The notes under the pieces were generated by a model that searched no databases, was not told where the DNA came from, and was given only the letters and a program-made list of their open reading frames with translations. Positions 1-64,000 of a stretch of DNA of 64,000 nucleotides are shown here, piece after piece. Each line of letters begins with the position of its first letter. The first letter of the stretch is position 1. Location: NCBI RefSeq assembly GCF_003610355.1, contig NZ_RAPY01000007.1, forward strand, positions 124,001-188,000. The letters run 5' to 3'. The position numbers and the translations under genes are program-made. This DNA comes from Sphingobacterium detergens (GTDB lineage: Bacteria; Bacteroidota; Bacteroidia; Sphingobacteriales; Sphingobacteriaceae).

Positions 1-2
1 TT

Positions 3-839
3 ATCGATCAATATTTGTTAGAAAAATCAGTAGATACGGAAAATTTAACCGGACTGATCATTAGCATGCCGGGTCTAATCAATGCTGAGGAGGGAACTAA
101 TGAGACGTTTTTGCATGACGCATCACAATCCATTACGGCATACTTCGAGAACAAATATAGCAAACCTGTTTATATACTCAATGACGTAAAGGGCGCAGCA
201 TATGCAGAACTAAAATTTGGTCTAGCCAAAAACACGAGAAATAGCCTTATTATCTTAATGGATTGGGGAATAGGTCTTGGAATAGTTTCCAATGGTGAAG
301 TTTATCTCGGACGGGATGGTTATTCCGGCGAGGTGGGTCATATGCCCTTTATTGATAATGGCGAATTGTGTTATTGTGGAAAAAGAGGTTGCCTTGAAAC
401 AGTTGCTTCGGGAATTGCTCTGGTCAACAATGCAAAACAGGAGATCCAAAAAGGTGAACTTACTAAGCTCAATGAATTACATAAGGAGGAACTGGATCAC
501 CTAACACCAACTCATGTGATCGAGGCGGCTAATAAAGGTGATCAATTTGCTATAAACCAAATTTCTAAGTTGGGAACAAATCTAGGTAAAGCTTTCGCGT
601 CCCTGATCCAGCTGCTCAATCCAGAACTTATTGTACTTGGCGGTAAAATTGCCAAAGCCAATGAATTAATCACGATCCCGATACAACAGGCAATCAATTC
701 GTATACAATGGCGATATTAAAAGAACATTGCGATATAAAAGTATCAAGCTTGAATCTGGACAGTAATACAATCGGTTTGACAAACTATTTTATCACAAAG
801 TATTTGTCTGTTGAATTGCTCCAGAAATCCAAAATCTAA
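3..839 (+). CDS. ROK family protein (sugar kinase or NagC/Mlc-type repressor), 5' truncated by window
   Basis: The reading frame is open from the first bases, so the N-terminus lies outside the window. Visible ROK features are a MPGLIN strand typical of the second ATPase-fold segment, the GYSGEVGHMPF block, and the CYCGKRGCLE zinc motif shared by ROK kinases and NagC/Mlc-like repressors. Without the N-terminus I cannot tell whether a winged-helix DNA-binding domain precedes this part, so regulator versus glucokinase is open. The stop codon overlaps the stop of the convergent CoA-binding gene by two bases, leaving no room for a terminator between them. Confidence 0.85.
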   Translation: MDQYLLEKSVDTENLTGLIISMPGLINAEEGTNETFLHDASQSITAYFENKYSKPVYILNDVKGAAYAELKFGLAKNTRNSLIILMDWGIGLGIVSNGEVYLGRDGYSGEVGHMPFIDNGELCYCGKRGCLETVASGIALVNNAKQEIQKGELTKLNELHKEELDHLTPTHVIEAANKGDQFAINQISKLGTNLGKAFASLIQLLNPELIVLGGKIAKANELITIPIQQAINSYTMAILKEHCDIKVSSLNLDSNTIGLTNYFITKYLSVELLQKSKI

Positions 840-1195
840 AACTGACCTGTACTCAATAATACCAGAGTACAGGCTCTTTCAGTTTTAATACCATTCTCCA
901 TAGCTATCTGCTCTAACTCAGCATTCTCAGCTCCCGGATTAAATATTATACGCTTTGGCTTAGTTGCTAGAATATAGTTATAATACTCCTTTTGATTTTG
1001 CTCCCCAAGATACATGGTCACTGTGTCAATATCGGTATGCACCTCGCCTTTCTTCTCGATAGGCGCACCAGCCACTTCTCCCCCGCTCAAACCGATGTTA
1101 ACAATATCATGTCCGTGCTTACGGAGCATATTCGCTGCCTTATTTGAATAACGCGAAGGGTTCGTACTCGCACCTAAGATTAATGTCTTTTTCAT
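836..1195 (-). CDS. CoA-binding protein (YccU-like Rossmann fold)
   Basis: A 119-residue protein beginning MKKTLILGASTNPSRYS, the first strand and glycine turn of the small CoA_binding Rossmann domain, and containing IIFNPGAEN and a C-terminal RACTLVLL strand as in that family. The frame extends 14 codons further upstream, but the ATG at 1195 directly precedes the conserved fold and is the better start. Homologues bind CoA; no enzymatic role is established. It is convergent with the ROK gene and transcribed alone. Good family call, unknown function. Confidence 0.85.
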   Translation of the reverse strand: MKKTLILGASTNPSRYSNKAANMLRKHGHDIVNIGLSGGEVAGAPIEKKGEVHTDIDTVTMYLGEQNQKEYYNYILATKPKRIIFNPGAENAELEQIAMENGIKTERACTLVLLSTGQF

Positions 1196-1329
1196 CCTTA
1201 TACTTATTTGTTCATCAACTATACGGCGCAAAGGCATTTACACAGCCTTCATCGGTATTGGAGTTTTAATCCTGTAGTTTCCCTTTAAACACACTGCTTC
1301 TATTTTTTACAGCGATCAAGGGAATGGAT

Positions 1330-2520
1330 CTATTCATCAATAATAAAATCGCCATGGGTACTGTAGGCATTCTTACGTAAAACTGGCATCCCCAAAATTT
1401 TATAAAGTTCATCCAATTTCACCAAGCTACCATTTGTCATATTGGAAAGTAAAACAATCACAATATTCCTTTTCAGATCCCGTACATAAATGTGACGAAA
1501 ACCGTGCCACCATCCGGTATGGTAGACAATATGATCGTTTCCATGTTCAAATGTCCGCCATCCGTAGCCGTAGCTAAAAATGCCTTTTTTGGCATCAGGG
1601 TAACCGCGATAAGCCGAATCCAAGGTCGATTGCTTCAATAATCGTCCATCCCGCAGCGCCAGATCAAAGCGGTATAGGTCACGTACTGTACTGTAAACTC
1701 CCTTGTCACCCAATGGGCCATCTTGAAAATTCTGTACAACAGATCTTCGCCATACTTTATCATGACCAATAACATTAGTTGGGATCTTATCATAGACAGC
1801 CTTTGACAACGCGGCAGTATTCGTCATACCTGCAACATTGAAGACACTATCTTTCATATAGGTCGCATAATCCTGCTTCGACACCTTTTCGATAATAGCT
1901 CCTAAAACCATAAAGTTGGAATTATTATAGAAAAAACGACCACCCGGAGCACCATATCTATTTGGCTTAAATTCTGTCAGCATTTTCATAACATCCTGAT
2001 TCGTCATTCCTTTTTTTCGATCAGGCCAGTGGTCTTCCGAAAAATAGACATAGTTAGGTAAACCCGAGCGGTGGGTCAATAGCATTTTAATAGTAATACC
2101 GGGGTACGGAAAATCCGGATAAAAATCATTGATCGTCTGATCCAGACGTAATTTTCCAGCTTCGACCAACTTCAATACACCCACAGCCGTTATTGGTTTG
2201 GTGACTGAAGCCAATTCAAACTTATCATCAATTGCCAAGCTATCGCGCTTCAGGTAATTGGCCCAGCCAAAAGTATTTTGATATAGAATTTTTCCATCTT
2301 TCGCCACCAGCACATTTCCATTGAATGCAGCCTTTGAATGCAAGTTTTTCATAAAGGCATCAATCTTTGGATCAGCATCCTGGGGATTATAAATGAGTCT
2401 TGTACTATCTATTTTTGCTTGTGCTATCGCCGCCTCTTTTTGTTTTTTCTCTTTTGAACTACAAGCGATTGTAGATACGAACAAAAGAGCTGCCATTCCC
2501 TTTAAAAAAAATAATTTCAC
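1330..2520 (-). CDS. Serine hydrolase lipoprotein (class C beta-lactamase / penicillin-binding fold)
   Basis: A 396-residue lipoprotein: a hydrophobic N-terminus ends in the lipobox STIAC at residue 20, followed by a lysine-rich charged linker. The beta-lactamase-like catalytic set is complete: SVTK (SxxK) within ELASVTKPITAVG, YNN in the YxN position, and HTG replacing KTG in the VYHTGWWHG strand. Such proteins are D-aminopeptidases, esterases or peptidoglycan-trimming enzymes; true antibiotic hydrolysis is unlikely and cannot be judged from sequence. It stands alone between a convergent terminator region and the CoA-binding gene. Confidence 0.88.
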   Translation of the reverse strand: MKLFFLKGMAALLFVSTIACSSKEKKQKEAAIAQAKIDSTRLIYNPQDADPKIDAFMKNLHSKAAFNGNVLVAKDGKILYQNTFGWANYLKRDSLAIDDKFELASVTKPITAVGVLKLVEAGKLRLDQTINDFYPDFPYPGITIKMLLTHRSGLPNYVYFSEDHWPDRKKGMTNQDVMKMLTEFKPNRYGAPGGRFFYNNSNFMVLGAIIEKVSKQDYATYMKDSVFNVAGMTNTAALSKAVYDKIPTNVIGHDKVWRRSVVQNFQDGPLGDKGVYSTVRDLYRFDLALRDGRLLKQSTLDSAYRGYPDAKKGIFSYGYGWRTFEHGNDHIVYHTGWWHGFRHIYVRDLKRNIVIVLLSNMTNGSLVKLDELYKILGMPVLRKNAYSTHGDFIIDE

Positions 2521-2740
2521 GTATTGCTTCTCCTGGATTTTCTATATTGTGTTATGTTTGCCTAGTTCACTAAGCCAATTCTGTATCTCATTTTTTACAC
2601 GATACCTGTATCACAATCATGCTATTCTTACTCTGATTAATGTGTATTCTTTTTGATTTTCAATAAAGAATCGTGTTTAAAGATAATAATGCTAAAATGA
2701 AGATTTTAGTATAAAAAAACGAATTTTTAGAACAAAAAAA

Positions 2741-2762
2741 GCCACTTTATTACTAAAGTGGC
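2741..2762 (-). terminator. Intrinsic terminator after pdhC
   Basis: A perfect 9-bp stem (GCCACTTTA / TAAAGTGGC) with a 4-nt loop. On the minus strand it is followed by seven T residues (2734-2740). It lies about 25 bp past the pdhC stop and closes the pdhA-pdhC transcript. Confidence 0.9.
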
Positions 2763-2786
2763 TAATATTTTATTGGCTTGTGGAAT

Positions 2787-4418
2787 CTATGCTAGTAATC
2801 TAACTGGATTTTCTACCAATGCTTTTAAAGTCTGTAAGAATGCAGCACCTGTTGCGCCGTCTACCACACGGTGGTCACAGCCCAAAGTTACTTTCATTAC
2901 GTTACCAGGAACTACAGCACCATTTTTCACAACCGGAACAGCTTGGATAGCTCCCACTGAAAGAATAGCACCATCAGGAGAGTTAATGATAGATGTAAAC
3001 TCATCTATTCCAAACATTCCCAGGTTGGAAACTGTGAAAGTAGATCCTTCCCAATCCGCGGGTTGTAATTTTTTCGCTTTCGCTTTTTGAGCAAAATCTT
3101 TCACTTCAGCAGAGATGTGAGATAGTGATTTACCATCAGCAAAACGTACTACAGGAACTAACAAGCCATCTTCAACAGCCATAGCCACACCAATGTTGGT
3201 ATGTTCGTTGAAACGGATTTTATCTCCTTGCCAAGACGAATTCACTGCTGGGTGTTTTTTCAACGCGACAGCAACAGCTTTCACCACGATATCATTGAAT
3301 GATACTTTTACTGGAGCGATCTCATTGATTTGCGCACGAGCAACCATTGCATTATCCATATCGATAGAAACTGTCAAGTAGAAATGCGGTGCTGTAAACA
3401 ATGATTCCGCCAAACGACGCGCGATTGTCTTACGCATTTGGTTGACAGGTTTCTCTGTATAACGTTCTTCACCAACATACGTAGGTAAAGTAATTGCTTT
3501 TGTCTCTGTAGCAGGAGCCGCTGCAGCTGCTGTTGTAGCAGGTTTCGCCGCAGCAGGAACAAAAGATTCAACATCTTTTTTCACGATACGACCACCATCT
3601 GCTGATCCTTTGATATCGCTCAAGTTGATGCCTTTGTCTTTTGCAATCTTACGTGCTAATGGAGAAGCCTTTACACGAGCGTCATCATTTGTAGCAGATG
3701 CTACTGGAGCTGCAGTTGCAGTAGGAGCTGAATCAGCCTTAGGTGCTTCCGCAGTTTCCGCTTTTGCAGGAGCAGATTTTTGATTCAATAAAGGTGTAAT
3801 ATCAGTTCCTGCAGGACCAACAATAGCAATAATATCATTTACTTTTGCTGCTTCTCCGGCTTCAAGACCAACATACAACAATGTACCGTCAGCATAAGCT
3901 GTAACTTCCATTGTCGCTTTATCTGTTTCTACATCAGCGATAGCATCATCAGATTTGATCGTGTCACCAACTTTGAAATTCCATTGTGCAATAACACCTT
4001 CTTTCATGGTATCACTTAACAATGGCATTGTGATCACAGTACATCCCAATTCCTCAGCTGTAACTGTGCTCGCCGAAGATTCTGGAGTAGAAACTTCCTC
4101 TGTATTTTTTTCTTCGGTTTTTTCTGGTGCTTTCTCAGCTGCAGGAGCATCACCGCTCAACAAAGCTTGGAAATCTTCACCAGGTTCACCCAAAACAGCA
4201 ATAACAGCATCGATCGCTACTGCTTCACCTTCTTTAGGGCCAATATATAAAAGAGTACCTTCTTGGTAAGACTCAAAGTCCATTGTAGCTTTATCTGTTT
4301 CAATTTCAGCTACTAAATCACCAGAATTTACTTTATCACCAACATTTTTGTGCCATTTTGCGATGACCCCTTCGGTCATTGTGTCGCTCATTTTGGGCAT
4401 TCTTACTACTTCAGCCAT
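2787..4418 (-). CDS. pdhC: Pyruvate dehydrogenase E2, dihydrolipoamide acetyltransferase
   Basis: A 543-residue E2 subunit that transfers the acetyl group to CoA in the pyruvate dehydrogenase complex. Domain order: lipoyl domain 1 (ETDKATM, lipoyl Lys43), acidic/alanine linker, lipoyl domain 2 (ETDKATM, Lys167), Ala/Pro-rich linker, peripheral subunit-binding domain (about 249-285, ASPLARKIAKDKG), Ala-rich hinge, and a catalytic domain from about 315 with the active-site DHRVVDG (His516). Two lipoyl domains is common in Bacteroidota. It follows the E1-alpha gene with a 29-bp gap and is cotranscribed. The E1-beta gene is not in the window. Confidence 0.96.
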   Translation of the reverse strand: MAEVVRMPKMSDTMTEGVIAKWHKNVGDKVNSGDLVAEIETDKATMDFESYQEGTLLYIGPKEGEAVAIDAVIAVLGEPGEDFQALLSGDAPAAEKAPEKTEEKNTEEVSTPESSASTVTAEELGCTVITMPLLSDTMKEGVIAQWNFKVGDTIKSDDAIADVETDKATMEVTAYADGTLLYVGLEAGEAAKVNDIIAIVGPAGTDITPLLNQKSAPAKAETAEAPKADSAPTATAAPVASATNDDARVKASPLARKIAKDKGINLSDIKGSADGGRIVKKDVESFVPAAAKPATTAAAAAPATETKAITLPTYVGEERYTEKPVNQMRKTIARRLAESLFTAPHFYLTVSIDMDNAMVARAQINEIAPVKVSFNDIVVKAVAVALKKHPAVNSSWQGDKIRFNEHTNIGVAMAVEDGLLVPVVRFADGKSLSHISAEVKDFAQKAKAKKLQPADWEGSTFTVSNLGMFGIDEFTSIINSPDGAILSVGAIQAVPVVKNGAVVPGNVMKVTLGCDHRVVDGATGAAFLQTLKALVENPVRLLA

Positions 4419-4447
4419 TCTGTATTATATTATCAAGTTAAAGAGTA

Positions 4448-5443
4448 TTAATCTAAAATAAATGGATAGTCTTGTTGTACATAAACATCTTTGTACAATT
4501 CATCTGCAGTTGGGTAAGGAGATTCTTCTGCAAATTTCACCGACTCATCAACTACTTTTTTCACATCGGCCTCAACCTCAGCAAACCAAGCATCATCCGC
4601 ATATTTGTTTTCCAAAATAGCATGTTTAGTAGCCAATAATGGATCGCGATCTTTATACGCTTCCAATTCCTCTTTCGTACGATATTTCGCAGGGTCAGAC
4701 ATTGAGTGTCCTTTATAACGGTAAGTACGGATTTCTAAGAATGTAGGACCTTCGCCAGCACGAGCACGTTGAACAGCTTCATCCATTGCGTTGTGTACAG
4801 CAACGACATCCATTCCATCTACAGGAGCAGAAGGCATATCAAAACCTAATCCCATTTTGTAAATGTCCTGCATGTTAGTTGTACGTTGTACAGAAGTACC
4901 CATCGCATAACCGTTGTTTTCACACACGAAGATAACTGGAAGTTTCCACAACATCGCCATGTTTAGTGTTTCGTTAAATGCACCTTGACGTACAGCTCCA
5001 TCGCCCATATAACAGATGTTTACATTATCTGTACCAAGATATTTCTCAGCAAATGCGATACCAGCACCTAAAGGAATCTGACCACCGACAATACCATGGC
5101 CACCCATGAATTTATGTTCTTTAGAGAAGAAGTGCATTGAGCCTCCTTTACCTTTTGAACAACCAGTGATCTTTCCATATAATTCAGCCATACAAGCATT
5201 TGCAGAAACGCCTTTAGCCAAAGCGTGGGCGTGATCACGATAAGCAGTGATTAAAGAATCCTCAGGTTTGATAACCGACATCGTTCCAGCGACTACTGCC
5301 TCTTGTCCTATGTACAAGTGACAGAAACCACGAATCTTTTGCTGTCCGTAAAGTTGACCTGCTTTTTCTTCAAACTTACGCATAAGTAACATAGACTTAT
5401 ACCACTCCAAATATGTCTCTTTTGTTATAGGTGTTGAACTCAT
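4448..5443 (-). CDS. pdhA: Pyruvate dehydrogenase E1 component, alpha subunit
   Basis: A 331-residue E1-alpha. It carries the thiamine-diphosphate motif starting GDGAVRQGAFNE and ending ENN, the phosphorylation-loop-like segment YRYKGHSMSDPAKYR, and RTYR upstream. Length matches the alpha subunit of heterotetrameric E1 enzymes, so a separate beta subunit is required; in Bacteroidota pdhB is often unlinked. First gene of the pdhA-pdhC unit, about 240 bp downstream of hisS, which has its own terminator. Confidence 0.95.
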   Translation of the reverse strand: MSSTPITKETYLEWYKSMLLMRKFEEKAGQLYGQQKIRGFCHLYIGQEAVVAGTMSVIKPEDSLITAYRDHAHALAKGVSANACMAELYGKITGCSKGKGGSMHFFSKEHKFMGGHGIVGGQIPLGAGIAFAEKYLGTDNVNICYMGDGAVRQGAFNETLNMAMLWKLPVIFVCENNGYAMGTSVQRTTNMQDIYKMGLGFDMPSAPVDGMDVVAVHNAMDEAVQRARAGEGPTFLEIRTYRYKGHSMSDPAKYRTKEELEAYKDRDPLLATKHAILENKYADDAWFAEVEADVKKVVDESVKFAEESPYPTADELYKDVYVQQDYPFILD

Positions 5444-5633
5444 TTCAAAGTTTTGATTTTCTTACAATTCTAGACTACAAATCTAATAATTTTGGATGAA
5501 TTTTCTTGGTCAAAAGTCAATTTTATTTATACTTTAAGACACTTCTAAGACATTTGATTTAAAGTATATAGCATTTTTTAGCAAATAAATGAACGGCACA
5601 ATCAAATAAATCAAAAACTTATGAAAATAAAAA

Positions 5634-5661
5634 AGCCAAACGACTTAATAATCATTTGGCT
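5634..5661 (-). terminator. Intrinsic terminator after hisS
   Basis: A 7-bp stem (AGCCAAA / TTTGGCT) with a 14-nt loop. On the minus strand it is followed by a U-rich run (TTTTTTATTTTC). It lies 25 bp past the hisS stop, separating hisS from pdhA. Confidence 0.75.
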
Positions 5662-5686
5662 TTATCTATTTTATACAAATTGTTTA

Positions 5687-7069
5687 CTAGCGCAGTTTTT
5701 GGATAAGCTCACTTTCGGTAACCTTCACCTGCTCCCCACTTTCCATGTCCTTGAGCGATAATTGACCGGATGAAACCTCTTCATCTCCAACCAACAACAC
5801 GTAAGGGATTCCTTTTCCATCAGCATAACCCATCTGCTTTTTCAGCTTCACTGGAGCGGCATACAATTCAACCGCAATATTTTCCTTGCGAAGTTTATTG
5901 AGCAAACCTAGCGTATAGGTTTCAAGTTGTTTATCAAAATTGATAATCAACAACTTGGTAGAATCCGCTTTATTTGCCGGGAATAAATTCAATTCTTCCA
6001 ACACATCGTATATACGGTCAGCACCGAATGAGACACCCACTCCTGTCAGATCCTTCAATCCGAACATTCCTGTAAGGTCATCATAGCGGCCACCGCCCCC
6101 AATACTTCCCATAGCTACTTCATTTGTCTTTACCTCGAAAATACAACCTGTATAATAATTGAGACCTCGCGCCAATGTAATATCCAGATCAATAATACGG
6201 GTCAATAACTCCGTATCCCCGCTCAACTTGGTAATATAATCAAAGACCTCTTCAATCTCTGCAATACCGGTTAAACCAATGGAGGAATTGGCCAAGATAG
6301 ATTTTAGCGATGCAAGTTTCTCCCCATTTGAACCTTCCAATAAGATAATCGGTTTCAAAAGATTTAGATCGGCTTCGGTAAAACCTCTTTCCAACAATTC
6401 TTTATTGACTCCATCCAATCCGATTTTATCCAACTTATCAATGGCGACAGTCATATCGACAATAAGTTCTGGCTTTCCGATAATTTCGGCGATACCAGAA
6501 AGGATCTTCCGGTTGTTGATTTTAATATTAAAATCTTTCAATCCAAAACGTTCGAAGGCCTCTTGATAAATCAGAATAAATTCAGCTTCATTCAGCAAGC
6601 TTTCTGATCCCACCACATCAACATCACATTGGTAAAATTCGCGGTAACGGCCTCTTTGCGGACGATCCGCACGCCAGACTGGTTGTACCTGAAAACGCTT
6701 AAATGGTAAGGAGATATCATTTTGATGCATCACAACGTAACGTGCAAAAGGCACCGTCAAATCATATCTTAGTGCTTTTTCAGAAATATGAGGAATTAGC
6801 TTATTCGAATTTTTATCTTGTAGTAGACTATCTGGAGCTTTTGTCAAATAGTCTCCGGAATTAAGGATCTTAAAGATCAATTTATCACCTTCATCACCGT
6901 ATTTACCTGTTAAGGTCGTTAAATTCTCAAATGAAGGCGTCTGTATTTCATTGTAACCATATTTTTTAAACACAGCTTTCAATGTGTCAAAAATATAATT
7001 ACGTTTGATCATTTCGGAAGGCGAAAAATCACGGGTTCCTTTCGCCAAAGAAGGTTTTACTGTTGCCAT
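5687..7069 (-). CDS. hisS: Histidyl-tRNA synthetase
   Basis: A 460-residue class II aminoacyl-tRNA synthetase that charges tRNA-His. Visible are the N-terminal LAKGTRDFSP, motif 2 RADRPQRGRYREFYQCD, the HisRS-specific LARGLNYYTGCIFEV, and GGGGRYDDLTGMFG plus GVGVSFGADRIYD (motif 3), followed by the anticodon-binding domain from about residue 365. The frame begins three codons earlier with TTG, but the ATG at 7069 (MATVKPSLAKG) is the sensible start. Probably its own transcription unit, downstream of rnc with a 56-bp gap. Confidence 0.96.
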   Translation of the reverse strand: MATVKPSLAKGTRDFSPSEMIKRNYIFDTLKAVFKKYGYNEIQTPSFENLTTLTGKYGDEGDKLIFKILNSGDYLTKAPDSLLQDKNSNKLIPHISEKALRYDLTVPFARYVVMHQNDISLPFKRFQVQPVWRADRPQRGRYREFYQCDVDVVGSESLLNEAEFILIYQEAFERFGLKDFNIKINNRKILSGIAEIIGKPELIVDMTVAIDKLDKIGLDGVNKELLERGFTEADLNLLKPIILLEGSNGEKLASLKSILANSSIGLTGIAEIEEVFDYITKLSGDTELLTRIIDLDITLARGLNYYTGCIFEVKTNEVAMGSIGGGGRYDDLTGMFGLKDLTGVGVSFGADRIYDVLEELNLFPANKADSTKLLIINFDKQLETYTLGLLNKLRKENIAVELYAAPVKLKKQMGYADGKGIPYVLLVGDEEVSSGQLSLKDMESGEQVKVTESELIQKLR

Positions 7070-7125
7070 ATCCGGCAAAGTTAATATTTAGCGGGGACTA
7101 AATAAATTAAAGAACAAAAAATCCT

Positions 7126-7866
7126 TTATTCTACTTCCAGAATCTTGAGAAATTCGCAGGCTTTTTCCGCTGCTAATTTTTCAGCCGACTTTTTATTAAA
7201 ATCGCGTCCAAGACCACATACAACTCCATCTACAACAGCTTCGACACTAAACATCTTCGAAGATTCACCCTCTGGATTATCTGTTTGTTGAAATAGGATT
7301 TCTTTTCCAGTATGCTGACACCATTCGATCAATCGACTTTTGAAATTAGTCTCGGTCTGCTCCAACAATTGGATATCAACATGTGGTTTAATAATACGGT
7401 TTAGGAGAAAGCTTTTTGTAAATACATAACCTTTGTCCAGATACACGGCACCAATCAGCGCTTCAAATGCATCACCTAACAACGATCCTTGTTTATTCGG
7501 GAAACTGATCATTCGGGCATCGAACTGTATCATTTCGTTGAATCCTAGTTTTCTGGAAAGTTGGTTCAGGTTTGCACGACTCACGATTTTGGAACGCATC
7601 TCAGTTAGGAAACCTTCGTCTTTATACGGATATTTCTTGAACAACAATTCGGCAACGACAGAACCTAAAACAGCATCCCCCAAAAACTCCAGGCGTTCAT
7701 TACTGTTCTTAGCCCCCTCTTTGATTGTTACTGCAACAGACTTATGTCTAAATGCCATCTTGTACAAATGCACATTCCCGGGAACAAAACCTAGTAGGTT
7801 TTTTAGTTTCTTAACATATTCCCGATCCGGCGAAATATATAACTTGTATATCCTTGAAAAAGGCAT
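7126..7866 (-). CDS. rnc: Ribonuclease III
   Basis: A 246-residue double-stranded-RNA endonuclease for rRNA and mRNA processing. The signature NERLEFLGDAV (57-67) carries catalytic acidic residues, with a second acidic patch at LLGDAFEALIGAVYLD. The C-terminal third is a dsRBD ending in KKSAEKLAAEKACEFL. It follows acpP and fabF, a conserved arrangement in Bacteroidota that links fatty-acid synthesis with RNA processing. An imperfect hairpin in the fabF-rnc gap may modulate read-through. Confidence 0.96.
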   Translation of the reverse strand: MPFSRIYKLYISPDREYVKKLKNLLGFVPGNVHLYKMAFRHKSVAVTIKEGAKNSNERLEFLGDAVLGSVVAELLFKKYPYKDEGFLTEMRSKIVSRANLNQLSRKLGFNEMIQFDARMISFPNKQGSLLGDAFEALIGAVYLDKGYVFTKSFLLNRIIKPHVDIQLLEQTETNFKSRLIEWCQHTGKEILFQQTDNPEGESSKMFSVEAVVDGVVCGLGRDFNKKSAEKLAAEKACEFLKILEVE

Positions 7867-7882
7867 CTCATCTAAAAATAAG

Positions 7883-7912
7883 GCGACAAGTTCTAATTAA
7901 AGAACCTGTCGC
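7883..7912 (-). terminator. Intercistronic hairpin between fabF and rnc
   Basis: Stem GCGACA-GTTCT / AGAAC-TGTCGC with one internal mismatch and a 6-nt loop; on the minus strand it is followed by a moderately U-rich CTTATTTTTAG. It sits between fabF and rnc in the same direction, so it would be a leaky terminator, processing site or mRNA stabiliser rather than an operon end. Confidence 0.4.
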
Positions 7913-7950
7913 TAGCTCATATTACCAAACCATGTTTGAAGGATCAAACA

Positions 7951-9204
7951 TTAAGCTTTATATTTTTTTACAATCACGGTAGCATTATGGCCACCGAATC
8001 CAAATGTATTACTCAACGCCGCATTCACTGTACGTTTTTGCGCCTTGTTGAAAGTAAAATTCAATTTATTATCAATTTCCGGATCATCTGTGAAGTGATT
8101 GATTGTCGGTGGGACAATATCATTTTGCACAGCTAAGATCGAAGCGATAGTTTCTATAGCTCCTGCAGCACCCAAAAGGTGTCCAGTCATTGATTTAGTT
8201 GAACTGATATTCAATTTATATGCGTGTTCACCAAACAGGTCAACAATAGCCTTTGTTTCACTGATATCGCCGACCGGTGTAGATGTTCCATGGACATTGA
8301 TATAATCAATATCTGAAAAATCCATCTCCGCATCATTGACAGCCATTGTCATTGCCAGTTTAGCGCCCAATCCTTCTGGATGCGAAGCTGTGATATGGTG
8401 TGCATCTGCACTCATTCCACCACCTGCAATCTCTGCATAGATTTTTGCACCACGTGCTAAGGCATGCTCTAAGCTTTCTAAGATCAAGGCACCTGAACCT
8501 TCACCCGAAACAAAACCATCTCTGTCTTTATCAAAAGGACGGGAAGCTGTTTTGGGATCATCATTTCTTGTTGACAAAGCATGCATAGCGTTGAATCCAC
8601 CAATTCCAGCTTCATTGACTGTAGCTTCTGATCCACCAGTAACAATCACATCTGCTTTGCCCATACGAATATAGTTGAAAGCATCAATCATTGCATTGGT
8701 AGCAGAGGCACAGGCCGATACTGCAGAAAAGTTAGGACCGCGAAGGCCATGACGCATTGAAATATGTCCTGGAGCAATATCAACGAGCATCTTCGGAATA
8801 AAGAAAGGATTGAAACGTGGTGTTCCATCTCCCTTTGCAAAGTTGGCAACTTCTTCTGTAAAAGTTGTCAGACCTCCAATTCCTGAGCCCCATATTACTC
8901 CGATACGATTTGTATCTAATTTTTCAAAATCTAAGCCAGCATCTTTAATTGCCTCATCAGTAGACGCAATTGCATACTGTACAAAAGGATCGACTTTACG
9001 AGCTTCCTTACGATCCATGAAATCATGTGGATCAAACCCCTTTACCTCACACGCAAACTGAGTTTTGAATTTTGACGCATCAAAATGCGTAATAGGAGCA
9101 GCTCCGCTTACACCATTTATTAACGCCTCCCAGTATTCTGAGACGGTATTACCAATTGGTGTAAGGGCGCCTAATCCTGTTACTACTACTCTTTTAAGCT
9201 CCAT
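7951..9204 (-). CDS. fabF: Beta-ketoacyl-ACP synthase II
   Basis: A 417-residue KAS II that condenses malonyl-ACP with acyl-ACP in fatty-acid elongation. Active-site Cys165 lies in VSACASATNA, His305 in NVHGTSTP and His342 in MTGHLLGAAGA, giving the Cys-His-His triad. Length and the C-terminal NTFGFGGHNA are typical. It lies 27 bp downstream of acpP and is cotranscribed with its ACP substrate carrier. Confidence 0.97.
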   Translation of the reverse strand: MELKRVVVTGLGALTPIGNTVSEYWEALINGVSGAAPITHFDASKFKTQFACEVKGFDPHDFMDRKEARKVDPFVQYAIASTDEAIKDAGLDFEKLDTNRIGVIWGSGIGGLTTFTEEVANFAKGDGTPRFNPFFIPKMLVDIAPGHISMRHGLRGPNFSAVSACASATNAMIDAFNYIRMGKADVIVTGGSEATVNEAGIGGFNAMHALSTRNDDPKTASRPFDKDRDGFVSGEGSGALILESLEHALARGAKIYAEIAGGGMSADAHHITASHPEGLGAKLAMTMAVNDAEMDFSDIDYINVHGTSTPVGDISETKAIVDLFGEHAYKLNISSTKSMTGHLLGAAGAIETIASILAVQNDIVPPTINHFTDDPEIDNKLNFTFNKAQKRTVNAALSNTFGFGGHNATVIVKKYKA

Positions 9205-9231
9205 TTATTACGATTAGCCTAATTAAATTAG

Positions 9232-9468
9232 TTAGTTAACGTTTTTTTCTAAATAAGCGATTGCTTGACCAACAGTACCAATAGTCTCTGCTTGATCATC
9301 AGGAATAGCAACGTTGAATTCTTTTTCAAACTCCATGATCAACTCAACAGTGTCAAGTGAATCAGCACCTAAATCATTAGTGAATGAAGCTTCTGGTGTT
9401 ACTTCGTTTTCGTCTACACCTAATTTTTCAACGATAATTGCTTTTACTCTTGAAGCGATATCTGACAT
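9232..9468 (-). CDS. acpP: Acyl carrier protein
   Basis: A 78-residue acidic ACP with the phosphopantetheine attachment Ser37 in [10 protein letters not shown]. It starts at the ATG at 9468 (MSDIASRVK); a 21-codon upstream extension of the frame does not resemble any ACP and is rejected. First gene of acpP-fabF-rnc. The 287-bp gap to the divergent IPExxxVDY gene holds the promoters for both directions. Confidence 0.97.
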
Positions 9469-9755
9469 GATTTTATAGTTTAATTGTTTAATAAATCTGT
9501 GCAAAGAAAAATAAATTTCATCAAAATTCAAACCTAAATTGATATTTAGATGAAAGTCACCATGTTAGGCGACCGAACTTATTCGCGTCTTATACTAGCT
9601 AACCCACTCTATATTAACTTAGTTCAAGTATAACAAAAATTATTTTGTATTCCAAACACTCAGCTAATTAACTCAAATTTTACACAAAAAGTATATTCCC
9701 ACCTTAAAATTATTAGTACCTTCGTTAGCATAAGGACATATATTTTAGGAAAAAA

Positions 9756-10250
9756 GTGGTCAATAAGTTAGTAGCAAGGTTAGACATGGATATGGATGAA
9801 GAGTTAGATTTCACCCTCCTCGCCATTACCTGTCCGCTTAAAGATTACCGCCTCTGCCATTTTATCAACAAAGTGACAAACCTGGATTTTTCCAGAGGCA
9901 AGGAGAGCAAATACGACCATGACGGTCGCCCGAAAAATAAATCAGAAGAAGAACTTGAATATCATATCATCTTTGACGTAAAGAAAAAAATCAGCTATCA
10001 CTTCACTGCTTTTCATTATCTCAGTCCGGATTCCGACACAGAATATTTTCTTATTAACAATAAAAGTATTGAGGGAACCTTTTTAATTCCCGAAAACCCC
10101 CATTTTGATTTCTTTGTCATCATCAAAAATTACATCTGCGAAGACGATGTTGAACATATAATCAAAAGGATCAGCAAATTACCGGAAGTGGTCATTGCAA
10201 AAGAAATATCACCAAAAATATTGAAATCTAAAGAAAATCTCATATTTTAG
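9756..10250 (+). CDS. IPExxxVDY family protein
   Basis: A 164-residue protein of the Bacteroidota-specific IPExxxVDY family of unknown function. The eponymous motif is present in variant form as IPENPHFDFF near residue 110. The first codon is taken as GTG at 9756 (VVNKLVARLDMDMD) because the short N-terminal strand before the first ATG (9786) matches family architecture; the ATG start cannot be excluded. A variant -7 box TAccTTCG lies about 35 bp upstream. The gene sits immediately before pyruvate kinase, its usual neighbour in this phylum, suggesting a link to glycolysis or to pyk expression. Confidence 0.75.
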   Translation: MVNKLVARLDMDMDEELDFTLLAITCPLKDYRLCHFINKVTNLDFSRGKESKYDHDGRPKNKSEEELEYHIIFDVKKKISYHFTAFHYLSPDSDTEYFLINNKSIEGTFLIPENPHFDFFVIIKNYICEDDVEHIIKRISKLPEVVIAKEISPKILKSKENLIF

Positions 10251-10307
10251 CAGACTGTAGGTTAGTGTAGCAAATACACCTAACTGTAAATCTAAATTAA
10301 TTCGATT

Positions 10308-10350
10308 TAGTTTTGACAAAAGACAACAATACGGCTTGCCGTTTGTTGTC
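10308..10350 (+). promoter_or_regulatory. pyk leader: -7 box and stable hairpin
   Basis: A Bacteroidota-type -7 element TAGTTTTG lies at 10308-10315. Just after it a 13-bp stem with one bulge (GACAACAATACGGC / GCCGTTTGTTGTC, 10322-10350) with a 2-nt loop would sit at the 5' end of the pyk mRNA. No U-run follows, so it is not a terminator. It could stabilise the transcript or be a regulatory site. No convincing -33 box is seen. Confidence 0.4.
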
Positions 10351-10384
10351 ATAAATGAAGAACATTAAAAATACAAAATAACAG

Positions 10385-11812
10385 ATGGAAAAAGTTCAAA
10401 AAAGGACTAAAATTGTCGCAACATTAGGCCCTGCTTCGGCAGACAAACAAGTTTTGACCAACATGATTGCCAAAGGGGTTGATGTGTGTCGGTTGAATTT
10501 CTCTCATGGCAGCCAGGCAGATCACCTTAAGGTAATCGAAACTATAAATGCAATAAATAATGAAACCGGATTCAATGTTGCCATCTTAGCTGACTTACAA
10601 GGTCCCAAGATTCGGATCGGAAAAATGAAAGAGGGTGGTGCTGTTCTCGTAAATGGTTCAAAAGTTGAAATTACCACACATGAACTCATTGGAGACGAAA
10701 ACAGAATCTACATTACATACGAAAACTTTCCAAACGATGTTGAAGCCAACGAAATCATATTACTTGATGACGGAAAACTTCAACTTCGTGTTTTAGAGAC
10801 CAACCATAAAGACACGGTTACTTGTGAAGTGGTGCATGGTGGTGTCCTTACTTCACGTAAAGGCGTAAACTTACCAAACACCAAAGTATCTATCCCTTCA
10901 TTGACTGAAGAAGATTTAGATAACTTAAACTTTGCATTGGATCACGGAGCTGACTGGATCGCGATGTCATTCGTTCGTTCGGCAGAAGATATTGCACAAT
11001 GCAAAGAAATCATTGCTGCAAAAGGAAGCCACGCACGCGTAATCGCGAAAGTAGAAAAACCTGAAGCAATCGAAAACATCGATGCAATCATCGAAGCTAC
11101 CGACGCTGTCATGGTTGCTCGTGGTGACTTGGGTGTTGAACTTCCAATGGAAGAGGTACCAGGACTTCAGAAGATCATTGTCCAAAAATGTAGAGACCTT
11201 TCAAAACCTGTAATTATTGCTACGCAAATGCTAGAGAGCATGATTACAACACCTCGTCCTACTCGTGCTGAAGTAAACGATGTTGCCAATTCAGTATTGG
11301 ATGGTGCAGATGCAGTGATGTTAAGTGGCGAGACTTCTGTGGGTGAATTCCCTGAAATTGTAATCGAAACAATGAGTAAGATTATTATCCACGTGGAACA
11401 AACTTCTTATCCTTATTATAATGAGAAAGTTAGTGAAATCCACGACGGAACACTTATTCCAGACGCGATTTGCGCTTCTTCAGTTTATCTTGCTCAAAAA
11501 ACAAATGCTTCAGCAATCGCTGTGTTGACTTCTTCTGGAGCAACTGCATTTGAAATTACAAGCTATAGACCAAACGTAGACATCTTGGTATTTACCGGAA
11601 CAGAAAAGCTATTGAAACAATTGAGTTTGCTTTGGGGTGTAAAAACATTTATCTACGACAAATTTGAGAGCACAGATGGTTCTATCCATGATGTCAATAG
11701 ATTTATTGTAAAAAACAACTATGTTAAACCAGGATCAATTATCATCAATACGGCATCCACTCCGTTAATTGAAAAAGGTAAAACAAATACAATCCGTGTT
11801 TCTCAGTTGTAA
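10385..11812 (+). CDS. pyk: Pyruvate kinase
   Basis: A 475-residue glycolytic enzyme making pyruvate and ATP from phosphoenolpyruvate. Visible motifs: RTKIVATLGPAS at the N-terminus, LADLQGPKIRIG, the catalytic-lysine segment IAKVEKPEAIEN, the metal-site MVARGDLGVELP, and MLESMITTPRPTRAEVNDVANSV. The C-terminal allosteric domain is complete. A strong bidirectional terminator follows within 20 bp. It is probably transcribed from its own promoter as well as from the upstream IPExxxVDY gene. Confidence 0.97.
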   Translation: MEKVQKRTKIVATLGPASADKQVLTNMIAKGVDVCRLNFSHGSQADHLKVIETINAINNETGFNVAILADLQGPKIRIGKMKEGGAVLVNGSKVEITTHELIGDENRIYITYENFPNDVEANEIILLDDGKLQLRVLETNHKDTVTCEVVHGGVLTSRKGVNLPNTKVSIPSLTEEDLDNLNFALDHGADWIAMSFVRSAEDIAQCKEIIAAKGSHARVIAKVEKPEAIENIDAIIEATDAVMVARGDLGVELPMEEVPGLQKIIVQKCRDLSKPVIIATQMLESMITTPRPTRAEVNDVANSVLDGADAVMLSGETSVGEFPEIVIETMSKIIIHVEQTSYPYYNEKVSEIHDGTLIPDAICASSVYLAQKTNASAIAVLTSSGATAFEITSYRPNVDILVFTGTEKLLKQLSLLWGVKTFIYDKFESTDGSIHDVNRFIVKNNYVKPGSIIINTASTPLIEKGKTNTIRVSQL

Positions 11813-11830
11813 GAAATAGGATCATAAAAA

Positions 11831-11863
11831 AGAAAGGCATTCTCATCGTGAGAATGCCTTTCT
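11831..11863. terminator. Bidirectional terminator between pyk and 11868-12191
   Basis: Near-perfect 15-bp stem (AGAAAGGCATTCTCA / TGAGAATGCCTTTCT) with a 3-nt loop, preceded by an A-run and followed by a T-run, so it can terminate the convergent genes on both strands. Confidence 0.92.
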
Positions 11864-11867
11864 TTTT

Positions 11868-12191
11868 TTATTTCTTAGGGTACAAGGAGTCAATCTTTAA
11901 TTTGAAATCTTTTACTTTCAAACTATCTTCCAATAGCCTAAACCGCAATGTATCCTGTTGTGATTTTCTTCTCTTGGGCGATTTTTCTGTTCCCGGCATA
12001 GGTGCCAGACCATCCAGCTTTTTGAATTTCTGAACAGGCATATTATACTTAGCCGATGTGGTATCTAATCCAAGGACTGGCATCTTGGATTGCTTATCCT
12101 GCAGTAACGGACGATGCTCTTTTAGCTTAATCTGACCGAAAGCAATCCCCACTGTAAAAGACAATGCCAATGATAATACATAAGTTTTCAT
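11868..12191 (-). CDS. Small exported hypothetical protein
   Basis: A 107-residue protein with a signal peptide (MKTYVLSLALSFTVGIAFG, cleavage likely after AFG) and a short basic, proline-containing mature part. The start is the ATG at 12191; the frame runs 33 codons upstream without signal-peptide character. I recognise no domain. It is convergent with pyk and backs onto the histidine kinase gene, so the roughly 215-bp gap to 12409 serves both. Confidence 0.55.
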   Translation of the reverse strand: MKTYVLSLALSFTVGIAFGQIKLKEHRPLLQDKQSKMPVLGLDTTSAKYNMPVQKFKKLDGLAPMPGTEKSPKRRKSQQDTLRFRLLEDSLKVKDFKLKIDSLYPKK

Positions 12192-12408
12192 AACATAATC
12201 TATTTTAACTTCTAATTTACAACAACATAACCAAGATTTAAAGCAATTGCTGTTAAACATTGTTAAAACAACTCCAAAACAAATTAGCATCTTTATATTT
12301 GTAACAATTCAAGTAAAGCAACAGATGGAATGTGGGAATGGCTCAGAATCACAGGATGTAATGAGCTCATGATGCTATTGAAAATATATATTTGCAAAAC
12401 ATAATTTC

Positions 12409-14238
12409 ATGAAGAAAAATAGTATTGTATTAATCATTGGACTAATGTCTTTGGCACTAATCGGCGTATTGGCTATGCAATTCTATTTCCTGAGAGATTC
12501 CTACCGTCAAAAATCACAGCTCTTTGACGAGTCAGTCAATGCTGCACTTACTGCTGTTGCTGGAAAACTCGAGCGACGTGAAGTTGTCGATTTCGCGAAA
12601 GTACAACAGGAGCGTAATATCGAAAAATCCAAACAGGAACAGGCAAAGCAACAACAGTTGACCGAACAGCTCCAACTACAAACTCAGATTGAGAACCTGA
12701 GAGGCAAATTGGACCATATATATCAAAAATATAAATTAGAAGAAGATAGATTAAAAGCAACCTATCCAAATATTATTAATATTGAAAACTGGTTTTACGA
12801 AACCTATGTCAAACGAACTCAATACCAAGATCTCGTTGAAATTAACATCGTTAAAACCCCGACAAGTGGACTATATTACCAAGAAGATATTCTTGTTTCT
12901 GCAACAAAAACGATTCCACGTGTAGAAGGAAAAGACGACAGTACTCGGTTTCTCGTTGTTCATATCGATGATTTCAAAAGGTTGCTAGCAAAAAGTATTA
13001 TCGCTCTTCCCCCAAGATCTAATCCAAAACTATCGAAACGAATTTTTGAGCTAGAAACCAAATTAAATAAACTGTCGAAAAAAAATGCAGGCTATGGCTT
13101 CAATGTTTATGACTCTGTCGCCATGCTTGGTGGTAAAAAGGCTGATTATATCGAAGACGTCGCTATCGGAATGGAGTTGGCAAAAAGACCGCTTAAGGAT
13201 CGGTTGAATATTATTATTGTTCAGGAACTCCTAAAAGAAGAATTGATCCATCGTGACATCAAAGCACCGTTTAATATCGAGATATGGAGCACCAGCAATA
13301 TTTTGCTAAATAATATTCTCAATGAGGCCGAACTAAATAATCCCATAAATACCACAAAGTATTCTACAGCGTTATTTAAAGGTGATGTTGGTGCTGCCCC
13401 AGGGAAGCTGACCATATACTTCCCAAACAAAAAGGCGATCATAGCAGATAATATGAGCTACTTGCTACTTCCTATGCTCACACTTTTATTTCTATTGGTC
13501 GGATGTTTTGCTTATACACTCATCATTATCTTTAGACAAAAGAAGGTATCTGAGATGAAAACTGACTTCATTAATAACATGACCCATGAGTTTAAAACTC
13601 CTGTGGCCACGATCATGATTGCCAGTGAATCACTTAAGGATCCTGATATCAATGCGGACCACAAACGTGTACAGAAATTGGCCAATATCATCTACGATGA
13701 GAATGTTCGCCTCGGAAATCATATTGAACGCGTATTAGACTTAGCAAAACTAGAAAAGGAAACACTGAAACTCGACCGCGAAGATGTGCATATAAATGAC
13801 CTCGTTGCCGCTGTCACAGACAGTATGCAGCTCCGGATGCAGAATATCGGCGGAAAATTCAGTGTCGATCTCGCGGCAACAAAAGATATTGTTGTCGGGG
13901 ATGAACTGCATTTCTCCAATGTATTTTACAATCTAATGGACAATGCAATTAAGTACAGTAAAGGAGATTTACATGTAAATATCAGTTCTAAAAATATTGG
14001 CGACAACATTGTTATCACTATCGCAGACAATGGAATCGGCATGAGTAGGGATCACCTTCAAAAGATATTCGATCAATTTTATCGTATCCCCACAGGAAAT
14101 GTCCACAACGTTAAAGGTTTTGGTCTGGGCTTAAGCTATGTTCAGGATATTTTGAGAAGACTCAATGGAAGAATCACCGTAAAAAGTGAGAAAGATAAGG
14201 GCACAACCTTTGAAGTAATTTTGCCCGTAAAAAAATAA
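12409..14238 (+). CDS. Sensor histidine kinase with large periplasmic domain (RprX-like)
   Basis: A 609-residue membrane kinase. TM1 spans about residues 7-29, a periplasmic domain of about 315 residues follows (its start, about 45-120, is a glutamine-rich coiled coil), TM2 is about 348-370, then HisKA with phospho-acceptor His393 in NNMTHEFKTPV, and HATPase_c with NLMDNAIKYSKGD, ADNGIGM and GFGLGLSYV. It forms an operon with the OmpR-type regulator 54 bp downstream. The architecture resembles Bacteroides RprX. The signal is unknown. A TATATTTG -7 box lies at 12387-12394, 15 bp before the start. Confidence 0.92.
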   Translation: MKKNSIVLIIGLMSLALIGVLAMQFYFLRDSYRQKSQLFDESVNAALTAVAGKLERREVVDFAKVQQERNIEKSKQEQAKQQQLTEQLQLQTQIENLRGKLDHIYQKYKLEEDRLKATYPNIINIENWFYETYVKRTQYQDLVEINIVKTPTSGLYYQEDILVSATKTIPRVEGKDDSTRFLVVHIDDFKRLLAKSIIALPPRSNPKLSKRIFELETKLNKLSKKNAGYGFNVYDSVAMLGGKKADYIEDVAIGMELAKRPLKDRLNIIIVQELLKEELIHRDIKAPFNIEIWSTSNILLNNILNEAELNNPINTTKYSTALFKGDVGAAPGKLTIYFPNKKAIIADNMSYLLLPMLTLLFLLVGCFAYTLIIIFRQKKVSEMKTDFINNMTHEFKTPVATIMIASESLKDPDINADHKRVQKLANIIYDENVRLGNHIERVLDLAKLEKETLKLDREDVHINDLVAAVTDSMQLRMQNIGGKFSVDLAATKDIVVGDELHFSNVFYNLMDNAIKYSKGDLHVNISSKNIGDNIVITIADNGIGMSRDHLQKIFDQFYRIPTGNVHNVKGFGLGLSYVQDILRRLNGRITVKSEKDKGTTFEVILPVKK

Positions 14239-14292
14239 CACGTTCCTTTTTTGTATATTCAGGGAACATTAGTGAAAATTAATAGATTCATT

Positions 14293-14982
14293 ATGCAAAA
14301 GATATTATTAGCAGAGGATGATCCCAATTTGGGGGATCTTTTAAAGGACTATCTCGAATTAAAGGGAAAATTTGACGTTACGCTCTGTATTGACGGGGAT
14401 GAAGCCGTTTCTCAGTTCAAAAAAAATGATTATGATTTATGCATTTTCGATGTCATGATGCCTAAAAAAGACGGTTTTACCGTGGGCCGTGAGATCAGAA
14501 AAACAAATAGCACAGTACCTATTATCTTCGCCACCGCAAAAGGCATGATGGAGGACAAGACAGAAGCGTTTGAATTAGGTGGGGATGATTATATCACAAA
14601 ACCTTTCCGTGTCGAGGAGTTACTTCTTCGGATTAATGCGCTATTGAAACGAAGTGTCAGAGATAAAGAGGACGAAGTAGTTGCAGATAAGTTTGAAATT
14701 GGAGATTACTTCTTCGATTATACGAGTCAGCAGATTTCCTACAAGGGTCAAATGCAAAAACTATCGACAAAAGAGGCTGAATTGCTTCGCCTACTTTGTT
14801 TAAAAAAGAATGATGTATTGACCAGGGAAGAAGCTTTATTAAAAATATGGCATGACGACAATTACTTCACAGGTAGAAGTATGGACGTATTCCTGAGCAA
14901 ACTTCGTAAATACCTAAGAGAAGACAGCAAGGTTGAAATCGTCAATGTCCACGGTAAAGGTTACAAACTCCTGGTGAGTTAA
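14293..14982 (+). CDS. OmpR/PhoB-family response regulator (RprY-like)
   Basis: A 229-residue regulator: receiver domain with acidic pocket AEDDPN and phospho-acceptor Asp53 in CIFDVMMPKKDG, switch residue region IIFATAKG, and KPF lysine; then a winged-helix DNA-binding domain (about 130-229) with VLTREEALLKIW and GRSMDVFLSKLRKYL. The frame opens with TTG at 14251, but the ATG at 14293 begins the receiver exactly. Partner of the upstream kinase. A hairpin just past the stop may end the transcript. Confidence 0.94.
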   Translation: MQKILLAEDDPNLGDLLKDYLELKGKFDVTLCIDGDEAVSQFKKNDYDLCIFDVMMPKKDGFTVGREIRKTNSTVPIIFATAKGMMEDKTEAFELGGDDYITKPFRVEELLLRINALLKRSVRDKEDEVVADKFEIGDYFFDYTSQQISYKGQMQKLSTKEAELLRLLCLKKNDVLTREEALLKIWHDDNYFTGRSMDVFLSKLRKYLREDSKVEIVNVHGKGYKLLVS

Positions 14983-14989
14983 AGGCATA

Positions 14990-15022
14990 GAGGGTGAGAT
15001 ACCAATGCGTGATTTCACCCTC
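14990..15022 (+). terminator. Hairpin after the two-component operon
   Basis: 8-bp stem GAGGGTGA / TCACCCTC, extendable through GAT/ATT across a small mismatch, followed by only a weak pyrimidine stretch (CTTTCC). Probable terminator of the response regulator, 8 bp past its stop. Confidence 0.55.
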
Positions 15023-15099
15023 CTTTCCAATAAAAAGAAAGAAATAAATCATTTCTATCCTTAGTAGAATATAAAAAATAGATGCACTTTTATAAAAAA

Positions 15100-15131
15100 T
15101 TTGCATATCAAAAAGAAATGTTCTAACTTAG
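15100..15131 (+). promoter_or_regulatory. Putative metE promoter
   Basis: TTTG at 15100-15103 and TAACTTAG (variant of TAnnTTTG) at 15124-15131, 20 bp apart. Transcription would start a few bases later, exactly at the 5' strand of riboswitch helix P1. The -7 box has one mismatch to consensus. Confidence 0.5.
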
Positions 15132-15137
15132 CATCGC

Positions 15138-15272
15138 TTATAGAGAAAGGCAGAGGGAATAGACCCGATGAAGCCTTAGCAACCTGTCCCTTGACAAGGT
15201 GCTAAATTCTACCCTACTTGATATGGGAATGATAAGCCGAAGTCACCGAATTCTAGTGTGTCCTTCTCTCTC
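15138..15272 (+). ncRNA. SAM-I (S-box) riboswitch upstream of metE
   Basis: The conserved S-box core is readable: AGAGGGAATAGACCCGATGAAG, then CCTTAGCAACC, a P3 hairpin, and a P4 arm containing GATAAG. Closing helix P1 pairs AGAGAAAGG near 15142 with CCTTCTCTC near 15262 with a one-base bulge. S-adenosylmethionine binding to this class represses downstream methionine genes. No separate terminator hairpin with a U-run is visible between the aptamer and the metE ATG at 15315, so control may be at translation initiation or through P1 itself. Confidence 0.93.
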
Positions 15273-15314
15273 TAGCAAGAAATATAGTTGAAAAGAAATA
15301 TTAAAAACATTATT

Positions 15315-17627
15315 ATGTTATTGACTAACAATTTAGGTTACCCTCGTGTGGGCGCGTTCCGCGAATTGAAAAAAGCCAATGAGGCCTATTGGGCTAAAAA
15401 ATCTTCTGTTGAGGAATTATTGGACACAGCAAAAAAAATTCGTGAAGGCAATTGGAAAACACAAAAAGATGCTGGAATAGATTTGATCCCTTCCAACGAC
15501 TTCTCTTTTTACGATCAAGTATTGGATTTAACCCTTACTGTTGGCGCAATTCCTGCTCGTTACCATTCTTTGTTGAATAAAGTAGACAACAACTACAGCT
15601 TAGACTTATATTTTGCAATGGCGCGCGGTTTCCAACAAGAAGGAATCGATGTGACTGCAATGGAAATGACCAAGTGGTTAGATACCAACTACCACTATAT
15701 GGTTCCTGAATTCACAAAAGATCAAGAGTTCAAATTGACTTCTGAGAAATTCTTAAATGAATACAACGAAGCAAAATCATTGGGTATTGAGACAAAACCT
15801 GTTTTATTAGGTCCAATCACTTACCTTTTGATCGGTAAAGAAAAAGAAGCTGGTTTCGACCGTATCGACCTATTAGACAAATTAGTTCCTGTATATGAGC
15901 AAATCTTGTCTAAATTGGCAGAAGCTGGAGCACAATATGTTCAGATCGACGAACCTTTCTTGGCTTTAGATTTAGATGCAAAAGTAAAAGCATTATACCA
16001 ACCTACGTTTGAGAAATTGGCTGCTGCTGCCAAAAACATCAAATTGATCGCGACAACTTACTTCGAAGCTTTAAAAGACAACGAAGATATCGCGGTTAAC
16101 TTACCGATCCATGCATTACACTTGGATTTAGTACGTGGAGAAAACCAATTGGATACCGTTTTAGCTAAAGTTCCAGCTTCATTGACATTGTCTTTAGGTA
16201 TTGTTGAAGGCCGTAATATCTGGAAAAACGATTACGAAAAATCATTGGTTAAAATCAAACAAGCAGTTGATGCTTTAGGCAAAGACCGCGTTTGGATTGC
16301 TCCTTCTTCCTCTTTATTGCACGTTCCTTTTGACTTAGATAATGAGCACAATGAGCAATCATTACCTGCTGAAGTTAAAAACTGGTTAGCATTCGCAAAA
16401 CAAAAATTAGCGGAGGTAAAAGATCTAGCTGTCTTAGCAGAAGGCGAAGTTGATGCAGAAACAACAAAACGTTTTGAAGCAAACAAAGCTGCTGCAGAAA
16501 GCCGTCGTACTTCTCCATTGATCCACAAACCAGAAGTTAAAACACGTACAAGCAACATTACTGATGATGATGCAAAGCGTACATCCGTTTTTGCTGACCG
16601 TAAAGCGGCACAACAAGCGAAATTCAACTTGCCAGCATTCCCTACGACAACAATCGGTTCTTTCCCACAAACAAAAGATGTGCGTAAATGGAGAGCTGAT
16701 TTGAAAAAGGGATCGATCACACAAGAAGAGTACGATAAAGCAATTGCTGAAGAAACTGAAAACACAATCCGTCTTCAAGAGCAATTAGATATCGACGTAT
16801 TGGTTCACGGTGAGTTCGAACGTAATGACATGGTTGAATACTTCGGTGAACAACTAGCTGGATATGCATTTACACAAAACGGTTGGGTACAATCCTATGG
16901 TTCACGTTGTGTAAAACCTCCAATTATTTATGGAGATGTATACCGTCCAGAAGATATGACTGTACGTTGGTCTTCATACGCTCAATCATTGACAAACCGT
17001 CCAGTTAAAGGGATGTTGACTGGTCCTGTAACAATCTTACAATGGTCTTTCGTACGTAACGACCAACCACGTTCAACAACAACTTACCAAATCGCATTGG
17101 CGATCTTAGACGAAGTACAAGCTTTGGAAAAAGCAGGTATCAAAATCATTCAGATCGATGAGCCAGCGATCCGTGAGGGATTACCATTGCGCAAAGCAGA
17201 TCAAAAAGATTACTTAAACTGGGCTGTACGTGCATTCCGTGTATCTTCATCCAATGTAGAGGATGATACGCAGATCCACACACACATGTGTTACTCTGAG
17301 TTTAACAACGTGATCGAAGATATCGCAGCAATGGATGCAGACGTAATTACAATTGAGACTTCACGTTCGCAAATGAAATTATTGAATGCTTTTGCAGGTG
17401 ATTTCAAATACCCGAACGATATCGGTCCTGGTGTATACGATATACACTCACCACGCGTACCAAGCAAAGATGAGATGGTAGACCTATTGCGCAAAGCAAA
17501 AGCAGTAGTTCCTTCGGAACAACTTTGGGTTAACCCTGACTGTGGTTTGAAAACTCGTGCTTGGCCTGAAACTAAAGCTGCTTTAGAATCAATGGTTGAA
17601 GCTGCGAAAATCTTAAGAGCAGAATAA
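15315..17627 (+). CDS. metE: Cobalamin-independent methionine synthase
   Basis: A 770-residue enzyme transferring the methyl group of 5-methyltetrahydropteroyltriglutamate to homocysteine. N-terminal NNLGYPRVGAFRELKKANEAYW and second-barrel FPTTTIGSFPQTKDVR define the two TIM barrels. Zinc ligands are visible in IHTHMCYSEF (His and Cys), the Glu of ITIETSRS and the Cys of NPDCGLKTR. The frame extends upstream to a TTG at 15288, but the ATG at 15315 fits the family N-terminus. Expression is expected to be SAM-repressed through the S-box leader. Confidence 0.97.
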   Translation: MLLTNNLGYPRVGAFRELKKANEAYWAKKSSVEELLDTAKKIREGNWKTQKDAGIDLIPSNDFSFYDQVLDLTLTVGAIPARYHSLLNKVDNNYSLDLYFAMARGFQQEGIDVTAMEMTKWLDTNYHYMVPEFTKDQEFKLTSEKFLNEYNEAKSLGIETKPVLLGPITYLLIGKEKEAGFDRIDLLDKLVPVYEQILSKLAEAGAQYVQIDEPFLALDLDAKVKALYQPTFEKLAAAAKNIKLIATTYFEALKDNEDIAVNLPIHALHLDLVRGENQLDTVLAKVPASLTLSLGIVEGRNIWKNDYEKSLVKIKQAVDALGKDRVWIAPSSSLLHVPFDLDNEHNEQSLPAEVKNWLAFAKQKLAEVKDLAVLAEGEVDAETTKRFEANKAAAESRRTSPLIHKPEVKTRTSNITDDDAKRTSVFADRKAAQQAKFNLPAFPTTTIGSFPQTKDVRKWRADLKKGSITQEEYDKAIAEETENTIRLQEQLDIDVLVHGEFERNDMVEYFGEQLAGYAFTQNGWVQSYGSRCVKPPIIYGDVYRPEDMTVRWSSYAQSLTNRPVKGMLTGPVTILQWSFVRNDQPRSTTTYQIALAILDEVQALEKAGIKIIQIDEPAIREGLPLRKADQKDYLNWAVRAFRVSSSNVEDDTQIHTHMCYSEFNNVIEDIAAMDADVITIETSRSQMKLLNAFAGDFKYPNDIGPGVYDIHSPRVPSKDEMVDLLRKAKAVVPSEQLWVNPDCGLKTRAWPETKAALESMVEAAKILRAE

Positions 17628-17645
17628 TTCTTAAACTATATTGAT

Positions 17646-17679
17646 AAAAGCCCAAGATGAAATTTCATCTTGGGCTTTT
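17646..17679. terminator. Terminator after metE, shared with the convergent TPR gene
   Basis: A perfect 15-bp stem (AAAAGCCCAAGATGA and its complement) with loop AATT; T-run follows on the plus strand and TTTTATC on the minus strand. It lies 19 bp past metE and 38 bp past the TPR gene. Confidence 0.92.
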
Positions 17680-17717
17680 TTTTGAATACTTTATCCGACA
17701 TTAAGCGTCTTCGTCTG

Positions 17718-18224
17718 TTATTTACTCCGCTTTTTGCCCATCTTATTCATTTCCAATTTTCCTTTAATCCGATCTTCAATAGACTTTATGATCGTGGACA
17801 GATCGCTGTTCAGATTATCCAATTTAGCCATTTTGAGGATTTTTAAAGCCTTTTTGTATTTCTTTAATTTCTCAAGTAGCAACACCTTCTTGATCCAGAT
17901 TACAGCCAGGGACATCCCCGGCAATGTCAACGCATATTTGATGGTTTTCTTTGCCGCTTCGTAATCCCCCATGTCTATCAGGGTCTGTATAAAATAAGGA
18001 TACACCTCCAAAGCATGCACATTGTGGCTTAAAGCTTCCTGAAAATATTTCTTTGCTTGTTCATAATCAAACAGCTGCTCCGCATAGACCCGCCCCATTA
18101 GGCACAATGCCATGGTATTGGATTCATCGTATGACAAGGCATAGGATAAGGATTCTAGCGTATCCTCCAGATAATATGGATAATTATCCAAGGCCTGGAG
18201 AACATATTTATTCACTGAATTCAT
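17718..18224 (-). CDS. Tetratricopeptide-repeat protein
   Basis: A 168-residue all-helical protein with TPR-like repeats: YALSYDESNTMALCLMGRVYAE, YEQAKKYFQEALSHN and YEAAKKTIKYALTLPG carry the small/aromatic TPR pattern, followed by a very lysine-rich C-terminus. No signal peptide, so it is probably a cytoplasmic scaffold. No conserved partner gene is visible. Function unknown. Confidence 0.75.
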   Translation of the reverse strand: MNSVNKYVLQALDNYPYYLEDTLESLSYALSYDESNTMALCLMGRVYAEQLFDYEQAKKYFQEALSHNVHALEVYPYFIQTLIDMGDYEAAKKTIKYALTLPGMSLAVIWIKKVLLLEKLKKYKKALKILKMAKLDNLNSDLSTIIKSIEDRIKGKLEMNKMGKKRSK

Positions 18225-18645
18225 CGTTTTTTTAAAACATTACATGAGTATTGAGCTTCTTGCGGCTACCTCTAGCCACACAGATGCCATTTCCTTTTAT
18301 CGGTTAGATCATCTCAAATGATCTCGTGGCAATACAGACATCACAATCCGATGTCATATACAAATGCCAAAAGTGGTCCGGAAAAGAAGATTAAGAGAGT
18401 GCGGTATTCCGGAGAATATGCCCAAGACTCTTCTTTAAGGACGAAGCTGGGGTTTTTAGTATAGCAAACATATTCTTCCGTTTTTTTATTTTATATTAAT
18501 ACCTTATTGTGCTGCAAAGATTCAAAATATTTATCAAATTACAAAATATTTGATTATTAACAACTTACAAATGCGCTATATCATTGGCATATTATTGTCA
18601 TATCGTTTTTTTTAACATCATCAATCTTTTAGTCATTTTCGTTTC
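18225..18645. other. 421-bp gap with multiple hairpins; candidate structured RNA
   Basis: No credible ORF. The segment 18250-18460 holds several inverted repeats: GGCTA/TAGCC, TGCCA/TGGCA enclosing GATCAT/ATGATC, GACATC/GATGTC and TCCGGAA/TTCCGGA. A weaker GC-rich hairpin (about 18421-18452) is followed by TTTTT, which would terminate a plus-strand transcript. I do not recognise a known RNA family. The last 150 bp before the XRE gene are AT-rich and presumably hold its promoter. Confidence 0.35.
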
Positions 18646-19227
18646 ATGGAAAGTCAAACAGTAAATCAACTCATCAAACAATCTAGAAAGCTCAGAGGAC
18701 TGACACAACAGGATCTCGCCAATCAAGCCGGCCTATCTCTAAGAACAGTACAACGAATCGAAAAGGGGACAGAGGAGATCAGTGGTTTCAGTTTAAGACA
18801 AATCAGTCAGATTTTAGAAATTCCTTTAGAACAATTAATTATGCCAAATGTAAATCAAATCAGTATCGACAAAAATCAAAGCGGAAGTATAAAGGCACTT
18901 TATCTAGCTTCCTTAACTTTTCTAGTCAACCCGCTATTAGGCCTGTTGGTCCCAGCGATCATGGGCTACACCAAGCAAAATAAAGATGCCCAATACAGCA
19001 AGCATCTAAAAAAGATAATCATCATACATGCCACCGGTCTTTTATTTCTCGGCGCCTTTATAGGTTATATTTTTGCGGCAGATTTTTTAAAAATTGGATT
19101 GCCTTCATCGTTAAATTACATCTTTACAGGCTGGCTTTTTCTGCTAATCCCTCTATGCTATTACTTCGTGATTATCATCTTCTCAGCAGTAAACTATTTT
19201 AGAATTAGAGGAGCCGATGTAAGTTAG
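18646..19227 (+). CDS. XRE-family helix-turn-helix protein with membrane domain
   Basis: A 193-residue fusion. Residues 6-62 are a lambda-repressor-type HTH (LTQQDLANQAGLSLRTVQRIEKG), joined by a short linker to a membrane part with helices at about 82-107, 122-146 and 152-186. Such membrane-anchored XRE proteins with a DUF4870-like tail occur in Bacteroidota; they may tie DNA binding to membrane state. It is transcribed alone and has no close neighbour that indicates a target. Confidence 0.8.
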   Translation: MESQTVNQLIKQSRKLRGLTQQDLANQAGLSLRTVQRIEKGTEEISGFSLRQISQILEIPLEQLIMPNVNQISIDKNQSGSIKALYLASLTFLVNPLLGLLVPAIMGYTKQNKDAQYSKHLKKIIIIHATGLLFLGAFIGYIFAADFLKIGLPSSLNYIFTGWLFLLIPLCYYFVIIIFSAVNYFRIRGADVS

Positions 19228-19371
19228 GATTAATTGGTATTCAGCTTGCGCGAATCGAAATTCATGATTCATGTAAGCTGAAATACAGCTGTATGAATAG
19301 ATTTTATAAAATCAGAAGAACTCTTCTCCCAAAAGAAATAATAGGAAAAAGAAATCGTAAATAGCGTATTA

Positions 19372-19731
19372 TCATGGCTTCTTTTGGACAATCAATACCC
19401 AGTCATTTTCTAGCATGAGGTAGCCCATCTCATAGATAAATTTATAGGTTTGCCCTTTATTATTAGCAAATGTATGTGTGTGGAATTTGAAATCAAAACC
19501 CAGTCTCTTTAATTTTTCACCTTGCACCTTTATCATCCCTTTCCCCTCTCCGTTTAGTACATCCATTAGAATACGGCGGTTCTTGCGCAAGATATTATTC
19601 AGATTGCGTACTAGATTAGTTTGATCGCTATTCAGTTTATTGTTATATGCATTTCGGCAAGAGTCATCACAAAAGCGCTTATCCGATCTTCCTTTTATAT
19701 TTTGCCCACATTCCAAACAGATTTTTTCCAT
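19372..19731 (-). CDS. Small zinc-ribbon protein
   Basis: A 119-residue protein starting with a CxxC...CxxxC zinc site (CLECGQNIKG then RFCDDSCRNAYNNK) as in the DUF2116/DUF4019-type treble-clef group, followed by an alpha/beta domain with the GxxY/MGY..ENDW C-terminus. No catalytic residues are recognisable. Divergent from ssb with a 186-bp intergenic region. Probably a nucleic-acid-binding protein, on the basis of the zinc ribbon only. Confidence 0.65.
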   Translation of the reverse strand: MEKICLECGQNIKGRSDKRFCDDSCRNAYNNKLNSDQTNLVRNLNNILRKNRRILMDVLNGEGKGMIKVQGEKLKRLGFDFKFHTHTFANNKGQTYKFIYEMGYLMLENDWVLIVQKKP

Positions 19732-19763
19732 AGTGTTTAATATGAAATTTAAACGACAACAAA

Positions 19764-19785
19764 CGGTTACAACCGACTATAGTCG
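19764..19785. promoter_or_regulatory. Palindromes upstream of ssb
   Basis: Two adjacent inverted repeats, CGGTT-ACA-AACCG and the 12-bp perfect palindrome CGACTATAGTCG (19774-19785), lie between the divergent zinc-ribbon gene and ssb. They could be a protein-binding site. No cognate regulator is known from the sequence. Confidence 0.25.
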
Positions 19786-19917
19786 AATACAAATGGTAAA
19801 CAGACGATTATTATTTCCTCTCCTTTTCATCTTTGCTCAAGGTCATTCCACATCCATTAAAGGTTATGGCCTATAACTAAAATAAGAATTATTAGAAACA
19901 TTTAAAAATCAGACAAA

Positions 19918-20313
19918 ATGAGCACATTACGTAACAAAGTACAATTAATCGGTCATTTAGGAAATGATCCTATCATCAAAACCACTTCAACAGGGACAAA
20001 TTACTCAGTTTTACGACTTGCCACAAATGATCTTTTCAAAAACAAAGCGGGTGAATGGGTTGAAGAAGTACAATGGCATACCCTTGTCATTTGGGGTAAG
20101 CAGAATAATACCATTGAAAAGAAATGTCGTCGCGGGACCAAACTAATGGTTGAAGGGAAACTTACCTATCGTAACTATGAAAATGCTGAAGGAATAAAAA
20201 CGTATATTACCGAAATCAAAGTTGACAGCTTTTTGATTCTATCAGATCAAACTTCCTCAAACGAGGATATTCCAGTACTACAAGAGGAGGATGAGGATGA
20301 GCTCCCATTTTAA
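19918..20313 (+). CDS. ssb: Single-stranded DNA-binding protein
   Basis: A 131-residue OB-fold protein: RNKVQLIGHLGNDPIIK at the start, WVEEVQWHTLVIWGK and GTKLMVEGKLTYRNY in the core, then an acidic tail ending DEDELPF, the C-terminal docking peptide for DNA repair and replication partners. It is shorter than E. coli Ssb because the linker is short. A second, essential ssb may exist elsewhere; many Bacteroidota have two. Confidence 0.93.
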   Translation: MSTLRNKVQLIGHLGNDPIIKTTSTGTNYSVLRLATNDLFKNKAGEWVEEVQWHTLVIWGKQNNTIEKKCRRGTKLMVEGKLTYRNYENAEGIKTYITEIKVDSFLILSDQTSSNEDIPVLQEEDEDELPF

Positions 20314-20327
20314 TTTAGGGATAAAAA

Positions 20328-20359
20328 GAAAGTAGGACATCTAACGTTGTCCTACTTTC
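20328..20359. terminator. Terminator between ssb and the convergent lipoprotein gene
   Basis: 11-bp perfect stem GAAAGTAGGAC / GTCCTACTTTC with a 10-nt loop. On the minus strand it is followed by TTTTTATC, a good fit for the 20378-20785 gene; on the plus strand the tail is only weakly U-rich. Confidence 0.8.
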
Positions 20360-20377
20360 CGCTTTATATCAAAAAAA

Positions 20378-20785
20378 CTATTTTGTTGCACTCGCAGTTA
20401 ACTCTGCTGCTAGCTTTTGAGCATACTCTGTCCATAGCTTTGCATCTTCCGGAGTTAATTTAGTAAGAGCAGTAGCTGTTTTTGTAGCCCACTCCTGTTG
20501 CTTTCCAGCTAACTCTTGGATTTTAGTCGCATCTCCACTTTTAGCAGCAGCAACATATTCATTCACATATTTTGTGTAATCGTCCGCCAACTGTTGTGCT
20601 TCTGGAGAACTAAACTTAGGCACTGCAGTAGTCGTAGTTGTTTCTGTTGTTGTTGTCTGCGCAACACCACCTTCAGTATCAGTTGTAGTGACTGTATCCT
20701 TTGTTTCTACTTTTTTGCTATCTGCATTATTACAAGAAGCAAAGAAAATTGCAGCAATTGCTGCAGATAATATCATTTTTTTCAT
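20378..20785 (-). CDS. Hypothetical lipoprotein, threonine-rich linker
   Basis: A 135-residue protein with lipoprotein signal MKKMILSAAIAAIFFASC (lipid Cys18), a Thr/Glu-rich low-complexity linker (about 35-55) and an amphipathic helical C-terminal domain rich in Ala, Lys and Glu. I recognise no family. It likely sits in the periplasm or on the outer-membrane inner leaflet. The next lipoprotein gene on the same strand is 190 bp upstream, not tightly linked. Confidence 0.7.
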   Translation of the reverse strand: MKKMILSAAIAAIFFASCNNADSKKVETKDTVTTTDTEGGVAQTTTTETTTTTAVPKFSSPEAQQLADDYTKYVNEYVAAAKSGDATKIQELAGKQQEWATKTATALTKLTPEDAKLWTEYAQKLAAELTASATK

Positions 20786-20976
20786 GAAACGAATAAGTTT
20801 ATAATAAATTAAAATTATTTACCAACTTAAATTTGGATTATTTTATTTTATAATCCAAATATATTTTTTCACAAAACAAATAAATATTAAAAAACCTCAG
20901 TTTTTCTCTTCCCCATGCGTTTAAGTTTAAATCTCCGATGATTGAAATAGCACCTGATTGTAACAAAACCATGGCT

Positions 20977-21429
20977 TTAATTACGATTCTGCTTCCTCCA
21001 GGCCTCCAAAGGAAGATACTCTCCAGAAACGATGTCCAGAATCTGGATATTCTTACAATCACTCTTATTCAAATAGAAATGATAGTAAGGTTCAAATCTT
21101 TCTTCACTATTATATCCAGCGGTAAGAGAATACAGCTCTCTTCCATCCTGTTTCAAACTATCGATCATGAACGAAATATTGGCTTTGTGATCAGTCAAGC
21201 TATCCAAGTTTCTTTTACTTTCCTCAACCTCTTTCAGCGCCAGGATTAATTTCATCGCCTCTTCTGTTGAACAACCTGCCATCTCGCCTATTTTGGCTGA
21301 GGTTTCAATTTGCTCTACAGCTGGTTTTTCAGGGATTTGGTCACTTTTTGCTTTAGTGGATGTATTGCTTTGACAACTGATAAAAGCAAGGAATGATATC
21401 AAAAGGACAAATAAGATCTGTTTTTTCAT
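20977..21429 (-). CDS. Hypothetical lipoprotein
   Basis: A 150-residue protein with lipoprotein signal MKKQILFVLLISFLAFISC (Cys19) and a Ser/Thr/Lys-rich linker. The mature part holds an alpha-helical stretch (EEAMKLILALKEVEESKRNLDS) and ends in a beta-rich C-terminus. No recognised domain. It is one of two unrelated lipoproteins in a row. Confidence 0.65.
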   Translation of the reverse strand: MKKQILFVLLISFLAFISCQSNTSTKAKSDQIPEKPAVEQIETSAKIGEMAGCSTEEAMKLILALKEVEESKRNLDSLTDHKANISFMIDSLKQDGRELYSLTAGYNSEERFEPYYHFYLNKSDCKNIQILDIVSGEYLPLEAWRKQNRN

Positions 21430-21661
21430 CTGTATAAATTATTTGTTCATCAATTATTTTTAGATTAACGTGTTATTCGTAAGTATTTATTTCCAATGGC
21501 ATTCATGAGCTCGTTTACCCATTAAATTGGTATTTTAAGGTATTCGTGAGCTCAATCATTCGGTTCTTCGGTTCGCTCGATTCACGCTGCTTTTGGCGCT
21601 ATAAGTGTTGATCTCATCAGTACAAATGAGCTGGTGTTTGGTCCCGATCACCAATGTTAAT

Positions 21662-22321
21662 CTATATTCTTTCAAATTTACCATACAATTTCCAAAAGTT
21701 TCCCTTCTCGGCCAACACAAAGTCGACTTTTTTCCAAGCGTTTAACACCAAACTTATTTCTCTTTCTACCATGGTATATTTCCCAATAAAGAATTCCTCT
21801 GCCGAAAAACACAGTCCAAAGGCATTATTTAGTGTATGCAGGCTTTCAATATCAATTTCTTCAAAAAATAGAATCGATTGTGCTGTTATGACAAAATCAC
21901 CTGGTACCGGTATAGCATCCATATACTCCATTGCTATAAAACGATTACGGCTTTGCAGCGGGAACTCAATGACCGGAAGTTCATTTAGTTTTGATACATA
22001 AGTACAAGCATCTAACAACACTTCTCGCTCCAACAACGGAACCTGCGACAGTCGCTTACCACCTAATGTAGGAATATCGGGCTGAAAATAGTCGTTAAAA
22101 TTGAGGATCTCATTAACGGATAGATTTTTTTCAATCAGATGCTGCACAGGAATGCCAAAATAATTTGCAATTTTCAAGACAATCTCGATTTTTGGTTCAG
22201 CACGCATCTCTTCGTAAGATGAAATATTACCTCTAGTAAGATTAAAAACATCTCCAAAAGCCTGTTGACTCAATCCTTTCACCTTTCTCAGCTTCTTAAT
22301 ATTATTCCCGACGTTACTCAT
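21662..22321 (-). CDS. XRE-family transcriptional regulator, probable local regulator of the PspA-flotillin cassette
   Basis: A 219-residue protein with an N-terminal HTH (residues 6-62; LSQQAFGDVFNLTRGNISSYEE) and a C-terminal domain with the strand pattern of the S24/LexA-like fold (AIPVPGDFVITAQS). No Ser-Lys peptidase pair is evident, so the C-terminal domain probably senses or dimerises rather than self-cleaves. It is divergent from the cassette at 22413; the shared 91-bp gap holds a perfect inverted repeat (22345-22363), a likely operator. Confidence 0.85.
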   Translation of the reverse strand: MSNVGNNIKKLRKVKGLSQQAFGDVFNLTRGNISSYEEMRAEPKIEIVLKIANYFGIPVQHLIEKNLSVNEILNFNDYFQPDIPTLGGKRLSQVPLLEREVLLDACTYVSKLNELPVIEFPLQSRNRFIAMEYMDAIPVPGDFVITAQSILFFEEIDIESLHTLNNAFGLCFSAEEFFIGKYTMVEREISLVLNAWKKVDFVLAEKGNFWKLYGKFERI

Positions 22322-22344
22322 TTTAAAAAAAAATTAATTTTTTC

Positions 22345-22363
22345 TTGCAAAATATTTTTGCAA
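22345..22363. promoter_or_regulatory. Inverted repeat, putative XRE operator
   Basis: TTGCAAAA-TAT-TTTTGCAA, an 8-bp perfect inverted repeat with a 3-bp centre. It overlaps the start of a possible plus-strand promoter (TTG at 22345 and TATCTTTA at 22369-22376, 21 bp apart), so a bound dimer would block the cassette promoter. It begins 24 bp upstream of the regulator's own ATG, so autoregulation is also possible. Confidence 0.6.
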
Positions 22364-22412
22364 TTCACTATCTTTATGCAAAGAATATGTGCAATATATA
22401 AAAAACTTGATT

Positions 22413-22802
22413 ATGTACTTCTCAAAAATTGAAAATTATATCGCCAATATCGGTTATAACATCACTCATAAAGATGAAAAAGAGGGTGTTTTTGTTATCG
22501 AAAACGAAGATGATGGTATTCGCAATCTCATTGTAGGTATTGCGCAGCCTATCATAATTTTCGAGCAGTACCTATTTACCATAAACAACGAAAACATGGA
22601 CATGTTCAAATCGTTGCTCATCAAAAATAGAGATATCATCCATGGCGGGTTTGCCTTGACAGAGGATGGCAAAAAGGTCATATTCCGATATACCATGCAA
22701 ATACATAATCTCGATCAAAATGAATTTGATGCGGCTATTAATTCGCTCAGTCTTTTGATCAGTGAATATTATAATCAGTTAATAAGTTTTTCAAAATTAT
22801 AG
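22413..22802 (+). CDS. YjfI / Tir-chaperone-like small protein, first gene of the PspA-flotillin cassette
   Basis: A 129-residue protein, MYFSKIENYIANIGY..., with a strand-helix pattern of the YbjN/CesT-like chaperone fold and a typical FALTEDGKKVIFRYTMQ segment. In enterobacteria the PspA paralogue YjfJ is preceded by YjfI (DUF2170), and this gene holds the same position; Bacteroidota homologues are often labelled 'molecular chaperone Tir'. The frame starts with GTG at 22389, but the ATG at 22413 is preferred. It is 4 bp from the PspA gene and likely binds or chaperones a cassette partner. Family assignment is by pattern, not by search. Confidence 0.6.
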   Translation: MYFSKIENYIANIGYNITHKDEKEGVFVIENEDDGIRNLIVGIAQPIIIFEQYLFTINNENMDMFKSLLIKNRDIIHGGFALTEDGKKVIFRYTMQIHNLDQNEFDAAINSLSLLISEYYNQLISFSKL

Positions 22803-22806
22803 AATA

Positions 22807-23514
22807 ATGAATATTTTTAAGAGAATTTTCAGAATCGGTCAAGCAGAAATCCACGCTGTAGTGGACAAAATGGAGGACCCCATCAAAATGACGGAACAAG
22901 GTATCCGTGAGATGAAAGAAGACCTAGAGCAATCGTTGGAAGCTTACGCAAAAGTAAAAGCGCTAGCCATACGTACGCAAAATAATTGTGAGAAGAAAAA
23001 AGAAGAGGCCAATGAATTTGAAAACAAAGCCATTTTATTATTGCAAAAGGCTCAAAAAGGCGACCTTTCTACAGAAAAGGCAGAGAGCTTAGCCAAAGAA
23101 GCCTTATTACTAAAAAAACAGTTATTGATCGAAGCCACCGAATTGGAAAAACAGGCGACGATCCATCAGAGTTCCGCAGAGGAGTTGCATAAAAATGTAG
23201 ATATACTTAAATTCAATATATCTAAATGGGAAAGTGAGCTATCAACCTTAAAAGCACGGGTTAAAGTATCCAATGCGGCTAAAATGGTCAACCGACAACT
23301 AGCCAACATTGATTCCAACAGCACCATTTCCATGCTGGAACGCATGAAGGAAAAGGTCGAAGAGGATGAGGCTTTGGCCAAAGCCTATGGCGAAATCGCA
23401 ACGGGCAACAAAAGTAGGATAGATGAGATCAATGAGAACATCGGTGGTTCGGACTCCGTCAACAATGAATTGGAAGAGTTAAAACGAAAATTAAATGGCG
23501 ATGCGGAGATTTGA
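22807..23514 (+). CDS. PspA/IM30 family protein
   Basis: A 235-residue almost entirely helical coiled-coil protein. N-terminal MNIFKRIFRIGQAEIHAVVDKMEDP carries the amphipathic membrane-binding helix and the conserved 'DPxKM' turn of PspA, Vipp1 and YjfJ, followed by long heptad-bearing helices. These proteins form ESCRT-III-like rods on damaged membranes. It overlaps the DUF4177 gene by 14 bp, showing tight translational coupling. The acidic tail and linkage to a flotillin place it in the YjfJ-type rather than the classic pspABC branch. Confidence 0.9.
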   Translation: MNIFKRIFRIGQAEIHAVVDKMEDPIKMTEQGIREMKEDLEQSLEAYAKVKALAIRTQNNCEKKKEEANEFENKAILLLQKAQKGDLSTEKAESLAKEALLLKKQLLIEATELEKQATIHQSSAEELHKNVDILKFNISKWESELSTLKARVKVSNAAKMVNRQLANIDSNSTISMLERMKEKVEEDEALAKAYGEIATGNKSRIDEINENIGGSDSVNNELEELKRKLNGDAEI

Positions 23515-23695
23515 GTATAAAACAGTCAAAATCGAGCCCAAAGGTTTCTGGGGGACCAAATTAGATCCGGACAAAATCGACGAGATCCTGAATGATCTAG
23601 GTAATCAGGGCTGGGAATTGGTTGCGATGCAAGACTTGGAGGTCAATGGTCACTCTTGGTCGTTTCATTACACGTTCAAACGAGAAAAAATTTAA
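23501..23695 (+). CDS. DUF4177-like small protein
   Basis: A 64-residue protein beginning MRRFEYKTVKIEPKGFWG, with the core NDLGNQGWELVAMQDL that defines DUF4177 domains. It overlaps the end of the PspA gene; the ATG six bases upstream (23495) is also possible. Small DUF4177 proteins recur next to envelope genes, but their role is unknown. Here the coupling suggests it is made in proportion to PspA. Confidence 0.75.
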   Translation: MRRFEYKTVKIEPKGFWGTKLDPDKIDEILNDLGNQGWELVAMQDLEVNGHSWSFHYTFKREKI

Positions 23696-23706
23696 AAGAA
23701 AATACG

Positions 23707-24429
23707 ATGACAGAATTAATCAATATCTTATTCAACCCATTATCAAATGGCATCATGACTGTCCTGACAGGACTTTCTGTAGTGTATTGGTTTTTTATGT
23801 TTCTTATGGGCGATGGTGTACATCTATTTGATGCGGATGCCGATATAGATCTACACCCTACTCCCGATGTCAGCGACGTAGATGGCTCGCATGATATGAA
23901 CGCTGATGGATCAGATCACCCACACCATCATACGGATTCCGATACGCATACCGAACCGGGCTTCTTTGCCAAGGCAATGGATTATATCAATGTCGGAAAA
24001 GTACCGATTATGCTTATTGTGACCATGTTTAAATTCATTGGCTGGGTGATCACCATTGTATCTTCATTGTATATTGACGTCGCATCCTGGGGAATAAAAT
24101 CGGTGTTGATCTTAATTCCTGTTTTTATCGTTACGTTTTTCTTAATGCATTTTCTGACCAAACCGCTCGCAAGAATGTTTAAAAATATTGGCTATAATGG
24201 CGAAGCAAGCCATGACTTCCTGGGTCGCATGGGAAAAATGCGCGCAAGTATTGAAGGCAAAAAAGTAGGTTCCGCTGAATTTATCATCCAACAAGACCCT
24301 ATCCGTCTCAATGTCGTGAGTCATAATGGTGAAAAGATCGGCTATGGGGATGATGTCATTATCGTGGACGAATCCAAGGACAAAAAATATTATTATGTTA
24401 CGAAGGAAATCACCATAGACAATATTTAA
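23707..24429 (+). CDS. YqiJ/NfeD-like OB-fold membrane protein
   Basis: A 240-residue membrane protein. TM1 (about 13-34) is followed by a 60-residue acidic and histidine-rich loop (repeated DAD, DVSD and HPHHHTDSDTH), two further TM segments (about 97-118 and 125-150), and a C-terminal OB-like domain (FLGRMGKMRASIEGKKVGSAEF...). This is the architecture of YqiJ, the NfeD-type partner encoded beside flotillin YqiK in E. coli. The HD-rich loop could bind divalent metal. The frame runs 17 codons further upstream, but ATG 23707 begins the TM1 unit. Confidence 0.82.
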   Translation: MTELINILFNPLSNGIMTVLTGLSVVYWFFMFLMGDGVHLFDADADIDLHPTPDVSDVDGSHDMNADGSDHPHHHTDSDTHTEPGFFAKAMDYINVGKVPIMLIVTMFKFIGWVITIVSSLYIDVASWGIKSVLILIPVFIVTFFLMHFLTKPLARMFKNIGYNGEASHDFLGRMGKMRASIEGKKVGSAEFIIQQDPIRLNVVSHNGEKIGYGDDVIIVDESKDKKYYYVTKEITIDNI

Positions 24430-24517
24430 AATTGAAGCGCAAAACAGAACCGCCTTGTCAGCCATAAGTTTGCACAAGAAAAATCTAAATACTAAAATCT
24501 AAATAAATACTAATCAT

Positions 24518-26632
24518 ATGCTATATCAACCTCTTTTATTTTTAAGTGGCTTAAACGGAATTATATTGCTAATTGTCGGTTTAGCTGTCTTTCTAATCTT
24601 TGCATTCTTCGTTGTACTGAGTGCATTCTATAAAAAAATCCCACAAGGAAAAGCGATTGTCCGGACGGGGGTCGGCGGGACAAAAGTTGCCTTCAATAAG
24701 GGGATGTATGTCGTCCCTGTTTTCCACAAGATGGAGATCATGGATATCTCCATCAAAAAAATTGAGATTGCCCGTATGCAGAGCGAGGGATTGATCTGTA
24801 AAGATAATATCCGTGCAGATATTAAGGTGGCATTCTTTGTTCGTGTCAACAAAAATGTAGATGATGTGATCAACGTTGCCCAGAATTTGGGCTGTGACCG
24901 TGCAAGTGAGCCTGAGACTTTAAAAAGCATCTTTGAATCTAAATTTTCTGAAGCGCTAAAGACCGTAGGTAAGAAATTCGATTTTATCGAATTGTATGAA
25001 GCCCGTCGTGAGTTTCGTGATGAAATCCTCAATATCATTGGTACCGACCTGAACGGTTATATCCTTGATGACTGTGCGATCGACTACCTGGAACAAACAG
25101 ATATCGAACACTTAAATCCCAGTAACATCCTGGATAGTGAAGGTATCAAGAAAATCACCGAGCTGACAGCAAAACAAAATATCAATGCCAACTTCATCCG
25201 TCGTGACGAAGAGAAATTGATCAAAAAGCAAAACGTCGAAGCACGTGAGGCGATTTTAGAACTTGATCGTCAACTTGCCGAAAAAGAAGAAAAACAAAAA
25301 CGTGAAATTGATAATATCAAGGCACGTGAAGAAGCTGAAATAGCAAAGGTACGTGAAGAAGAACGCTTGAAATATGAAAGCGTCCGCATTTCGACCGAAG
25401 AGCAACTGGCCGTACAGGAAGAAAATAAGCTGCGTCAGATAATCATCGCCGAGAAGAACAAGCAACGTACAGATGCTGTCGAAGCAGAACGTGTTGAAAA
25501 AGACCGTGCACTGGAACAAACCGAACGTGAGCGTATTGTTACCTTGGCTCAGATTGACAAAGAACGTTCTATTGAGACTGAGAAGAAAAGTATCCAGGGT
25601 GTGATCAAAGAGCGTGTCCAATTGGAAAAAGGTGTTATCGAAGAGCAACAAGGAGTCAAAGATATTGAAGTATTCCGCGAAGTAGAACGGAAGAAACAAG
25701 CAGGCGTTATTGCAGCATCACAAGAAGCCGAAGAGAAATTAATTTCTACAGTAAAAGCTGCTGAAGCAGCGAAAATTGCTGCAGAACAAGAAGCGGAGAA
25801 AAAAGTAATTGACGCTGAAGCAGCACGTAAGATCGCTGAAAAACGTGCACAGGAATTATTAATAGATGCCGAAGCGAAAAAAGAAGCGTCCCTCAAAGAG
25901 GCCGAAAGCCGTAAGATCATAGCGGAAGCACAAGCGAAAGAAGAAGCCGCAATAGGTTTGTCTGAAGCCGAAGTAATGGTTGCAAAAGCCGAAGCCGAAG
26001 AGAAGCAAGGCACTGTACAGGCAACTGTGATCGAGAAAAAAGCCGAAGCCATGCGCAAAGAAGGTTTAGCACAGGCGGAAGTTGTTCGTGAAAAAGCTCT
26101 TGCCGAAGCGAAAGGTATTGAAGAGAAAGCCGAGGCCATGAAAAAACTGGATGGTGTGGGTAAAGACCACGAAGAGTTCAAATTACAATTACAGAAAGAA
26201 CGAGACATTGAACTTGCACAGATCAATATCCAAAAAGATATTGCACAAGCACAGGCTGGTGTATTGTCCGAAGCGCTTAAAACAGCGAAGATTGACATCG
26301 TTGGTGGTGAAACCATGTTCTTCGAAAACATTGTGCGTCAGGTATCCAATGCCAAAGGTTTTGACCATTTGATCGACACTTCGAAACATGCAACTGATAT
26401 CAAAAATTCGCTATTGGGCCCAGACGGGAAAGGTGATCTTGCTGAAAAAGTACGTGGATTAGCAGATAAATATGGTATCTCATCGAATGATATCAAGAAC
26501 TTAACAGTTTCTGCAGCTTTGATCAAATTACAGCAAGCGGCCACAGATGCCGAGAACGGTGAAGATGCAGGTTTTATCAATTCCCTATTTGGATTGGCAA
26601 AAAACTTAGGCATTTCCAATAAAAAGCTGTAA
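24518..26632 (+). CDS. Flotillin family protein (YqiK-like)
   Basis: A 704-residue flotillin. Residues about 8-33 form a hydrophobic membrane anchor, then the SPFH/band-7 domain (KIPQGKAIVRTGVGGTKVAFNKGM...), then about 330 residues of Ala/Glu/Lys-rich coiled coil (about 230-560; repeated EAEAK/AEAxKxA), and a globular C-terminal part. Flotillins scaffold membrane microdomains. It follows the YqiJ-like gene by 88 bp, the same pairing as yqiJ-yqiK. The long antisense ORF seen opposite the coiled coil is a codon-bias shadow. Confidence 0.93.
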   Translation: MLYQPLLFLSGLNGIILLIVGLAVFLIFAFFVVLSAFYKKIPQGKAIVRTGVGGTKVAFNKGMYVVPVFHKMEIMDISIKKIEIARMQSEGLICKDNIRADIKVAFFVRVNKNVDDVINVAQNLGCDRASEPETLKSIFESKFSEALKTVGKKFDFIELYEARREFRDEILNIIGTDLNGYILDDCAIDYLEQTDIEHLNPSNILDSEGIKKITELTAKQNINANFIRRDEEKLIKKQNVEAREAILELDRQLAEKEEKQKREIDNIKAREEAEIAKVREEERLKYESVRISTEEQLAVQEENKLRQIIIAEKNKQRTDAVEAERVEKDRALEQTERERIVTLAQIDKERSIETEKKSIQGVIKERVQLEKGVIEEQQGVKDIEVFREVERKKQAGVIAASQEAEEKLISTVKAAEAAKIAAEQEAEKKVIDAEAARKIAEKRAQELLIDAEAKKEASLKEAESRKIIAEAQAKEEAAIGLSEAEVMVAKAEAEEKQGTVQATVIEKKAEAMRKEGLAQAEVVREKALAEAKGIEEKAEAMKKLDGVGKDHEEFKLQLQKERDIELAQINIQKDIAQAQAGVLSEALKTAKIDIVGGETMFFENIVRQVSNAKGFDHLIDTSKHATDIKNSLLGPDGKGDLAEKVRGLADKYGISSNDIKNLTVSAALIKLQQAATDAENGEDAGFINSLFGLAKNLGISNKKL

Positions 26633-26640
26633 CCATATTC

Positions 26641-26689
26641 ATCATCTTGAGCCTTTTAAAGAATCAAATCTTAACAGGCTCAAGATGAT
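26641..26689 (+). other. Long hairpin between flotillin and hydrolase genes
   Basis: A perfect 13-bp stem ATCATCTTGAGCC / GGCTCAAGATGAT with a 23-nt loop starts 8 bp past the flotillin stop and is followed by ACCC rather than a U-run. It is more like an mRNA-stabilising or processing element that sets the ratio of flotillin to the distal genes than a terminator. Confidence 0.5.
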
Positions 26690-26712
26690 ACCCTAAAAAC
26701 CAAAGTAATCAT

Positions 26713-28146
26713 ATGATTCGTTTTGTCCTATTTTCTATTTTCCTGTGCTTAAACACCCTGTTGGTAACTGCCCAGACGGTGCAGCAACGATTGGATTCAT
26801 TATTCCAATCCCTAAATCAGGACGGTGAATTCAGCGGAGCATTCTTGGTCGCCGATGGTGGAAAAGTTGTTTTTGAGAAATATATAGGTTTCGAAAACCC
26901 TGCAAAAACGAAAAAAATAAATAGCAATAGTCGTTTTGAATTGGCCTCGGTGAGTAAACAGTTTACAGCGATGGCCGTTATGCAATTGGAAGAACAGGGC
27001 AAACTCTCCTATGAGGATGATATTACCAAATATTTCCCACATATAAAATTCAAAAATGTCCGTATCAAAAATCTATTGCGTCATACCTCGGGAATACCGG
27101 AATTTTTGGCTTGGGATCAGCAATGGATTGACAAGAAAAAAATAAATACAAATCAGGACTTCCTCAAAATAATTGAGACAAAGATTGACAGCACCTCCTT
27201 TAAGCCAGGTGATCAATACACTTATTCGAATACAAACTACCTGCTTCTAGCTCTGATTGTAGAAAAAGTATCTGGGCAATCTTTTGCTTCCTATATGCAG
27301 CAGCATATATTCAAACCCGCCGGAATGAAAAACACGTCTGTATTTTCGGCGCGTTCATCCAATGCTGACCTTAAAAACTACGCAAAAGGAATGGCCTATG
27401 ATGCGAAGACCAAGAGCTTCAAAAGTGTTGATGACTTTCCCGCATTTAGCTATCTAACCTATTTTGATGGCGGAAGTGGCCCCTATGGAATAAGTAGTAC
27501 AGCTCAAGATCTCTTCAAATGGAATCAGGCTATCCAAAACAATACGCTATTAACGCGTCAAAATTTCATGAAGGCCATCTCTGTCGATACGCTCAATAAT
27601 GGCAAATCCATTAAAATGGCAGGTTTGTACTATGGTTTTGGCTGGCTCTTTACCGACAGTACCAACAGTGAAAGCAAGATGCATTTTCACAGCGGGGGAT
27701 ATCCAGGCTATAAAACGATCAACATTCGAGATTTTAAAGAACAAAAATATTTCATCGCTTTAATGAACAAATGGAATACGGTTGATGTATATCCGTTGAC
27801 ATCCGCTGTGAATGCAATTCTTCAAAAAAGAAAAGCTCCAGTTATTGAACGTGAAAAATTAACGGGAGCGATCATTCTTGTGGAGTTTCAGATCAAACAG
27901 CTTTTAGGGACATATGAATACACAAAACAACCTGAATTGAAGTTCAAAATTACAGCGGATGATAATGGTAGTCTATTTGCCCAGTTATCGGGACAGTCAG
28001 CCATCGAAGTCTATCCGAAAAACGAGTTAGAGTTATTTTATACGGCTGTGCAAGCCGAGCTGAAATTCAGCAAAGAAAATGATCAGATCACAGCGCTGAC
28101 GCTGTATCAAAATGGTCAGGAATTAAAATTCAATAAAGTTAAATAA
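26713..28146 (+). CDS. Secreted serine hydrolase (beta-lactamase fold) within the cassette
   Basis: A 477-residue protein with signal peptide (MIRFVLFSIFLCLNTLLVTAQ). Catalytic motifs: SVSK in ELASVSKQFTAMA, YSN in TYSNTNYLL, and HSG in MHFHSGGYPGY at the KTG position. The C-terminal domain (about 385-477) is an all-beta DUF3471-like module. It is unrelated in mechanism to the flotillin and PspA neighbours but sits 80 bp after flotillin and 20 bp before the ATPase on the same strand, so it is probably cotranscribed. Possible peptidoglycan- or ester-cleaving enzyme. Whether it belongs to the system or is an insertion is unclear. Confidence 0.85.
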   Translation: MIRFVLFSIFLCLNTLLVTAQTVQQRLDSLFQSLNQDGEFSGAFLVADGGKVVFEKYIGFENPAKTKKINSNSRFELASVSKQFTAMAVMQLEEQGKLSYEDDITKYFPHIKFKNVRIKNLLRHTSGIPEFLAWDQQWIDKKKINTNQDFLKIIETKIDSTSFKPGDQYTYSNTNYLLLALIVEKVSGQSFASYMQQHIFKPAGMKNTSVFSARSSNADLKNYAKGMAYDAKTKSFKSVDDFPAFSYLTYFDGGSGPYGISSTAQDLFKWNQAIQNNTLLTRQNFMKAISVDTLNNGKSIKMAGLYYGFGWLFTDSTNSESKMHFHSGGYPGYKTINIRDFKEQKYFIALMNKWNTVDVYPLTSAVNAILQKRKAPVIEREKLTGAIILVEFQIKQLLGTYEYTKQPELKFKITADDNGSLFAQLSGQSAIEVYPKNELELFYTAVQAELKFSKENDQITALTLYQNGQELKFNKVK

Positions 28147-28166
28147 GTCAAGAACTAGCGGAACTT

Positions 28167-31100
28167 ATGCCAGAAGAAAACGTAATAAATCAGAACGATA
28201 GCCTTGATCAAGGTGCATATGAGATTATCCGAAAGCGGCTTCTTACACAAAAAGAAGAACTAGCGACCAAGCTCCAACAGTTGAATGAAGCCCGTAAAGA
28301 AGTCTTCAATTCAACGAGCTTTGTCCTCAAAGCCAATCAACGGATCACCACAGAAAACAACTGTGTTGCCCGCGGCATTCTGGCCTTGGATAATCAATGT
28401 ATTTTTGGGTATAACGTGCATTTTGGACTGCGTACCGAGATCAAGCTGGAAGATGTTTTCAGTGTTTATGCATTTGAGAATAATCAATTTATTCCGCAGT
28501 CCCTCGACCTGATCAACGATCAAAATTTTATCTCAGATTATCAAAATCTATATAAATACTATAGGGACTCCATATTCTCCAAATTTCGTAGGACGGAGAA
28601 CTATTTGTATATGATCTTTCAGACCAGCAAAAATCCTGCTGACCTTAAAGCATTCAAATGGTTAATCAAAGATGGTAAGCTCCAATATCAGGATGACCGC
28701 AGCATTCATGAAGCCAAATTGCCCAACCAATTTGAATTTGACTGGACAAAAACAACGCTCGATGATCGCCGACTCGGAAAATATCCCCATATATCCATTA
28801 TGGATAAGATCTTTATTGAGGCAATCAATGGCGACATCACCTTCAAGATCGAAAACAATACAGACAGTGGCAAAGGGATCTATTCCGAAAAAGTGGTCAA
28901 TGCAGACCAACAATTGGACGATGCCGATTATTACTATGCAGATCTCGGCAATCTTATTGCTGTACGCATCAAACCCTACCAGGAAGATTTCAGGGCCTTT
29001 GTCTATAACCAACGGACAAAGGAAGTAATCAACCTCAAATCACTGAATGAATCAGCAATATTATTACCGGACAATCAAGGGATTATTTTTTCCAATGGAT
29101 ACTACTTACAAAATGGTACACACAAGGTTTTTGACGCCCAGTTTGAACATGTATCGTTCCTGCGTAGGATAGCCTCCCCAAATGGTGAAGATTTTCTGTA
29201 TATATTCTGTCAGGAGGAAACCAATACCTATATCCTACTGTCCTATAACATCATCCAACAGCATGTCGAAACCCCGATTATCTGCAATGGATTTACCCTG
29301 TTCAAAGATGGTAGCTTAATTTATTTCCGAACCGAGGCGGAAGCCACCAGACATCATCAGGTGCAGATCTGGGAAACACCTTATATGGCCATGCTCAAAG
29401 AAAATGAGCAGAAGAAAGATGATCCCCTTTATAAAGTAGGTAATAAACAAATCGTGCAGGCGATGGCCGAGGCACAGGAGGTCATACAACTGATCAACAA
29501 AGAAGACAGTTACGAAGGTTTATACGAAGATATCCTCAAAAAATCCACAGTTTTATTGGATTCCTATTTTTGGATAAAAGATGACGCCTTATCAAATCTT
29601 GGCCAGCCATTAACACAGATCAAGGAAGTCGCCAATACCGCTATTGATGAGTTCGTCAAAGTACAGGCGCAACGCAAACATGCAGCAGAATTAAATATAG
29701 CAGCAGAAAAAAAGATGGAAGAACTCACCTTCTCCATCAATAGTACTGTTGTAGACAAACTCGATCAGCTCGTCCATCAATTGGCCGACTCCCGTCGTCT
29801 TCAGGGTGAGATCATCGACCTTAAAAATGTAAAATATATTGATACGGTCAGGATAGATAGTCTGTTGGAAAAATTGCAGGGCATCACCTCCGAACTGGCC
29901 GAAAAAACCATTACTTTTCTCCTACGTGATGAAGCCCTGCTTCCTTACGAACAAAAGGTGGAACAGCAGAAGAAAAATGTGGAGGCCATAGTGAAGGTCT
30001 ACGATGCCAAAGCAATTGAGGAAGCCAATTCAGCCATTTCAAGCGAACTGGAACTATTGATTGATATCCTCAATAGTCTAAAAATTGACGACTCTACACA
30101 GACAACCAAAATCATTGAGAAGATTTCGGTTATTTTCTCCTCCTTAAATGAGGTTCGTGCACAGCTTACGCGAAAACTCAATTCATTGAAGAGTACGGAA
30201 GCGATAGCGGAGTTCTCAGCACAACTGACTCTGTTGGAGCAATCCGTGACCAACTACCTCGAACTGTCAACGACAACCGAAAAGGTAGACGAATATTACA
30301 CAAAAGTCATCGTTCAGCTGGAGGAACTTGAAAGTAAATTTTCTGAATTTGAAGATTTTGCCCTGAAGATCGCGGACAAACGTGATGAGGTTATCAAGGC
30401 CTTTAATTCCCGCAGGGAACAAATCGTTGAACAGATCAACAAGCGGACATCCTCGCTCGAACAGATCGGTCTTCGTGTATTAAAGAACATTGAAAACAAA
30501 TCCAAGACATTTGCAACGCGGGAAGAGATCCTTAGCTTCTTTGCCTCGGATCTGATGATCGACAAGATCAGACAGTTGGTACAGGAGCTAAAAACACTGC
30601 AGGATGTCTCAAAAGCAGAAAACCTTGAAAATCTATTAAAGAAATCACAGGAAGATGCCTTACGGGTTTTACGCGATAAAAATGATCTCTTTGTTGATGG
30701 CGAAAATATCATTGCACTGGGCAAGCATAAGTTTGCAGTCAATAGTCAATCCCTCAGCCTTACCTTGCTGCGCAGAAATGATGAACTGTATTTCCACCTC
30801 ACTGGGACAAGTTTCTATCAAAAGGTGCAGGCCGAGGAAATCAACAGTTTTCAGGACATCTGGGATCAGGAACTTGTCTCTGAAAATAAGGAAGTCTATC
30901 GTGCAGAATACCTTGCATACAAAGCTTTCGTTGCTTCAAAAGGAGAACAAGATTTTGATGCCGCATTATTTATCACACAGACTGTGGAGCAAAGTTATTC
31001 GGAAGGTTATGTCAAAGGAGTTCACAATGTGGATGCACTGTTGATCTATGATACGGTCAAACAGTTGGATACTAAATTGGATCTGCTTCGCTATGATCCC

Positions 31101-33011
31101 CTATTGCGTACGATGGCTCAGTTATTTTGGCAATCCCTTTCGGATGATCAACGGACAAAGCAGCTGGCACTGATACACTCGACATACACGATATTAAAAA
31201 CGTTTCCAAATTCAAATCGTTACCAGTCTGTCATTGATGAACTGACCAAGTTATTCAATGCATGGGAGACACATTTGGATCGCTCTACCATTCAGGGGCG
31301 CGACCTCGCGACTTACCTTTTTCAGACGTTTACAAGCTACAATACCTTTGTCGTCAGTGAACAATCCGATGAACTGAAAAAGGCTTTTATTCGATTGCTG
31401 GAATCCAAGAAAAGTTACAAGCTATTTGAAGCGGATATTCAGAACGAACAGTTTAGCTTGGTAGATCGCTTTTACCTGACCTTAAACTGGCTCAACTCCT
31501 TTGTGGATGAGCATCCGGAATATCTTACGCTACGCAAATATATCGAGGAAGCAGCGATCATGTTGCTTTATCCGACCCATGCGTATCACCTGATCATCGC
31601 AAAAGACCAGGCGCATATCAGCGGATTAAAAGGCAATCACCCGATCCAGAACAATGGAGAGGAACATATCCAATATCATGAGTTTTTAGCACGTCTGGCG
31701 CAATTCAGTGAGTATAATGTACCTCGTTTTGTGGCATTCTCCACATTGAAGGAACAACTTGCGAAGTCCTATGCCAAAGAACTAAAGATCGGTGAGTTTG
31801 AGCCCAAAGTACTGACTTCCTTTGTCCGTAATAAGCTGATCAACGAAGTTTACTTCCCATTGATCGGAAATAACCTCGCCAAACAGCTAGGAGCCGCAGG
31901 CGACAACAAGCGTACAGCCCGTATGGGAATGCTGCTGTTGATCTCGCCACCAGGTTACGGTAAGACCACCTTAATGGAATATCTTGCCAAAACGATGGGC
32001 TTACATTTCGTCAAAATCAATGGCCCGACCATTGGTCATTCGATTACATCCATTGATCCGATTGAAGCGAAAACATCCGGAGAACGGGAAGAGCTCAAAA
32101 AGATCAATCTTGCATTTGAGATGGCCGACAATGTCATGCTGTATTTGGACGATATCCAGCACTTAAATCCGGAGTTTTTACAGAAATTTATCTCCCTTGC
32201 CGATGGTCAACGTAAGATTGATGGTATTTTTGAGGGCGAGAGCAAGACCTATGACCTCCGTGGCAAGCGCTTCTGCATCGTGATGGCCGGAAACCCATAT
32301 ACAGAGAGCGGCTCTAAGTTTCAGATTCCCGACATGCTTGCCAACCGTGCCGACGTGTACAATCTCGGTGATGTGATCGGTGATACCGAAGCATTATTCA
32401 ACCTCAGTTTGATTGAAAATGCGGCGATTGAAAACAGCTACCTCGAAAAGATTGCAAGCAAATCATTTAATGACTTTTATGCCCTAGTCAATTATGCACA
32501 GTCTGTTATGGATCAATTGCCCGATTTAGAGGGCAACTACCTGAAACAGGATGTTGATGACTTTATCGCGGTGCTGCGACATGTACTGAAAATCAGAAAT
32601 GTCGTGATCAAAGTGAATCAGAATTATATTCAGAGTGCAGCGATGCAGGATAATTACCGCACCGAACCACCATTCAAAATGCAGGGATCCTATCGGAATA
32701 TGAGCAAACTGGTTGCACAGGTGGTACCAATGATGAATGAGCAGGAAATTGATCAGGTTCTTCTCGCACACTATGAGAGCGAATCGCAGACACTGACAAC
32801 GGATACCGAAAGTAACCTTTTAAAGCTAAAAGAGTTAGCCGAGCTGCTAAACCCTGTTGAACTGGAACGTTGGGAAACGATCAAGCAAATCTTCCGCAAG
32901 AACAATAAACATGGTGGACTGGCCAAAGACGATAAAGTATTCGGTCAGCTACTGGACTTCAATGAAAATCTGGAAGGCATTATTCAGGCGATCCGGGAGT
33001 ATAAGAATTAA
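28167..33011 (+). CDS. Giant coiled-coil AAA+ ATPase, DUF3686 type ('DNA repair ATPase')
   Basis: A 1614-residue protein. The N-terminal half holds a beta-rich region (about 50-440, DUF3686-like, annotated in related proteins as ATPase involved in DNA repair) and an extended coiled coil (about 450-850). The C-terminal third is an AAA+ module: Walker A SPPGYGKTTL near residue 1258, Walker B NVMLYLDDIQHL, and a sensor-1 region MAGNPYTESG. No signal peptide or TM segment, so it is cytoplasmic. It ends the cassette 20 bp after the hydrolase. Its real substrate is unknown; the neighbours suggest membrane work rather than DNA repair. Confidence 0.85.
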   Translation: MPEENVINQNDSLDQGAYEIIRKRLLTQKEELATKLQQLNEARKEVFNSTSFVLKANQRITTENNCVARGILALDNQCIFGYNVHFGLRTEIKLEDVFSVYAFENNQFIPQSLDLINDQNFISDYQNLYKYYRDSIFSKFRRTENYLYMIFQTSKNPADLKAFKWLIKDGKLQYQDDRSIHEAKLPNQFEFDWTKTTLDDRRLGKYPHISIMDKIFIEAINGDITFKIENNTDSGKGIYSEKVVNADQQLDDADYYYADLGNLIAVRIKPYQEDFRAFVYNQRTKEVINLKSLNESAILLPDNQGIIFSNGYYLQNGTHKVFDAQFEHVSFLRRIASPNGEDFLYIFCQEETNTYILLSYNIIQQHVETPIICNGFTLFKDGSLIYFRTEAEATRHHQVQIWETPYMAMLKENEQKKDDPLYKVGNKQIVQAMAEAQEVIQLINKEDSYEGLYEDILKKSTVLLDSYFWIKDDALSNLGQPLTQIKEVANTAIDEFVKVQAQRKHAAELNIAAEKKMEELTFSINSTVVDKLDQLVHQLADSRRLQGEIIDLKNVKYIDTVRIDSLLEKLQGITSELAEKTITFLLRDEALLPYEQKVEQQKKNVEAIVKVYDAKAIEEANSAISSELELLIDILNSLKIDDSTQTTKIIEKISVIFSSLNEVRAQLTRKLNSLKSTEAIAEFSAQLTLLEQSVTNYLELSTTTEKVDEYYTKVIVQLEELESKFSEFEDFALKIADKRDEVIKAFNSRREQIVEQINKRTSSLEQIGLRVLKNIENKSKTFATREEILSFFASDLMIDKIRQLVQELKTLQDVSKAENLENLLKKSQEDALRVLRDKNDLFVDGENIIALGKHKFAVNSQSLSLTLLRRNDELYFHLTGTSFYQKVQAEEINSFQDIWDQELVSENKEVYRAEYLAYKAFVASKGEQDFDAALFITQTVEQSYSEGYVKGVHNVDALLIYDTVKQLDTKLDLLRYDPLLRTMAQLFWQSLSDDQRTKQLALIHSTYTILKTFPNSNRYQSVIDELTKLFNAWETHLDRSTIQGRDLATYLFQTFTSYNTFVVSEQSDELKKAFIRLLESKKSYKLFEADIQNEQFSLVDRFYLTLNWLNSFVDEHPEYLTLRKYIEEAAIMLLYPTHAYHLIIAKDQAHISGLKGNHPIQNNGEEHIQYHEFLARLAQFSEYNVPRFVAFSTLKEQLAKSYAKELKIGEFEPKVLTSFVRNKLINEVYFPLIGNNLAKQLGAAGDNKRTARMGMLLLISPPGYGKTTLMEYLAKTMGLHFVKINGPTIGHSITSIDPIEAKTSGEREELKKINLAFEMADNVMLYLDDIQHLNPEFLQKFISLADGQRKIDGIFEGESKTYDLRGKRFCIVMAGNPYTESGSKFQIPDMLANRADVYNLGDVIGDTEALFNLSLIENAAIENSYLEKIASKSFNDFYALVNYAQSVMDQLPDLEGNYLKQDVDDFIAVLRHVLKIRNVVIKVNQNYIQSAAMQDNYRTEPPFKMQGSYRNMSKLVAQVVPMMNEQEIDQVLLAHYESESQTLTTDTESNLLKLKELAELLNPVELERWETIKQIFRKNNKHGGLAKDDKVFGQLLDFNENLEGIIQAIREYKN

Positions 33012-33025
33012 AACCATAAACTTAA

Positions 33026-33063
33026 TTTTTCTCCATTGGTCTATCCGAACCAATGGAGAAAAA
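33026..33063. terminator. Hairpin at the end of the cassette
   Basis: A 15-bp perfect stem TTTTTCTCCATTGGT / ACCAATGGAGAAAAA with an 8-nt loop, 14 bp past the ATPase stop and 60 bp past the convergent ynbC-like stop. T-runs lie within the stem, so it can serve either strand. Confidence 0.65.
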
Positions 33064-33122
33064 TAATTTATCAAATGATTTAGCAACGATGGTATCTACA
33101 GTCCTTTCGAAGCGGAATTACC

Positions 33123-34823
33123 CTACTTTACAGCTCCCGAAGAAACGGTAAATATTCCGTAATCGTCAATAAGCATCCGCTCTTTGATCACTCCATTGTA
33201 AGCCATAATCCGATCCAGTTCTTTCTGCGAACGTCGACGCATGACCCAGTCTTTCTTCTGATGACTGTTCAGCACATAAGCGATCATTTTCAATTGTGGA
33301 TGCCATGGCTGTCCGGTATAGACCAGATGGCTATTTTCCTCACAAATGGAAGTCGCACCATGTACCGCCCTGCTCGCCATTTCATTGTTGCCAAACAATT
33401 CGAAAATACCAGAGATCACCACAATATTAGGTTCAAAATCCAGTTTGCTGTAAGTCTCCGGATCAAAACAGTCGTAATTGCTGAAACGTATTCCTTGGAA
33501 CCCTTTCTTCTTGATGATTTTCTCTCCCACTGCAATATTTGACAACATAAACTCGTTGATCACGATCTCCACTTCCGGATATTTTTCTTTGATGTCAAAC
33601 AAATAATTTCCGGTACCGCCAGCGATATCCAGAATTTTCACAGGTCGGCCTGTAGACTCGACCTGCTCAATATTCTCTTCTAATAGACGTAATAGATGCT
33701 GTTTGCGTATACGGATTCCTTTCCAGCCGATCGCTTCCAAGTACCCTTTATCGATGACTTTACCCAGCCCCAACCTGCCTTTCGGTTCATTGCGATAGAC
33801 GTAATCCAATGAAATTCCCGAATCAAAACCAAACTGAAGCCCTAAGTTCATACCATGACTCAATGATCCGATCTTGCCTAAAGTCCATTTCTGAAAAGCA
33901 TAGTTAAGCTTCTCAGCCGCAGGCATCACCTTATGATACAATTTCTCATATTCTTTCACCGAAAACTCGTCAGGCTCCAGCCCCTGTTCAGGCTTTTGCC
34001 TTGCATAGGCTTTCGTAATAAAATCTTTTAAATAGGTATAGACTTTCTGTCTGTTGGATTCAAACAGGATACCATGATAAAAATTGCGTAGGGTAATAAA
34101 TGTCTTTAGCTTGGAAGCGATGGAAACGAAAAATTGCTTTTGCACCGAGTTTTTAACCACATAGTCCTTTTCAGCTGATAGCACAATCACGGGAATATCG
34201 ATTGCGGCTGCATCGTCTACGATACGCACACCAGCTTTCAATAGGTCGACCAATAAAGCGCCGTTAATGGATTTTGAGATTAGGGGATCGGCATCATAAG
34301 CCTGTTGTTGCTCAATATCATGGGTCAGTACCTTCGCCTTGACATAGCTTTGGATAACAAGATCCTTTTTCAGCTTGGTGCCAAGCGCAATCATCTGGTT
34401 GGCCAGTGGTACATACAGTTTAATTTCAAAGGCAGGAGCCAATAAAGCCATACCTGCGATCGGAGGAGCAAAATCATGTACCCAAGCACTCACAATGACC
34501 CCAGCAATACTATTGGCGATGACAAAGACATCCTTCGTATCAACCGCATATTCGGCATGGATATAGGCCACAAAACTGTCTAGATCGCGCACATTATCCA
34601 TGAAAACTGGTGATACCGGCACTTTGGTATGGCCATGTCCACGCAGATCAAATGCAAAGATGGAATAATCGGCAAACTGTGGATCGGTAGCCATCTCCTG
34701 CAGGCGTTCTGAATGTTCATGCCCACGGTGCAATACAACTAAAGCCTTTTGTCCCTTTTGATAATTCCAAACACGATATAGCAGTTCCCCTTGATCGAAA
34801 CTCTTAAAATAACCTGATTTCAT
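33123..34823 (-). CDS. Alpha/beta hydrolase fused to SAM-dependent methyltransferase (YnbC-like)
   Basis: A 566-residue bifunctional protein. The N-terminal half is a lysophospholipase-type hydrolase: LHRGHEHSERLQ, FAFDLRGHGHT, and nucleophile elbow ANSIAG (Ala-Asn-Ser-Ile-Ala, a departure from GxSxG). The C-terminal half (about 310-566) is a Rossmann methyltransferase with VKILDIAGGTGNYLFD and a NYDCFDPE acidic segment. This exact fusion is YnbC in the E. coli ynbABCD operon. It is last in the lipid operon, 97 bp after the phosphatase gene. Predicted to remodel and methylate a lipid headgroup or acyl chain; substrate unknown. Confidence 0.85.
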   Translation of the reverse strand: MKSGYFKSFDQGELLYRVWNYQKGQKALVVLHRGHEHSERLQEMATDPQFADYSIFAFDLRGHGHTKVPVSPVFMDNVRDLDSFVAYIHAEYAVDTKDVFVIANSIAGVIVSAWVHDFAPPIAGMALLAPAFEIKLYVPLANQMIALGTKLKKDLVIQSYVKAKVLTHDIEQQQAYDADPLISKSINGALLVDLLKAGVRIVDDAAAIDIPVIVLSAEKDYVVKNSVQKQFFVSIASKLKTFITLRNFYHGILFESNRQKVYTYLKDFITKAYARQKPEQGLEPDEFSVKEYEKLYHKVMPAAEKLNYAFQKWTLGKIGSLSHGMNLGLQFGFDSGISLDYVYRNEPKGRLGLGKVIDKGYLEAIGWKGIRIRKQHLLRLLEENIEQVESTGRPVKILDIAGGTGNYLFDIKEKYPEVEIVINEFMLSNIAVGEKIIKKKGFQGIRFSNYDCFDPETYSKLDFEPNIVVISGIFELFGNNEMASRAVHGATSICEENSHLVYTGQPWHPQLKMIAYVLNSHQKKDWVMRRRSQKELDRIMAYNGVIKERMLIDDYGIFTVSSGAVK

Positions 34824-34920
34824 CTTTTTATAATTTATTCCATCAATACAATGGCGTATGTAATTTTAGTATCTATTCAGATATGGCGGTTAAAAACAAA
34901 GACCAAGCCACCCTTTTTGA

Positions 34921-36240
34921 TTAGGATCTGTCCGCGACGATAATTTTCATCAACTGGATCGCATGATCCTGTAACACCATATGCCTATTGACCGACTTCA
35001 CTCGATCAATAGCTTTATTTAAATCTAAAGATAATAATTTCTGAATCATCAGAACAGCAAAAATCATGCTCCTACTATAACCCATTGTACAATGAATGAT
35101 CATATTTTCATGTTCATCCAATGTACGATAAGCGGATACCATTGCGTCTATGATCACATAGGCATCATGCACATTGATCTCCGCAATATCCAGCAAAGGG
35201 AAAGAATGATACTTTTCTATGGCACCCAAGAGTTTTACTTCCTCCAGTTCAGCTGCAAGGTCAAAAACAACCAGATTGCGATCCAACCCCAAGGCTATAA
35301 GTTCCGAAGCGTCCAACCTTGGCCCCACATAACAGCGGGGTAGTAATTCCATCAGCGGCGGATTATTTTTCTTTCTAAAAAAACGCCACATCAACCGGTA
35401 CGCAAATTGGTAAGGGGCGTAAAATACTTTCTTTATCAGCGGTATTCGACCCCGATGATCCTTTAAAAACCCCTTATTACCGCGCAGGTAATTGTAACCA
35501 ACCGCAAAGCAGACTAAGGCAATCCAAGCAAAAACAATCAGCGGCAATACGTATCCCTCGCAGAAGAGTGCCAGTAGCATGAATATCCACCCGATGAGGT
35601 AATAAGTATTCGCTGGCTGTTGATTTCTGCCCCACTCCTTATTTGGAAAGAGTATAAAACTGACCTGAACCAATATGCAAGCTGTCAATAGATCGATCAC
35701 ATGGTGTTGATATACCGTCAATGTCCCTAGGCCCATCAACAGGAGCCAGATGCCCAAGATTATTTTCTTCCATCCGTTGAACTTCCAACGCAGCACCGAC
35801 CAAAAAAGACAGGCATAAGCGACATGCAGGGAGGGTGCCTGATTAAAAGGCGAATCATATTCCTTTAAGAAGGAAAAGAAAATGGTAAACAGAGGATTTT
35901 CAACCGACGGTCTGTCAAAAGAAAACCGCAACGGAAAAAGGAGAAAGCACAATGCCGCAATCAGGGTAACAAACGTAAATCGCTTTGCATAGCACTGGAG
36001 TTCGCTCTTTTGTCCGCAATAAAATGGCACAAGGCAAAAAAACAGCCCACTGCTCATATAGGGCAGAATCATCCATGGAATGAATGGGATGTACTGTTCA
36101 AAAGCAAATACAAAAGAAGGTACCGCAGCTAAACTGGAGGCGTAGGCTGCTGTATAAGGATAGGTAAGTTGAAAAAGTAACAGGCAATAGATGACAACAA
36201 GGAGCTGCCCGCCTACTTTCTTTAATCGTTTTTCATCCAT
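34921..36240 (-). CDS. PAP2 membrane phosphatase fused to dual-specificity phosphatase (YnbD-like)
   Basis: A 439-residue fusion. The N-terminal part has about six to eight TM helices and PAP2 motifs APSLHVAYACLFW and HHVIDLLTA. The cytosolic C-terminal part (about 290-439) is a dual-specificity phosphatase with P-loop HCTMGYSRS, i.e. HCx5RS with Cys384 and Arg390. The combination matches YnbD of E. coli. Dual-specificity domains in bacterial lipid operons act on phospholipid phosphates, as PTPMT1 does on phosphatidylglycerophosphate, so this may make the lipid product of the operon. It starts 19 bp inside the SDR gene. Confidence 0.88.
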   Translation of the reverse strand: MDEKRLKKVGGQLLVVIYCLLLFQLTYPYTAAYASSLAAVPSFVFAFEQYIPFIPWMILPYMSSGLFFCLVPFYCGQKSELQCYAKRFTFVTLIAALCFLLFPLRFSFDRPSVENPLFTIFFSFLKEYDSPFNQAPSLHVAYACLFWSVLRWKFNGWKKIILGIWLLLMGLGTLTVYQHHVIDLLTACILVQVSFILFPNKEWGRNQQPANTYYLIGWIFMLLALFCEGYVLPLIVFAWIALVCFAVGYNYLRGNKGFLKDHRGRIPLIKKVFYAPYQFAYRLMWRFFRKKNNPPLMELLPRCYVGPRLDASELIALGLDRNLVVFDLAAELEEVKLLGAIEKYHSFPLLDIAEINVHDAYVIIDAMVSAYRTLDEHENMIIHCTMGYSRSMIFAVLMIQKLLSLDLNKAIDRVKSVNRHMVLQDHAIQLMKIIVADRS

Positions 36241-36977
36241 TTGGCTTTCCTAAACATGATTTTACTTAATAATACATGGGGGAGCAGGCCTAAAAATCTC
36301 ATCAGCCATTTCATACGCTTCGGAAAAATCACGATTTCTTTCTTTTGTTGTATCGCTTTTAAGATGCGTTGTGTGGCATCGTCTACACTGATCAAAAAGG
36401 GCTTTTTGGAGAGATCCTGCTGATTAAGTTGACGGAGCTTAGTTGTATCCACATACCCTGGTGCGATAACTGTCACTGCAATCCCATACGGAAGCAATGC
36501 CCTCCGATAAGCGTCAGCTACTTGGATTGCGGCTCGCTTTGTTTTGCTGTACAAACTTGAATTCGGAAAGTCTAAAGTTCCCGAGACGGATGCTATTGTT
36601 GCGATCTGCCCCTTTGATTGTCCACGCATGACTTCGCTGGCGACTTCAAAGCAATTCAGGGTACCCAGCATATTGACTCGGAGCATCGCACTTGCCTCCT
36701 CATAACTGATGCGCTCTGCCACATCATCGGCATAACTGCCTGTACAATTGATAAAAAGATCCAATGCCACATGATTACAGAAAGAATCAACGGCATCAGC
36801 CAAAGCATCCCGATTACATACATCTACTTCAAACTTGATGAGCGCATGGTATGCTGGCTGATTGGTCAACTTTGAAATGTCTCGACCACATACAGCAACT
36901 TCAGCCCCCTGTTGGAGGTAGCATTGTGCTAGTGCCAAACCTATTCCGCTTGTTCCGCCTGCGATAAATACCTTCAT
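36222..36977 (-). CDS. SDR family NAD(P)-dependent oxidoreductase
   Basis: A 251-residue short-chain dehydrogenase. Cofactor motif AGGTSGIGLAL near the N-terminus, catalytic Ser in IASVSGTLDF, and YSKTK (YxxxK), with VIAPGYVDT downstream. The C-terminal extension is basic and hydrophobic, hinting at membrane contact. The frame opens with TTG at 36986, but ATG 36977 is right for the fold. It overlaps the YnbD-like gene by 19 bp. Not part of the E. coli ynbABCD set; probably reduces or oxidises a lipid-linked polyol or ketone here. Confidence 0.87.
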   Translation of the reverse strand: MKVFIAGGTSGIGLALAQCYLQQGAEVAVCGRDISKLTNQPAYHALIKFEVDVCNRDALADAVDSFCNHVALDLFINCTGSYADDVAERISYEEASAMLRVNMLGTLNCFEVASEVMRGQSKGQIATIASVSGTLDFPNSSLYSKTKRAAIQVADAYRRALLPYGIAVTVIAPGYVDTTKLRQLNQQDLSKKPFLISVDDATQRILKAIQQKKEIVIFPKRMKWLMRFLGLLPHVLLSKIMFRKAKWMKND

Positions 36978-37128
36978 TTTATACAAAAAAATAGCGATTA
37001 TATTACCTGCTTAATCGGGCTATCTTGTCAACCAAATAAACCTTCGATGTATGCAGCCCAAATTCTCCAATAGATCCCGTATTAAACCATATACACTTCC
37101 GACGACCATTACTCCGATACATCGTGTA

Positions 37129-38160
37129 CTACGCCATACGCAGTTCCAGCGTCTTCCGATATCCATAATTCCACTGTGCTTCCAAAGCGGTGGCAAATTC
37201 ATCCAGACTTGCTGGTAGGGACAATGTTATTTCAAATCTACGCCAATCGATGCCTTTTTTACAATAGTTTCCTGTTAACTGTTCCGCAGCATCAGCCGTA
37301 TCGATCCATCGGATTCCTTGAAATTGCTGATCAATATCCCGCAAGCGTTGGTTTCCGCTAAAGCCCAATACCGCTCTTACCAATCCCTCTTCCTGCAATT
37401 TATACGACTGTTTCCGCTCACAGATCACTTCTGCCACCAAAGACTTCGCCAACTCTACAGGGACCAGATCAATGGCTCCACCGGCATAATATTCCCCATT
37501 TCGCTGTATCGGCTCAATATAAAACATATCGGACATGGAAATACGAACAGCCTCCAACAATGTCACCGCTGAATTTATCGCTATCGTTGGGGCAACAGCA
37601 CTTTGTCCATAATTTTCACCTTGAATTTGAATGCTATCCAGATTTACGTTCGATAGTGCATTTGTATTCCCCATCAGGATTTTCTGATAAAGCTTACGTT
37701 CGCCACGTCTCTCCCCAACTTCCGAACGGTCAAAAAGCATTTTCGAACCAATAATAATCGACGGTATTTCTTCCGAAAATGGGCGGTTCAAAGTCGGTAA
37801 TAAGGGCGAAAGATCATGTTCCATATCGACCAGATAACGATCAAAGACATCTTCCAGATAAGGAGCAGATCGTTTATCCCACTCCTTTTTTAGCACATAC
37901 CACCCCAGTTTACCCAGATGACGTTGTTCCGTAAGCCGATGTCCACAGAAGAAGCGATAAAACTCTTCGGATTGGAGATAAGATTTCCGCTCTGCATCCG
38001 TTGCAAAGGCCTGAATAATCGCAGCAGCCAATGATCCACCACAGGTAGCAATCAGTAGATCCGGTTTTAACCCCAGTTCCTCCAACGCGGCATACATTCC
38101 CAAGTACAAGCCAAAACGAGTACCACCTCCTGAAAATAAAACTGCTCGTTGATAATTCAT
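37129..38160 (-). CDS. Patatin-like phospholipase homologue, catalytic Asp replaced
   Basis: A 343-residue patatin-fold protein. It begins with the oxyanion-hole motif FSGGGTRFGLYLG and has the nucleophile elbow TCGGSLAAAI (GxSxG-like). The second dyad position, normally DGG or DGA, reads AGGAID (YYAGGAIDLVP), so the catalytic Asp appears to be Ala. The rest of the fold, including a tail DSxQG-rich segment, seems intact. It lies between the SDR and CdsA-like genes in the lipid operon. Either another Asp serves (the nearby AID) or it has lost hydrolase activity and acts as a lipid-binding partner. Confidence 0.8.
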   Translation of the reverse strand: MNYQRAVLFSGGGTRFGLYLGMYAALEELGLKPDLLIATCGGSLAAAIIQAFATDAERKSYLQSEEFYRFFCGHRLTEQRHLGKLGWYVLKKEWDKRSAPYLEDVFDRYLVDMEHDLSPLLPTLNRPFSEEIPSIIIGSKMLFDRSEVGERRGERKLYQKILMGNTNALSNVNLDSIQIQGENYGQSAVAPTIAINSAVTLLEAVRISMSDMFYIEPIQRNGEYYAGGAIDLVPVELAKSLVAEVICERKQSYKLQEEGLVRAVLGFSGNQRLRDIDQQFQGIRWIDTADAAEQLTGNYCKKGIDWRRFEITLSLPASLDEFATALEAQWNYGYRKTLELRMA

Positions 38161-38195
38161 TTCGCGATATATTAGCTATGAGATTCTGATTTTAT

Positions 38196-39041
38196 TTACA
38201 AATTCGTCATTTCTATCAAACAAATCAAGCCATAGAAAACAGGTGCATTAAACACCAAGCTATCTATCCGATCCAGTAATCCACCATGTCCGGGGATTAA
38301 TGTACCCGTATCCTTGACTCCCGTCTTGCGCTTCAAAAAGGAGAAAAGCACATCACCACAAAATCCTAAAGTACCAAAGAGCAGACCAAGCAACGAAAAG
38401 CAGATAAAATCCCCAAATGGCAATAACAGATAGCCCAAGATATTACTCAAAATTACCGTCAGCCCGATACCACCGATACATCCGGCAACAGTTTTGTTTG
38501 GGCTGATACGCGGAACGATCTTTCGTTTACCAAAGAATTTACCCATTAGATATTGGAATACATCATTCAGTTCCGTTAAAACGATGATATAGGCCACAAG
38601 CCGTAATCCCATCAGCTCATCCTGATTGATTTGTACTGCCCGGATAAAGGCCAACTGGCTGAATGCAAGCAGACAGGCAGCCGCTCCAAAGGTCATTCCG
38701 ATAGCAGCGTCCATCGCTGTTTTCTGTCCCAACCGGAAAAACAGCCCAACCCCTATGCACAATAGTGTCGCCCAACATAGATAGGCGCTATATGAACAGT
38801 AGATTAAAAGGATCAGCTGCAATAGACCAGCTACAATAGCAAAAGGCAACGCAAAACTAAAATTGGGCACAAACATCTTCATAAATTCGCGCATCCCCTG
38901 AAACGTCAGCCAGGAAACAAACAGCAATGCTATTGTTTGCGGAACGAAAGCAACCGCCAGTACCAGTACAATGTACCCCCAGCTTCTGACCCGTACAGGT
39001 ACGTCAGCAAATTTGTCCTTCGGATTGGATACTTCACTCAT
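38196..39041 (-). CDS. Phosphatidate cytidylyltransferase (YnbB/CdsA-like)
   Basis: A 281-residue integral membrane protein with about eight TM helices. The CDS signature is near the C-terminus: SPNKTVAGCIGGI and GDVLFSFLKRKTGVKDTGTLIPGHGGLLDRIDSLVF. It forms CDP-diacylglycerol from phosphatidate and CTP. The operon context with a CDP-alcohol phosphatidyltransferase, a YnbC and a YnbD homologue makes YnbB the closest model; a separate housekeeping cdsA is expected elsewhere. It overlaps the upstream gene by 8 bp. Confidence 0.9.
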   Translation of the reverse strand: MSEVSNPKDKFADVPVRVRSWGYIVLVLAVAFVPQTIALLFVSWLTFQGMREFMKMFVPNFSFALPFAIVAGLLQLILLIYCSYSAYLCWATLLCIGVGLFFRLGQKTAMDAAIGMTFGAAACLLAFSQLAFIRAVQINQDELMGLRLVAYIIVLTELNDVFQYLMGKFFGKRKIVPRISPNKTVAGCIGGIGLTVILSNILGYLLLPFGDFICFSLLGLLFGTLGFCGDVLFSFLKRKTGVKDTGTLIPGHGGLLDRIDSLVFNAPVFYGLICLIEMTNL

Positions 39042-39639
39042 GTACCACCAATGCCTTTCTCAATCGCGTTATCGAACTCAAGACCAATAACAAACATAAC
39101 ACAGCAAAAATATAGACTGAAATAGTCGTTATCGAGATCTGTAACAAGCTCAAAATACCATATACGCCGAGCAACAATGCACGGTCACTTTTACCCATGG
39201 GCCCATCATACCGACGATCATTGGCCACAACTTTTCCAATCAGACCACAGAATTCATTGATGACACTCAAAATAATAAAGCATATCACCAGATATAAACT
39301 CTCGGGATGAAATTTCAGCAAGGGGAAAAAGATCAGGACATCGGAGACAATATCACCTACCTCATTCAAGACTTCCCCTTTTTTACTTGTCTGATTGAAA
39401 AGACGGGCCATCATGCCATCCAATGCATTGAAGGCCATCCGCAATAATAAACCGATCGGTAATGCCAAGAACAAAATTGGCATCCGGTCAGCGTACCAAA
39501 ACGACACTGCAATAACCAAAGACAAAACGATCGAGCCAATAGTAATCTGATTGGCTGTTACCTTTTTCCGATGCAACAAAGTCAGAATCGGCATCAATAA
39601 CTGCTGAAACTTTGGTTTTAATTTATAAACAGAAATCAT
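39034..39639 (-). CDS. CDP-alcohol phosphatidyltransferase (YnbA-like)
   Basis: A 201-residue membrane enzyme with about six TM helices and the CDP-alcohol signature D-G-x2-A-R-x8-G-x3-D-x3-D: ALDGMMARLFNQTSKKGEVLNEVGDIVSD. It joins an alcohol headgroup to CDP-diacylglycerol. First gene of the minus-strand lipid operon and the homologue of YnbA. The headgroup cannot be read from sequence; phosphatidylglycerol- or inositol-phosphate-type lipids fit the downstream dual-specificity phosphatase. Confidence 0.9.
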   Translation of the reverse strand: MISVYKLKPKFQQLLMPILTLLHRKKVTANQITIGSIVLSLVIAVSFWYADRMPILFLALPIGLLLRMAFNALDGMMARLFNQTSKKGEVLNEVGDIVSDVLIFFPLLKFHPESLYLVICFIILSVINEFCGLIGKVVANDRRYDGPMGKSDRALLLGVYGILSLLQISITTISVYIFAVLCLLLVLSSITRLRKALVVHE

Positions 39640-39685
39640 ATATGCGCTATATAGCTTACTTTTTTTATTTTTTTTAAAAAAAACT

Positions 39686-39715
39686 TTTGATAGTGTAAGA
39701 AATACACTATATTTG
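39686..39715 (+). promoter_or_regulatory. Bacteroidota-type promoter with embedded inverted repeat
   Basis: TTTG at 39686-39689, spacer 18 bp, TATATTTG at 39708-39715: a full match to TTTG-N17-23-TAnnTTTG. Inside, TAGTGTA-AGAAA-TACACTA (39691-39709) is a 7-bp perfect inverted repeat whose right arm overlaps the -7 box, placed as an operator would be. Confidence 0.7.
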
Positions 39716-39719
39716 TACC

Positions 39720-39788
39720 ATCATAATTTAGGTTTATAATTGGTTATTTAAGGTTTTCATTCTCCCCGATTGAAAACCTTTTTTTTTG
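39720..39788 (+). ncRNA. Putative small RNA of about 70 nt
   Basis: No ORF, but a consensus plus-strand promoter is followed about 30 bp later by a strong intrinsic terminator (AAGGTTTTCA / TGAAAACCTT with T9 at 39779-39787). Both flanking genes are on the minus strand, so this would be an independent short transcript facing the end of the TPM gene. Family unknown. Confidence 0.55.
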
Positions 39789-39803
39789 CCCCTAAATCAC
39801 GAA

Positions 39804-41279
39804 CTACCATCGCCCACCTGCGCCTCCACCACCTGAAGAACCGCCGCCAAAACTTCCGCCACCGCTACTACTGGATCCACCGCCACCAGACCTGCTCGAT
39901 GAAGACCGTACTTTAACAGGTATAGTATGCTCGCCATGAGATACGCGATGCCCACAGTTCTTACATTTATCAAAACGTTCCTCCAAGCCCTGCGAACTGT
40001 ATGTTGCCGATCGGATCGTATGTGTAAGTCCCGTTTCAAACGTACGGTAATGACATTGAGGACAATCAATGTACCCTGCGTTTTCATCCCAGGGAACCAA
40101 CTTGGTTTCATTGCTTGTCTGATCTATCCAAATCTCATAAGATCGGCTACCAATTTTCTCCTCCATGAGCTGTCCCTGATCCAGGTAAGCACTTTCTCGG
40201 ATAGATACATCATCCTTATTCATCCGTAACCAACGCCCCGAACCATCCGGAGGGGTCAATCGTAGTTCATTCCTTCGAATCCGCTTATTTATTCCAAAAA
40301 GATCAAACAGCGCCAAAGGACTTAGCAACAAAGGAACAAGTCCCCAAATGCGAAATTTACGCAAGGCTTGCTGGATATTCTCCTCATCGCGATAAGAATT
40401 GACAATCTGCGTACGGCTCGCATTATATTTCATCGCCAATGTAATACTGCCAAATATAAAAATAAAGTAAGGAAGGTTCTTCCATTGATAAACGACTTCA
40501 AAGTTGTTCAATGCAAAAGCACATATAAATACACTGGCAAACATCAACATCCCCATACAACCGCAGCCGCTGACCAGTGGTGGAAAATACTTACTTTTCT
40601 TGGTTAACTGTCCCTTTATCGCGCGGGTCACCTCACCCAGCCAGATATAACAGATCGCAAATAAAGCCAGCACCAAAAGTGAATTTCGCAGGATAGGACT
40701 GCTGAAGCTCCAGATCGGAGTTGCCTCAGGCATCAGGCGCTCCAATTCAGCCTTGCTATCAGGAGAAGTTAGAATGGTTTTGATAAACTGTGAAGCCTCA
40801 AGAACTCCTTGGTCATAATTTCCATTTCGAAAATTAGGCACCAGATACTTCTCACCGATCCGCTTTAAATAGGCATCAGGCAAGGTACTTTCCATCCCAT
40901 ACCCCGTAATAAAACGATATTCCCGCCGATCTTTGGCAATAAACAATAATAGACCATTGTTACTCCCCTTCTTGCCGATACCCCAGGTATTAAATAGTTT
41001 AAGTGCAAATTCAAAATCGCTGTCACCGACATAGTCATTGACCAATACAATGGCATACTCACTTTTGGTAGCTGCTTCGATCTGTGTGGATAAACCATCC
41101 AATTCAGCGACGGTACCCGATGACAAGATCCCATCGGGATTGGACACGAAGTAATCTTGTCCCTGTAATTTCGGACTAGGTACATTATCGACAGTATACT
41201 GTGCCAATACCGGAACAGCACTTAAACAGCAGCTTAGCCAAAATAAAAGGAAGATATAGAGTTGATGTGATCTATGCAT
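39804..41279 (-). CDS. TPM domain-containing membrane protein with C4 zinc motif and Gly/Ser tail
   Basis: A 491-residue protein: signal peptide (to about residue 25), periplasmic TPM domain (about 40-165; YFVSNPDGILS, GLLLFIAKDRREYRF, GYGMESTLPDAYLKRIGE), TM helices near 200, 240, 265 and 320, a zinc pair CPQCHYR...CKNCGHR, and a low-complexity Gly/Ser-rich C-terminus ending GGRW. TPM (YgcG) proteins are linked to photosystem or envelope protein maintenance; the Gly/Ser tail is common in Bacteroidota relatives. Stands alone. Confidence 0.85.
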   Translation of the reverse strand: MHRSHQLYIFLLFWLSCCLSAVPVLAQYTVDNVPSPKLQGQDYFVSNPDGILSSGTVAELDGLSTQIEAATKSEYAIVLVNDYVGDSDFEFALKLFNTWGIGKKGSNNGLLLFIAKDRREYRFITGYGMESTLPDAYLKRIGEKYLVPNFRNGNYDQGVLEASQFIKTILTSPDSKAELERLMPEATPIWSFSSPILRNSLLVLALFAICYIWLGEVTRAIKGQLTKKSKYFPPLVSGCGCMGMLMFASVFICAFALNNFEVVYQWKNLPYFIFIFGSITLAMKYNASRTQIVNSYRDEENIQQALRKFRIWGLVPLLLSPLALFDLFGINKRIRRNELRLTPPDGSGRWLRMNKDDVSIRESAYLDQGQLMEEKIGSRSYEIWIDQTSNETKLVPWDENAGYIDCPQCHYRTFETGLTHTIRSATYSSQGLEERFDKCKNCGHRVSHGEHTIPVKVRSSSSRSGGGGSSSSGGGSFGGGSSGGGGAGGRW

Positions 41280-41368
41280 ATTTTTTAGAATAACTCAAAC
41301 AACAAAATTTGGTTCATTGTCACGATATTAAGAAAAAAAAATCAAACAAAGGTTTCCATCAAAAAAAA

Positions 41369-41392
41369 GCCCATAATCAACCGATTATGGGC
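41369..41392 (-). terminator. Terminator of the gluconate operon
   Basis: 10-bp perfect stem GCCCATAATC / GATTATGGGC with a 4-nt loop, then eight T residues on the minus strand. It lies 116 bp past gntP. Confidence 0.9.
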
Positions 41393-41507
41393 CTGTATAA
41401 TTCAATATTCGTTTGAGACTCTCCGTCCTATTAATGTATCCTAGCAATTACTTTATATAATCGTTTTGTTGAGCTACAGCCACAGTACGCGGGCCTGTTT
41501 ATCGCTA

Positions 41508-42830
41508 TCAATGACCAAGCCAGTGTAAAATTAAGACACCGATCAATCCAATAACAGAAACGAGCGTTTCCATCACCGTCCATGAGCGAAACGTATCCTT
41601 CATGCTCACTCCAAAATAAGATTTAAACATCCAAAACCCCGGATCGTTGACGTGTGAGAACATGAGACTACCCGCTCCCGTCGCTAGCACCATTAATTCG
41701 GGAGTAACATCTCCCGCCTGCACAATGGGAAGCATAATGCCCGCTGCCGTGAGCCCAGCAACACTAGCCGAACCGATAACCAGGCGAATGATACCGGCTA
41801 TTAACCATGCAAGCACAAGAGGCGACAAACTAAGGTCTGCGGTTAAGTCAGCGATGTAGTTCGCTACACCACTATCTACCAAAATTTGCTTGAAGGCGCC
41901 TGATGCTGCAATGATAAAAAGGATCATCATTATCCCGCGGATTGCTTCTTCCACACTTGCTGACTGCTCCCGCAAACTTTTACCTTGGCGGATACCCATC
42001 GTGTACATTGCCATTAGCGATGCAATCATTAAAGCCACCACCGGATCACCCAAGAAACGTAGTGCCGTCAGCCAAGCGGAGCCTTCTGGGAATAGTAGAT
42101 GTGAAAATGAACCAACAGCAATTAAAACTATTGGAAACAGCCCAGTGAATATACTAATTGCAAATCCGGGAAGCTCTTCCCTATCTGCTTGATTGTGTTC
42201 AGGAAAAAACTCGGCCGGTGGGTTGGTCGGAATACGCTTAAGCATCCTGCCAAAGAGTGGTCCACCGATAATTATAGCAGGAATCGCCACAACAACGCCA
42301 TAGGCCATTGTCAAACCTATGTCCGCTTTGTAGGCAAGCGCTATAGCCGTAGCTCCCGGATGTGGTGGCAAATAACCGTGCGTCACGGACAGCGCTGCCA
42401 GCAATGGAATGGCTACGTAAAGCAAGGGCATTTTATTGGAAGCACATATCATGAAAACAAACGGTACCAAGACAATAAAACCGACATTGTAAAACAAGGG
42501 AATTCCTACTAAAAAGCCTGTGAGAACCATTGCCCAAGGTAAATTCTTTCTACCAAATACAGCCGTGAGTACCGTTGTAATCTTTTCTGCAGCACCGCCC
42601 TCTGCCATCAACTTCCCCAGTAAAGACCCGAAAGCCAACAAAAGTGCCAACTGACCCATGGTACTGCTCACTCCGGTTTCAACAGATTTAAGGATATCCA
42701 TGGCGTTCATATTCATAGCAAAACCGACCGCAACAGAAGTTATCAGTAATGAAAAGATCGTGTTTAACCTGACGACAGTGACCAAAAGAAGTAGTAAAGC
42801 TACTCCCAAAATAACGATGATTAGAGGCAT
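41508..42830 (-). CDS. gntP: Gluconate:H+ symporter
   Basis: A 440-residue transporter with about 12-13 TM helices. GntP-family landmarks: FGSLLGKLMAEGGAAEKI, YLPPHPGATAIALAY and GSASVAGLTAAGIMLP. It takes up gluconate for phosphorylation by GntK, encoded 16 bp upstream in the same direction. The operon has no GntR-type regulator in view. Confidence 0.92.
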   Translation of the reverse strand: MPLIIVILGVALLLLLVTVVRLNTIFSLLITSVAVGFAMNMNAMDILKSVETGVSSTMGQLALLLAFGSLLGKLMAEGGAAEKITTVLTAVFGRKNLPWAMVLTGFLVGIPLFYNVGFIVLVPFVFMICASNKMPLLYVAIPLLAALSVTHGYLPPHPGATAIALAYKADIGLTMAYGVVVAIPAIIIGGPLFGRMLKRIPTNPPAEFFPEHNQADREELPGFAISIFTGLFPIVLIAVGSFSHLLFPEGSAWLTALRFLGDPVVALMIASLMAMYTMGIRQGKSLREQSASVEEAIRGIMMILFIIAASGAFKQILVDSGVANYIADLTADLSLSPLVLAWLIAGIIRLVIGSASVAGLTAAGIMLPIVQAGDVTPELMVLATGAGSLMFSHVNDPGFWMFKSYFGVSMKDTFRSWTVMETLVSVIGLIGVLILHWLGH

Positions 42831-42846
42831 AATAATTTATAGCTAG

Positions 42847-44358
42847 TTAAAACTCACCTTCCAATATGTGGTACAGGTGTTCAAATTTCCGGAAGTTCTT
42901 CATATATACGGCGTGATTCTCCGCACTCGGTTTGTAATAGCGCTCGGTATCTTGTGTTCCCTCCGCTTGCTTGTTTTTTACGGTAGGATTACCCCTCTGT
43001 ATACCCAGTGCTTCCAAACCTATCAATGCTGCTCCCCATGCAGAGCTTTCTACCGTATTTTTTGTGAATACAGGCTTATTGAAAATGTCTGCAAGCATTT
43101 GTACCCACAACGATGAACGCGCTAAGCCACCACTTGCAAAGATCGTATGAATGGGGCCGGTGTTCTCCTCTAATGCGAATCCTACGCTGTAAATTGCAAA
43201 CAACATCCCTTCCATCATGGCCCGCGCAAAGTGCGCCCTGCCATGATGCAACTGTATTCCAAAATAAACGCCTTTTGCATTGGAATTCCAATGTGGTGCC
43301 CGTTCACCAGTTAAATAGGGCAAGAATATCAAGCCCTCCGCCCCTGGAACGACGGAGTCCACCAAAGCATTTAACAACGCGGAAGGATCTCCATCCGCTT
43401 CCTTTTGATTAAATTCTTGCAAAAAATTATCTCGAAACCAGTTGCGTAATACACCGCCATTGTTAACCGCTCCACCAATTATATATTCATTTGGTCTCAG
43501 TAGGTATGTAAATAGCCTTTGTTTTTTTTCTTGATTTGCCTGCGAACTTGCTACGCGAATAGCTCCACTGGTACCGACAGTTACCGAAGCCACCCCAGGA
43601 CTTATAGCCCCCACCCCGAGATTAGCCAAACAACCATCGCTACCACCTATAACAAAAGGGGTATCTTCAGGGATGTGCATCAAGGCCGCAATTTCTCGGC
43701 TAGGCATATTTAAAACATAATCGACCGGAACTGGTGATGCTAGTTGCTCTTCCGATATGTCCGTCAATCCTAATGCCTGCTCAGACCATGTTAGCTGATG
43801 TATGTCGAAAAGCCCTGTTGCAGATGCAATGGAATGATCGACCACATAAACTCCAAAGAGCCTGTAAAAAAGAAATTCTTTGATACCGATAAACTTGTGC
43901 GACTGAGCAAATAATTTTTGATCGTTAGACTTTATCCACATTAATTTGCAAAGCAAAGACATGGGATGTATTGGTGTGCCCGTCTGCTGGTACAACAGCC
44001 TGCCCGCCTCACTTGCCTGCAAGGCAACCGCAATATCCTCGCTTCTGCGATCTGCCCATATCATGCAATTGCTAAGTGGCTTACCCGCCGAGTCAACAGC
44101 GATTAGTCCGTGCATAGCACTGCTCACCGAAATACATACGGGTTTCGGTATCTCGGCACTAGATTGCTTTAAGCCAATCATTACATGTGCAATAGACTCA
44201 ATACATGCGTCATAAACAATCTCCGGATCTTGCTCATACCAACCTTCCGACGGGTTTAATATGGGATAAGGTATACTATGCTGCGACAAGATGTTACCAT
44301 CGTAGTCAAATGCAACAGCTTTCGCAGATGATGTCCCAATGTCTAATCCAATGATCAT
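42847..44358 (-). CDS. gntK: Gluconokinase, FGGY family
   Basis: A 503-residue FGGY carbohydrate kinase. N-terminal GLDIGTSSAKAVAFD binds phosphate, followed by CISVSSAMHGLIAVD, the SDGCLANLGVGA segment, and C-terminal FASGGLARSSLWVQMLADI. This is the Bacillus-type gluconokinase, not the E. coli GntK P-loop enzyme. Linkage to gntP supports gluconate as substrate. Its product, 6-phosphogluconate, would normally be used by Gnd, whose divergent gene is truncated here. Confidence 0.9.
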   Translation of the reverse strand: MIIGLDIGTSSAKAVAFDYDGNILSQHSIPYPILNPSEGWYEQDPEIVYDACIESIAHVMIGLKQSSAEIPKPVCISVSSAMHGLIAVDSAGKPLSNCMIWADRRSEDIAVALQASEAGRLLYQQTGTPIHPMSLLCKLMWIKSNDQKLFAQSHKFIGIKEFLFYRLFGVYVVDHSIASATGLFDIHQLTWSEQALGLTDISEEQLASPVPVDYVLNMPSREIAALMHIPEDTPFVIGGSDGCLANLGVGAISPGVASVTVGTSGAIRVASSQANQEKKQRLFTYLLRPNEYIIGGAVNNGGVLRNWFRDNFLQEFNQKEADGDPSALLNALVDSVVPGAEGLIFLPYLTGERAPHWNSNAKGVYFGIQLHHGRAHFARAMMEGMLFAIYSVGFALEENTGPIHTIFASGGLARSSLWVQMLADIFNKPVFTKNTVESSAWGAALIGLEALGIQRGNPTVKNKQAEGTQDTERYYKPSAENHAVYMKNFRKFEHLYHILEGEF

Positions 44359-44538
44359 AAATAAAATTGATGTTTAGGAGAGTTCAATATACGGATTATC
44401 TGTTGGTTTACAACAAAAGACTCAATACCAGCGAAGTAATTGAAGCGAGAAAAGCACCTCATACCGATCTGCTGATAATTGTCTTTTATAGTTTCAACAA
44501 AAATGGTAAATTTCAACTTTGAAAAACGGTATTAAACG

Positions 44539-44840
44539 ATGAGTATAGATAAAATGAATACCTACGATTTTGGAATAGTTGGACTCGGCGTAATGGGACG
44601 TAATTTATTGCTGAACATCGCCGACAACGGTTTCGCCAGGTATTGAAAGATGCTATCGCAAACGGGATACCCTTACCCGGATATGTAAACGCACTCTCTT
44701 ATTTTGATGCCTACCGATCGGAAAAATTACCTACAAATATTATACAAGCACAACGAGACTACTTTGGCACACATACCTATGAACGTATTGATCAGGAAGG
44801 TATCTTTCACACGCTTTGGGATTACGGGACAAAAGCTTGA
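44539..44840 (+). pseudogene. gnd: 6-phosphogluconate dehydrogenase remnant with large internal deletion
   Basis: Frame 1 reads MNTYDFGIVGLGVMGRNLLLNIADNGF, the NADP-binding N-terminus of Gnd, and stops at a TGA at 44644. A different frame from about 44638 reads the C-terminus: VLKDAIANGIPLPG, then IIQAQRDYFGTHTYERID and GIFHTLWDYG, ending at 44840. A full Gnd is about 470 residues; here only about 33 plus 67 remain, out of frame, so roughly 1.1 kb is missing and the enzyme cannot be made. A terminator follows (44871). The deletion boundary is near 44633-44640. Confidence 0.92.
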
Positions 44841-44870
44841 AAATTCGATTTAATCTCTGTTTAAACCGCA

Positions 44871-44902
44871 AAAAAGCGACTTTATACAAAAAGCCGCTTT
44901 TT
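44871..44902 (+). terminator. Terminator of the gnd remnant
   Basis: Stem AAAAAGCG / CGCTTTTT with a 16-nt loop, 30 bp past the old gnd stop. It is intact although the gene is not. Confidence 0.7.
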
Positions 44903-44910
44903 ATAACTGA

Positions 44911-44985
44911 GCCCTCCTGTCGGGATGAACCAAGGACCTACTACTGATTACAAGTCAGTTGCTCTACCAGTTGAGCTAAGCAGGC
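44911..44985 (-). tRNA. tRNA-Thr(UGU)-like gene, apparently rearranged
   Basis: On the minus strand the 5' half is a good tRNA: GCCTGCT acceptor strand, TAGCTC D-stem, and anticodon arm ACTGA-CTTGTAA-TCAGT with anticodon TGT. The 3' half does not match it: after the anticodon stem AGTAGGTC has an extra AGT compared with the usual AGGTC; the T-arm 5' strand CTTGG would need CCAAG but CGAC follows; and the 3' acceptor AGGAGGGC mispairs with GCCTGCT. The 3' part looks like the end of a different tRNA-Thr. Probably a chimeric pseudo-tRNA; function is doubtful. Confidence 0.6.
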
Positions 44986-45102
44986 TTCGTTTACAGTTTC
45001 TGATTTCTGTGCTGCAAATATCAGGATTTGAACAAAAACTTGTAGCGTATGATTATATGAGATAGACTTACAGCATACATTTACATTCCATTGATCTAGA
45101 TG

Positions 45103-46734
45103 CTATCGCTCAATATCCTTCAAACTGCTCATTTTCTTATATTCCAGGAATCCTTTGATATCCTCAAAATGCTCACGGACACGCTTATTTCCAAATTCAA
45201 ATACTTTTTCTGCTAAGCCGTCCAAAAAGTCACGGTCGTGTGAAACAAGGATCAAGGTACCATCAAAATCCTTTAAGGCATCTTTGATAATATCTTTGGT
45301 CTTCATGTCCAAATGGTTGGTAGGCTCATCGAGAATCAACACATTCACTGGCTCCAAAAGAAGTTTTATCATGGCCAGACGAGTTCGCTCTCCACCAGAT
45401 AATACCTTCACCTTTTTCGTCGTGTCATCACCACTAAACATAAAAGCACCCAAGAGATCTTTCATTTTAACACGCACATCACCTATTGCAATTTGATCAA
45501 TCGTATCAAAAACAGTCAATTCACCATCAAGCAATGCCGCTTGATTTTGGGCAAAGTAACCGATCTTGGCATTATGCCCTACCTTCAATGTACCTTCAAA
45601 ATCTATTTCACCCATAATCGCTTTGATCATGGTCGATTTACCCTCTCCATTTTTACCGACAAAGGCAACTTTTTCGCCACGTTCAATCACCATATTGGCT
45701 TTATGGAATACCACATGCTCATCATAAGCCTTGGTAAGATCCTCCACAATGACAGGGTATTGACCCGACCGAGGTGAAGGTGGAAATTTCAGGCGCAGCG
45801 CCGAAGTGTCTACTTCGTCTATTTCGATAACCTCCAGCTTTTCCAACATCTTTACACGCGACTGCACCTGCAGCGTCTTCGAGTAAGTACCTCTGAAACG
45901 ATCAATGAATTCCTGATTGTCAGCAATAAAACGTTGTTGCTCCTCATAAGCTTTCAATTGGTGTTGACGTCTTTCCTGACGCAACTCCAAATAATGGCTA
46001 TACTTGGCTCTATAATCATAGATACGGCCCATCGTTACCTCGATGGTACGGTTCGTGATATTATCAACAAAGGCTCTATCGTGTGAAATAACAATAACTG
46101 CCTTGGCAGAATTGACAAGGAAATCCTCTAGCCATTGGATACTCTCGATATCCATGTGGTTGGTTGGCTCATCCAACAAAATCAGATCTGGCTTCTTCAA
46201 GAGTATTTTGGCAAGCTCGATACGCATACGCCATCCCCCGGAAAACTCCGACGTCTGTCTGGTAAAGTCAGAACGTTCGAAACCAAGCCCCTTCAATACC
46301 TTTTCTACTTCTGCATCGTAATTGACCTCTTCGATCGAATAAAACTTCTCGCTCAGTTCCGACACCCGCTCGATCAATTGCATATAATCATCCGACTCAT
46401 AATCTGTACGGATATTCAATTGCTCGTTCAGCTGCTCCAATTCATCCCGCATCCCATAGACCTCTTCAAAAGCCTTCGAGGTCTCTTCAAAGACCGTCAC
46501 ATGATCCTGTGTCAGCAAATGTTGCGGTAGATAAGCAATGACGGCATCTTTTGGCCCCGCCACATTACCTGTCGTAGGTTTACCCACTCCAGCGATAATT
46601 TTCAACAGGGTAGATTTACCAGCACCATTCTTACCCATCAATGCAATCTTATCATTCTCATTGATCGAGAAAGACACATCCGAAAAAAGAGTCGTTCCCC
46701 CAAAGGAAACAGAAATATTATTTACGTCAATCAC
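45103..46734 (-). CDS. ABC-F family ATPase
   Basis: A soluble protein with two ABC domains and no TM segment: Walker A MGKNGAGKST and signature SGGWRMR in the first, Walker A VGKNGEGKST and SGGERTR in the second, joined by a charged linker of about 80 residues (RQERRQHQLKAYEEQQRF) that contacts the ribosome in this family. ABC-F proteins rescue or modulate translating ribosomes. The frame runs from an ATG at 46791, but that lies close to the trmD start; the GTG at 46734 begins the first strand (VIDVNNISVSFGG) and is preferred. Symbol uncertain (EttA, Uup or YheS-type). Confidence 0.9.
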   Translation of the reverse strand: MIDVNNISVSFGGTTLFSDVSFSINENDKIALMGKNGAGKSTLLKIIAGVGKPTTGNVAGPKDAVIAYLPQHLLTQDHVTVFEETSKAFEEVYGMRDELEQLNEQLNIRTDYESDDYMQLIERVSELSEKFYSIEEVNYDAEVEKVLKGLGFERSDFTRQTSEFSGGWRMRIELAKILLKKPDLILLDEPTNHMDIESIQWLEDFLVNSAKAVIVISHDRAFVDNITNRTIEVTMGRIYDYRAKYSHYLELRQERRQHQLKAYEEQQRFIADNQEFIDRFRGTYSKTLQVQSRVKMLEKLEVIEIDEVDTSALRLKFPPSPRSGQYPVIVEDLTKAYDEHVVFHKANMVIERGEKVAFVGKNGEGKSTMIKAIMGEIDFEGTLKVGHNAKIGYFAQNQAALLDGELTVFDTIDQIAIGDVRVKMKDLLGAFMFSGDDTTKKVKVLSGGERTRLAMIKLLLEPVNVLILDEPTNHLDMKTKDIIKDALKDFDGTLILVSHDRDFLDGLAEKVFEFGNKRVREHFEDIKGFLEYKKMSSLKDIER

Positions 46735-46806
46735 TGTATGTACACTTAAATTTGCCACAAAGATAAGCGAATCAATCTTATAAATATACAATGGATCATT
46801 TTTGTG

Positions 46807-46814
46807 TATCTTTG
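46807..46814 (+). promoter_or_regulatory. -7 box of trmD
   Basis: TATCTTTG at 46807-46814 fits TAnnTTTG. The trmD ATG (46819) is only four bases later, so the mRNA would be leaderless or nearly so. No good -33 element is visible. Confidence 0.5.
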
Positions 46815-46818
46815 CGCC

Positions 46819-47496
46819 ATGCGTTTTGATATTATTACGGTCCTACCAGACCTTTTGGAAAGTCCATTTGCACACTCTATTTTGCAACGTGCAAAGAATA
46901 AAGGCCTCGCGGAGATATATGTACACAATTTAAGAGATTACTCAACAAATAAGCACAAAAGTGTAGACGATTACCCCTATGGCGGCGGCTCCGGCATGGT
47001 GCTGCAGATCGAACCCTTCGCTAAGTGTATTGAACAATTGCAGGCCGAACGGACATACGATGAAATCATCTATATGACTCCCGATGGAGAAACCTTCAAT
47101 CAGGATATTGCAAATGGGCTCTCGACAAAAGGTAACATGATGATTCTCTGTGGTCACTACAAAGGTATAGACCAACGCATCAGAGATATATATGTGACAA
47201 AGGAAATCTCTATAGGTGATTATGTGCTGTCTGGAGGTGAACTTCCAGCGGCAATTGTTACAGACGCGATCATCCGCTTGATCCCCGGAGTTTTATCGGA
47301 CGAAACCTCTGCGCTTTCAGATTCTTTTCAGGACGGATTGTTGGATGCACCGATCTATACACGCCCTGCAGAGTGGAAAGGGCACAAAGTACCCGATATT
47401 TTACTCAGTGGACATGAAGCAAAAATTGCTGCATGGAAGGACGAACAACAGCTAAAAAGAACACAAGAACGACGCCCTGATTTATTAAATGATTAA
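46819..47496 (+). CDS. trmD: tRNA (guanine-37-N1)-methyltransferase
   Basis: A 225-residue enzyme that methylates G37 of tRNAs with G at position 36. [12 protein letters not shown] starts the SPOUT fold; [22 protein letters not shown] and [15 protein letters not shown] form the trefoil knot and SAM site. ATG 46819 is the family start; a GTG 15 bp upstream is inside the promoter box. Stands alone between the ABC-F gene and the trp operon. Confidence 0.96.
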
Positions 47497-47533
47497 GAAA
47501 TAAGGGGATTTTTTGTTTTTTTATCACAAAAAG

Positions 47534-47563
47534 TTTGGTTATTTATTTTTTTTTATAAATTTG
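47534..47563 (+). promoter_or_regulatory. trp operon promoter
   Basis: TTTG at 47534-47537, spacer 18 bp, TAAATTTG at 47556-47563. Transcription would begin near 47568-47571, at the first codon of the leader peptide. Confidence 0.8.
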
Positions 47564-47570
47564 TGTAATA

Positions 47571-47648
47571 ATGACACGAAGATATACAAATACAAATTGG
47601 TGGTGGCCTGAAGCAATAAGCATCGGGAATCAATTGGTATTGTCATAA
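47571..47648 (+). CDS. trpL: trp operon leader peptide
   Basis: A 25-codon ORF, ATG to TAA, reading MTRRYTNTNWWWPEAISIG then NQLVLS. Three consecutive Trp codons (47598-47606) sit 12 bases before AGCATCGGG (47619-47627), which can pair with the 5' half of the terminator hairpin. This is the geometry of ribosome-stalling attenuation. The ATG lies within a few bases of the predicted transcription start, so translation may be leaderless. Confidence 0.88.
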   Translation: MTRRYTNTNWWWPEAISIGNQLVLS

Positions 47649-47718
47649 TATTTCATAATCAACCAAAACCATTTGTGGAAATTCCAAACCCGATGCTAAC
47701 CAGTATCGGGTTTTTTTT
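47619..47718 (+). promoter_or_regulatory. trp attenuator (antiterminator and terminator)
   Basis: Antiterminator: AGCATCGGG (47619-47627) and CCCGATGCT (47689-47697), 9 bp perfect. Terminator: AACCCGAT (47687-47694) and ATCGGGTT (47705-47712), followed by eight T. The two share the CCCGAT strand, so they exclude each other. When ribosomes stall on WWW the first forms and trpE is transcribed; when the peptide is finished the ribosome covers 47619-47627 and the terminator forms. Confidence 0.9.
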
Positions 47719-47753
47719 GTATAAAATTTATCATAACGAAGAAAAAGAATAAA

Positions 47754-49157
47754 ATGAAGTATAAATTCAAAACACAGAGCAGAAAGTTGCTCGCCGACAC
47801 AACAACACCGGTGAGTATTTATCTTCGATTAAGGGATATCTTTCCAAATTCACTCTTATTGGAAAGCTCCGACTACCATAGTCGTGACAACAATATCAGC
47901 TATATCTGTTGCCAGCCCATTGCAGGGATTCAACTAGATGAGCGAGAGTTAACATTAACCTATCCCGGAAAGGAACGAATTGTAAAAAATGCACAAGAAA
48001 TAGAATTACGTCAGGAGGTATCCGATTTCAGGAATTCTTTTGAAGATTCTACGATAGCCGAACTGAACCTAATCTCCAATGGTCTATTTGGCTACTTTAC
48101 ATTTGATTGCATCGAACATTTTGAGGATATCAAACTGACGACACCCGTCGATCCGGCACGGAAAATACCGTTTATGCAGTACCATGTCTACAAGTACGTG
48201 ATTGCCATCGACCATTTCCGTAATCAGCTTTATATCTTCGAACATCTTTTGGAAGATGAAGAGTCAGAACTGGAACGCATGCAATTCCTGATCCAGAACA
48301 AAAACTTCCCAGAATATACGTTCAAATTGGCTGGAGAGGAAAGTTCCAACCGTACCGATGAAGAACATCGCCAATTGGTGAAAAAGATGAAAGAACATAT
48401 CCAACGTGGAGATGTCTTTCAAATTGTTCCATCCCGAGGCTTCCGGACACCATTCTCAGGTGATGAATTTAATGTCTACCGTGCATTACGTTCCATTAAC
48501 CCCTCACCTTACCTATTCTATTTTGATTATGGTGACTTTAAACTATTCGGTTCATCGCCTGAGGCACAATTGCGCATCCATGGCAAGCAGGCTACGATCT
48601 TCCCGATTGCCGGAACTTTCAAAAGAACCGGAAACATGGAGGAAGATCAAAAAATTGCCTCTAGGCTAAAACAGGATCCGAAAGAAACCTCGGAACATGT
48701 GATGTTGGTAGACCTTGCTCGTAATGATCTGAGCAGACACTGTACACAGGTTAAAGTAGAATCCTATATGGAACCACAATACTACTCGCATATCATCCAT
48801 TTGGTATCGAAGGTAACAGGGGTATTAAAAGATAATATCAATCCATTCGACATTGTAGGAGATACCTACCCTGCCGGGACGCTCTCTGGGGCTCCAAAAC
48901 ACATGGCATTGACACTCATTGACCGCTACGAGGGATTGCAACGTTCGTTCTACTCCGGAGCGATTGGCTTTATGGGTTTCAATGGCGATTTCAATCATGC
49001 CATCATGATTCGTTCATTCCTCAGTAAACAAAACACATTGCACTATCAAGCTGGTGGTGGAATTGTATTGGACTCTGACCCTGAAATGGAACTTCAGGAA
49101 GTCAACAATAAAATAGCTGCTTTGCGAAAAGCATTACAATTAGCAGAAACGTTATGA
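47754..49157 (+). CDS. trpE: Anthranilate synthase component I
   Basis: A 467-residue chorismate-using enzyme. C-terminal MST-fold motifs: GDVFQIVPSRGF, FGSSPEAQLRI, the FPIAGTFKRTG segment, and PAGTLSGAPKHMAL. The WWW leader upstream and trpC downstream identify it as TrpE rather than PabB. It needs TrpG (three genes on) as the glutaminase. The N-terminal tryptophan feedback site is not readable with certainty. It overlaps the next gene by 4 bp. Confidence 0.93.
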   Translation: MKYKFKTQSRKLLADTTTPVSIYLRLRDIFPNSLLLESSDYHSRDNNISYICCQPIAGIQLDERELTLTYPGKERIVKNAQEIELRQEVSDFRNSFEDSTIAELNLISNGLFGYFTFDCIEHFEDIKLTTPVDPARKIPFMQYHVYKYVIAIDHFRNQLYIFEHLLEDEESELERMQFLIQNKNFPEYTFKLAGEESSNRTDEEHRQLVKKMKEHIQRGDVFQIVPSRGFRTPFSGDEFNVYRALRSINPSPYLFYFDYGDFKLFGSSPEAQLRIHGKQATIFPIAGTFKRTGNMEEDQKIASRLKQDPKETSEHVMLVDLARNDLSRHCTQVKVESYMEPQYYSHIIHLVSKVTGVLKDNINPFDIVGDTYPAGTLSGAPKHMALTLIDRYEGLQRSFYSGAIGFMGFNGDFNHAIMIRSFLSKQNTLHYQAGGGIVLDSDPEMELQEVNNKIAALRKALQLAETL

Positions 49158-49447
49158 TCAGACCATTAGAATACTGTGTCAATACACAACATATCAATGT
49201 TTCGATAGACACCATCGACAACCGCATCGTTGAATTGCTGGCTTTGCGGAAGACCTATCTCAATAAGGCAAAAGTATTGGATGATCATACCGATGCCGGG
49301 CAGCATATTATTAAAAATATCAGCAGCAATCAGGCGACACTGGCAAAGAAATTCGACCTGCCAGTGGAATTTGTTCAAGCGATATTTCAGGAAATAGATA
49401 ATTACTTTAATCAGGACTATACAACAAGAGGCTATGAGCAACAATAA
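49154..49447 (+). CDS. Chorismate mutase-like (AroQ/PchB fold) protein, probably not catalytic
   Basis: A 97-residue helical protein whose pattern RPLEYC...IDTIDNRIVELLALRKTYL matches the PchB branch of AroQ-type chorismate mutases. The catalytic Arg before IDxID is an Asn/Val here (INVSID), and the Lys at the active site is an Asp (VLDDH). The Arg of LALRK is retained. With these losses, mutase or isochorismate-pyruvate lyase activity is doubtful. It overlaps both trpE (4 bp) and trpG (14 bp), so it is made in step with anthranilate synthase and may be a structural or regulatory subunit. Confidence 0.75.
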   Translation: MIRPLEYCVNTQHINVSIDTIDNRIVELLALRKTYLNKAKVLDDHTDAGQHIIKNISSNQATLAKKFDLPVEFVQAIFQEIDNYFNQDYTTRGYEQQ

Positions 49448-50006
49448 AATCGTCGTCATTGACAATTACGATTCATTCACCTATAATTTGGTTCATTTGC
49501 TACAGGAGTTGGGACAGGACTATGTGGTATTGAGAAATGATAAATTCAAACTGGAAGAGCTGGAAGCATTCGATAAAATACTTCTTTCCCCAGGTCCCGG
49601 GATTCCGGAAGAGGCAGGTCTATTGCTTGACGTGATCCGCACCTATGCTCCGCACAAAAGTATATTGGGCATCTGCCTGGGGCAACAGGCAATCGCTGAA
49701 GTATTTGGCGGCACACTATTCAATATGGAAAAACCGCTGCATGGGGTTGCAACCAGCATTATCGTTACTGATGAATCCGAAAAGCTATTTCAGGACTTCC
49801 CGAAAGATTCCAAAATAGGACGCTACCATTCATGGGCTGTAAACAAAGAGACATTGCCAAGTACACTTAAAGTGACAGCCGTAGACGAGAATGGTATCAT
49901 CATGGCACTGACACATACGGAGTATGATGTGCGAGGCATGCAGTTCCATCCGGAATCAGTACTGACAACAAATGGAAAAAAATTAATTGAAAACTGGTTA
50001 TTTTAG
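49434..50006 (+). CDS. trpG: Anthranilate synthase component II (glutamine amidotransferase)
   Basis: A 190-residue class I glutaminase that feeds ammonia to TrpE. VIDNYDSFTYNLVHLL at the N-terminus, LSPGPGIPEEAG, nucleophile Cys in ILGICLGQQAIAE, and GMQFHPESV with the catalytic His and Glu. It overlaps the preceding chorismate-mutase-like gene by 14 bp. The same subunit may serve PabB in organisms with one copy. Confidence 0.94.
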   Translation: MSNNKIVVIDNYDSFTYNLVHLLQELGQDYVVLRNDKFKLEELEAFDKILLSPGPGIPEEAGLLLDVIRTYAPHKSILGICLGQQAIAEVFGGTLFNMEKPLHGVATSIIVTDESEKLFQDFPKDSKIGRYHSWAVNKETLPSTLKVTAVDENGIIMALTHTEYDVRGMQFHPESVLTTNGKKLIENWLF

Positions 50007-50071
50007 TATCTCAATACTCAACTATATGCCAAAGGCTTAAAGTACTAAAATATCTATACTAAATACTAAAA

Positions 50072-50854
50072 ATGACGATACTCGATAAAATCATTGAACG
50101 AAAAAGAATAGAAGTAGAAAAGGCGAAGGCCTTAGTTCCATTCGAAGAGCTGTTGAACTATCCCTATTTCAATGTAGCCTGTCTTTCTTTACGGGAATCT
50201 ATATTAGATCCTCAAAAAACAGGAATTATAGCTGAATATAAACGAGCATCACCTTCAAAAGGAGATATCAACAGTACGGCAAAAGTCGAAGATGTTGTCA
50301 AGGCTTATGAAGAAGCTGGTGCCTCGGCGGTCTCTGTGCTGACCGATGGGGAGTTTTTCAAGGGCAATCTTGAAGATCTTTCGAAAGCAAGGGAAGCAAT
50401 TAACATCCCTATTTTGCGTAAAGAATTCATTGTCGACAAATATCAGATTACTGAGGCCAAGGCTTATGGTGCCGATGTCATCCTTCTAATAGCAGCCTGC
50501 CTCAAAAAGGAAGAAGTTCAGGAGTTTGCCGCCTATGCACATCAGATCGGACTCAATGTATTGCTTGAAGTACACAATGAACAGGAACTTTTGGATAATC
50601 TTTTCGACGATATTGATGCCATTGGTGTCAACAATAGAAACTTAAAAGATTTTTCCGTAGATCTAAACCATTCGTACGAGCTTTTGGATAAAATTCCATC
50701 CGAATATATTAAAGTTTCTGAAAGTGGCATCTCTGATCCCACGACTATTAAAGCATTGAAAAAAGCTGGTTTCCAAAGCTTTCTAATCGGTGAAAATTTT
50801 ATGAAAACTGCAGATCCGGGTAAAGCGATCAAGGATTTCGTAAAAGAAATTTAG
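50072..50854 (+). CDS. trpC: Indole-3-glycerol-phosphate synthase
   Basis: A 260-residue TIM barrel that closes the indole ring. Start MTILDKIIERKRIEVEKAK, IAEYKRASPSKGDIN (substrate loop), ILRKEFIVDKYQITEAKAYGADVILLIAACL, and GVNNRNLKDFSVDL and SESGISD near the end are all typical. It directly follows trpG; the usual trpD between them is absent, as are trpF, trpB and trpA. Confidence 0.95.
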   Translation: MTILDKIIERKRIEVEKAKALVPFEELLNYPYFNVACLSLRESILDPQKTGIIAEYKRASPSKGDINSTAKVEDVVKAYEEAGASAVSVLTDGEFFKGNLEDLSKAREAINIPILRKEFIVDKYQITEAKAYGADVILLIAACLKKEEVQEFAAYAHQIGLNVLLEVHNEQELLDNLFDDIDAIGVNNRNLKDFSVDLNHSYELLDKIPSEYIKVSESGISDPTTIKALKKAGFQSFLIGENFMKTADPGKAIKDFVKEI

Positions 50855-50918
50855 AAATTATTTAAAACGAATCTAAATAAGCCTATCTTTGCGTCAGAAC
50901 AAGCAGAGAACTGGTATT

Positions 50919-51434
50919 TTGGAAAAAGAGTTTTTTATTATAGATAAAGCAGGTTTTGAGCAAATATATCTTCAACACTGGGAAGGTATGTTTGCCTTTT
51001 GCCTGAGCAGTATCAAAGATGAAGAACATTCCAAGGAAATCGTTCAGGATGTTTTCAAATCTCTTTGGGAACGACGTGAAGAGCTTCGTCTCATAGAGGT
51101 CGAGCGGTATCTGATCAGATCAGTAAAGCTCAAAACATTTGAATACATCCGCAATAAAGTATCACGACAACAACACCTGGACAATATTTCAAATACAAGA
51201 GAAGAGCATTACGTAGATAATTCGCTGATCGCTGATGAACTAGCCAAGAAGATATCACATCTGATCGATAGTTTGCCCAAACAATGCAAAAATGTCTTCC
51301 GCATGAGCAGAGAACAGGGGCTCACCAACAAGGAAATCGCGCATAAGCTCTATATTTCCGAACGGGCGGTAGAATACCATATTTCACGAGCATTAAAAAC
51401 ATTAAAAACAGAACTAACGGAATATATATCCTAA
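50919..51434 (+). CDS. ECF-type RNA polymerase sigma factor
   Basis: A 171-residue sigma-70 family protein with region 2 (about 12-75, IVQDVFKSLWERREEL) and region 4 (SREQGLTNKEIAHKLYISERAVEYHISRALKTL). No ATG exists near the N-terminus. The track-style start (TTG 50889) lies inside the TATCTTTG box at 50884-50891, so TTG 50919 (LEKEFFIIDK) is preferred. It is upstream of a short anti-sigma gene in the usual FecI-FecR order of Bacteroidota. The cognate promoters are unknown. Confidence 0.88.
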   Translation: MEKEFFIIDKAGFEQIYLQHWEGMFAFCLSSIKDEEHSKEIVQDVFKSLWERREELRLIEVERYLIRSVKLKTFEYIRNKVSRQQHLDNISNTREEHYVDNSLIADELAKKISHLIDSLPKQCKNVFRMSREQGLTNKEIAHKLYISERAVEYHISRALKTLKTELTEYIS

Positions 51435-51483
51435 ATTTAGCTATACAAAAGAAATCCTGTACTTTTGTCAGGAAGTATATTAT

Positions 51484-52122
51484 ATGAAAATAGATCATAA
51501 ACTCATAGAGAAATATCATTTAGGCCAATGCTCTCCCGCAGAACAACTTCTTGTGGAGGAATGGTTATTGGATGATACCCTCGAATCGGAGCCCTTGTCT
51601 ATTTCCATCACTAAAAAAACAAAATTAGAAACGGATATCTGGGCCGAGCTGAGCAGCCATATTGATCAGTCCGAAGTCCCAACAATAGTTCCTCCCCAAA
51701 AATATAACTTTAAATATATTGGAATAGCAGCCAGTATTATATTTTTACTCTGTTTTGGTTTTTATCAATTCAGTAAGGATGCCGAAAACACTGCCGCCAT
51801 CTTTGATAACAGAACAAGTGCTGGACTGAAATATATTAACCAGAATAGTTACAATATCATCCTCGGTAAAAATGCACGGGCTGAGATCAATACGGATACC
51901 GGGGAATTCAAAACTTCGGGCAATATGATGTTCATTCCCAAAAAAAATTTTGCATTTAGCTTTTCTGGAACAGATAAAAAGAAAGAACTCAAACATGGGG
52001 AAACATATTTTGTATTAAAACCACAAAAAAATGGCAAGCAGGTAATAATCTCCAAATCGGAACTTACTTTTTTAGCCCCTACCATTCAACACGAACTGAA
52101 AATACAATTTAATATCATCTAA
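51484..52122 (+). CDS. Short FecR-like anti-sigma factor
   Basis: A 212-residue membrane protein: cytoplasmic N-terminus with the FecR-type LIEKYHLGQCSPAEQLLVEEWLL, TM helix about 79-96 (YIGIAASIIFLLCFGFYQF), and a beta-rich periplasmic part. Typical FecR proteins are 300-400 residues; this one lacks most of the C-terminal half. It follows the sigma factor by 49 bp. It may hold the sigma factor inactive until a periplasmic signal is seen. Confidence 0.75.
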   Translation: MKIDHKLIEKYHLGQCSPAEQLLVEEWLLDDTLESEPLSISITKKTKLETDIWAELSSHIDQSEVPTIVPPQKYNFKYIGIAASIIFLLCFGFYQFSKDAENTAAIFDNRTSAGLKYINQNSYNIILGKNARAEINTDTGEFKTSGNMMFIPKKNFAFSFSGTDKKKELKHGETYFVLKPQKNGKQVIISKSELTFLAPTIQHELKIQFNII

Positions 52123-52153
52123 ATAAGAAAAACCTCAATTAGTCCATACACTC

Positions 52154-53356
52154 ATGCTATCCAACCGCTTCACGCTATTCTTATCCTTGTTATTACTTCA
52201 TTTAGTAATAAGCTGCAGAACGGAAGATGGGGGGAGAAATATCGACGGGAAGTACAGTCTCTATACGATGAATAAAGATCTCGGAAACACGATCATCACC
52301 TCAAATACCGTTGATAGTGGAAATCTAACCATCTCAAAAAATGGCATAGACATTCCGACACAGCAATTCGATCGAAGCATCATCGTTAAGGACAAGCATT
52401 TTTATTTTTTAAGAGCGGGAAAATTCAGAAAATATACACTTCAATCAAATGGATTAAAGGAAATTGCACAGTTGGCTATGCAAGATCAGCATATTGAAAA
52501 TATAAACTGGCTTGATCGAGACACATTACTCCTATTTACTTCGGACAACAAAACAAACCGTCGGCTATGGGTCTCTAAAATTACGGTCAACGATTTCAAA
52601 ATCAACCAACAGCAAGAAGTAAAACTACCTTCAGCCTCAGCGGACTTTAAGATTCTTTCTGTCGGGTTTGGCACCATACATCAACAACAGTTATTGATCG
52701 GTTATACCTTTAATAAAGTGATTAATGAGACTGACTTTACCACAATAGATACAATGTATATTGCGACACTGGATAAGACGACTTTACAATTAGAAAATGT
52801 ACAAAAAGATACTCGTTCTTCTTACCCCGGAGGAGTCAATACTGTTCAATCTTATAGCTTCCATGACGAAAATGGCAATTTCTATTTTATGTCCTGCCCT
52901 GGTATAGCACTAGGCAACAGCCCATCAAAACCTACCGCAATTTTCAGAATTGACAGCAATTCCACCCACATCAACCCTACCTATTTTCTCAATCTAACAG
53001 CCAAAACACACAATCATGCTTATGGCATGTGGTATTTGGGCAACAATCAGGCTATCGTCCGTAGTGAACGTAGAGATCGCTACACCGACTTTAGCGATCA
53101 TCATTCCACCTATCAATTTGAGTACTATGTGGTCGATCTTATCAGCCAAACTACGACAAAATTAAACCTCCCTTTCGACAAGGGGACACGCAAAGAATCC
53201 GTTCTTGTCGAAAATGGGAAAGCCTATATCACAATAGACGATGCAAAGGATCAGCATCAAGTTTGGATCTATGATATCAAATCAAAAAATATTCAGGTTG
53301 GCCTTACCCTAGATCAAGCGACCGATTTTATTGTTAGAATAGACCGTCTACATTAA
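52154..53356 (+). CDS. DUF4374-like beta-propeller lipoprotein
   Basis: A 400-residue lipoprotein (LLLLHLVISC, Cys about 21) built of repeated short beta-strands. It resembles the DUF4374 protein encoded at 55887, with the same start of mature domain (YSLYTMNKDLGNTIITSNTVDSG against YIVTTDDVSQGNLSIVGNG) and similar TTIDTMYIATLD and YSFHDENGNFYF strands. Two such proteins flank a TonB receptor here. Probably a surface-exposed ligand- or metal-binding partner of the receptor. Confidence 0.65.
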   Translation: MLSNRFTLFLSLLLLHLVISCRTEDGGRNIDGKYSLYTMNKDLGNTIITSNTVDSGNLTISKNGIDIPTQQFDRSIIVKDKHFYFLRAGKFRKYTLQSNGLKEIAQLAMQDQHIENINWLDRDTLLLFTSDNKTNRRLWVSKITVNDFKINQQQEVKLPSASADFKILSVGFGTIHQQQLLIGYTFNKVINETDFTTIDTMYIATLDKTTLQLENVQKDTRSSYPGGVNTVQSYSFHDENGNFYFMSCPGIALGNSPSKPTAIFRIDSNSTHINPTYFLNLTAKTHNHAYGMWYLGNNQAIVRSERRDRYTDFSDHHSTYQFEYYVVDLISQTTTKLNLPFDKGTRKESVLVENGKAYITIDDAKDQHQVWIYDIKSKNIQVGLTLDQATDFIVRIDRLH

Positions 53357-53470
53357 ATTTCTAACTGATATTCAGCTTATTAAAAAATAATAATTTTTAT
53401 TTACTTATTTGACCTTCGGTAGATTTAGAGTTACGCAACTTCTCTATATGTAATTAATCTAAATAAAGTA

Positions 53471-55861
53471 ATGTCAAAATTTAAAGTAGTATGGTTATTC
53501 TTTTTCCTAATCATATCATTTCCTTCACATTCCCAACAACTAGCCGAAGTCAAAGGTAGTGTTACCAATACATCAAACGAGCCTATTCATGGGGCAACAA
53601 TTGTCCTATCAGGTACAAATAAAGGAGCCAAAGCAGACAAAAATGGCTTTTTCAAAATAAGCGGAATCTCTTTCGGTAATCATCAGGTTACAATTTCCGC
53701 GGTCGGATATCAGACCATAAATCGGTCAGTAACCTGTAGTAAAAATGTTATTGATCTATCCGGAATTCAAATGACCCCAGATCAAAAAATCATGGCGGAA
53801 GTTGAAGTTATAGGTAGATCCACTACAAGTGAAGTAACACGACAACCCTACAATGTCTCTGCAATAGATGCAAAAAAACTGTACAATACGACTTTAGATA
53901 TCGGTCAGGCACTTAATAGAGTCTCGGGTGTACGTTTGAGAGAGTCTGGCGGTGTCGGATCAAATATGTCTTTTAGTATTAATGGATTTTCCGGCAATCA
54001 GGTGAAACTATTTCTGGATGGCATTCCGATGGACAATTTTGGTTCATCCTTTCAATTGAATAATATCCCGATCAATTTTGCCGAGCGTGTGGAAGTGTAT
54101 AAAGGTGTTGTTCCGGTATGGCTGGGTGGCGATGCTTTGGGTGGTGCTGTGAATATTGTCACCAAAAATGACCCTGGTAAGTACCTTGATGCTTCTTATT
54201 CTTATGGTTCCTTCAACACACATAAGACTGCGGTAAATGCGGGATACATCTCGAATAACGGATTAACGATGACCTTATCGGCCTTCCAAAACTATTCGGA
54301 CAACAATTACTGGGTAAATGTGCGGACCGCTGATTTTAACACCGGAAAATATACCAATGGAAGAAGAAGGCGTTTTCATGATACCTACCGAAATGAAACT
54401 ATGGTTTATAATATCGGGGTCTCCAACAAGAAATATGCAGATCAGCTACTTTTTGGAATAACACTGGGTGAAAACAAAAAAGAAATCCAGACCGGAAACC
54501 ACATGGACGATGTTTATGGGGGCAGGGAAGCCCTAGGAAATATCATCCAACCCAGTGTAAAATATATCAAAAAGGATCTATTTGTAAAGGGACTAGATGT
54601 CAACATATTTGGCCGATACAACCTCGGTAAAGAACGCAGCCTCGACACAGTGAATAGAAGATTTACCTGGTCCGGAGAGAGTGAACCCAAAGATAAAAAT
54701 AACCCTAATGCTCCCGGAGGTGAAAACGAACTACGCGATTATCGTTTCAACAATAACAATGGCAACTTCATTGCCAATCTCTCCTATGCGATCAATGAAA
54801 AACACCATTTTATGGTCAATCACCTATTGACAACCTTTGACCGCAAAGGAAAAGATAAATATTACCCAGATCTCGAAATCAATAAGTTGCCACGAAAAAC
54901 CACAAAAAATATTACTGCATTAGGTTATCGTACCAACATAGCCGATCAATGGGATTTAAATGTATTTGCAAAAAATTACAATCAAAAAGGTAAGTACTTT
55001 GAAGAAGTCAAGAAAAATGAAATCTACAAAAATGTAGAAACGACGGTCAATAAATTAGGCTATGGCTTTGCGGCTTCCTACTTTGTCAATCCAACCCTAC
55101 AATTGAAAGCTTCCTATGAGAAAGCTTCCAGATTACCTGAAAACAACGAATTATTTGGCGATGCACAAGATCTGAGTGCAAATCCAACACTTAAACCAGA
55201 GAATAGCCATAACATCAATGTCGGTCTCTCCTACACAAAAAAATGGAATGAGCATAATCATATCATCATAGATGCCAACTATACCTATAGAAATGCAACT
55301 GATTTTATAAGACTCTACATCAGCCCATTAAGCTCAAACAACAAAAGAGAGAGTAAATACCTCAATTTAAGGAGTGTCCTCAATAATGGAGTAGATCTTA
55401 ATCTAAAATATTTCTATAAAAATCAGTTTTCAATCGGTGGTAATCTAACCTACCAAAATATAATCAATAACACGAAATATGAGCCCGGTCAACTCGTAGA
55501 AAGCAGTGTTTACAAGGATCGCATGCCTAATATCCCATATTTATATGGTAATGCAGATGCTGCCTATTATTTGCACCACTTCGGAGGTAAACATAATACA
55601 TTGACGATCGGTTACAACCTCCAATATATTCATGCTTTCTTTTTGGACTTTCCAAGTTTAGGCACGCCAGCACAGCGTTTCATTATTCCCGAACAGCTAT
55701 CTCACGATGTCAACATTGTCTATGCAATGGCTTCGGGAAAATACAATGTTGCGCTGGAATGTAATAACCTAACCGACGCAACACGATACGACAATTTTGA
55801 AATGCAGAAACCTAGTCGGTCTTTCAATGTCAAATTCAGATACTTTATACGCAAAAAATAA
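53471..55861 (+). CDS. TonB-dependent outer-membrane receptor
   Basis: A 796-residue receptor: signal peptide (to about 22), CarboxypepD_reg-like domain (about 26-110; VTNTSNEPIHGATIVLSG), plug with SGVRLRESGG, GNQVKLFLDGIPMD and ERVEVYKGVVPVWLGGDALGGAVNIVTK, then a 22-strand barrel ending in the aromatic NVKFRYFIRKK. It has no STN signalling domain, so it cannot be a classic FecA-type transducer. Preceded by an anti-sigma factor and followed by a DUF4374 and a PepSY protein: siderophore, heme or metal chelate import is the best guess. Confidence 0.92.
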   Translation: MSKFKVVWLFFFLIISFPSHSQQLAEVKGSVTNTSNEPIHGATIVLSGTNKGAKADKNGFFKISGISFGNHQVTISAVGYQTINRSVTCSKNVIDLSGIQMTPDQKIMAEVEVIGRSTTSEVTRQPYNVSAIDAKKLYNTTLDIGQALNRVSGVRLRESGGVGSNMSFSINGFSGNQVKLFLDGIPMDNFGSSFQLNNIPINFAERVEVYKGVVPVWLGGDALGGAVNIVTKNDPGKYLDASYSYGSFNTHKTAVNAGYISNNGLTMTLSAFQNYSDNNYWVNVRTADFNTGKYTNGRRRRFHDTYRNETMVYNIGVSNKKYADQLLFGITLGENKKEIQTGNHMDDVYGGREALGNIIQPSVKYIKKDLFVKGLDVNIFGRYNLGKERSLDTVNRRFTWSGESEPKDKNNPNAPGGENELRDYRFNNNNGNFIANLSYAINEKHHFMVNHLLTTFDRKGKDKYYPDLEINKLPRKTTKNITALGYRTNIADQWDLNVFAKNYNQKGKYFEEVKKNEIYKNVETTVNKLGYGFAASYFVNPTLQLKASYEKASRLPENNELFGDAQDLSANPTLKPENSHNINVGLSYTKKWNEHNHIIIDANYTYRNATDFIRLYISPLSSNNKRESKYLNLRSVLNNGVDLNLKYFYKNQFSIGGNLTYQNIINNTKYEPGQLVESSVYKDRMPNIPYLYGNADAAYYLHHFGGKHNTLTIGYNLQYIHAFFLDFPSLGTPAQRFIIPEQLSHDVNIVYAMASGKYNVALECNNLTDATRYDNFEMQKPSRSFNVKFRYFIRKK

Positions 55862-55886
55862 CACACAATTTATTAAATAACTCAAA

Positions 55887-57143
55887 ATGAAAAAGTCAAA
55901 TTACTTAAGATTGCTTACAGTAGCCTGTGGCGTATTAACAATTACCGCTTGTTCAAAGGACAAGCCCGTTGAAGGAGGAGAAGATTCAGGGAACTCGAAA
56001 AAGAAGGAAAAATTTGTCTTTATTGTAACTGGTCAAGGGAGCTCGGAGTCAGGTTCATCGGGTACTTATATTGTTACTACGGATGATGTTAGCCAAGGTA
56101 ATTTAAGTATTGTGGGTAACGGTATGCCAGCAACAGAATTCTCTTTTATTAATCAAAACAACCATGTTTTTGGTCTGACATACGGTGGCCAAGGCCCGAT
56201 AACTCCTTATGCTATTGATGCCAAAGGCGATCTGCAAAGACTTAAAGATGATCAGGTAAACGCCGAAACCGCAGGTATCTATGGTAATTTCGGTGATAAA
56301 AATGTGATTTTAGGGACAACCAACCGAAGCATGGTAAATCCTGTCGCGACGCTAAGAAACTATGATGCTCAAAATTTCTCCATCGCCAACAAAAACACGG
56401 TCGATCTTTCCAAAGTATTGGGAGGTAAACGCATGGCGATCTGGACAGGTGTATTCCAAGTAGGTAATAAGGTCTATATTCCTTTCCAATCTGGAGATGG
56501 TTCAAATAACTGGGGCGGAGATTTTACGACGACAGATACAACCTATATCGGTATCTTCTCTTATCCTGAACTTAAATTTGAAAAAACAATCCGTGATGGA
56601 AGAGGTTCCCATATCGGAAACTGGTTTGCTCAACAAGGTTTAGCAGTAGACGATAAAGGTGATGCATATGTATGGTTCTCGGCAAATGAAGCATCATTGG
56701 CTACAAAAAACAAATCTGGATTCCTAAGAATCAAAAAAGGAACGGATGAATTTGATAAAGATTATTATTTCGATATCGAATCTCTTGGAAAGGGTAAAAT
56801 AGCAAGAGGTAGTTATCTCAAAGACAATAAATTTTTAATGACGATCTACAACAAGGGTGAACAGTCCGAAGGTGTAGGCGGTGGTCTTGTCAAATTATAT
56901 ATCGTAGATATACAAACAAAAAAAATGACAGAAATCATAGAGATTCCTTCACATGAACAACAAGGTTATAAAGATGTCGTATATGTTGACAAAGGTGGCG
57001 CTAAGGCTTACTATACCTGTCAGGATAAAGACGACAAACAATATTACACCTACATCATTGATATCAACAACGCTTCAGCAAAAAGAGGGTTGAAATTTAC
57101 TGGGATATCCCAAGTATCATCAATGAGCAAAATCAGTTATTAA
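55887..57143 (+). CDS. DUF4374 domain lipoprotein
   Basis: A 418-residue lipoprotein (LTITACSKDKP, Cys22) with a multi-blade beta-propeller, YIVTTDDVSQGNLSIVG... GNGMPATEF, FVFIVTGQGSSESGS and YIVDINNASAKRG. DUF4374 proteins are encoded beside TonB receptors and PepSY membrane proteins in Bacteroidota iron loci. Distance to the receptor is 25 bp, so they are cotranscribed. Ligand unknown. Confidence 0.8.
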   Translation: MKKSNYLRLLTVACGVLTITACSKDKPVEGGEDSGNSKKKEKFVFIVTGQGSSESGSSGTYIVTTDDVSQGNLSIVGNGMPATEFSFINQNNHVFGLTYGGQGPITPYAIDAKGDLQRLKDDQVNAETAGIYGNFGDKNVILGTTNRSMVNPVATLRNYDAQNFSIANKNTVDLSKVLGGKRMAIWTGVFQVGNKVYIPFQSGDGSNNWGGDFTTTDTTYIGIFSYPELKFEKTIRDGRGSHIGNWFAQQGLAVDDKGDAYVWFSANEASLATKNKSGFLRIKKGTDEFDKDYYFDIESLGKGKIARGSYLKDNKFLMTIYNKGEQSEGVGGGLVKLYIVDIQTKKMTEIIEIPSHEQQGYKDVVYVDKGGAKAYYTCQDKDDKQYYTYIIDINNASAKRGLKFTGISQVSSMSKISY

Positions 57144-57210
57144 TCATCCGCAATGATCCGATCTGCCGACCAACATGTGCAGATCGGATTATAAAAAATC
57201 GTTTCCCATT

Positions 57211-58344
57211 ATGCTCAGTAAAATTAATGCCTGGCTACACCTTTGGTTAGGAATCGCTGCGGGTATTCCTGTTATCATCTTAGGAATTACAGGCTGCGTA
57301 CTTGTCTTTGAACATGATATCAAAGAATTAACCACAAACTATATTCAGGTCACAGCTCAAAAATCGGAAGAACAGCTTCCTCCATCTGCGATCTATAAAT
57401 CTGTTAAAGCGACGCTTCCTGATTATGAAATTGCGAGTTCCTGGTATTATGGTCTGGACAAATCAGTTAAAGTAAGTCTAGATCACTCTGACAGTCTTGT
57501 CTATGTAAACCCTTATACAGCCGAAGTGCTGGCGATTGTCAACCATGAGGATTTTTTCCATTTCATGGATGAGGGGCATCGTCATCTTTGGATGCCCACA
57601 AAAATAGGCAGGCAGGTCGTTGGCTGGAGCACCTTTATCTTTTTCATACTACTGATTACAGGCCTAGTATTATGGTGGCCAAAGAAATGGAACCGTAGAT
57701 CGAGAGAACAGAGTTTTACCATCAAATGGAAAGCTAAATTTAAACGTGTCAATTATGACCTCCACAACGTACTGGGTTTCTATGCGCTAACAATCGCATT
57801 CGTCATGTGTTTTACAGGGCTCATCATGAGTTTTCCCTGGATTCGAAGTTCTGTCGTTTGGATGACGGGAGGCTATCCCAACAAACCAAAAACGGAAAAG
57901 AATAATAAACCTGAGCTTCCAGATCAACCGCTAAATGATGCGTTGGTAGTTGCTGATCAGATCTGGTATAAAGTGCGTCATGAATATGCAAAATTCAACA
58001 AAGAAGCTGTTATTGTCCACTACCCCGAAAAAGACGATAAAGCGGTGTATGCCTGCACGGACATGGCCAACGGAAGCTGGAGAGACCTTAATTTTGACCG
58101 CAATACACTGGAACTAACCGGGCGCAAACAAGGACCAATTGATGAAGCCAATACCACGGAATGGCTCATGCGTTCCAATTACGCCCTCCATACTGGTTTT
58201 ATCGGTGGAATGACCACCAAAATAATTTACTTCATCGCATCACTTATCTGTGCGACTTTGCCTATAACAGGATTCTACATCTGGTGGGGAAAGAAAAAAA
58301 AGTCAACAAAAAAAACAAGACGTCCACAATTAGCAACAACTTAA
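57211..58344 (+). CDS. PepSY-associated TM helix protein, putative ferric reductase-type
   Basis: A 377-residue membrane protein with TM helices at about 9-34, 133-155, 185-207 and 335-357, and conserved histidines for possible heme or metal ligation: LHLWLG, EHD, FFHFMDEGHRHLW, YDLHNVLGFY and YALHTGFIGG. This pattern (PepSY_TM) is found in putative siderophore-iron reductases. The ATG at 57211 starts the first TM region; the frame opens 12 codons upstream without support. It lies between the DUF4374 protein and a second outer-membrane receptor. Confidence 0.85.
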   Translation: MLSKINAWLHLWLGIAAGIPVIILGITGCVLVFEHDIKELTTNYIQVTAQKSEEQLPPSAIYKSVKATLPDYEIASSWYYGLDKSVKVSLDHSDSLVYVNPYTAEVLAIVNHEDFFHFMDEGHRHLWMPTKIGRQVVGWSTFIFFILLITGLVLWWPKKWNRRSREQSFTIKWKAKFKRVNYDLHNVLGFYALTIAFVMCFTGLIMSFPWIRSSVVWMTGGYPNKPKTEKNNKPELPDQPLNDALVVADQIWYKVRHEYAKFNKEAVIVHYPEKDDKAVYACTDMANGSWRDLNFDRNTLELTGRKQGPIDEANTTEWLMRSNYALHTGFIGGMTTKIIYFIASLICATLPITGFYIWWGKKKKSTKKTRRPQLATT

Positions 58345-58354
58345 TTATATAATC

Positions 58355-60796
58355 ATGCCTTATATCCTCCGTTATCTCTTAAGTCTCCTTTGGATCTGTA
58401 CCCTATTTACAAGCCAAGCTCAAAAAGCAAATCATATCAAGGGACAGACTGTGGGCGAAGATAAACAGGCCATTCCTTATGTAAGTATTTCGCTTTATCA
58501 CGTCAATGATGGAATACTGGCTAGTACGGCACGCTCAGATAGTACCGGAAATTTCAGGTTTACCAATACAAAAGCGGGCAGCTATTTTATTAAAGTCAAA
58601 AGCCTTACCCATCAGGATACTTTCAGTCCCCATTTCAGGTTGGACGAACATTTTGACGAGTATGATCTTGGCAAGATCCTATTATTGCAAAACAATGCTT
58701 ATCTCGCCGAGGTCGTTGTCGAAAGAAAAAAACAATTTATCGAACAGCAACAGGACAAGCTGGTCTTCAATATTGAAAACTCAATGCTCGCAGACGGCAA
58801 CAACGGACTGGAATTACTTAGCAAGATTCCTGGTGTCGCTGTCGACGAAAGTGGTTCGCTAAGTATTAAAGGTAAATCTGGAGCGACGGTCATGATCAAT
58901 GGGAAAATTACATACCTGTCCGCCGATCAATTGGCCAATCTCCTACGTAGCACCTCCTCAATGGACATCAATAAAATCGAGGTCATGTCCAATCCAAATG
59001 CAAAACAGGATGCCGCTGGATCCGCAGGTATCATCAACATTGTATTAAAGAAAGGACTCAAACAAGGGTTTAATGGTTCCGTATCGGCTAATGCCGGTGC
59101 CGGTAGAGGAGCACATCTTGGCGGGAGTCTAAACCTTAATTATCGTACAGAAAAAATCAATGTATTCGGGATTTATAATCAGTATTTCCAAAATCTGAAA
59201 TATTATAACTCACTTACACGCTATTTTTACACTGATCAAGGATCAGTCCCTGAATCGTATTCACAGCAGGAGAACACCATACAGCCCAAACTTCGATCTA
59301 ATAATTTTAGAGTCGGCATGGACTACAGCATAAATCCCAAACAGACGATAGGTTTCTTAATTAATGGAGGATTCGGGAAATTTCCAAAGTACGAGCCTAC
59401 CACGAATAGTTTCCGAAACTTTAATACTGATAATTTAGTATGGTCATCCACGACCATCACGGAGGGCAAGGAGCGTTGGCGAGATATGTTGTACAATGTC
59501 AATTATAATTTAAAGCTCAATGATAAAGGCCATGAATTAAAAATAGATCTTGACCTTGTTGACCACTATTCAAAAATGGATCAGCAGCTGAATACGGCAT
59601 ACAACAATGTCGGAGCTTCAACACCGCCTGCAAGCTCCTCCAGAATAGGTGATATCCCCTCAGACAATAAGGTATATGTCGCCAAGCTAGATTATACACT
59701 TCCTCTTCCAAAAGAATATAAACTGGAAGCTGGCTGGAAGAGCAGTTACGTACGCACTGAAAACGATCTACATTATGATACATTACAAAATGATCAATAT
59801 GTTCCGGATCTGGGTACAAGTAATCACTTTATCTACAAAGAGACTATTCATGCGGGTTATCTAAATCTATCAAAAAGCTGGCATAAGTTTTCAACGCAAA
59901 TAGGCGTTCGTGGTGAACACACCCGTACAGGTAGTCATCAAATTACATTGAACGAACAATTTGAAAGATCCTATTTCAAACTATTCCCAGCAGCGTTTTT
60001 CACTTATACAGCCAATGACAATCATAAAGTACAGACCAGCTACAGCTATCGCGTACAACGACCTTCGTTTTGGGATTTAAATCCATTCAGGGTATACACA
60101 GATCCTTTTTCCTATGCTGAGGGAAATTCAAACTTAAACCCAGCATACGAACATTCCTTTGAACTAGGTTATACTTACGCAAGCAAATACGTCTTAACGC
60201 TGAATTATGCCCAGCGGTCAAATGTTGTCAACGAAATATTGGGCAGAGATCCACTTAATCCCTATATTACTTTTGAAAGGCCCGAGAATATAGGTTCTTT
60301 TAAAAATTATGGGATCTCCTTTATTGCCCCGACCCAATTTACCAGCTGGTGGTCGGCAACACATTTTGCAAACTATTATCGGAATGAATATGAATTGCCA
60401 CAAGAAGATGGGCTAATTGTCCGCGAGGGCAATACATTAAGTCTAAACAGCCAAAATTCCTTCAAATTGCCTAAGGATTGGTCTATTGAATTGGGGGGCA
60501 ACTATGTGTCTGGCTTGACGGTAGGGATCAGTCATATCAAAAGCTACGGACAGGTCTATTCTGGCATCCAAAAAAACTTCCTCAATAAAAAAGCCACGCT
60601 GAAATTAGTCGTAAACGACATTTTCAGAACCAACAATCGACGATATGAAACCATCTCCCCGACCATCAGGCTCATCGGTAGATCTAACCCCGACAGTAGG
60701 ACCGCCATCTTATCTTTCAGCTACCGTTTCGGTGGTTCTCAGAACGCAACAGCACAACGCGCTACGGGTTCTGAAGACATAAAAAGTAGGCTCTAA
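58355..60796 (+). CDS. TonB-type outer-membrane beta-barrel receptor
   Basis: An 813-residue protein with signal peptide, N-terminal CarboxypepD_reg-like beta-sandwich (about 29-120), plug with LSKIPGVAVDESGSLSIKGKSGATVMINGK and NPNAKQDAAGSAGIINIVLKKG, and an OMP_b-brl_3-type barrel. Its plug retains the NPNAKQDAAGSAGIINIV block of this receptor class. It is 10 bp after the PepSY gene. A second receptor in one operon suggests two chelates or one chelate plus one surface partner. Confidence 0.88.
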   Translation: MPYILRYLLSLLWICTLFTSQAQKANHIKGQTVGEDKQAIPYVSISLYHVNDGILASTARSDSTGNFRFTNTKAGSYFIKVKSLTHQDTFSPHFRLDEHFDEYDLGKILLLQNNAYLAEVVVERKKQFIEQQQDKLVFNIENSMLADGNNGLELLSKIPGVAVDESGSLSIKGKSGATVMINGKITYLSADQLANLLRSTSSMDINKIEVMSNPNAKQDAAGSAGIINIVLKKGLKQGFNGSVSANAGAGRGAHLGGSLNLNYRTEKINVFGIYNQYFQNLKYYNSLTRYFYTDQGSVPESYSQQENTIQPKLRSNNFRVGMDYSINPKQTIGFLINGGFGKFPKYEPTTNSFRNFNTDNLVWSSTTITEGKERWRDMLYNVNYNLKLNDKGHELKIDLDLVDHYSKMDQQLNTAYNNVGASTPPASSSRIGDIPSDNKVYVAKLDYTLPLPKEYKLEAGWKSSYVRTENDLHYDTLQNDQYVPDLGTSNHFIYKETIHAGYLNLSKSWHKFSTQIGVRGEHTRTGSHQITLNEQFERSYFKLFPAAFFTYTANDNHKVQTSYSYRVQRPSFWDLNPFRVYTDPFSYAEGNSNLNPAYEHSFELGYTYASKYVLTLNYAQRSNVVNEILGRDPLNPYITFERPENIGSFKNYGISFIAPTQFTSWWSATHFANYYRNEYELPQEDGLIVREGNTLSLNSQNSFKLPKDWSIELGGNYVSGLTVGISHIKSYGQVYSGIQKNFLNKKATLKLVVNDIFRTNNRRYETISPTIRLIGRSNPDSRTAILSFSYRFGGSQNATAQRATGSEDIKSRL

Positions 60797-60838
60797 ACTC
60801 ATGACAGTTAGCTAACTTTATACTAATACCAAATTTTG

Positions 60839-60846
60839 TACCTTTG
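60839..60846 (+). promoter_or_regulatory. -7 box of the dihydrouridine synthase gene
   Basis: TACCTTTG at 60839-60846 fits TAnnTTTG, with a weak CTTTA -33 box about 18 bp upstream. The start codon at 60863 is 17 bp further on. Confidence 0.5.
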
Positions 60847-60862
60847 TAAAAAAAAATTGAAG

Positions 60863-61858
60863 ATGTCGGTCAAGATTGGTGAAAATATTGAATTGGGAGA
60901 ATTCCCATTGTTACTTGCTCCGATGGAGGATGTCAGCGATCCCCCATTTCGGTATGTTTGCAAACAAAATGGTGTTGATTTAATGTATACTGAATTTATT
61001 TCCTCAGAAGGACTGATTCGTGATGCGGCTAAATCTGTTCAAAAACTAGATATTTTTGAATATGAACGGCCCATTGGTATCCAGATATTCGGTGGAGATA
61101 TTGAAAGTATGCGTCAATCAGCGGAAATCTGCACAAAAGCAAATCCAAATCTAATCGACATCAATTACGGTTGCCCTGTTAAGAAAGTGGTCTGTAAGGG
61201 AGCTGGCTCTTCCTTATTGCAAGACATTGATAAAATGGTTGCGATGACTAAAGCTGTTGTTGAAGCAACTCATCTGCCCGTGACAGTAAAAACCCGTCTT
61301 GGCTGGGATGACAATACCAAAAATGTATACGAAGTAGCAGAGCGATTGCAAGATGTCGGCATCAAAGCATTAGCAATACATGGTCGTACCCGTGCACAAT
61401 TGTACAAAGGTCAGGCAGACTGGTCTATGATCCGTGATATCAAACGCAATCCACGCATTCAGATTCCAATTTTTGGCAACGGTGATGTGGATTCGGTGGA
61501 GAAAGCCGCTGCCTGGAGACAAGAATATGAGGTTGATGGTATTATGATCGGTCGTGCTGCAATTGGTTACCCATGGATCTTTAGAGAAATCAAACATTTC
61601 TTCCATACAGGTGAACGCCTGGAGGGACCTACAATTGCCGAACGTGTCGAGGTATGTAAAACACACTTAAACAAATCCATCGAATGGAAAGGTGATAAAT
61701 TAGGGATCTTTGAAATGCGGAGACATTACGCAAATTATTTCAAAGGAATTCCGAATTTTAAAGAATCCAGAATGAAACTTGTCAGCTTACAAACGCAAGA
61801 CGAAATTTTGGATGTACTCCATGATATTGAACATAACTTTACATCCGAAATGGTGTAA
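60863..61858 (+). CDS. dusB: tRNA-dihydrouridine synthase
   Basis: A 331-residue FMN-dependent TIM-barrel enzyme reducing uridine in the D-loop of tRNA. Motifs: LLLAPMEDVSDPPFRY, DINYGCPVKKVVCKGAGSSLL, VTVKTRLGWDD, AIHGRTRAQLYKGQADW and GNGDVDSVEKA, GIMIGRAAIGYPWIF. The catalytic Cys of CPVKKV is present. ATG 60863 is the correct start. DusB is the likely subfamily; DusA/C less so. Confidence 0.92.
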   Translation: MSVKIGENIELGEFPLLLAPMEDVSDPPFRYVCKQNGVDLMYTEFISSEGLIRDAAKSVQKLDIFEYERPIGIQIFGGDIESMRQSAEICTKANPNLIDINYGCPVKKVVCKGAGSSLLQDIDKMVAMTKAVVEATHLPVTVKTRLGWDDNTKNVYEVAERLQDVGIKALAIHGRTRAQLYKGQADWSMIRDIKRNPRIQIPIFGNGDVDSVEKAAAWRQEYEVDGIMIGRAAIGYPWIFREIKHFFHTGERLEGPTIAERVEVCKTHLNKSIEWKGDKLGIFEMRRHYANYFKGIPNFKESRMKLVSLQTQDEILDVLHDIEHNFTSEMV

Positions 61859-61870
61859 GGCTTAGCAATA

Positions 61871-61909
61871 AAAAATGTCGTATTGAGTTTATATCAATGC
61901 GACATTTTT
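61871..61909 (+). terminator. Terminator of dusB
   Basis: Stem AAAAATGTCG-ATTGA / TCAAT-CGACATTTTT with a 7-nt loop and one bulge, then a T-rich tail. It lies 12 bp past the dusB stop. Confidence 0.75.
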
Positions 61910-62002
61910 ATTTAACATCATTTGTACCCGCCCCCGTTTCCTCTTTTCAGATATTCAATTCTGGGCGAGATTCGATTTCATCTCTGGACTGCTTCTTTTT
62001 CT

Positions 62003-63508
62003 CTAAGCTCCTTTTTTAATGAATTGCTTCAGCTGATTCTTTTCCATCAGAAATACACCAGCTATATAAACAATCAGCAAACCGTTTCCGATGACGACAT
62101 TGTGCTGAAATACAAAATAGGAAAGGTAGGAGAACAATATACCCGTTACGATATATGCCAATATTTTCCCCAGTTTATATGGAATAGGATAATTTTTTTG
62201 TCCCCAGAAATAGGAAAGTACCACCATTGAAAAATAAGCCATAAATGTAACAATCGCCGCACCGACATAACTGTATTTAGGAATCAGATAATAGTTTGCA
62301 ACTATTGTGATGACGGCTCCTACAAGTGATATATAGAGTGCATAACGTGTTTGGTCAGATAGCTTATACCATACCGACAAGTTCATATAGATACCCAATA
62401 AAACATAGTTAAACAGCAACAAAGGAACGATAAAAAGGCCCGACCAGTATAACTCCCGCGTTACCTCGTCCTTTCCCTTTATAAAATATTTTAACCAATC
62501 TATATTTGCTGTTATTCCCAGCATCACCAACATCATAACAATGACAAAATACTCCATGATTACTGCGTAGGTTTTCTTTGCATTGGCATTTTTTGAATAT
62601 GAAAAGAAAAATGGCTCAGCCCCTAAACGAAAAGCCTGAACAAAAATACTCAGAAACATCGCCAATTTACCCACGGCTCCATATATACCTAAATCTTGAT
62701 CACCGACATCCTTTGGCAAATAAATCGGAAGAACGATCTTATCCAGGTTTTCATTAATTATATATGAAATATTGGCTATTAAGATCGGAGAGCTATAGGA
62801 TAGCATTTTTAGGATCAATTGCTTCTCAGGTCTAAAAGAAAATCCCTTCATCTGAGGTAAAAGCAGCAATAAGGTAACAGCACTAGCAACAATATTAGAA
62901 ATAAATATATATCCGATCCATTCATCGCGATACCAACCTGAACACCAAGTCCCGATAGCCCCTCCCTGTTTAATCAGATAAGGAACCAGCATAATAAAGA
63001 ATAGATTTAAAGAGACCATGATACCGATATTCGCTAATTTGATCACCCCAAATTGAATTGGTCTTCCCTCGGATCTCAATTTTGCAAAAGGAACTACGGC
63101 CAAGGCATCCATTGCCAATATCAAGGCAAAATATTTCACATACCGCTCAAAATCTGCACTATACTCTCCTTTTTTTAGCCATGTACCAATTGTACCGGCA
63201 AAAACAAATGCTGTTACAAAAAATAACACTGCCAGAACAGCTATGACAATAAAACTATTGTTAAAGACTTTGGGTTTATCCTTTTCATCGACCTTTTGGA
63301 GATACCTGAAAAAGGTCGTCTCCATACCAAATGCGAGTACCGCATTGATCATCGAAGCCCAGGCATACATCTGAGTAACAACACCATAAGAAGCAGGAGG
63401 ATATTTATTGACATACAGGGGCGTCATCACGAAGTAAAGCAAACGTGCTATAATCGTGCTCATCCCATAAATCATGGTCTGCCCGGCGAATTTTTTTAAT
63501 ACTGACAA
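62003..63508 (-). CDS. Polysaccharide biosynthesis flippase (Wzx/RfbX-type, MOP superfamily)
   Basis: A 501-residue membrane protein with about 12-14 TM helices. MSVLKKFAGQTMIYGMSTIIARLL and the paired 6+6 helix halves match O-antigen or teichoic flippases. No glycosyltransferase is next to it in the window, so its substrate is unknown. It begins 11 bp after acyP and is cotranscribed with it. The ~140-bp gap to dusB is short and holds the dusB terminator. Confidence 0.88.
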   Translation of the reverse strand: MSVLKKFAGQTMIYGMSTIIARLLYFVMTPLYVNKYPPASYGVVTQMYAWASMINAVLAFGMETTFFRYLQKVDEKDKPKVFNNSFIVIAVLAVLFFVTAFVFAGTIGTWLKKGEYSADFERYVKYFALILAMDALAVVPFAKLRSEGRPIQFGVIKLANIGIMVSLNLFFIMLVPYLIKQGGAIGTWCSGWYRDEWIGYIFISNIVASAVTLLLLLPQMKGFSFRPEKQLILKMLSYSSPILIANISYIINENLDKIVLPIYLPKDVGDQDLGIYGAVGKLAMFLSIFVQAFRLGAEPFFFSYSKNANAKKTYAVIMEYFVIVMMLVMLGITANIDWLKYFIKGKDEVTRELYWSGLFIVPLLLFNYVLLGIYMNLSVWYKLSDQTRYALYISLVGAVITIVANYYLIPKYSYVGAAIVTFMAYFSMVVLSYFWGQKNYPIPYKLGKILAYIVTGILFSYLSYFVFQHNVVIGNGLLIVYIAGVFLMEKNQLKQFIKKGA

Positions 63509-63519
63509 AACGGAAAGAA

Positions 63520-63801
63520 TTAAGATTGAACTCTTTTAATCACTTCAAAATTAGAAAAGCCTTTCAGCTCACCTTCCTCAACTTCAACAGCTTCAACATT
63601 TGCATCCTCTGGACCTTCCTGGCAGAAGTCCATCATTGAATCGAGTGCAAAATCGTCACCCTCAGCTTCAATATAGACAGATCCATCCTTTTGATTGACA
63701 ACAAAGCCTTTTACACCAACCTGATCTGCAACAGCTTTGGCCGTCAATCGAAAAAAGACTCCCTGTACTTTACCCCTTATTGAAATATTCAAATGTTTCA
63801 T
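63520..63801 (-). CDS. acyP: Acylphosphatase
   Basis: A 93-residue protein with the acylphosphatase signature RGKVQGVFFR (catalytic Arg) and GFVVNQKDGSV (catalytic Asn). It hydrolyses carboxyl-phosphate bonds. Starts at ATG 63801. It is in one unit with the flippase downstream. Confidence 0.95.
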   Translation of the reverse strand: MKHLNISIRGKVQGVFFRLTAKAVADQVGVKGFVVNQKDGSVYIEAEGDDFALDSMMDFCQEGPEDANVEAVEVEEGELKGFSNFEVIKRVQS

Positions 63802-63838
63802 AAGAGCAAAAGTACAGAAGTTTTTGTGGAATTAAATA

Positions 63839-64000
63839 CTATGCTAAACGTTTGATTTTAACTTTATCTGTCAAACGCATGTGTTCCATACCTTGGAGCA
63901 AAACAACTCCCGGCTTTTTACCTACTTCCAGAGATCCATATTTATCTTGGATATTCAACGCAACAGCCCCGTTGATTGTAGCCCATTGAATGGTTTGCAA
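63839..64000 (-). CDS. Amidohydrolase family protein, C-terminal fragment
   Basis: Minus strand, C-terminus only (53 residues plus TAG): WATINGAVALNIQDKYGSLEVGKKPGVVLLQG matches the tail of metal-dependent amidohydrolases (chlorohydrolase/SsnA-like), where the product ends with a small beta-sheet after the TIM barrel. The rest lies past the window edge. Confidence 0.75.
   Translation of the reverse strand: MQTIQWATINGAVALNIQDKYGSLEVGKKPGVVLLQGMEHMRLTDKVKIKRLA

What the first reader, a model, noticed from the sequence alone, without database searches (positions are those of the whole stretch)
21662..33011. Regulated PspA / YqiJ / flotillin / giant AAA+ cassette: candidate membrane-maintenance system
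Seven same-strand genes with short gaps or overlaps (YjfI-like, PspA, DUF4177, YqiJ-like, flotillin, serine hydrolase, 1614-residue AAA+ ATPase) face a divergent XRE regulator. The pieces separately are known in membrane repair and raft biology: PspA remodels damaged membranes and flotillin and NfeD/YqiJ form microdomains. A large coiled-coil AAA+ ATPase would be a natural power source for disassembling a PspA polymer, as Vps4 does for ESCRT-III. No such function is established for this set.
Basis: partly seen in the sequence, partly recalled or inferred. Interest (0 to 1): 0.85.

Follow-up and report, generated by a model that had tools for sequence, protein, structure and literature searches.

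The report
Flotillin–ATPase membrane cassette carrying PspA
This is a real gene cassette for looking after the inner membrane, of a layout already described in print, and comparing many genomes suggests that its giant ATPase is partnered first with the flotillin scaffold while the membrane-repair protein PspA is a frequent but optional add-on.

Summary
In detail: XRE(-) faces CesT/YjfI-like, PspA, DUF4177, YqiJ-like, flotillin, serine hydrolase and a 1614-aa AAA+ ATPase, in a Sphingobacterium. The set is not new: Ravi et al. 2024 (PMC11237479, section 19 read) describe CesT/Tir–PspA with band-7/flotillin, YqiJ and a propeller AAA+ ATPase. Of 80 related loci, 71 have readable upstream DNA; XRE/CesT–PspA–YqiJ–flotillin–ATPase stands in that order in 52, DUF4177 in 15, the hydrolase in 2. 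YqiJ and flotillin accompany the ATPase in 70 of 71 loci, PspA in 52. In 345 Bacteroidia genomes the flotillin is strongly matched in exactly the 15 with the ATPase. Five isolates keep an unsplit ATPase frame with no PspA match in the genome. The AAA model ranks closest to MoxR-type CbbQ/NorQ. Against this, all 15 ATPase genomes of the 345 also hold some PspA. Best reading: an XRE-controlled SPFH scaffold with its own AAA+ remodeller plus an optional PspA module. No function has been measured.

The parts
21662..22321 (-). XRE-type regulator, divergent; N-terminal HTH; in relatives the C-terminal part resembles an S24/LexA-like domain
   Evidence: HTH_3 1.7e-10; present in 52 of 52 readable loci with the CesT-PspA dyad; PF00717 Peptidase_S24 7.7e-07 (over its cut-off) in the orthologue of L114 and 3.3e-04 (under it) in that of L044; the window protein's C-terminal part has no Pfam match
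22345..22363 (.). candidate XRE operator, inverted repeat TTGCAAAATATTTTTGCAA
   Evidence: 8-base arms, spacer 3; composition shuffles reach its score in 11 of 1000; a repeat of this type at the same distance from XRE in 15 of 54 loci scanned, with matched changes in both arms (TTGCTAATTATTTTAGCAA in L023 and L027)
22389..22802 (+). CesT/Tir-like (YjfI-like) protein, first half of the CesT-PspA dyad
   Evidence: PF22550 2.7e-47; CesT and PspA both present or both absent in 71 of 71 readable loci
22807..23514 (+). PspA/IM30 (ESCRT-III superfamily)
   Evidence: PF04012 7.4e-46; only match in its own genome
23495..23695 (+). DUF4177 protein, clade-specific member
   Evidence: PF13783 4.6e-14; 15 of 71 readable loci
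23707..24429 (+). YqiJ/NfeD-like membrane protein (start codon inferred)
   Evidence: YqiJ_N 0.04, below cut-off; TM-like stretches at residues 15-35 and 96-155; profile grown from it matches 70 of 71 loci
24518..26632 (+). flotillin (YqiK-type SPFH): N-terminal TM, Band_7, long charged helical region
   Evidence: Band_7 1.7e-14 at residues 39-182; TM-like 1-42; 70 of 71 loci
26713..28146 (+). beta-lactamase-fold serine hydrolase with a hydrophobic N-terminus, likely passenger in the variable flotillin-ATPase slot
   Evidence: PF00144 2.1e-59; TM-like 1-23; 2 of 71 loci; the slot holds other genes, IS200-type transposases among them, in other loci
28167..33011 (+). 1614-aa ATPase: N-terminal helix and beta-propeller (1-480, DUF3686), middle part (DUF7902), C-terminal AAA+ domain (1190-1614) modelled nearest MoxR/CbbQ

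Best explanation
The cassette is two modules behind one XRE regulator. Core module: YqiJ and the flotillin form a scaffold on the inner membrane, and the large ATPase, whose beta-propeller and long middle part are likely docking regions, is recruited to it and uses ATP to remodel the scaffold or membrane-protein clients gathered there. This would work like HflK/C with FtsH (SPFH assembly plus AAA+ motor), but without a protease and with an AAA+ domain that looks MoxR/CbbQ-like. Add-on module: the CesT-like protein and PspA, in Bacteroidota usually joined to the core, so that PspA can be held by the SPFH scaffold and coat a damaged membrane; the ATPase may also recycle it. XRE binds the inverted repeat at 22345-22363 and keeps the operon off until an unknown signal. 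Shown here: gene order, separability of the modules, domain folds (predicted), invariant ATPase motifs, recurring inverted repeat. Inferred: every physical interaction, the client, the signal, and repression.
For: Flotillin and YqiJ with the ATPase in 70 of 71 readable loci, CesT-PspA in 52 of 71. In 345 Bacteroidia genomes a strong flotillin match is in exactly the 15 ATPase genomes (Fisher 1.5e-26), even where flotillin and ATPase lie on separate contigs (G393); one further genome (G605) has a weak match, 1.7e-6. Flotillin directly precedes the ATPase in 11 of 11 plasmid-collection records read (of 12 found) from Bacteroidota, Pseudomonadota, Deinococcota and Actinomycetota, with PspA in 2. 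Of 17 genomes whose cassette lacks the dyad, 12 have no PspA over the cut-off anywhere, among them isolates of Myroides (2), Chryseobacterium (2) and Pontibacter (1) with an unsplit ATPase frame. Two Chryseobacterium lack the dyad inside a dyad-bearing clade and keep XRE, with ATPase dN/dS 0.046 between them against 0.061 and 0.038 in two dyad-bearing Chryseobacterium pairs. Conversely 7 of 30 checked genomes hold CesT and strong PspA without the ATPase, and none of the 7 has the flotillin; three of the 7 are under 90% complete. P-loop and other ATPase motifs are near-invariant in 80 aligned ATPases. Precedents: SPFH protein YdjI, with YdjG/H, is needed to bring PspA to the membrane in B. subtilis (PMC8581546, passages); HflK/C assembles around the AAA protease FtsH (PMC12048511, abstract).
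Against: All 15 ATPase genomes in the 345-genome sample also have some PspA over the cut-off (Fisher 5e-15), so the link with PspA is strong. In three of them (G321, G393, G500), and in 5 of the 17 genomes, PspA lies elsewhere in the genome, as Ravi et al. suggested; in two of those 17 (L072, L087) a CesT gene is there too. Six of the 12 PspA-less genomes are MAGs, and a divergent PspA could be missed by Pfam. One locus (L075, same genome as G393) has the ATPase with no flotillin beside it. Sequence profiles put classical AAA (2.1e-9) slightly above AAA_5 (6.4e-8), and Foldseek ranks an archaeal Vps4 (2.2e-6) between NorQ (1.3e-6) and CbbQ (3.3e-6). No interaction was tested; ATPase residues 481-1189 were not modelled.
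Confidence: 0.5

Rival explanations
1. Vps4 analogue: the ATPase mainly disassembles PspA polymers; flotillin and YqiJ only anchor it.
For: PspA is in the same operon in 52 of 71 readable loci and somewhere in all 15 ATPase genomes of the 345-genome sample; Ravi et al. propose ATP-dependent remodelling for PspA and Snf7 with other AAA+ partners; Foldseek lists an archaeal Vps4 among its best matches to the AAA model.
Against: Of 17 genomes with a dyad-less cassette, 12 have no PspA over the cut-off; no visible loss of constraint on the ATPase there; no MIT domain found; in the VIA comparison the ten best rows are CbbQ/NorQ.
Confidence: 0.2
2. Membrane-protein quality control: the flotillin-YqiJ assembly collects unfolded membrane proteins and the ATPase extracts or refolds them; PspA only seals the membrane afterwards.
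For: S. aureus FloA with NfeD stabilises unfolded proteins without ATP (as told in PMC13086221, passages; PMC11222466 itself seen only in a listing). MoxR-type CbbQ and NorQ, the nearest models, are remodelling ATPases (recalled).
Against: No client or protease is encoded in the core; rests on analogy.
Confidence: 0.2
3. Anti-phage or mobile defence cassette.
For: Patchy distribution (15 of 345 Bacteroidia genomes; 8 of 296 in the phylum sample), plasmid carriage, an ATPase tree that mixes host families, XRE regulator.
Against: PADLOC gives HTH-model hits to XRE, JetB 5.7e-4 to the CesT-like protein and mad8 0.0074 to the ATPase P-loop region, and nothing to the other five proteins; genes and order match a published envelope-stress theme.
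Confidence: 0.05
4. DNA repair ATPase, as Pfam and RefSeq name the family.
For: Names only: PF12458 description and record annotations.
Against: Adjacent to a membrane SPFH gene in 70 of 71 loci and 11 of 11 plasmid-collection records read; apart from DUF3686 itself and AAA-type P-loop families, no DNA-linked family over its cut-off.
Confidence: 0.03

Closest known systems
CesT/Tir-PspA + band-7/flotillin + YqiJ + propeller AAA+ operon (Ravi et al. 2024, PMC11237479, section 19 read)
   Same: Same five core genes, same described ATPase architecture; the paper also notes abbreviated operons without PspA.
   Different: The paper suggests the abbreviated operons may use PspA encoded elsewhere; here that fits 5 of 17 such genomes while 12 have no PspA over the cut-off. 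A divergent XRE and its repeat are not mentioned in the section read.
E. coli yqiJ-yqiK / B. subtilis yuaF-yuaG (SPFH2 with NfeD-like partner; PMC2636767, passages)
   Same: NfeD-like membrane-protein gene in one operon with a flotillin.
   Different: No ATPase is mentioned in the passages read (the word ATPase is counted 0 times in that paper); here flotillin and ATPase co-occur in 15 of 15 genomes of the Bacteroidia sample.
B. subtilis pspA-ydjGHI (PMC8581546, passages)
   Same: PspA and an SPFH protein in one stress operon; the SPFH protein is needed to bring PspA to the membrane.
   Different: The operon as named holds no AAA+ ATPase gene; YdjG/H are other membrane proteins.
HflK/C-FtsH (PMC12048511, abstract)
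   Same: SPFH assembly paired with an AAA+ enzyme.
   Different: FtsH is a membrane protease (recalled in part); this ATPase has no TM-like stretch and no protease domain match.
ESCRT-III / Vps4
   Same: An ESCRT-III superfamily protein and an AAA+ ATPase in one operon.
   Different: No MIT domain found; AAA model nearest MoxR type in VIA; the ATPase also exists without PspA.
MoxR-type ATPases CbbQ and NorQ
   Same: The ten best VIA rows for the AAA model, Z 17.2-14.8 over 227-252 residues.
   Different: Those act with a VWA-domain partner (NorD in the titles; CbbO recalled); none is among the eight cassette proteins. This one carries about 1200 extra residues.

Membership tests
CesT/Tir-PspA-flotillin-YqiJ-AAA+ operon (Ravi et al. 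2024) | adjacent CesT/Tir and PspA genes | tested here: met
   PF22550 2.7e-47 and PF04012 7.4e-46, 4 bases apart
CesT/Tir-PspA-flotillin-YqiJ-AAA+ operon (Ravi et al. [quoted passage not shown]
   Band_7 1.7e-14, TM-like 1-42; coiled coil judged by eye from the sequence only
CesT/Tir-PspA-flotillin-YqiJ-AAA+ operon (Ravi et al. [quoted passage not shown]
   helix 15-47 then mainly strands to 403, pLDDT 89.6; WD40 and YncE propellers at Z 9.6-8.7 lead the list; AAA at the C-terminus
CesT/Tir-PspA-flotillin-YqiJ-AAA+ operon (Ravi et al. 2024) | 3TM YqiJ/YuaF-like protein | tested here: inconclusive
   PF21001 0.04, below cut-off; TM-like stretches and position fit
PspA/IM30 | PF04012 over its cut-off along the whole protein | tested here: met
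   156.9 bits against 33.9, residues 2-228 of 235
SPFH/flotillin | SPFH (Band_7) domain | tested here: met
   54.7 bits against 23.6 on residues 1-230; the whole protein gave no Band_7 hit
Vps4 | N-terminal MIT domain | tested here: not met
   no MIT family in Pfam scans of the whole protein or its pieces; the N-terminus is a helix and propeller. Residues 481-1189 were not modelled
Vps4 | classical (Vps4/meiotic-clade) AAA domain | tested here: inconclusive
   Foldseek lists M. sedula Vps4 at 2.2e-6, rank 6; not among the 50 VIA rows, led by CbbQ/NorQ; PF00004 2.1e-9, PF07728 6.4e-8
Vps4 | disassembles ESCRT-III polymer | not testable with these tools
   needs biochemistry
MoxR-type AAA+ (CbbQ/NorQ) | AAA fold nearest to CbbQ/NorQ | tested here: met
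   ten best VIA rows Z 17.2-14.8; next dynein 13.8; model pLDDT 82.2. PF07726 (AAA_3) only 0.048
MoxR-type AAA+ (CbbQ/NorQ) | VWA-domain partner gene | tested here: not met
   no VWA domain in the eight cassette proteins; so it is not filed as a CbbQ/NorQ system

The most novel reading that the evidence does not exclude
YqiJ, flotillin and a propeller-bearing, MoxR/CbbQ-like AAA+ ATPase form a self-standing SPFH-AAA+ machine, seen here in six bacterial phyla (Bacteroidota, Planctomycetota, Calditrichota, Pseudomonadota, Deinococcota, Actinomycetota), that remodels membrane proteins or microdomains without proteolysis; ESCRT-III-type PspA is a module plugged into it in most Bacteroidota and unplugged again in some.
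Probability: 0.4. Interest if true: 0.75.

Novelty: new member of a known kind. Interest (0 to 1): 0.5.

Why it matters
How bacterial ESCRT-III relatives are recycled, and what motor serves flotillin microdomains, are open questions; Ravi et al. write that it is unknown how PspA homologues without an associated AAA ATPase regulate assembly. This cassette puts PspA, an SPFH scaffold and a dedicated ATPase in one operon, and natural variants with and without PspA exist within one genus (Chryseobacterium), so which protein the ATPase serves can be tested directly. The genomic evidence redirects that test from PspA alone to flotillin.

Tried and rejected
Rejected: the serine hydrolase as a system part (2 of 71 loci). 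Rejected: DNA-repair role from the family name. Rejected: defence system on PADLOC evidence. Rejected as a general rule: Ravi et al.'s suggestion that abbreviated operons use PspA encoded elsewhere, though it fits 5 of the 17 genomes tested and G321, G393 and G500.

Led nowhere: viral contigs gave no relative of the flotillin; the solved-structure sequence search gave nothing for the flotillin and only P-loop-region matches for the ATPase; no Rfam match at 20000-35000; held papers with DUF3686: 0; with flotillin and 'DNA repair ATPase': 0. In the domain-by-domain comparison no region of the ATPase stood out as relaxed in PspA-less lineages, so no PspA-binding region could be pointed to. No Vps4 row appeared among the 50 VIA rows, which does not exclude that clade.

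CesT was sought in 30 chosen genomes of the 345, so the Fisher value printed for flotillin and the dyad is not used. One of 12 plasmid-collection records (H4, a second Proteus mirabilis) was not read.
Full report
What is there. A divergent XRE gene (21662-22321, minus) is followed on the plus strand by a CesT/Tir-like (YjfI-like) gene, PspA, a DUF4177 gene, a YqiJ-like gene whose likely start is 23707, a flotillin, a beta-lactamase-fold hydrolase and a 1614-residue ATPase. The flotillin gives no Band_7 hit as a whole protein, but its first 230 residues match Band_7 at 1.7e-14; the YqiJ-like protein is only weakly matched (0.04). The nearest named genomes are Sphingobacterium athyrii and, further off, S. 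multivorum. PspA is single-copy in the genome.

Conservation. I annotated their surroundings with profiles grown from the window's proteins. Nine loci are cut too short upstream. Of the remaining 71, 52 have XRE(-) CesT-PspA-YqiJ-flotillin-ATPase in that order and strand; 18 have YqiJ-flotillin-ATPase without CesT-PspA (two of these keep XRE, one has DUF4177); one has the ATPase alone. In these 71, CesT and PspA are both present or both absent. DUF4177 is in 15 and the hydrolase in 2. The gap between flotillin and ATPase is under 300 bases in 51 of 72 loci; in others it holds further genes, some IS200-like transposases, and the window's hydrolase sits in this slot.

Already in print. Ravi et al. 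2024 (PMC11237479; [quoted passage not shown] The cassette is therefore a member of a reported kind. The searches of the held library listed no paper that I recognised as a functional study of this ATPase; only the papers named in this report were opened.

Which protein does the ATPase belong to? Three tests. First, among 345 Bacteroidia genomes, DUF3686 occurs in 15, a strong match to the flotillin in exactly those 15 (a 16th genome, G605, has a weak match of 1.7e-6), and PspA over its cut-off in 45, including all 15. The dyad adjoins the flotillin or ATPase in 12 of the 15; in G321, G393 and G500 a lower-scoring PspA lies elsewhere and no CesT is found. CesT was sought in 30 of these genomes only; 7 of the 30 have CesT and strong PspA without the ATPase, and none of the 7 has the flotillin, though three of the 7 are 69, 74 and 88% complete. 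Second, of 17 genomes whose cassette lacks the dyad, 11 have no PspA match, one has a sub-cut-off match and 5 have PspA elsewhere; 8 of 8 comparison genomes with the dyad have one PspA over the cut-off, at the cassette. CesT is absent from 15 of the 17. Six of the 12 without PspA over the cut-off are isolates by record title; one of these (Dysgonomonas capnocytophagoides, L033) has a split ATPase frame, leaving five with an unsplit frame. Third, 12 plasmid-collection records hold the AAA domain, some of them chromosome-sized; of 11 read, one Bacteroidota and ten from Pseudomonadota, Deinococcota and Actinomycetota, all 11 have flotillin directly before the ATPase, 9 a YqiJ-like gene and 2 PspA: the Bacteroidota one (Hymenobacter) and pQBR103, where PspA heads a different, polyamine-linked gene set. 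The PspA profile used there was grown from Bacteroidota, and five of the 11 records carry no annotation for the stretch, so a divergent PspA could be missed.

Loss without visible decay. On a quick ATPase tree of 77 rows the dyad's presence changes at least six times (LG+G4, long-branch warnings apply, and the count cannot tell gain from loss). Two Chryseobacterium species, inside a dyad-bearing clade, lack CesT-PspA and have XRE next to YqiJ. Between them ATPase dN/dS is 0.046 and flotillin 0.020, against 0.061 and 0.038 (ATPase) and 0.015 and 0.025 (flotillin) in two dyad-bearing Chryseobacterium pairs; no ATPase region is disproportionately changed. Synonymous sites are saturated in the Myroides and Planctomycetota ATPase comparisons, so those give no ratio.

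The ATPase. No TM-like stretch. Residues 1-480 are predicted with pLDDT 89.6 as a helix followed by a beta-propeller, matching WD40 and YncE propellers at modest Z (9.6 and below). The C-terminal model (pLDDT 82.2) has CbbQ and NorQ as its ten best VIA rows (Z 17.2-14.8), then dynein (13.8). Foldseek alone mixes MCM, RuvB, NorQ, Vps4 and CbbQ at similar E-values, and Pfam slightly prefers classical AAA to AAA_5, so the clade is favoured rather than fixed. The stretches SPPGYGKTT, DDIQH, GNPYTE and PDMLANR are near-invariant in 80 aligned sequences, as expected of a working ATPase; their naming as Walker A, Walker B, sensor 1 and arginine finger is mine from general knowledge.

Control. An inverted repeat TTGCAAAATATTTTTGCAA lies at 22345-22363 between XRE and the operon. 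Equal or better repeats arise in 11 of 1000 composition shuffles, weak alone; but a repeat of this type recurs at the same distance from XRE in 15 of 54 loci scanned, all near the window in the ATPase tree, with matched changes in both arms in Chryseobacterium (TTGCTAATTATTTTAGCAA, L023 and L027) and Moheibacter (AATGCTAAAAATATTAGCATT, L042). The other 39 loci do not show it at that place. Two orthologous regulators match the S24 family in their C-terminal part, one over and one under its cut-off; in the window's protein that part has no Pfam match, and the residues usual for self-cleavage seem to be absent (recalled pattern, alignment).

Reading. The simplest account is an SPFH scaffold (YqiJ, flotillin) with its own AAA+ remodeller, to which a CesT-PspA repair module is often coupled, all behind one XRE. 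SPFH recruitment of PspA is known in B. subtilis (PMC8581546, passages; also noted in PMC10936438 and PMC9239133, passages) and SPFH-AAA+ pairing in HflK/C-FtsH (PMC12048511, abstract and outline). I give this 0.5. The Vps4-like account is not dead, because PspA and the ATPase co-occur in all 15 sampled genomes, but it cannot be the ATPase's only job if the PspA-less isolates are what they seem.

Noticed in passing
L033:10001-14848: The ATPase frame of Dysgonomonas capnocytophagoides is split in two, a possible pseudogene or assembly error; left out of the functional count.
   Followed up: partly
L017:10001-17244: The tblastn match to the ATPase in S. athyrii spans 7244 bases though the gene is 4845; a downstream remnant may exist.
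   Followed up: no
L107:1359-14563 (plasmid pQBR103): The flotillin-ATPase pair stands behind YjfI-PspA-rhomboid-DUF2491-DUF350-DUF1190-glutathionylspermidine synthase, a different PspA gene set.
   Followed up: partly
L045:3734-4045; L025:6839-7087: The slot between PspA and YqiJ holds other small proteins in other loci: YbjQ_1 (2.1e-38) in an Aquimarina and a PLDc_N-like protein (1.9e-6) in Sphingobacterium chuzhouense, in place of DUF4177.
   Followed up: partly
L110:6809-7243 and L116: In two Streptomyces plasmids flotillin-ATPase has no YqiJ match; L110 has a 144-residue protein in its place.
   Followed up: partly
PF12458 (DUF3686): Pfam describes the family as 'ATPase involved in DNA repair' and records call it 'DNA repair ATPase' although its constant neighbour is a membrane SPFH gene; the name looks misleading.
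   Followed up: partly
G393 (L075, L098): ATPase and flotillin are on separate contigs, the only readable locus of 71 in which they are not neighbours.
   Followed up: partly
L070, L080, L096 (Planctomycetota): ATPase frames run longer than in Bacteroidota, with an unexamined C-terminal extension.
   Followed up: no
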